Below, one piece after another: positions 1 through 21,772 of a stretch of 21,772 nucleotides of DNA. Origin of the DNA: a virus; the IMG/VR virus record IMGVR_UViG_3300021364_002001, positions 1-21,772 of that record. One strand, 5' to 3'. The notes beneath the pieces are model-generated. The model was not told the DNA's origin, did not search any database, and saw only the letters and a list, made by a program, of their open reading frames with translations. Both the position numbers and the translations under genes were made by a program. Every line of letters starts with the position of its first letter. Position 1 is the stretch's first letter.

Positions 1-15
1 GTGCTGAACAACAAG

Positions 16-23
16 TATAAATA
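16..23 (+). promoter_or_regulatory. T4-type late promoter octamer
   Basis: An exact TATAAATA octamer, the T4 late promoter consensus read by the sigma-like gp55/gp33 late machinery. It lies 17 bases before the ATG of the gp25 gene, and a Shine-Dalgarno-like AAGGA (29-33) sits between them. Position and exact match suggest it drives gp25 and probably the downstream baseplate genes. Promoter activity is inferred. Confidence 0.75.
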
Positions 24-40
24 GATAAAAGGATTTCAAG

Positions 41-481
41 ATGGCAAGAATATTTTCAATAGAAGACGGAAACATATCAAAAAAGCCTATTATTACGTCT
101 CAAAATAGAACGTATACTGATGTTGATTTGTCTTTTAAAAAGAAAAATAACGGAGAACTTTTTAAGAAAACAGATGCCGCGGCTGTGAAACAAGCTGTAA
201 AGAATCTACTATTAACTAATTTAGGTGAAAAACCTTTTCGACCTTTTTATGGCGGAGATTTAAATCGATTTTTATTTAATCTTTCTGAAGAATTTGATGA
301 GATCGAAATTGAAGATACTATTGCTTCTGCCATGGCAATTGACGAACCAAGAGCTCAATTGCAAAGCGTAAAATCAGTTTTGTCACCAGATTATAATTCA
401 GTTCAAGTAACGGTTAATTTTCAAGTAGTAAGTACACAAGAGCCGGTGGAACTCAATATCACACTTGCGAGGTTAAGATAA
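41..481 (+). CDS. 25: Baseplate wedge protein gp25
   Basis: A 146-residue baseplate wedge subunit of the gp25/GPW lysozyme-like family. In T4, gp25 binds gp6 and the tail-sheath start and helps trigger sheath contraction. The family signature is visible at about residues 62-80: a Gly-Glu-Lys-Pro turn, then RPFYGG and an LNRFLF helix. The length is close to T4 gp25 (132 residues). The ATG is preceded by AAGGA with a 7-base gap and by an exact late promoter octamer. The stop codon is followed directly by the ATG of gp6, as expected for a translationally coupled baseplate operon. No enzymatic role is expected, because gp25 of T4 is structural in the virion. Confidence 0.9.
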   Translation: MARIFSIEDGNISKKPIITSQNRTYTDVDLSFKKKNNGELFKKTDAAAVKQAVKNLLLTNLGEKPFRPFYGGDLNRFLFNLSEEFDEIEIEDTIASAMAIDEPRAQLQSVKSVLSPDYNSVQVTVNFQVVSTQEPVELNITLARLR

Positions 482-2332
482 ATGTCTACAATTATTAGAT
501 CATCAGATTTAGATTTTGATGCAATTAAAACAAATCTAAAAACGTTTTTTAAAAAACAAACAGAATTTAAGGATTATGATTTTGAAGCGAGTGCAATGTC
601 TAATATTTTAGATGTTCTTGCTTATAACACTCATGTCAATGGATTAATTGCAAACTTTGCTCTTAACGAATCGTTTTTACCTTCTGCACAATTAAGATCT
701 TCGATTGTGTCACATGCAGAAACATTAGGTTATTATCCAAAATCAAAAACTGCATCGACTGCAGTTGTCAATTTAACAGCAGCAACTTCAGATACTTCTA
801 CTGCTTCAGCAAGTTTACCTATCAATTCAACATTTAGTGTTAATATTGATGATGTCACTTACACATTCCAAACATTAGAAGCATTTACTGCTGTCAATGA
901 CGGTAGTGGAAATTTTGTTTTCAAAACATCAGCCGGTAGTTCAAATATTACGATCACAGAAGGAACTTTAAAGACAAAGACGTTTGTTGTTGGAGATACT
1001 ACAGATCAACAAATCTATGTGATTCCTGATGAGACGATGGATACAACTACAATTAGTATTAAAGTATACGACACAATTACTTCATCATCATTTGATACAT
1101 ATACTGACATTAATGACTCAGTTAGAATTAATACCAATTCAACTGTTTATATTGTAAGAGAAGCTCCTAACGGATATTATGAAATTACTTTTGGTGAAGG
1201 AAATGTCTTAGGAAAATCTCCTTCTGCGGGCAATAAAATTGAAATTACGTATCTAAGCAACTCAGGAGCAGATGCAAACGGCGGTGGCAAATCAACTAAT
1301 CCTTTTAGTGCAGACGCTCAAGTGACTATTGGAGGAACACCAAGAACATTGACAGTAAGTACTGTTACAACGTCAAGTGGTGGTTCTGAAAAAGAAAGTA
1401 TTGAATCAATTAAAGCAAATGCTCCTTTGGCATTTGCAACTCAACAGAGACTAGTAACGGCTGAAGATTATAGAGCTTTGATTTCTGAAAGATATTCTAC
1501 TGTTGTTAAAGATGTTATTGCATGGGGTGGTAACGATAATATTCCTGCTGATTACGGTAAAGTTTATGTCAGTATTAATTTTAAAGATGGTATTACTGCT
1601 GACGCTCAGACAACAACTAAAAATAATATCAAAACAACACTGTCTGATAACTTAGCAATTATGTCTATTGATACAGAGTTTGCTGATCCAATTGATTCGT
1701 TTTTAGAATTAACTACTAATTTTGATTTTGATCCGGATTTATCGGGAACAACTATAGAAACAATGCAAAATGCAATTCAATCTGATATTACTTCGTTTTT
1801 TAACTCAAATCTAAATACATTTGAAGCTGTATTTAGAAGATCAACTTTACTTGCTCGAATCGACGAATTAGATACTGGAATCCTTAATTCTAGTATTACA
1901 GCTAAAATACAACAAAGACTAACGCCGACTAGTGATCAATTAAATTCAATTACAGATTACGTAGTTCAATTTCCGGTAGCACTTGCTCAACCGGATGACG
2001 TTAACCATATTATAACTTCATCTTCAATAACTTTCAACGGGAATACTTGTACTATAAAAAATAGACTAGAATCCAATGTTCTTCAAGTTGTCAAAGGAGA
2101 TGGAACAGTATTACAAGATAATATTGGATCATATAATACTGGTAATGGAAAAGTAAATATTGCAGGTCTTAATATTAGCGCGTTTGAAGGAGATGCTATA
2201 AAGTTTTCAGCCACACCAGCAAATCAATCTACTATTAAACCATTAAGAAATTATATTCTTAAATTTGATCCTGTGCTTTCAAATGCAACAGGAAATATTG
2301 ATTATCAAAATACGGCAGTGACTCTCACATGA
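482..2332 (+). CDS. 6: Baseplate wedge protein gp6
   Basis: A 616-residue homologue of T4 gp6 (660 residues), the wedge protein that forms the inner ring of the baseplate and joins neighbouring wedges. The N-terminal region shows the conserved gp6/gpJ-like pattern at about residues 46-86: LAYNTHVNG, then NESFLPSAQLR and ETLGYYPKS. A central Gly/Thr/Ser-rich beta region (about 90-300) is followed by the segment with ATQQRLVTAEDYRAL at about 315-330, also typical of the family. The start abuts the gp25 stop codon, and the end overlaps the next ATG by four bases (ATGA). The order gp25 then gp6 is the usual one in marine T4-like phages. Confidence 0.92.
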   Translation: MSTIIRSSDLDFDAIKTNLKTFFKKQTEFKDYDFEASAMSNILDVLAYNTHVNGLIANFALNESFLPSAQLRSSIVSHAETLGYYPKSKTASTAVVNLTAATSDTSTASASLPINSTFSVNIDDVTYTFQTLEAFTAVNDGSGNFVFKTSAGSSNITITEGTLKTKTFVVGDTTDQQIYVIPDETMDTTTISIKVYDTITSSSFDTYTDINDSVRINTNSTVYIVREAPNGYYEITFGEGNVLGKSPSAGNKIEITYLSNSGADANGGGKSTNPFSADAQVTIGGTPRTLTVSTVTTSSGGSEKESIESIKANAPLAFATQQRLVTAEDYRALISERYSTVVKDVIAWGGNDNIPADYGKVYVSINFKDGITADAQTTTKNNIKTTLSDNLAIMSIDTEFADPIDSFLELTTNFDFDPDLSGTTIETMQNAIQSDITSFFNSNLNTFEAVFRRSTLLARIDELDTGILNSSITAKIQQRLTPTSDQLNSITDYVVQFPVALAQPDDVNHIITSSSITFNGNTCTIKNRLESNVLQVVKGDGTVLQDNIGSYNTGNGKVNIAGLNISAFEGDAIKFSATPANQSTIKPLRNYILKFDPVLSNATGNIDYQNTAVTLT

Positions 2333-3321
2333 CGCATTCATTAGATAAGAACAGAAGAAATCAAGAACTTTTTTCAGCAACAATTGACGGTGCTCTGCCA
2401 TCTCATTTTGCTGAACAGTATGGAGAAGATTCAGGAAGCTTAATAAAGCTTTTAGATCTATATTATCAATTCTTAGATAGTTCTGGAGCTAATTCTTTCG
2501 GATCTGATATTCATAATCTATTTACTGCTAGAGATATCTCTGAAACAAATACAAAAGGATTAGACCAACTAATCGGTGAAATTGGTAACGGGCTTACAGC
2601 GTCAGCATTTTTCCAACAACCTCGCTTAATGGCAAGACTTTTAGCTTCTTTTTATAGAGCAAAAGGAACTTTAGTTTCAGTAGAAGGTTTCTTTAGAGGA
2701 TTTTTCAACGAAGAAATTTCTGTCGAATATCCCAAAGATCAGATTTTTATAGTAGGCGAATCTAATATTGGATGGGAAGATCAAAAGTTCATTCAAGATA
2801 ATGCGATTTATCAGATCTTTTCAATCTTAATTAAAAGCGGATTATCAACCGCCGATTATATTAACTTATATAAAAGATTTGTTCATCCAGCAGGATTTCA
2901 TATCGCAGGTAGTTTGCAGACAAGTACAGAAGTTGGTATTGGTGTAGGAGCAGGTACTGTTACCGATCCGTTAGATTCTGACGAAGGTCTAATTATAGGA
3001 ACTGAGGCTACACTATCAACACAAGCATCGCTGAATGCTGTTACTGCTTTCCTTGATGGAGATTCTGGAGCAGCAATCAGAGTTGATCAAACAATCGCAG
3101 CTTATCAAGATGTTCCGTTGAACTTATTAGGAACAGATTCAAGCAATGATGGTGGTTTCTATCAAAGCATAAGATCATTGCTGACACCAAACTCATTTAC
3201 ATTTGATGATAGTTCTTTCAGAGATAGTAATCTGGCATCAGGTCCTGACTTCTCGCTCTCATTAGAAACTATGGATAATGCAATGTTTGATAGTTATAAC
3301 ACAGAACAGCTGTTAATCTGA
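2329..3321 (+). CDS. gp7-like baseplate / virion structural protein
   Basis: A 330-residue virion protein of the type that follows gp6 in marine T4-like phages. Residues 20-130 carry the recurring pattern of this group: a Leu-Pro start (LPSHFAEQYG), an aromatic helix (LLDLYYQFLD), and FYRAKGT followed by EGFFRGFFNE at about 108-128. A KRFVHPAGFH segment near residue 190 is also typical. The position between gp6 and gp8 matches T4 gp7, but T4 gp7 is 1032 residues, so this would at best be a short counterpart, and I infer equivalence from place and pattern only. The C-terminal third is Ser/Asp-rich with low complexity. The start overlaps gp6 by ATGA, which indicates translational coupling. Confidence 0.7.
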   Translation: MTHSLDKNRRNQELFSATIDGALPSHFAEQYGEDSGSLIKLLDLYYQFLDSSGANSFGSDIHNLFTARDISETNTKGLDQLIGEIGNGLTASAFFQQPRLMARLLASFYRAKGTLVSVEGFFRGFFNEEISVEYPKDQIFIVGESNIGWEDQKFIQDNAIYQIFSILIKSGLSTADYINLYKRFVHPAGFHIAGSLQTSTEVGIGVGAGTVTDPLDSDEGLIIGTEATLSTQASLNAVTAFLDGDSGAAIRVDQTIAAYQDVPLNLLGTDSSNDGGFYQSIRSLLTPNSFTFDDSSFRDSNLASGPDFSLSLETMDNAMFDSYNTEQLLI

Positions 3322-3329
3322 TATAAATA
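3322..3329 (+). promoter_or_regulatory. T4-type late promoter octamer
   Basis: A second exact TATAAATA in the 32-base gap between the gp7-like gene and the fibre-like gene, 24 bases before the ATG at 3354. A Shine-Dalgarno-like AAAGGTG (3343-3349) follows. This is the only real intergenic gap in the structural block, which supports a functional promoter. Activity is inferred. Confidence 0.8.
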
Positions 3330-3353
3330 ACAGTAAGAAATTAAAGGTGAAAA

Positions 3354-3932
3354 ATGGCTAGACAAAATATAAGCACAGGCACTACAGCAAACGATGGCAC
3401 TGGAGATACTTTAAGATCTGCAGGTACTAAAATTAACAGTAATTTTTCAGAAATATATACTCTCCTTGGAGGTGATGCTGATACATTAACTTCACAAATT
3501 TCATTAGGTACCGATGGAGTTATATTTGAAGGTAGTACACCTGACGCATTTGAAACTACATTAAAAGTAACTGATCCAACAGCTGACAGGACAATTACTT
3601 TTCCAGACACAGATGGTAATGTTATTTTAGATACTGCCACTCAAACAATTACAAATAAAACTATTACAGTAAAAGATATCATTTATGATGTTACTAACGT
3701 ATCAGGTGCAGTTACACTCACAACAACGAATGCATATATTAAATGTATCGGTACGACATATACATTAGACTGGAATGAACCTGCTACCACAACTGGGGAA
3801 TTAAAAATCTTTACTAATACGGGAAGTGGCACTGTATCAGTTACGGTTAACAGTGGAGATGACTTTTCCTTAGCTTCCGGTTCAACTAAAATGTGTATTG
3901 CAGATGGTACTAACTGGCTTCAATTAACTTAA
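3354..3932 (+). CDS. Short tail-fibre-like virion protein
   Basis: A 192-residue structural protein. Its N-terminus (SANDGTGDTL-like: TTANDGTGDTLRSAGTKIN, then FSEIYTLLGG) is a pattern seen at the start of many cyanophage and marine-phage fibre or whisker-type virion proteins. A middle segment with TATQTITNKTITV is a common phage-fibre motif, and the rest is Thr/Ser/Gly-rich beta sequence. These features suggest a trimeric fibre or baseplate appendage, but receptor binding cannot be read from the sequence. It has its own late promoter octamer and a good Shine-Dalgarno sequence. It sits between the gp7-like and gp8 genes; the next ATG follows ten bases after its stop. The opposite-strand ORF across its 5' end is a shadow. 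Confidence 0.7.
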   Translation: MARQNISTGTTANDGTGDTLRSAGTKINSNFSEIYTLLGGDADTLTSQISLGTDGVIFEGSTPDAFETTLKVTDPTADRTITFPDTDGNVILDTATQTITNKTITVKDIIYDVTNVSGAVTLTTTNAYIKCIGTTYTLDWNEPATTTGELKIFTNTGSGTVSVTVNSGDDFSLASGSTKMCIADGTNWLQLT

Positions 3933-3942
3933 GAGATAGAAA

Positions 3943-5301
3943 ATGACAGCAATTATTACAGACCCTTTGAAAACCAGACTCGCTCAACTAATGTTGGACG
4001 AAGTAAATGATACTACAGATTCGGCACAGTATTATATTGGCATTGGAAAATCAGATCAGTATTCAGATGCAAATGATAATATTATTAGTCCTGTGCAAAC
4101 GTTACAAGAAGAAAGAGAATTTAGAAATAATCTTCAATCAATTATTAAAGTTGGAGCAGCTTCTTTAGTAATACCTCGATATAATTGGTCAGCTGGTTCT
4201 ACCTATTCCGCTTTCACGGATTCAGTAGTAGGAATTCCTACTAATTCGTATTATGTACTAACTGAAGATAACCATGTTTATATTTGTTTAAAAGCTGGTA
4301 CTGGTTCAAGCTCTGTTCAACCTGATTATACCGATAATAGTCAAAATCCTGGTCAGCAAGTTACATCTATCTTCGAAACATCAGATGGTTACAGATGGAA
4401 ATATCTCTATGAATTAAATGCGTCTGATACTAGTTCATTCTTAAGTGCATCATTCATTCCGGTGAAAAAGGTTTTTGGAGCAGGAGTTGGTGGTGCAGAA
4501 ACTACCCAAGTAAGCGTTCAAAATGCTGCTGTTGATGGTAAAGTAATTGGATTTGTTATTGATTCTGGAGGAGAAGGATATTCTTCAGCCCCAACAGTTA
4601 CAGTTATTGGTGATGGAACTGGAGCAGTTGCTGGTACAGCTACTCTGTCAGGTGGAGGAGTTAGTATTATTTCTATCGACAGTGCTGGAGGCGGAGGATC
4701 TGGCTACACAATTGCTGATGTAGTAATTAGTGGAACACCGACAAAACCAGCAAAGATCAGACCTGTAATTGCACCAATTGGTGGAATCGGGGCAGATCCA
4801 AGACAAGATTTAAAAGCAAAATCTATTATGTTTAATGCGAAACCAACTGGAACTAACACTAATACTTTTGTTATTGATCAAGATTTTAGACAAATCGGAT
4901 TAATTAGAAGTATGGAAAGACACGATAGTGCTGGTGGTGATGGTTTTGTAATTGGTACCGCTGCTGAAAAAGCATTAAGAGTAATTCCAGTAACATCTAC
5001 TGCAGTCTTTTCTGTTGATGATGAAGTATCTGCTGGTAGTGGAGCGACATTAGCAAAGGCTTTTGTCGATGAAATCGGAACAAATCAAATCTTAGTTCAT
5101 CAAAATTCACGAACAGGATTTAATTCTTTTCCAAGTAGTGGAACTATTACCGGTGGCGGTGGAGATACTACTATTACAGGAGCTGAATCAACAAGTAGTG
5201 CAGATCCTCATACCGGACAGCTTTTATATATAGAGAATAGAGCGGCAATATCTAGAACCTCTACTCAAACAGAAGATATTAAAATCGTAATTACAATGTA
5301 G
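3943..5301 (+). CDS. 8: Baseplate wedge protein gp8
   Basis: A 452-residue homologue of T4 gp8 (334 residues), the dimeric baseplate wedge subunit. Family features in order: an N-terminal helix ending in YYIGIGKSDQ (30-39), matching the gp8 pattern of a short beta strand and 'GRS/GKS' turn; VIPRYNW (76-82); YICLK near 113-117; and DGYRWKYLYEL (148-158). The greater length is explained largely by a Gly-rich insertion at about residues 200-270, containing two imperfect GxGYxxAP-like repeats (GEGYSSAPTVTV and GSGYTIADVVI). Such repeats occur in marine phage structural proteins and probably form a beta decoration. It is closely spaced after the fibre-like gene, with AGAGATAGAAA before the ATG. 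Confidence 0.85.
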   Translation: MTAIITDPLKTRLAQLMLDEVNDTTDSAQYYIGIGKSDQYSDANDNIISPVQTLQEEREFRNNLQSIIKVGAASLVIPRYNWSAGSTYSAFTDSVVGIPTNSYYVLTEDNHVYICLKAGTGSSSVQPDYTDNSQNPGQQVTSIFETSDGYRWKYLYELNASDTSSFLSASFIPVKKVFGAGVGGAETTQVSVQNAAVDGKVIGFVIDSGGEGYSSAPTVTVIGDGTGAVAGTATLSGGGVSIISIDSAGGGGSGYTIADVVISGTPTKPAKIRPVIAPIGGIGADPRQDLKAKSIMFNAKPTGTNTNTFVIDQDFRQIGLIRSMERHDSAGGDGFVIGTAAEKALRVIPVTSTAVFSVDDEVSAGSGATLAKAFVDEIGTNQILVHQNSRTGFNSFPSSGTITGGGGDTTITGAESTSSADPHTGQLLYIENRAAISRTSTQTEDIKIVITM

Positions 5302-5309
5302 GAAAGAAA

Positions 5310-8300
5310 ATGGCGTCAACACTTCAACAAAATACTTTCTCAGCAACTTATAAAGATGATTTTCTCGATAGTGATAATTATCATAGAATTTTATTTAACG
5401 CTGGTAAAGCGCTACAGGCGAGAGAGTTAACTCAACTTCAAACAATTATTAATAAAGAAGTTGAGAGATTTGGTAAGAACATCTTTAAAGAAGGTGCCTT
5501 AGTAAGGCCAGGCGGAGTTGTTCTAGAAACTAATAGAGAATTTATTAAGCTTGTTAATGGTGATGCTGATTTTGCTAATGTTCAAGTCGGAGACGAATTT
5601 ACTTCAAATAATCCAAACGGAATTAAATTTAAAGTTTTAGAAAAAGTTGCTGCGTCTTCTTCACCTTCCACAGAGCCTGATACTTTATATGTTCAATATA
5701 CAGACGTTTCGGCAGGAACAGGTGGATCATCCGCAATTAGAGTTGCTGATGGAGCTATACTGACAGGTCCTGTATTTAATGCGGCAAACTTAACACTTAC
5801 AGCCGCTGCCTCAAATGCAACCGGAACTGGAAGTAGAGTTTCTGTTAATAACGGTGATTACTTTGTTCAAGGACATTTTGTCTTTGCTAATGAGCAATCA
5901 ATCATTCTTTCTAGATATTCATCAACTCCAACAGCAGATATTGGTTTTAAAATTGTAGAAAATGTAGTTACTGCTGATGACGACGCTGATCTCTACGATA
6001 ATCAAGGTGCTACTCCAAATATTGCTGCAGACGGCGCTGATCGATATCAGATTAAATTAACTCTCACAACGAGAGATCAACTTGCTTCTAATGAAAACTT
6101 TGTTTATCTTGCTAAAGTTGAAAATGGTAGAATTGTAGACCAAGTAGAAAAAGAAGATATTTACAATACAATTGGTGATTTTATTGCGTTAAGAACAAAA
6201 GAAGAATCAGGTGATTATGTTGTATCTCCTTTTAGAGCTAGTTTTAATAATTTGAATGATAGTAATTTAAGTTTAGATGTTTCTGCAGGTACTGCTTATG
6301 TCGACGGTTATAGAATTTCTGTTGATGCTCAAACAATCACCGTACCAAAAGCTCAATCAACTATTGAACTAACTGATCAAAAAATTCCAGTATCTTATGG
6401 AAACTACGTTTTAGTGCAAACAACCTCCGGTGAACAAAAAGGTTTGCCGAACATCGATACACTTGAAAAATTAAATTTATACAATGCAATTACTGCAGGT
6501 GGCTCTGTGATTGGTACTGCGAGAGTAAGAAACGTAGAAGAAGACGGCGCTTATAACAGATATTACTTGTTTGATATTCAAATGAATGCTGGATCAAGTT
6601 TTGCTACTACAAAAAGTATTGGAACATCATCAAGCGCATTTGCTGATATTGAACTAGAAGGTGGTTTAGCAGTCTTAAAAGCTACTAATAATAACTCACT
6701 TATTTTCCCATTACCAAACAAAAGTCCTACGTTCTCTCCAGGAGTTACTGATGCTACGATGGACTATAACTTTAGAGCAAGAGTTACCGACACTTCAGAC
6801 GGCTCTGGAGCCGGAACTTTTACTGCCCCTGCGGGTAGTAAATTTGGTGGGTCAGTGATTGATTATGTTGTAGCTGCCACAAACGGACCAAGCTCTACAT
6901 CAATTCCTACTTTGTCGACTACTGTTGGTGGTAATACTTTAACATACACCGGTGGTTCATCAACTACTGCTTACGAATTAATTGCTACTTTCAACGTCGA
7001 TGCTGAAAATACTAACCATATGAGAACAAAAACTCTCAACGAAATAACTAACACTGTTGCTTGGAATACAAATACAGGAACAGGAGATTCAAACGGCAGT
7101 GGTCAACTTGTTCTTGATTTAGAATATGCTGACGTATATAAACTTTTAGAATTAAAAACTCCGGATGCAGCCGGCACAGATATTAGTGATTTGTTTACTT
7201 TTGATAACGGTCAAAGAGATAACTTTTATGCTGGAGGTCGACTAATACAAAAACCAGGAACAACCGTTCCAACAGCAAATATCTTTTACAAAATACAGTA
7301 TTTTACACATAACGCTTTATCTGGAAGGCCTGGCTATTTTAGTGTAGAGTCATATGAAAATGCATTTAACAATGGATCTCTTACTGGTGGAGCTCTTACC
7401 GGAGATGCAGCGTATAAAGCAATTCCTGATTATCAAAAAGCAGATGGTTCAATTATCAATTTAAGAGATACTTTAGATTTTAGACCAGTACAAGGTACTG
7501 GCGATGACGATGCATATGATAGTAGTGGAGGTATTGTTAACTTTATTCCAAGACCTAGTTCTTCAATTACCGCCGATATTACTCATTATGAGAGAAGAAA
7601 AGATAAATTAGTAGCTGTTGTTACCAATACTAAAGACGACAGAGAAGGTGCTGGCCAAGTTGTATTACAACAAGGTGTTTCTTCTATTACCGATGCTCAA
7701 GAACCTAACACACCTACAGGATCTTTAACTCTTTATAATTTCGATTTAAATCCATATACGTTTAATGAGTCAGATTTGACTAGCGAATTTATCTCTAATA
7801 AAAGATTTACTATGAGAGATATTGGTAGACTTGAAAATAGAATTAATAAATTAGAAGAATTAACTACATTGAGCTTACTTGAGTTAGATGCTTCTTCTAT
7901 ATTGATATTAGATTCTAGTGATAATCCTAGAACAAAAGCAGGATTCTTAGCAGATAACTTCAAAAGTGAAGCTTTTTCCGATGTAACAAATCTTGATTAC
8001 AGAGCTGCGATTGATTTCGATAGATTTTCATTAAGACCTACAGTTTGGCCGAAAAATACTCGCTTGATTTATGATTCAGCTAATGGAACTGATATGGTAA
8101 ATAAAGGAGATTTTTTACTTCTTCACATCGAATCAAATGAAAATTTAATTTACCAAGATAAAGCTACTCAAATATTAAATGTTAATCCATTCGCAGTTAT
8201 TACTAATACCGGTCATATTGATCTTTCTCCTGCATCAGATGATTGGGTAGAAATAGAATACGTTCCAGATAATATTGTGAATGCCGCTGATAACGTTAGA

Positions 8301-10514
8301 AGAAGAGGATCAAGAAACACCACCGCAAATTTATCTAATTGGAGAAGTTCTTGGTTTGGCTCTCCTACAAGTGGAGGAATTGGAGGAAGAGTTGATGTTA
8401 TTGTTTCTTCAAATGTTGTAAGAGATGAAATTGCTGATAGGTTATTAGAAGTAACAATTATCCCTTGGATGAGATCTCGTAAAATTGGATTTAGAGTTCA
8501 AGGTCTACAGCCTAAAACTCCTTACTTTGCTTTCTTCGGTGGCGAATCAATTGCTGATTGGATAAGAGGTGGACCGCCATCATTAAACCCATTTAATCGA
8601 TTTACATTAACAAATGATGATAATGGAAATGTATATAATAACGCTAGCGGTCATCCGGATGGATCTACTACATTAACAAGTGATTCTGTCGGAAGTTTAG
8701 CAGGAACATTTGTAATACCAAGTACTCCAAGTCTAAGATTTAGAAGTGGTAATCAAGAATTTAAGTTATTGAATATTTCGGTTGATTCTGACGCAGGAGC
8801 GACCAGTATTGCAAGAACTAATTTCTTTGGTCAAGGTATTATTGAAACTAGACAAAGAACGATACGAGTTACTAGAAATATCGTAACTGAAAGATTGACG
8901 AGAATTGCTGCTCCAAGAAGAGATCCTCTTGCGCAATCATTTAGAGTTGATCACATTCAGAATCCTAATGGTGTATTCCTTACATCAGTAGACATTTTCT
9001 TTGCGACGAAATCTTCGACTGTTCCTGTACAAGTTCAAATTAGAGCGATGGAAGCTGGAGTTCCAACAGGTGAACCAATTCCTGGCGCAGTTAAGTTCTT
9101 ACTACCTGGAAGTGTAAATGTGCAGGCTTTATCTGGTGCAAATATGACAAACGTAAGAGCTGCACCAACCAATTTTGAATTTGATGAGCCAGTATATCTA
9201 TCTCCTGGAGTCGATTACGCAGTTGTTATTATGGCAGAAACTACTGATTATAATGTGTATGTAGCTCAGACAAATGAGTTCTTAGTTGGATCGACAGAAG
9301 CTAGAATTACAAAACAGCCTACATTAGGATCATTGTTCTTATCGCAAAACGCTAGAACGTGGACTCCTGATCAAAACAAAGATTTAATGTTTAGACTTAA
9401 GACTGCTAGATTTAAGTCTTCTGGCAATGTTACATTAAAAAATAATACACTACCTAAATATCTTCTGCCAACAACTAATCCTTTTGAAAGTATTAACGCA
9501 ACAAAAGGACTAAGAGTTTTCCATGAAGGACACGGATTTGAAGTTGGCGATCAGGTCCATATTGCTGGTCTTGCAGCTGGAACTTATAATAACGTATCAG
9601 CTTCTGATATCAATGGTGGTCGCACAATCACTAAAGCTGACTGGACAGGTTATCAAATAGAAGTTGGCGGTTCAAATAATTTCAACGCCACCGGAAGATT
9701 TGGAGGAACTGGAGTTTGTGCATCACAGCAAATCCATTACGACACTTATTTCCCGGCTGTAACGAATATATTACCAGATAATACGACTCTTTCAGCCTCA
9801 GTAAGGTTGACAAATGCAACTTCTTGGGCAGATTCGGCTGACACACTAGGAAGAAATAATAGTACAAATAATTATGTTAAACCTGTAGCTTTTTCAGATA
9901 TTACATTAAATGAATTCAATACTTTGAATTCGCCTAAAGTTATTTTATCTGATTCAAATGAAGCTGGATTACTATCTGGATCCAATTCGTTCGATCTTAA
10001 ATTGACACTATCAACTACTGATACGAAGGTTTCACCTATTATCGATATGCAAAGAGCATCCTTTACTGGATTTGAAAATATTATTGATAAACAAGTTTCA
10101 GGTGGCACTGGTGGTAATACACCACTTTCTTTTGTTGATGAAACAAACTCTGTTGGTGGTACTCATGCAGCCAAACATATTGCGACTCCGGTTGAGCTGG
10201 CATCTCCAGCTGTTGGATTAAAGCTTATACTATCTGTAAATAGACCTTCTGAAGCTAATTTCCAAGTGTTCCATAGAACAGCTACTGCTGACGAAGTATT
10301 AACTGATAAATCTTTTGTTGAAGTAACAAGAGAAGCGGATCTCGCTCCAGATGAAGATGGAACTACATTTAGAGATTATGAGTTCTTGGCTGGTGGTCAA
10401 GGCGGCCAGTTAGACGCATTTACACAATTCCAAATTAAGATCGTAATGAATACGACAAATTCATCTAAAGTTCCAGTATTTAAAGATCTAAGGACGATTG
10501 CTCTGGTAACATAA
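5310..10514 (+). CDS. Large DUF4815-like virion structural protein
   Basis: A 1734-residue virion protein and the largest gene in the window. The first 60 residues (NTFSATYKDDFLDS, then ILFNAGKALQARELTQLQTI, then RFGKNIFKEGA) match the start of the DUF4815 baseplate/tail proteins of marine T4-like phages. A coiled-coil-like segment (RLENRINKLEELTTLSLLEL) lies near 835-860. A second conserved block near 1205-1265 has DPLAQSFRVD and FFATKSSTVPVQVQIR, typical of these proteins. A HGFEVGDQVHIAGL segment lies near 1410. The rest is Thr/Ser/Asn/Gly-rich beta sequence. In T4 this genome position holds gp9/gp10/gp11-type parts, and a peripheral baseplate role is plausible but inferred. The stop shares one base with the next ATG. 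Opposite-strand ORFs inside it are shadows. Confidence 0.8.
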   Translation: MASTLQQNTFSATYKDDFLDSDNYHRILFNAGKALQARELTQLQTIINKEVERFGKNIFKEGALVRPGGVVLETNREFIKLVNGDADFANVQVGDEFTSNNPNGIKFKVLEKVAASSSPSTEPDTLYVQYTDVSAGTGGSSAIRVADGAILTGPVFNAANLTLTAAASNATGTGSRVSVNNGDYFVQGHFVFANEQSIILSRYSSTPTADIGFKIVENVVTADDDADLYDNQGATPNIAADGADRYQIKLTLTTRDQLASNENFVYLAKVENGRIVDQVEKEDIYNTIGDFIALRTKEESGDYVVSPFRASFNNLNDSNLSLDVSAGTAYVDGYRISVDAQTITVPKAQSTIELTDQKIPVSYGNYVLVQTTSGEQKGLPNIDTLEKLNLYNAITAGGSVIGTARVRNVEEDGAYNRYYLFDIQMNAGSSFATTKSIGTSSSAFADIELEGGLAVLKATNNNSLIFPLPNKSPTFSPGVTDATMDYNFRARVTDTSDGSGAGTFTAPAGSKFGGSVIDYVVAATNGPSSTSIPTLSTTVGGNTLTYTGGSSTTAYELIATFNVDAENTNHMRTKTLNEITNTVAWNTNTGTGDSNGSGQLVLDLEYADVYKLLELKTPDAAGTDISDLFTFDNGQRDNFYAGGRLIQKPGTTVPTANIFYKIQYFTHNALSGRPGYFSVESYENAFNNGSLTGGALTGDAAYKAIPDYQKADGSIINLRDTLDFRPVQGTGDDDAYDSSGGIVNFIPRPSSSITADITHYERRKDKLVAVVTNTKDDREGAGQVVLQQGVSSITDAQEPNTPTGSLTLYNFDLNPYTFNESDLTSEFISNKRFTMRDIGRLENRINKLEELTTLSLLELDASSILILDSSDNPRTKAGFLADNFKSEAFSDVTNLDYRAAIDFDRFSLRPTVWPKNTRLIYDSANGTDMVNKGDFLLLHIESNENLIYQDKATQILNVNPFAVITNTGHIDLSPASDDWVEIEYVPDNIVNAADNVRRRGSRNTTANLSNWRSSWFGSPTSGGIGGRVDVIVSSNVVRDEIADRLLEVTIIPWMRSRKIGFRVQGLQPKTPYFAFFGGESIADWIRGGPPSLNPFNRFTLTNDDNGNVYNNASGHPDGSTTLTSDSVGSLAGTFVIPSTPSLRFRSGNQEFKLLNISVDSDAGATSIARTNFFGQGIIETRQRTIRVTRNIVTERLTRIAAPRRDPLAQSFRVDHIQNPNGVFLTSVDIFFATKSSTVPVQVQIRAMEAGVPTGEPIPGAVKFLLPGSVNVQALSGANMTNVRAAPTNFEFDEPVYLSPGVDYAVVIMAETTDYNVYVAQTNEFLVGSTEARITKQPTLGSLFLSQNARTWTPDQNKDLMFRLKTARFKSSGNVTLKNNTLPKYLLPTTNPFESINATKGLRVFHEGHGFEVGDQVHIAGLAAGTYNNVSASDINGGRTITKADWTGYQIEVGGSNNFNATGRFGGTGVCASQQIHYDTYFPAVTNILPDNTTLSASVRLTNATSWADSADTLGRNNSTNNYVKPVAFSDITLNEFNTLNSPKVILSDSNEAGLLSGSNSFDLKLTLSTTDTKVSPIIDMQRASFTGFENIIDKQVSGGTGGNTPLSFVDETNSVGGTHAAKHIATPVELASPAVGLKLILSVNRPSEANFQVFHRTATADEVLTDKSFVEVTREADLAPDEDGTTFRDYEFLAGGQGGQLDAFTQFQIKIVMNTTNSSKVPVFKDLRTIALVT

Positions 10515-10747
10515 TGAATAGATACGTAAAGGTTGAAGGACATACCGGATTTGTAAGAGATAAAACCACAGGAGCGGTATTGAATATAAATACAAATGAA
10601 ATTGACAGAGCTGTAAGAAGAAAAGCTCAAAGAAGAGAAGAACAAGAAGAACTTAAAACTTTAAAGCAAGACGTCAGTGAAATGAAAGTTTTACTTAATA
10701 AAATTTTAGAGGCAACAAATGGCAGTAACACAAATAGCACTAAATGA
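10514..10747 (+). CDS. Small coiled-coil virion-associated protein
   Basis: A 77-residue protein with two parts. The N-terminus (YVKVEGHTGFVRDKTTGAVLN) resembles small proteins found next to structural genes in cyanophages, with the pattern 'GH-G-RDK-TGA-N'. The rest (about 33-68) is a strongly charged Arg/Lys/Glu-rich helix with heptad-like Leu/Ile/Val spacing, so probably a coiled coil. It is encoded between the large DUF4815-like gene and another virion protein, sharing one base with the first and 28-29 bases with the second. A role as a baseplate or fibre connector or assembly factor fits the context but is inferred. An exact TATAAATA lies inside the gene. Confidence 0.7.
   Translation: MNRYVKVEGHTGFVRDKTTGAVLNINTNEIDRAVRRKAQRREEQEELKTLKQDVSEMKVLLNKILEATNGSNTNSTK
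10585..10592 (+). promoter_or_regulatory. Possible internal late promoter octamer
   Basis: A third exact TATAAATA, located inside the coiled-coil gene and 126 bases before the ATG at 10719. It encodes part of an Asn-Ile-Asn stretch, so it may be chance in AT-rich coding DNA. If active, it would give extra late transcript for the three downstream genes. Confidence 0.3.
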
Positions 10748-11210
10748 TCCAGTATCTACACTGGTTACAAAAACGAATACAATATCTACTAATTTAGGAG
10801 ATGCAGCTGCACTGACAACTCCCGTTACAACAAATCTTGTTGCAGCAATTAATTCAGTAAACGCAATTACGAATAATCAACTAAATGATTCGGCCGAAAT
10901 TAACTCTGCTGTCAGAGATAATTTAGAGAATACTGGAAACGTCACATTAGGTGGAAGTACGATTGCTGATATCCTTTCAGATTCAGCACATATTACTACT
11001 CTTACCACTGTCACAGGAACACTTACTGATATCACAGGTAATTCATTAAATTATACAACTGGCACTCTTGGTACCGCCAATATTACTACATTTAATATTG
11101 ATAGTCTATCTCTTACAGATGCAAAACAGTTTACAATTAAGAATTCATCTGGCACAGTAATTCTTGGAGGATATTTACTGTCAACAAGTAATGTAGCAGG
11201 AACTCCGTAA
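10719..11210 (+). CDS. Fibre-like virion protein
   Basis: A 163-residue Thr/Asn/Ser-rich protein of the phage fibre or appendage type. The N-terminal half is helical and repetitive (LNDPVSTLVTKTNTISTNLGD, then LVAAINSVNAI), suggesting a trimeric coiled coil. The middle has short repeats of the form 'TLTTVTGTLTDITGNSLNYTTGTL', and the C-terminus ends in a beta segment (FTIKNSSGTVILGGYLL). No receptor-binding or chaperone domain is recognisable. The ATG overlaps the end of the coiled-coil gene by 29 bases and has GAGG about eight bases upstream, so the overlapping start is credible. The stop shares one base with the next ATG. Confidence 0.65.
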   Translation: MAVTQIALNDPVSTLVTKTNTISTNLGDAAALTTPVTTNLVAAINSVNAITNNQLNDSAEINSAVRDNLENTGNVTLGGSTIADILSDSAHITTLTTVTGTLTDITGNSLNYTTGTLGTANITTFNIDSLSLTDAKQFTIKNSSGTVILGGYLLSTSNVAGTP

Positions 11211-12271
11211 TGACTGTTCGAACTCCTGTCTATTGGGATGGCTCTGCTATTAGAGAGATGTCTACTGCACAAATGGATGAAATTAAAAAGAGAGTCATCT
11301 ACTTGTACGGAGGAAGTACGTCTACAACTGAACTATATTACACTGGTAGTAGTGGAAATCTAAATGAACTTAGAGATTACAGAGACCGCGCTGGAACTGA
11401 ATCACATCCTGCCGATGATTTTAATACTTCTCCAGGTGCGGCTGATGACGCAGGAACATTTACTGTTCGAGATCATGTGACACAAGCAACAGCTAATGGA
11501 ACAGATGTAGATGAAGTTGCTACCTACAACGTTCATTATCCGTTATATGTAGATGGTACTAATGGTCTTCGTGCTATGTCTAAGGAAGATTTTAGAGATA
11601 CTTTTACTAAACCTGTAATTGAGCAGCTTGTAGACGGCAATGATTATGATGGAACTTATAAAGTATTACAGACAAATAGTCCAGGAGATCCAGGTACATT
11701 AAATCATACACTTGTTAGTGAGTTTCCCATTTATAAAGATACAAGATTTAATATAGCACTTCATGGTGGTGTCTTACAGTCTAATAGTGTAGCAGCTCGA
11801 ACTCAAGAAATATTATCTTTATCTAGCAGAGATCAACCGGATAATGGTGGTGACAGATTGTGGTACTTATGGGTCGCTAATCAAGGAAGTTACTATGGAA
11901 ATCCAGGTGTAATAAAACCGTTAAGATGGTCATTTTCTGATAGTGCAATTTCAACTATGTCAGACGCCGATTGGGATGATATGTTATTTAAAGAAATACA
12001 GTACGTATCAGGAACTAACGCTCCTGCTGGATATGGAATAAGATACGAATTTAGAAGATCTCAAACTATAGGTGACGCATACTCATTTCCCGCCGATCCT
12101 GCGTACGCAGGTGGATGGAATGTCAAAGGTGCTACTATGACAGATACAACACTTAACTCTGATGTAGTAATTTTTGATCAGGACGGGGCTAACGAGTATC
12201 GGTCGCAAAATTTACCTACTGGCTCGCCAGAAGATGAGCACTCTTATCAACTTATGATTTACAGGATATAA
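11210..12271 (+). CDS. Virion structural protein, marine T4-like type
   Basis: A 353-residue protein that resembles structural proteins found beside the DUF4815-like and fibre-like genes of marine T4-like phages. The start (MTVRTPVYWDGSAIREM) and a second copy-like segment (about 108-128, VHYPLYVDGTNGLRAMSKED) share a 'P-Y-x-DG-xx-R-MS' pattern, which suggests an internal duplication of a small domain near residues 5-25 and 108-130. A third, weaker echo is RWSFSDSAISTMSDADW near 242-258. It ends with LMIYRI. It begins on the last base of the fibre-like gene's stop codon, so the two are coupled. An attachment or neck/baseplate role cannot be chosen from the sequence. Confidence 0.65.
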   Translation: MTVRTPVYWDGSAIREMSTAQMDEIKKRVIYLYGGSTSTTELYYTGSSGNLNELRDYRDRAGTESHPADDFNTSPGAADDAGTFTVRDHVTQATANGTDVDEVATYNVHYPLYVDGTNGLRAMSKEDFRDTFTKPVIEQLVDGNDYDGTYKVLQTNSPGDPGTLNHTLVSEFPIYKDTRFNIALHGGVLQSNSVAARTQEILSLSSRDQPDNGGDRLWYLWVANQGSYYGNPGVIKPLRWSFSDSAISTMSDADWDDMLFKEIQYVSGTNAPAGYGIRYEFRRSQTIGDAYSFPADPAYAGGWNVKGATMTDTTLNSDVVIFDQDGANEYRSQNLPTGSPEDEHSYQLMIYRI

Positions 12272-12273
12272 AA

Positions 12274-12852
12274 ATGCACGGACATAAATTATACTCAGCA
12301 AGATTTACCAACAATCAAAGATCTACAATTTTGGTACAATGGCAATCTCATAAAACTGGAGCTCTGAGAGAAACTCATGTTTCAGTATCTGAACGAGACA
12401 ACATGTTTAAACATTTAATGACATTGACAAATTTAGATCAAATTGAAAAGAATACGGTTGAATATGGAAAACAGCAAACAGCATTCATTAAAGAATATTA
12501 CAAAAATGTAGTTGAGCGAGGATATAAAAACAGAACTCAAACCATTGACGGCGCTTTTGTGTATGAAGACATTTTAAACTTTATTTTTAAGTTTGATCCT
12601 GAAAAAAATGACGAAATTCTTTTTGATCTAAAACTTGGTATCTTTGACATGGAAGAAATTACAATGGATGATTCTCAAACTGAATTAAAAGAATCAATTC
12701 GTACCGCTAAAACTCCTATAGAATTAATTTATTTACTAGCAGAATCTGGTCTATTTCCGAATATGCCAAAGAAAACTACACCGAAGAAAAAAAGAGCGCC
12801 TAAGAAAACTAAAACAGTAGTTGATTCAAGCCCAGATAGTGAACAAATTTAA
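12274..12852 (+). CDS. Unrecognised protein with Lys-rich tail
   Basis: A 192-residue protein I do not recognise, last gene of the + strand block. The first 110 residues look like a small mixed alpha/beta fold followed by a helix (KQQTAFIKEYYKNVVERGYK). The middle is acidic, and residues 163-180 are strongly basic and Pro/Lys-rich (TTPKKKRAPKKTK), an extended tail that could bind nucleic acid or an acidic surface. The gene follows two bases after the previous stop, so it belongs with the structural transcript. Its last 44 bases overlap the end of a leftward gene, and a hairpin begins within its final codons. A virion assembly role is suggested only by position. Confidence 0.65.
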   Translation: MHGHKLYSARFTNNQRSTILVQWQSHKTGALRETHVSVSERDNMFKHLMTLTNLDQIEKNTVEYGKQQTAFIKEYYKNVVERGYKNRTQTIDGAFVYEDILNFIFKFDPEKNDEILFDLKLGIFDMEEITMDDSQTELKESIRTAKTPIELIYLLAESGLFPNMPKKTTPKKKRAPKKTKTVVDSSPDSEQI

Positions 12853-13435
12853 CGTCGTCATTGAATTTGTTTCCTAAATAAACGTATTCTTTTGAATATT
12901 TTTTATTTAAGTCTTTTAAATATTTTTTATCTGGATCTATCTTCATCATAGTTGCCCAAGAGCTAGGAAGATATTTTACTTTTAATTTGTGTTTTACCAT
13001 TTCCCAAACGAAATCTTCTTCTCCGTTAACAGGCCCGGGTTTTGAACCGTTCTTGATAAAGTATTCTTCCCAATAGAGCTTATTCTTTTTAAATTCTTCG
13101 TAAATGAATTGAGTATCTTTTGGATAGAATTTATAAAATCCACCGTTTATAAATCTAATGTCTGACCACCAAGAATCAATTGTCAAAAATTCGCCGCGTT
13201 CAATAGGATATTCAAATAGCTTTTGATACTCGTTAATTAATTGAATGTCAATGTCAATTACACATATTGGTTCATCTAAATCACTATTAAAGAAATGCAA
13301 TTTATTCCATTGCAATTTAAAATCTTCTTTTGCTTCATTTATAATCTCAATATTTGGAATCTTATCTTTTAGATATTTCTCATATTCAATACTATACCGA
13401 TCACCAATTCTAACTGCAAATACTTTTACTGCCAT
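12809..13435 (-). CDS. DxD glycosyltransferase-like protein
   Basis: A 208-residue protein resembling GT-A fold nucleotide-sugar glycosyltransferases. The N-terminus (KVFAVRIGDRYSIEYEKYL) is shared with two neighbours in this island. A WNKLHFF segment (43-49) leads into the metal-binding DxD at 61-63 (VIDIDIQ). INGGFYKF follows near 95, in the place where GT8-like enzymes have an Asn-Gly-Gly loop. GEEDFVW and HKLKVKYLPSSW follow later, and an HYLG near the C-terminus could be the usual late His. It is the last gene of the leftward unit and overlaps the gene before it by 10 bases. Its 3' end overlaps the rightward structural block by 44 bases. Sugar donor and acceptor are unknown. Confidence 0.65.
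   Translation of the reverse strand: MAVKVFAVRIGDRYSIEYEKYLKDKIPNIEIINEAKEDFKLQWNKLHFFNSDLDEPICVIDIDIQLINEYQKLFEYPIERGEFLTIDSWWSDIRFINGGFYKFYPKDTQFIYEEFKKNKLYWEEYFIKNGSKPGPVNGEEDFVWEMVKHKLKVKYLPSSWATMMKIDPDKKYLKDLNKKYSKEYVYLGNKFNDDVKFVHYLGLNQLLF
12842..12871. terminator. AU-rich hairpin at convergent gene ends
   Basis: An 11-bp inverted repeat: AACAAATTTAA at 12842-12852 pairs with TTGAATTTGTT at 12861-12871 with one G-U pair as RNA, around an 8-base loop. It starts at the last codons of the rightward gene and lies inside the 3' coding end of the leftward gene. Its place between two converging transcripts suggests a two-way terminator or mRNA-end stabiliser. The stem is AU-rich and no long U run follows, so the call is tentative. 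Confidence 0.4.
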
Positions 13436-14205
13436 AATTCTTTTACTTTCGGAAATATTTCAGCTGATTGATGTAACTCAAAACGAGTAGCGTCTCTTTT
13501 TTGTGGATCAGTGTTAAACACACATACTATTTTATCATCTCTTATTTTATGCCTGTCCATATCATCAGGCCATTCGCATCCCCAATTAAAAGAATAGTAT
13601 AGAGAAGATGGTACAAATTGAAATAAATCTAAATGTCTAGTTGTAATAAAATTATCAGAACCGCCATGAAAACAGAAATAAATTTTCTTCCAATTTTCTA
13701 ATAGATCATTCCAAATAGATTGAAACATGTCTCCTTCCCAGATATATATGCCTCCATTATTACGAGCGCCGTATCTCTTTCTCCATTCTGGTTTTGCTTC
13801 ATCGTTCATGTTATGCCACCATGATCTACCGGTAATTGGTTTATCTTTAAGTAGATCTAATAAAGGTCTCATATCGTTATGAATGATAACATCGATATCA
13901 AAAGCGATTTTAATTCCTTTGAGACCCCAGCATTCAGGATTAAAATAATTTAATTTTGGTCTATCCCATAATCGAGGTAAACCATTGAGAAAATCATTTG
14001 AATTAAGCATCGCTTCAGGAGTTGATTCAGGTAATTCTGTTCCAAAAGGTAATATTTCTATATTACTATCTAATCCATCTGTATCTTCTGTTTGACAATA
14101 AAATTTAAATTCAGCTGGCAGATGTCTTTTTACCATGTTGTGTAATTTATTAATATAGTCTGCAGAATACTTGTCACCCCACTTTGAGCAGATAACATGA
14201 ATCAT
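13426..14205 (-). CDS. DxD glycosyltransferase-like protein
   Basis: A 259-residue GT-A-type glycosyltransferase-like protein. The start (HVICSKWGDKYSADYINKL) matches a family common in marine phages. LWDRPKLNYF (79-88) precedes the DxD at 103-105 (AFDIDVII), then comes NNGGIYIWEG near 150 and GGSDNFITTRHL near 181-192, the expected donor and acceptor-side loops. A Trp/Tyr-rich end (YYSFNWGCEWPDD) follows. It is homologous along its length to the proteins encoded at 12809-13435 and 14837-15427. It begins by ATGA overlap with the methyltransferase-like gene and overlaps the next gene by 10 bases. Role in glycan transfer is inferred from motifs; the substrate is unknown. Confidence 0.68.
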   Translation of the reverse strand: MIHVICSKWGDKYSADYINKLHNMVKRHLPAEFKFYCQTEDTDGLDSNIEILPFGTELPESTPEAMLNSNDFLNGLPRLWDRPKLNYFNPECWGLKGIKIAFDIDVIIHNDMRPLLDLLKDKPITGRSWWHNMNDEAKPEWRKRYGARNNGGIYIWEGDMFQSIWNDLLENWKKIYFCFHGGSDNFITTRHLDLFQFVPSSLYYSFNWGCEWPDDMDRHKIRDDKIVCVFNTDPQKRDATRFELHQSAEIFPKVKELWQ

Positions 14206-14846
14206 CTTTCACCTATTACCATATATCTTTCATGGTGATCGTCATAAGTATGAAAAGGTATTTTACCAGAATAATATATGTCTTGAATTCCTGTTTGTTC
14301 GATAAATTCTTCTAAAGAATCTACACAGTTAATATGCGCCATTTCTTCTCTAAAGTTATTTGACTGAAAAGCACAAAGGCCTTTACAATTGAATTCATTC
14401 ATCGGTAGCATGTGTTCGCACGATGTATTAATAATTAAGTCACCTTGTAATTCATCAAAATCAAAATTAAGATCCATACAATGCGTTTGAATTAAATTAC
14501 CAAATTCAGTTTTTGTATACCATAGTCTTTCTGCGATACTTAAAGTTTGTTCATCAAAATCTACTAAATGAATTTTAAATATATCTGAAAATTTAGACAT
14601 CAAAAGAGGAACTAATATCGTTCCATACCATGATCCTAATATCCATATATCTTTCTCTTTCTTATTAACAAATGGATGCATCATCAATTTTTCAATTAAC
14701 CATGATTTTGCATATACTTGATTTTCAGAAAATGATTTTGCAAAATCACTTACTCGATGAGGTTCATCGCTTGCTAATCTTTCAAGCCATTTTGAATATT
14801 TCCAAAATGGAATTGGTATTCTTCTCATTGTAGAAGTTATAGCCAT
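14202..14846 (-). CDS. Class I SAM-dependent methyltransferase-like protein
   Basis: A 214-residue protein with the outline of a Rossmann-type SAM methyltransferase. Motif I is probably WILGSWYGT (68-76), where the Gly-rich loop is GSWYG. Motif II is HLVDFDE (93-99), with Asp for the SAM ribose. A later Asp (CMDLNFD, 123-129) and LIINTSCEHM (137-146) match the motif III/IV region. The glycine loop is slightly degenerate, so catalysis is likely but not proved. It lies between two glycosyltransferase-like genes with overlaps of 10 and 4 bases, which makes methylation of a sugar or of the glycosylated product the simplest guess. No DNA-methyltransferase catalytic motif (DPPY or PC) is seen. Confidence 0.62.
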   Translation of the reverse strand: MAITSTMRRIPIPFWKYSKWLERLASDEPHRVSDFAKSFSENQVYAKSWLIEKLMMHPFVNKKEKDIWILGSWYGTILVPLLMSKFSDIFKIHLVDFDEQTLSIAERLWYTKTEFGNLIQTHCMDLNFDFDELQGDLIINTSCEHMLPMNEFNCKGLCAFQSNNFREEMAHINCVDSLEEFIEQTGIQDIYYSGKIPFHTYDDHHERYMVIGER

Positions 14847-15427
14847 TCTTTACCTTCTCCGTCATATGACATAATATAAACATCAGCATTTGGATCACAG
14901 CGATATGATCCAACTAATCCTGTTTCAAAAAAATCAATACTTTTAAAATGTCTGTGTTCTAAATACTTATCAACTCCATCAAATAGTCTAAGAGCTTTAT
15001 TTTTGTCTTTTAAAAATTGATTCCACACATGTTGCCTTTTTGATTGATTGTTCCAACTCATAACTGAAGAATTGATAGAACAATAACCATATAAATTTCC
15101 TATTGTAATACGCTTTAATTCTTCTAAGTCTTCCCAGTCAGTTTGAAGTAAAGTCATATGTTCTTGTGGTTGAAATATATTTTTTATGTCTTTTAATATT
15201 TTAATATCTAGATCAAAAAAGATTCCTTCATCTGAAAATTCTTCTTCGTTAAAGAATCTCATTTTATTCCAAACCGTTGGCAAAGAATCGTCTGCCGGCA
15301 TTGTTTCAAAATCTTTACTTAAACTTTCGTCATCAGTAATTACAATTAAATCGCCAACTTGATCTGCAAGTCGATACACGTAATCATTACTATATTTTGT
15401 ATTTACTTTTAAACAGTATTTTTTCAT
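14837..15427 (-). CDS. DxD glycosyltransferase-like protein
   Basis: A 196-residue member of the same GT-A-like group as the products of 12809-13435 and 13426-14205. It starts with CLKVNTKYSNDYVYRLAD, has WNKMRFFN at 53-60, the DxD at 72-74 (FFDLDIKI), INSSVMSWNN near 118, and VDKYLEHRHF near 151-160. The Asn-Gly-Gly loop of its relatives is replaced by INSS, so activity or donor may differ. The C-terminal His-containing part is short. It overlaps the upstream unrecognised gene by four bases (ATGA) and the methyltransferase-like gene by 10. Substrate unknown. Confidence 0.62.
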   Translation of the reverse strand: MKKYCLKVNTKYSNDYVYRLADQVGDLIVITDDESLSKDFETMPADDSLPTVWNKMRFFNEEEFSDEGIFFDLDIKILKDIKNIFQPQEHMTLLQTDWEDLEELKRITIGNLYGYCSINSSVMSWNNQSKRQHVWNQFLKDKNKALRLFDGVDKYLEHRHFKSIDFFETGLVGSYRCDPNADVYIMSYDGEGKEWL

Positions 15428-16221
15428 TCAATTCTATCAATATATTTTATGCCATTTAGATCTTCTAAATTGTAATTATCTATTTCACCTACATTTATTA
15501 ATCCCCAACCATCTAAAGATACATTATTTTCACGTGCCCAGTTCATAGCTTTTTTCTTTACTTCATCAAAATTTTCTTGAAACTCAGCTCCGTAATTAAA
15601 TATTATTTGAAAATCTGCTGACCATGTTTTTAAAGGTAAAATGTTCTCGTCTGATACATGCTCATCTCTATCCATATAAGCATCATAAGGAGGTTTTCCA
15701 ACTTGGCAATAATTTAAACTAACTGTACCAGGCGTTTGTGCAAAATTCCAATCTTTTCTTTCAAGTTTATATCTAGGTCTAGGTTTAAATGTACAAACAA
15801 TAGACTTACGATTTCCTTTATGAATATTTTCTATTCTGTGAATAATGATATTAAGATCCTCAATGGCTTGCCGAACACGTGAAGGCGCGTTATGAAAATA
15901 ATCAGATCTTTTTTCGTCGTATATATTATCAATTCCTATGGCTTTTTCAAAATATGTGTGTAGTATATTTAAAGATTCTTGATTGCTTAAATCTAGATCT
16001 GTAGGAATATCATTGTCGTATTTATTTATGGTGTTTATACATTTTGCAATACGCAATAAATTATAATCTAAATCATCGTATAATCTATTAAATCCATATA
16101 TTCTATCTCTTTCGTATATGTTATATTTAACGGACTGAACCTCGTCATACCACATGTGACTAAACTCATTATCATATGGAATAATATCTATATCACAACC
16201 GTTATCGAATATAATTTTCAT
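15424..16221 (-). CDS. Unrecognised protein next to radical SAM genes
   Basis: A 265-residue protein I do not recognise. There is no signal peptide or membrane segment. The first half looks mostly helical (YNLLRIAKCINTINKY, then VRQAIEDLNIIIHRIEN), with His and Tyr/Trp residues (EFSHMWYDE, 19-27). The second half looks beta-rich (SIVCTFKPRPRYKL, then PGTVSLNYCQVGKPPYDAYM, then SADFQIIFNYG). The gene shares a single base with the stop of the N-twitch radical SAM gene and overlaps the next glycosyltransferase by four, so it is tightly coupled to both. It could be a partner, acceptor or further enzyme of the radical SAM step, but the sequence gives no catalytic signature. Confidence 0.6.
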   Translation of the reverse strand: MKIIFDNGCDIDIIPYDNEFSHMWYDEVQSVKYNIYERDRIYGFNRLYDDLDYNLLRIAKCINTINKYDNDIPTDLDLSNQESLNILHTYFEKAIGIDNIYDEKRSDYFHNAPSRVRQAIEDLNIIIHRIENIHKGNRKSIVCTFKPRPRYKLERKDWNFAQTPGTVSLNYCQVGKPPYDAYMDRDEHVSDENILPLKTWSADFQIIFNYGAEFQENFDEVKKKAMNWARENNVSLDGWGLINVGEIDNYNLEDLNGIKYIDRIE

Positions 16222-17531
16222 TAGTAGTAATCCTTAAATTCTGGAAAAACAGATTTAAATGTTGTTTGTCTTCTTTTATCTGCTTCTCTTAAGTAGATTG
16301 TTAAATCTAGTCTTTTTTTACTATGGTCATCATCTTTATGATTTTGCCAATATCTGTAAATTCTTTCCATTTTATGAGTTTCAAACTCAGTAAACCATTT
16401 TGAATTTTTCATATATTGCCAGCTTTCTTCAATATAATGGCCTTCTTTCATTATTTTACAGTCCATAAAATTAGGGTTTCTAACGTAATGCAAATGAATA
16501 GTTGGACCTCTGCTATACTCTTGTTTAATTAACTCTATATCTTTTAAAAGATCTGTGAAACTACTAATGCATAAAGCATTATATGCACACATTATTGAAA
16601 CTTCTACTTCAGGTAACTCTTTCATTATTTTCTTCAAGTTGTTTATCCAATTATTATAATTCATTCCGTATCGTATATAATCATTTCTTTCGCCATGAGC
16701 TTCAGCGCTTGTATAAAGTTCAAAATTTTTAACACGCTTTTTGTCTATAATTTTTCTTGCAGATTTTATAAATTTATTAATCAGTTTATCAGGTGTTCCT
16801 AAATTAGTATTAATACCTAAAGTGAAATTAGTATTAGGAGTTTTTGTTTTTTCTATATAATCAAGAACTTCAAAAGTATCTTTTGCCATTAATGGTTCAC
16901 CACCAGTCATTCTAAATGTATGTAAATTTTTATACAAACTTGGCCACCATTTCCAAAATGCTTCTTGATATGGATTGTATTGGTTATTCGGTATAGGTAT
17001 TCGTCCTAACATTTTTGTTGGTTCTAAGTTATGATGCCTTTGTGATGTTGGATAAGGGCCGTATTGTTTAATTTCATCCATCCATTTTGAACTAGAATGA
17101 GTATTACAGTACATACATTTAAAATTGCAAGCATTACTAAAACTTACTTCAACATAGGTTGGATCAAAGTTTTCGTCACCTGACATTTTTGATATCTCAT
17201 TAAAATGAGGATCACTCCAATCAAAACTACTTTTGTAATGACGATCACTAAACACACCCTCTTTTGAATCTTCTAATCTCCAACAATAATCACATTCTTT
17301 AGGCCTAACACCTTTAAGCATTTCTTTACGGCGTTCTTTTTTAAACATCGTATTATGTAGAGCGGTTGGATTATCTCTTAACTCATGTAAAGGAATTGTG
17401 TGCAATGATGGATGGTGACAAGAATGTGTTTGGCCATTTTGTAAATGAATAGTTACTTGTGTCCACTTAGCAAGGCATAAGCTTGGACTAATAGAATCTA
17501 ATTTATTTTTTGTATTATGCAAATCTTTCAA
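16221..17531 (-). CDS. Radical SAM protein with N-terminal twitch domain
   Basis: A 436-residue radical SAM enzyme. The SAM-binding [4Fe-4S] motif is C135-x3-C139-x2-C142 (ACNFKCMYC), followed by the SAM-contact loop TGGEPL (209-214). Upstream, C19, C38 (SCHHPSLH), C80 and C83 (ECDYCW) form the N-terminal twitch cluster site that marks the 'twitch domain-containing radical SAM' group, many of which come from marine phages and bacteria. No substrate is known to me. The start is a TTG; the first in-frame ATG lies near residue 62 and would remove two of the twitch cysteines, so the TTG is preferred. AGGAA lies about 11 bases upstream. The gene overlaps the preceding radical SAM gene by 17 bases. 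Confidence 0.85.
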   Translation of the reverse strand: MKDLHNTKNKLDSISPSLCLAKWTQVTIHLQNGQTHSCHHPSLHTIPLHELRDNPTALHNTMFKKERRKEMLKGVRPKECDYCWRLEDSKEGVFSDRHYKSSFDWSDPHFNEISKMSGDENFDPTYVEVSFSNACNFKCMYCNTHSSSKWMDEIKQYGPYPTSQRHHNLEPTKMLGRIPIPNNQYNPYQEAFWKWWPSLYKNLHTFRMTGGEPLMAKDTFEVLDYIEKTKTPNTNFTLGINTNLGTPDKLINKFIKSARKIIDKKRVKNFELYTSAEAHGERNDYIRYGMNYNNWINNLKKIMKELPEVEVSIMCAYNALCISSFTDLLKDIELIKQEYSRGPTIHLHYVRNPNFMDCKIMKEGHYIEESWQYMKNSKWFTEFETHKMERIYRYWQNHKDDDHSKKRLDLTIYLREADKRRQTTFKSVFPEFKDYY

Positions 17532-18252
17532 AACTATCTTTTCCTTCTCTTAATCCATATACGTTACACCCAGAACATGGATGCATTGAACGTTTTCCTT
17601 TTTTTAACATTCTTCTATATTCATCAAAATAATTCCATACTTCTTCAATATGTTTTTCTTTTAAGTTACCACCACATATAGTTTTATTCCAATCATTAAC
17701 ACATAGAAAAGCATCGCCATTAAAATCAATAAACATCTTATAGAAAGGTAAATAACACGGTCTATCAAAGTGATGTTCTGTAAAATCAGAATAAATTTCA
17801 TTTCTATTTACTTCATAATCTGGTCCATTATAATAATGTTTATAAACTACTTCAAAGTCTTGTAGAAACGAAGAAAAATATTCTTCTTGGTCGTCGTCAT
17901 ACATTGATATTTTTATGTTTGTAACTCCTGCCTCATGAAGAGTTTTTGCTTTATATTTATCGAGATAATCTCCATTTGTAATTACTGTTACTGCTTTTAA
18001 ATTTAGATCTTTAATAACTGTTTTAATAATATTTTCTAAATTTTTATGCAATAACGGTTCTCCCATTCCTGCCAATGAAATAGAACCAGTATATGAAATA
18101 TCTTTTAAATTTTTATTAATAGCTTCAGCAGTATCATATTCTATTTTCTTTTTTGTATTAGGATAACCTACACCACGAGGACAAAACGAACATGATCGAT
18201 TACAGACGTCGATTGGATCAATTTCTATTTTTTGAATGAGGTTTGTTTTCAT
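17515..18252 (-). CDS. Radical SAM protein with C-terminal twitch/SPASM domain
   Basis: A radical SAM enzyme of about 245 residues. Counting from the ATG at 18252, the cluster motif is C17-x3-C21-x2-C24 (CNRSCSFC), followed by AGMGEPLLHKN, the GGEP-type loop. Four C-terminal cysteines (C166, C184 and C226-x2-C229) match a single auxiliary-cluster twitch or SPASM domain, the arrangement of BtrN-like dehydrogenases and many peptide or sugar modifiers. A GTG at 18270 would add six residues; the ATG is preferred because it is the stronger codon and lessens overlap with the aminotransferase gene (35 rather than 53 bases), but neither has a good Shine-Dalgarno. It is followed directly by a second radical SAM gene. 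Function beyond radical chemistry is not readable. Confidence 0.85.
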   Translation of the reverse strand: MKTNLIQKIEIDPIDVCNRSCSFCPRGVGYPNTKKKIEYDTAEAINKNLKDISYTGSISLAGMGEPLLHKNLENIIKTVIKDLNLKAVTVITNGDYLDKYKAKTLHEAGVTNIKISMYDDDQEEYFSSFLQDFEVVYKHYYNGPDYEVNRNEIYSDFTEHHFDRPCYLPFYKMFIDFNGDAFLCVNDWNKTICGGNLKEKHIEEVWNYFDEYRRMLKKGKRSMHPCSGCNVYGLREGKDSFERFA

Positions 18253-19057
18253 ACCAAGTTTCTTTATCACACAAAGCCATTCGACCTTCTCGAGTAGCTA
18301 TAGTTTTATTTATGTCACTATAGTTATTTATTAACACATAATTACCATGCGTTTCTCTACAATCGTATTCTGATTCAATTATTGATTTTGTTTCAAGCAT
18401 TCTTTCAACGTGAAAAGGTATTTCAATTAGCATTTCCGTTAATTGATTCTCTACACCACCGATACAATGGTGTGCATGCCTGAGATCTTGAATCTGTTTT
18501 ATAAAATACTCATTGCCATAACACCATCCAAATCGAATACCAGGTAGAGGTAAAGATTTTGTCATTGTTTTAAATCTAATTAAATTAGCTCTATCGTTAT
18601 ATTGAATAGGATAAAAATCGGAATATGCTTCATCCAACATCACCCATTGATATTCATCACATAATGAATCTACCTGATCAAGCATTAAAATACTTCCATC
18701 ATTACCATTGTGAGAAGCGACATATGCTATATCTTTTCCGGATTCTACTTTATAGGCATCTTTATAACCTTTAACAGCTTTCCATGAATTGCCAAATATA
18801 TCTAATCCTAAATTATTTAAAGCACAAAATTGAACAACACGATTGATTAAATCAGAAATACCAAATCCTATTGCAATGTTATACGGTGATACGTTATGAT
18901 AGTTTGATAATATATTATAACATTCTGAAGCTTCTGCAAAATGATTTGAATCAAATTTATAGTTTACGTATCTATCAATACAAACGTTAAAAGATAAATC
19001 TAATCGGTTATCGTTTTTAAAATGTTTTTTTGTCCAGTCTGGTCTAATATTTTCCAT
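18218..19057 (-). CDS. Compact HisC-like PLP aminotransferase
   Basis: A 279-residue fold-type I, class I/II aminotransferase related to histidinol-phosphate aminotransferase, about 70 residues shorter than usual HisC. Key residues are present: N24 in the substrate strand (LSFNV); GFGISDLI (64-71) in the place of the PLP-phosphate 'GADE' loop; SHNGNDG (115-121) in place of 'NPNNPTG', with N117; LDEAYSDF (141-148) with the PLP aspartate D142 and Tyr; the Schiff-base lysine K167 in TMTKSLPLPGIRFGW with R175; and a late R259 (GRMAL) where HisC binds the substrate acid group. The shortening lies mostly between residues 71 and 115. Aminotransfer to a keto sugar or keto acid of this island is inferred. 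It overlaps the QueC-like gene by 14 bases. Confidence 0.8.
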   Translation of the reverse strand: MENIRPDWTKKHFKNDNRLDLSFNVCIDRYVNYKFDSNHFAEASECYNILSNYHNVSPYNIAIGFGISDLINRVVQFCALNNLGLDIFGNSWKAVKGYKDAYKVESGKDIAYVASHNGNDGSILMLDQVDSLCDEYQWVMLDEAYSDFYPIQYNDRANLIRFKTMTKSLPLPGIRFGWCYGNEYFIKQIQDLRHAHHCIGGVENQLTEMLIEIPFHVERMLETKSIIESEYDCRETHGNYVLINNYSDINKTIATREGRMALCDKETWYENKPHSKNRN

Positions 19058-19583
19058 AATCTATCATTTTTAATCGATTAAATGCCCAAGCTCTTTCTTG
19101 ACAATTAAAACATTTATTGCATCTTTTTCCTTTAGTTGCACAACACGTATGAGCATACTTTATAATTTCATTTATTTCTGGAACATGTTCTAAGCCTATT
19201 TTTAAAACTTCGTCTTTATACATTTCGCCAAATGGAGTTTTTATACAACTATGAACTTTTTCTTCTTTTATTATTCTTGTTGGAATATCAGCATCATGCA
19301 ATACCGGTATAGGAGGATTTTTTGTAATTCCAATGTAAACAAGATCAACTTCATTTTGTTCTAATATTTTATTAGCTGCATATATGCCTGATCTTTTTTT
19401 AACTAATGGAAAAGTTTTAAATGATCTATATTCAATATTTAAAATGTCACATATTTTTTTGGCAAATATTTTGTTATTAGTTATTTGTTCATAACTATAG
19501 CCAATTACTTTATGTTCTTTTCTAGTAATCGCTGCTAGTATACTTGAATCTAGCCCGCCTGACATTAAGACTGCAATTTTCAA
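19044..19583 (-). CDS. QueC-like PP-loop ATPase
   Basis: A 179-residue member of the QueC/PP-loop superfamily, whose enzymes adenylate a carboxylate and convert it to an amide or nitrile; classical QueC makes preQ0 from carboxydeazaguanine. The PP-loop is SGGLDSS at 8-14. KTPFGEMYKDEVLKIG (115-130) matches the QueC 'PL-DLTK-EI-K-G' helix. The C-terminal zinc site is kept: C147 or C148, then C155-x2-C158-x2-C161, followed by RAWAF. The usual 'VP-RN' motif is changed to KKRSGIYAAN, and the protein is shorter than normal QueC (about 220-230). The start is TTG, with GGAG eight bases upstream and TTGA overlap with the previous stop; the next ATG would cut off the beta strand before the PP-loop. 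No QueD, QueE or FolE is in the window. Confidence 0.8.
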   Translation of the reverse strand: MKIAVLMSGGLDSSILAAITRKEHKVIGYSYEQITNNKIFAKKICDILNIEYRSFKTFPLVKKRSGIYAANKILEQNEVDLVYIGITKNPPIPVLHDADIPTRIIKEEKVHSCIKTPFGEMYKDEVLKIGLEHVPEINEIIKYAHTCCATKGKRCNKCFNCQERAWAFNRLKMIDYGKY

Positions 19584-20146
19584 TTTATATTCTCCGTTCC
19601 ATCTGTGTAATGTAAAGCCTTTGGATTTTTAAAATTATGATAACCTACTAATGAATTCCATTCTAAAGGCAGACTTCCTATTTCATTATCTGTTAACCAT
19701 TTAAACTGATGTAAAAATAAACCTTTTACATTATTAATTAAATCAGGATTTAATATTGAATTTTTAGGATGAGCACAATTCCATAAAATTAATGAAGACC
19801 AATTTTTTCTTTTATACGTTGTTTGAACTTGACCTTCCATTTTAAATTTAGATTTAGGAATATATTCTGGATGTTTACAAACCATGACAGCGTAATTATT
19901 ATCAATTAATTTTATTAAGTTGTTTACATTATCTAAAAATATAAAATCACTATCACAATAAAATGCCCATCCTTTACGTTTACATATATGTGGAATTAAA
20001 AATCTGGAATACGTAAATTCTGTAGATCCATCTTGAATTCTAGTAATTAAATCATTAGGTGTCGGTTCAACACTTAATCCTAATGAGTGTTTACATCTAT
20101 CGTAGTCTTTCTGGTACCGACTGTCATAGCCAACAAAATATCTCAT
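19580..20146 (-). CDS. GT8-like glycosyltransferase
   Basis: A 188-residue glycosyltransferase-like protein with the layout of short GT8-type enzymes in marine phages. The start is FVGYDSRYQKDYDRC. TEFTYSRFLIPHI (42-54) is followed by WAFYCDSDFIF, with the DxD at 65-67 for the metal and sugar nucleotide. NWSSLILWNC (115-124) is the acceptor-side loop, LPLEWNSLVGY (159-169) is conserved in the family, and ALHYTDGTE ends with the late His (H179) that usually completes the metal site. It belongs to a different subgroup from the three DxD proteins further left. It overlaps both neighbours by four bases and lies directly before the QueC-like gene. Confidence 0.8.
   Translation of the reverse strand: MRYFVGYDSRYQKDYDRCKHSLGLSVEPTPNDLITRIQDGSTEFTYSRFLIPHICKRKGWAFYCDSDFIFLDNVNNLIKLIDNNYAVMVCKHPEYIPKSKFKMEGQVQTTYKRKNWSSLILWNCAHPKNSILNPDLINNVKGLFLHQFKWLTDNEIGSLPLEWNSLVGYHNFKNPKALHYTDGTENIN
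19592..19595 (-). promoter_or_regulatory. Ribosome binding site deciding a TTG start
   Basis: On the - strand this reads GGAG, eight bases before the TTG at 19583. It supports that TTG as the real start of the QueC-like gene, because the first internal ATG would remove part of the strand leading into the PP-loop. Confidence 0.55.
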
Positions 20147-20925
20147 ATTCTATCCTCTTGTGTAATATTATATAGAGGTCCTTCATAATATCCTTGAGTT
20201 ATATTTCCATTTGTGACATTATCGATTCTATTCGAAGTTGTTAAATTGCCATTTCCCCATGTTATTAATCTGTTTTTATTATTCATAAAAATTTCTATTT
20301 TTTTATTGGTTACCAAATAAACCGGTACTTGCGAAAAAGTTCCTAGAGTTGTTAAACCACTTCTTTCGGACACAACATATTTTGAATGAATCATATTATC
20401 TAATATCCAATCGAATTTATTTGTGTAGTCGAATTCAATGATATCGTAAGAAGTATCATAGAAAGGCGATAAATCAATTCCACGATTATCTCCAAATCCA
20501 TCAAACCCTACGTTTGAACTCTTTTTTATCATAATTTGATTTTTATCACCAATCCATTTTCTTTTAAAATACCACATTGAATTGACATATTCGTGTGAAG
20601 CATATTTTAATTCTTCAGCGCTGGTGTATATATTGAAATTTAAATTCAATCCGTTATCTTCAAATTGCTCACATATGAATTTAACTCTACTTAAATTAGT
20701 TTCTTCGTCTTCAGGTTTAAACTTATCTAATTCAGTTTTTGATAATATAATAGCTATTTTAGCATCTCTAGGTTTTAATCGTAATTTATGAAGCTTTAAA
20801 TATTCTGTTAATCTATTTGCAATTGATGTTATAACTAATCCACTATCCCAACATGTGTTTAAAACAATAATATCATCGGCATGTTGAATACTAAAATAAC
20901 TTCCAGAACTATATAATCTTTTCAT
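20143..20925 (-). CDS. Possible GT-B-fold glycosyltransferase
   Basis: A 260-residue protein with only weak family signs. A beta strand with NTCWDSGLVITSI starts the N-terminal domain. Near residues 182-205 there is KYVVSERSGLTTLGTFSQVPVYLV, whose 'S-x-SG-x-x-x-L-x-x-x-x-x-x-P' pattern resembles the C-terminal donor loop of GT-B glycosyltransferases such as the ADP-heptose transferase group. I see no DxD and no membrane segment. Its overlaps of four bases with the oxygenase-like gene and with the GT8-like gene, plus the glycosyltransferase-rich surroundings, favour a sugar-transfer or glycan role. It remains a guess; 'protein of unknown function' would be the safe name. Confidence 0.5.
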   Translation of the reverse strand: MKRLYSSGSYFSIQHADDIIVLNTCWDSGLVITSIANRLTEYLKLHKLRLKPRDAKIAIILSKTELDKFKPEDEETNLSRVKFICEQFEDNGLNLNFNIYTSAEELKYASHEYVNSMWYFKRKWIGDKNQIMIKKSSNVGFDGFGDNRGIDLSPFYDTSYDIIEFDYTNKFDWILDNMIHSKYVVSERSGLTTLGTFSQVPVYLVTNKKIEIFMNNKNRLITWGNGNLTTSNRIDNVTNGNITQGYYEGPLYNITQEDRI

Positions 20926-21587
20926 ATTTTTAAACTTTCAATGAGAGGAATTGAATTTAAATCTACTGCAATAAAGAATGTGTAAGTATAATCTTCAGTA
21001 GCAAAAGCTCGATGTTCATCAACAACGCTAGATAAATATATTCTTCCTGGTTCAAAGTCTTTTAATTTATATCCATTTGAATAATGAAAATGATATTCTT
21101 TATCTGTCTTATTCGTTCCCCAAAGCCTAAGGTGCGTAATATAATCAGGAAGCATATCAACATGTGGTTTTAGATGGCCGGTATTATTCCACCATAAAAT
21201 ACAAGATCTTAACATATGATTTGAAATTATCTCTAAAGGTTTTAGACTTTCTAATTTCATTACCTCTGTATGAGATCTAAAATCCGGATACCAATATATT
21301 TTATCTGGATGATGATCAGCCCAGGTATCAAGAGGCCAACACCCTGGATCTATTTTATTATCCAAACTTCCATTCATATTAACTAATGGCAATCCATATC
21401 TAGGAAATTGTGTATGAGAAGGTCCCCACTGTTTAAACTTTTCATGATATTCTTTTATTTCTTCTTCAAAAAGTTTACTATCAATTTTAATATCCAAAGG
21501 TATAATATAATCAGTATGTAGCTTTTGAAAAATATCATAATTAATCTTGTCGCATAAAGACATTCTATCCATTAAATTTTTTACCAT
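20922..21587 (-). CDS. 2OG-Fe(II) oxygenase-like protein
   Basis: A 221-residue protein of the aspartyl/asparaginyl beta-hydroxylase-like, jelly-roll 2-oxoglutarate oxygenase type. The metal site is readable: H142-x-D144 in GHLKPHVDML, then the distal H192 in VVDEHRAF. HLRLWG (152-157) is the strand that often follows the HxD, and a later EDYTYTFFIAVDL ends the barrel. The 2OG-binding Arg is not certain; R193 beside the distal His or another residue could serve. These enzymes hydroxylate amino-acid side chains, small molecules or sugars, and the substrate here is unknown. The gene overlaps the GT-B-like gene by four bases and follows a second oxygenase-like gene by four bases. Confidence 0.7.
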   Translation of the reverse strand: MVKNLMDRMSLCDKINYDIFQKLHTDYIIPLDIKIDSKLFEEEIKEYHEKFKQWGPSHTQFPRYGLPLVNMNGSLDNKIDPGCWPLDTWADHHPDKIYWYPDFRSHTEVMKLESLKPLEIISNHMLRSCILWWNNTGHLKPHVDMLPDYITHLRLWGTNKTDKEYHFHYSNGYKLKDFEPGRIYLSSVVDEHRAFATEDYTYTFFIAVDLNSIPLIESLKI

Positions 21588-21591
21588 ACTA

Positions 21592-21772
21592 TTATTCCTT
21601 TAAACAAGCTACAAAATGAATTCTTTCTATTTCTCTATGAAGATGCAAAAATGAATGCATTTTAGTCGTGTCAACTAAATAACTTTGACCTACGTCTGGC
21701 ATTCTATAAATTTGATCTTCATGATAAAACATACTTAATTCAGTTGTTTGAAGTGGAATATGAATTCTTTTT
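21592..21772 (-). CDS. 2OG oxygenase-like protein, 5' end cut off
   Basis: The C-terminal 59 residues of a leftward gene whose start lies beyond the right window edge. The frame is open from the edge to a TAA at 21592-21594. It shows the Asp/Asn beta-hydroxylase ending: RIHIPLQTT, then YRMPDVGQSYLVD, a probable distal His in TKMHSF, and ERIHFVACLK, where the Arg would be the 2OG-binding residue. The HxD half would lie outside the window. It is separated from the next oxygenase-like gene by four bases and belongs to the same leftward unit. It is a second gene, not a broken part of its neighbour, because both carry their own barrel end. Confidence 0.6.
   Translation of the reverse strand, partial: KRIHIPLQTTELSMFYHEDQIYRMPDVGQSYLVDTTKMHSFLHLHREIERIHFVACLKE

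Follow-up and report, generated by a model that had tools for sequence, protein, structure and literature searches.

A pair of overlapping genes, one encoding a BtrN-like radical SAM protein and the other a HisC-like aminotransferase, is the constant centre of a leftward operon in the DNA analysed here (the window, a linear virus record of 21,772 bases), and it recurs in many unrelated phages. As far as we could find, this pair has not been described in the literature. By analogy with characterised relatives, the radical SAM protein may act as a dehydrogenase that makes a ketone, the aminotransferase may convert the ketone to an amine, and glycosyltransferases may attach the product; we see about as much reason to accept this reading as to doubt it. 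To our knowledge, aquatic phages are rich in radical SAM genes, almost none of which has an assigned reaction. For one group of them, the linked pair offers a concrete, testable reaction, since its structural relative BtrN has been characterised and the partner chemistry is familiar; the cultured cyanophage S-SCSM2R, grown on Synechococcus WH7803, is among the carriers.

A leftward operon beside the tail genes

The window belongs to a T4-like aquatic phage, and its plus-strand genes encode T4-type baseplate wedge and tail proteins. ORF calling in the window gave 12 complete leftward ORFs (12809-21587), and reading the strand added the 3' end of a 13th gene (Table 1). Adjacent genes overlap by 1, 4, 4, 4, 4, 4, 10, 10, 14, 17 and 53 bases, with a single gap of 4 bases, and the thirteen genes of the first-pass annotation, with overlaps of 1-53 bases and a four-base gap, were thus recovered on recounting. 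The last operon gene overlaps the tail gene at 12274-12852 tail to tail, and the GC skew changes sign where the strand switches, at 12.8 kb. The tail and baseplate genes identified on the plus strand also bear out the placement of a decoration operon next to T4-like tail genes. The operon is not due to chance, because it consists of 12 long overlapping ORFs and has same-order homologues elsewhere. Promoter matches in the window were no more frequent than in shuffled sequences (70 vs 70.9). Terminator-like sites numbered 9, against 3.6 in the shuffles.

Table 1. Leftward genes of the window, with predicted products and the matches or identities on which the labels draw.
Position	Strand	Predicted product	Details
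12809..13435	-	Glycosyltransferase-like (by eye)	50-55% identity in sister phages
13426..14205	-	Glycosyltransferase-like	59-66% in sisters, best conserved operon member
14202..14846	-	Methyltransferase-like (by eye)	No Pfam match; 51-53% identity in sisters
14837..15427	-	Glycosyltransferase-like	phrog_1962 (phage glycosyltransferase family), 1.2e-8
15424..16221	-	265-residue protein, no relatives known	
16221..17531	-	N-twitch radical SAM protein	NF033640, 322.6 bits vs cut-off 170, full length
17515..18270	-	BtrN-type twitch radical SAM protein	245 aa with the ATG start, 251 aa with GTG
18218..19057	-	Compact HisC-like PLP aminotransferase	279 aa
19044..19583	-	Short QueC-like PP-loop ATPase	PF06508, 1.6e-11, over cut-off
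19580..20146	-	GT8-like glycosyltransferase	PF01501, 2.4e-4 (below cut-off); phrog_28018, 1.3e-40
20143..20925	-	Unknown family, possibly GT-B-like (by eye)	30-34% in sisters
20922..21587	-	Oxygenase-like	HxD...H pattern by eye; 36-41% in sisters
21592..21771	-	Aspartyl/asparaginyl-hydroxylase-like, 3' end	Cut by window edge; 40-49% in sisters

Among the glycosyltransferase labels given at first pass, two are less firm, that of 14837-15427 with its family match and that of 19580-20146, which falls just short of the Pfam cut-off, and those of 12809-13435, 13426-14205 and 20143-20925 have no direct library match, nor has the methyltransferase label of 14202-14846. The 13426-14205 product is weakly homologous to the 14837 family (L010, 8e-6). 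In sister phages, the counterpart of the 14837 gene is flanked by the GT8-like gene on one side and HisC on the other. As for the two oxygenase labels, the truncated gene at the window edge can be called Asp/Asn-hydroxylase-like only through its relative in one sister phage (PF05118 6.2e-6, over cut-off), whereas 20922-21587, labelled by eye, has no library match. The QueC-like and N-twitch labels both hold, with PF06508 over its cut-off and NF033640 well over it.

The operon is present again, at an identical site and with its gene order unchanged, in five sister phages, where most of its genes are better conserved than the tail genes beside them; all five phages lack the QueC-like, N-twitch and 265-residue genes. 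The first-pass annotation had proposed a core of five genes in the order QueC-like, HisC-like, SPASM, N-twitch and 265-residue. When this order was searched for, the HisC-like and "SPASM" genes were kept, but the other three were absent from the sisters; furthermore, none of 80 N-twitch loci contained a HisC-like or BtrN-like gene. The core was therefore rejected as a unit: by the refuting condition set at first pass, its genes occur independently, and only the HisC-like/"SPASM" pair holds together. That the five genes form a single pathway is thus highly improbable, although all five are adjacent in the window and QueC-like and N-twitch genes occur together in four other phage loci. The best explanation is a decoration operon of ten genes, with the remaining three being lineage-specific extras in the phage of the window.

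Among these extras, the QueC-like protein has the PP-loop SGGLDS and a QueC-type C-terminal Cys4 zinc motif (CCATKGKRCNKCFNC), and its score of 44.3 bits is below the QueC equivalog cut-off of 150.3. Searches of Pfam, PHROGs, phages and viral contigs gave no match for the 265-residue protein, which is also unrelated to the equally long gene that follows the pair in S-SCSM2R (BLASTP E 12). Single-sequence scans with the QueC-like and 265-residue proteins found no related viral contig. The same was true of the HisC-like protein, whose relatives were found only with alignments; hence, for the QueC-like and 265-residue proteins, these scans show the absence of close relatives only.

Predicted folds and active-site residues of the pair

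Sequence comparison and a structural model agree in predicting that the 17515-18270 product is a twitch protein of the BtrN type, whose single auxiliary cluster is bound by four cysteines. Its start is uncertain and could be the GTG at 18270 or the ATG at 18252, the latter giving a 35-base overlap. The protein matches radical SAM (1.4e-12) and SPASM (6.1e-11) profiles. Its closest PDB sequence in a phmmer search is BtrN (4m7t, E 8e-23, residues 10-240), while the runner-up (2e-6) matches the core only. The AF2 model (pLDDT 89.6) likewise has BtrN as its closest fold in Foldseek (4m7t, E 7e-18, TM 0.81; runner-up 3e-7). In an alignment of 29 relatives, the radical SAM motif CxxxCxxC (C23/C27/C30) and the auxiliary cluster ligands C172/C190/C232/C235 are invariant, and the latter align with C169, C187 and the C-terminal pair of BtrN. 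R156, also invariant in the 29 relatives, aligns with BtrN Arg152, which we take to be an active-site residue. A twitch domain is defined by a single auxiliary cluster in which four cysteines supply all the ligands (PMC6231123), and BtrN is a two-electron dehydrogenase with an entirely cysteine-ligated auxiliary cluster (PMC9012708). The earlier "SPASM-type" label was correct as to radical SAM, but the protein is more precisely assigned to the BtrN type than to the two-cluster SPASM enzymes, as it has one auxiliary cluster and BtrN is nearest to it.

The partner protein is predicted to have a complete compact HisC fold with the residues of a PLP fold-type I aminotransferase. It matches PF00155 (2.4e-10) and TIGR01141 (2e-12), the latter with 46.7 bits, which is below the curated HisC equivalog cut-off of 276.55 and does not place it in HisC proper (EC 2.6.1.9). 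HisC is the top Foldseek match of the AF2 model (pLDDT 92.7; TMq 0.73-0.79). Residues K167 (Schiff base), D142, Y145 and R175 are invariant in 30 relatives, and R259 is kept in at least 90% of them. The PF00155 match, the HisC fold and the PLP residues make the name HisC-like aminotransferase, already used at first pass, a solid one. HisC-fold enzymes include decarboxylases too, and this is a point against the proposed ketone-to-amine pathway. So is the finding that sequence clustering is a poor predictor of radical SAM function (PMC6231123).

Linkage and spread of the pair

In the deduplicated viral set, 24 of 30 HisC-like genes are accompanied on the same strand by a BtrN-like gene no more than 180 bp away, with nearly all overlapping or abutting. 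Among the other six loci, three have a BtrN-like gene within 5.7 kb, two end too soon and one has none. Among 80 cellular HisC-like loci, none had a BtrN-like gene in its vicinity. The linkage is concentrated in a single subfamily of BtrN-like proteins, where 18 of 21 rows are linked; in two of the three unlinked rows, HisC is in the same locus. Furthermore, the pairwise distances of the BtrN-like and HisC-like proteins correlate (r 0.52), with none of 5000 permutations as high. Several BtrN-like phage genes have no HisC nearby, so other uses of the BtrN fold exist, which also weighs against the proposed pathway. A search of about 1,190 genomes from three phyla with the BtrN-like profile returned four matches that were strong or fairly strong, two each in the first two phyla; the third phylum, for which there was no positive control, gave none. 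The cellular BtrN-like genes adjoin Gfo/Idh/MocA oxidoreductases or sit in a polysaccharide-type locus, and the regions read around the matches of the first two phyla held no HisC-like neighbour.

It could be argued that the HisC-like enzyme acts alone on a phosphorylated small molecule, yielding for instance serinol phosphate or the phosphate of an amino alcohol to decorate a glycan, as in the Campylobacter capsule, and that the BtrN-like protein is a separate sugar modification enzyme. This would suit the HisC-like fold. In the C. jejuni capsule, (S)-serinol phosphate is attached by an enzyme that forms the amide with the use of ATP (PMC11800397), a linkage that would give the QueC-like protein a role too. 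The pair, however, moves together across unrelated contexts, which argues for one pathway and leaves this explanation improbable.

The contexts in question include two tail islands, a site between RecA/UvsX and a DnaB-like helicase (locus L069) and a site flanked by genes for DNA ligase and ClpX (L017). The pair is also present in S-SCSM2R and, less tightly arranged, in Campylobacter phages. A GT8-like gene is its most frequent neighbour (17 of 30 loci), and the larger islands carry epimerase, PIG-L deacetylase, DegT aminotransferase and amidinotransferase-like genes.

The location of the L069 pair among replication genes and the presence of a QueC-like gene in the window would both be explained if the genes served DNA hypermodification, producing a 7-deazaguanine (through the QueC-like protein) or an amino-modified pyrimidine. 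Radical SAM and PLP enzymes do take part in some thymidine hypermodifications. We nevertheless consider this very unlikely: the sister operons have no QueC, the complete genome of S-SCSM2R has the pair without QueD, GTP cyclohydrolase I or the thymidylate synthase family, and these three occur in only 3, 1 and 1 of 15 carrier records, which are mostly fragments. FolE, QueD and QueE were not recognised in the window, itself a fragment, and FolE and QueD are rare in the other pair-carrier records. Modification to deazaguanine in particular has little support, as the sisters lack QueC and the partner genes are rare among carriers.

The L017 and L069 cassettes stand alone, with no glycosyltransferases nearby, and are at odds with a purely glycan role. 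They would fit a pair acting on a protein such as a tail fibre, whose side chains would be hydroxylated by the operon oxygenases and then converted from hydroxyl to aldehyde or ketone and on to amine. Anaerobic sulfatase-maturating enzymes, which oxidise a serine hydroxyl, are a model for such a reaction. The tail-to-tail arrangement with the tail genes, the Asp/Asn-hydroxylase-like gene in the operon and, in L069, a 2OG oxygenase immediately preceding the pair are all in agreement with it. On the other hand, the nearest relative is BtrN and not the sulfatase-maturating enzymes or peptide maturases, the auxiliary cluster is single and not double, and the HisC family is known for acting on small molecules. 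On balance, protein modification seems unlikely.

Proposed reaction and comparison with known systems

That an unusual group is made and then attached is still the best general reading of the operon, and we retain this idea from the first pass. The mixture of glycosyltransferases, an aminotransferase, radical SAM enzymes and methyltransferase- and oxygenase-like proteins in the operon is likewise borne out. From gene content, linkage, fold, conservation of ligand residues and synteny, we infer the following reaction, order of steps, substrate and target. The BtrN-type enzyme would abstract hydrogen from a hydroxyl-bearing carbon, and an electron would pass to its auxiliary cluster to give a ketone, which the aminotransferase would swap for an amine using PLP and an amino-acid donor. 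A diamine could result if a single aminotransferase acted twice, once ahead of the radical SAM step and once following it, as in butirosin biosynthesis. The operon glycosyltransferases would then attach this amino sugar or other small amino compound, perhaps with methylation, most likely to the virion (tail) surface or the host envelope. The QueC-like, N-twitch and 265-residue proteins would be extra tailoring proteins of this phage lineage. More tentatively, and with the balance of probability against it, the pair may be a virus-specific cassette for an amine or diamine block, possibly aminocyclitol-like, that decorates virions or host surfaces. If true, antibiotic-type aminocyclitol chemistry would be in wide use among phages.

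Like the host recognition cluster of pelagimyophages and cyanomyophages, the operon is a variable island close to structural genes and carries GT8 and radical SAM cassettes; the pair does not appear in the passages that describe this cluster (PMC7029224). In contrast to that cluster, the operon is conserved in order and mostly better kept than the adjoining tail genes. Campylobacter phages CP220 and CPt10 have an interchangeable radical SAM module with a glycine amidinotransferase (PMC2853527), and CP20 has BtrN-like, HisC-like and amidinotransferase genes, with the HisC-like gene one gene beyond the BtrN-like gene (independent profile E 2.6e-16). However, the CP20 pair is non-adjacent and on opposite strands, and the Campylobacter module consists of other radical SAM genes.

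Histidinol-phosphate aminotransferase HisC shares its fold and PLP residues with the phage protein, which differs in its length (279 aa vs ~350), in having LSxNVCYD in place of the N-terminal substrate motif and in its TIGR01141 score. SpeY, the twitch radical SAM dehydrogenase of spectinomycin, ranks fifth in Foldseek and is a far weaker match to the BtrN-like model (6.7e-7, TM 0.55). BtrN and its aminotransferase, from the butirosin (2-deoxystreptamine) pathway of Bacillus circulans, have the same seven cysteines, Arg152 and a PLP aminotransferase partner. The phage pair differs from them in the ~24% identity to BtrN, its overlapping genes, phage setting and glycosyltransferase neighbours, and its HisC-family partner, as the butirosin aminotransferase is not of the HisC family. 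If the proposed reaction is right, phages would make amine building blocks by a chemistry so far known from aminoglycoside antibiotics.

The operon in the window and in sister phages

The window is a linear piece of viral DNA, 21,772 bases long. Its + strand codes for T4-type baseplate wedge and tail proteins; from 12.8 kb the coding strand flips, and the GC skew changes sign there. The leftward gene run reported by the first-pass annotation holds, with 12 complete genes and the end of a 13th. Neighbouring genes overlap by 1-53 bases, apart from a single four-base gap. Curated families back the QueC-like, HisC-like, SPASM-type (here called BtrN-like) and N-twitch radical SAM identities. Two of the glycosyltransferase (GT) labels have database support, and the remaining ones, like the methyltransferase and oxygenase labels, derive from relatives or from motifs seen by eye.

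A five-gene core had also been proposed (QueC / HisC / SPASM / N-twitch / the 265-residue protein), and it did not survive comparison. Among viral relatives fetched with a profile of HisC-linked proteins, five sister phages (L005, L006, L009, L098, L102) have the operon in the order oxygenase, oxygenase, kinase-like, unknown (20143 family), GT8-like, GT, HisC, BtrN-like, methyltransferase-like, GT, GT; it converges with the tail gene that borders it in the window too. These operons carry HisC and BtrN-like genes without the other three. In the window, QueC sits between GT8-like and HisC, N-twitch, 265 and a displaced GT sit between the BtrN-like and methyltransferase-like genes, and the P-loop kinase-like gene is not present in the operon. 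Between window and sisters, identity is 37-66% for seven operon proteins (both pair proteins, GT8-like, three other GT-like and methyltransferase-like), 30-49% for the oxygenase-like and 20143 proteins, and 24-48%, mostly 25-40%, for the adjoining tail proteins; the operon is thus a stable unit rather than a random island.

Coordinates of the genes and loci discussed
Locus	Feature	Position	Strand
Window	tail gene	12274-12852	
Window	methyltransferase-like	14202-14846	-
Window	displaced GT	14837-15427	-
Window	265 gene	15424-16221	-
Window	N-twitch radical SAM	16221-17531	-
Window	BtrN-like radical SAM	17515-18270	-
Window	HisC-like	18218-19057	-
Window	QueC-like	19044-19583	-
Window	GT8-like	19580-20146	-
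Window	20143 family	20143-20925	-
L002 (S-SCSM2R, PQ898602)	HisC-BtrN pair	11992-13606	
L003 (CP20)	radical SAM module	1258-8312	
L003 (CP20)	HisC-like, unannotated	7497-8285	opposite
L069	pair and flanks	3711-7545	
L308 (cellular)	BtrN-like locus	8433-10368	
L309 (cellular)	BtrN-like locus	4646-6587	
L016	QueC-like PP-loop	6155-6946	
L021	QueC-like PP-loop	19884-20555	
L038	QueC-like PP-loop	18591-19340	
L260	QueC-like PP-loop	2340-2864	

Linkage of the HisC-like and BtrN-like genes

The constant element is the HisC-like gene together with the SPASM-type gene. In pattern-based scans of viral collections, which consist of fragments, 24 of 30 deduplicated HisC-like genes have a co-directional BtrN-like gene at most 180 bp away, and almost all of these overlap or abut it; in three others the distance is up to 5.7 kb, two loci are cut off too early to tell, and one has no such gene. 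HisC usually comes first (the order is opposite in L068/L069, L097, L099 and L101). In 80 cellular loci with a HisC-like gene, no neighbour is BtrN-like. The distance matrices of the two proteins are correlated (r 0.52). A phylogeny of 55 BtrN-like proteins gathers 18 linked rows in a single 21-member group (SH-aLRT 94); linked rows also occur in further lineages, which suggests that the pairing arose repeatedly or was lost.

The proposed five-gene core fails likewise in viral contigs. A single scan turned up 92 loci with N-twitch relatives, which are very common and often stand in arrays of 4-7; of 80 such loci, not one has HisC or BtrN. Single-sequence scans of viral contigs found no related contigs for the window's QueC-like and 265 proteins. 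Other QueC-like PP-loop proteins do turn up repeatedly near N-twitch genes; every one seen shares its locus with such a gene (in L038 the two overlap), whereas N-twitch occurs in only 15 of 122 HisC/BtrN-derived loci. Ten aquatic viral contigs (L021, L023, L030, L034, L035, L064, L233, L235, L236, L260) contain four to seven N-twitch paralogues in tandem, and in L021-L064 an unlinked BtrN-like gene lies next to the array. Closest to the window's N-twitch protein are relatives in L204-L206 (63-66%) and L208; by eye, their neighbours are carbamoyltransferase-like, HAD and nucleotidyltransferase-like genes, with an amidinotransferase-like gene beside the L208 relative.

Genomic settings of the pair

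The pair lies in a tail region in L002 and L087. The former is the cultured cyanophage Synechococcus phage S-SCSM2R, where the two genes are adjacent between tail genes; it is a good system for experiments on the pair. The phage's annotation gives them no more than the names histidinol-phosphate aminotransferase and SPASM protein. In L069 the pair is flanked by RecA-like (RecA/UvsX) and DnaB-like helicase genes, preceded by a 2OG oxygenase and distant from any glycan island; in L017 the flanks are DNA ligase and ClpX. Large sugar islands surround it in L020, L113 and L115. Larger pair-bearing islands also hold DegT aminotransferase, epimerase, PIG-L deacetylase and amidinotransferase-like genes (the last labelled by similarity to annotated Campylobacter phage genes), a gene content consistent with amino-sugar or aminocyclitol chemistry. 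Campylobacter phage CP20 combines five radical SAM genes, glycine amidinotransferase, BtrN-like and HisC-like genes in one module. Of the nearest cellular BtrN-like genes found, some adjoin genes of Gfo/Idh/MocA and TauE type, and others share a locus with cytidylyltransferase and further sugar-type genes. Two cellular genomes, L308 and L309, have a close BtrN-like gene adjoining a Gfo/Idh/MocA oxidoreductase and a TauE-type transporter, possibly an uncharacterised polyol pathway.

Relation to BtrN and proposed chemistry

Searched against sequences of solved structures, the radical SAM protein matched BtrN over its whole length (8e-23), and the second-best relative over the core only (2e-6). 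Its AlphaFold model (pLDDT 89.6) matched BtrN with AdoMet and 2-DOIA (E 7e-18, TM 0.81; next protein 3e-7). Across 29 relatives, all seven cysteines (three for the RS cluster, four for the auxiliary cluster) are invariant, and so is the arginine aligning with BtrN Arg152. BtrN oxidizes 2-deoxy-scyllo-inosamine to the amino-ketone, and its auxiliary cluster is ligated entirely by cysteine (PMC9012708); radical SAM function is poorly predicted by clustering (PMC6231123). The partner has a short yet complete HisC fold (pLDDT 92.7, model and fold search) with conserved PLP residues. A role in histidine biosynthesis is unlikely, because the protein scores far under the HisC equivalog cut-off and its N-terminal substrate motif differs.

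By analogy, we infer that the radical SAM enzyme would take a hydrogen from a carbinol carbon and pass an electron to the auxiliary cluster, giving a ketone that the aminotransferase would convert to an amine by transamination. The product would then be transferred by the operon glycosyltransferases and perhaps methylated; the candidate targets include the virion and the host envelope, among others. In butirosin synthesis, one aminotransferase works both before and after BtrN, and a diamine is therefore a possible product of the phage pair.

In the open PMC subset we found no description of the pair in phages; phage radical SAM modules have been described without function (PMC2853527, PMC7029224). 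In the window phage only, the QueC-like protein could activate a carboxylate; a precedent is the C. jejuni capsule, where an amide to an amino alcohol phosphate is formed at the expense of ATP (PMC11800397).
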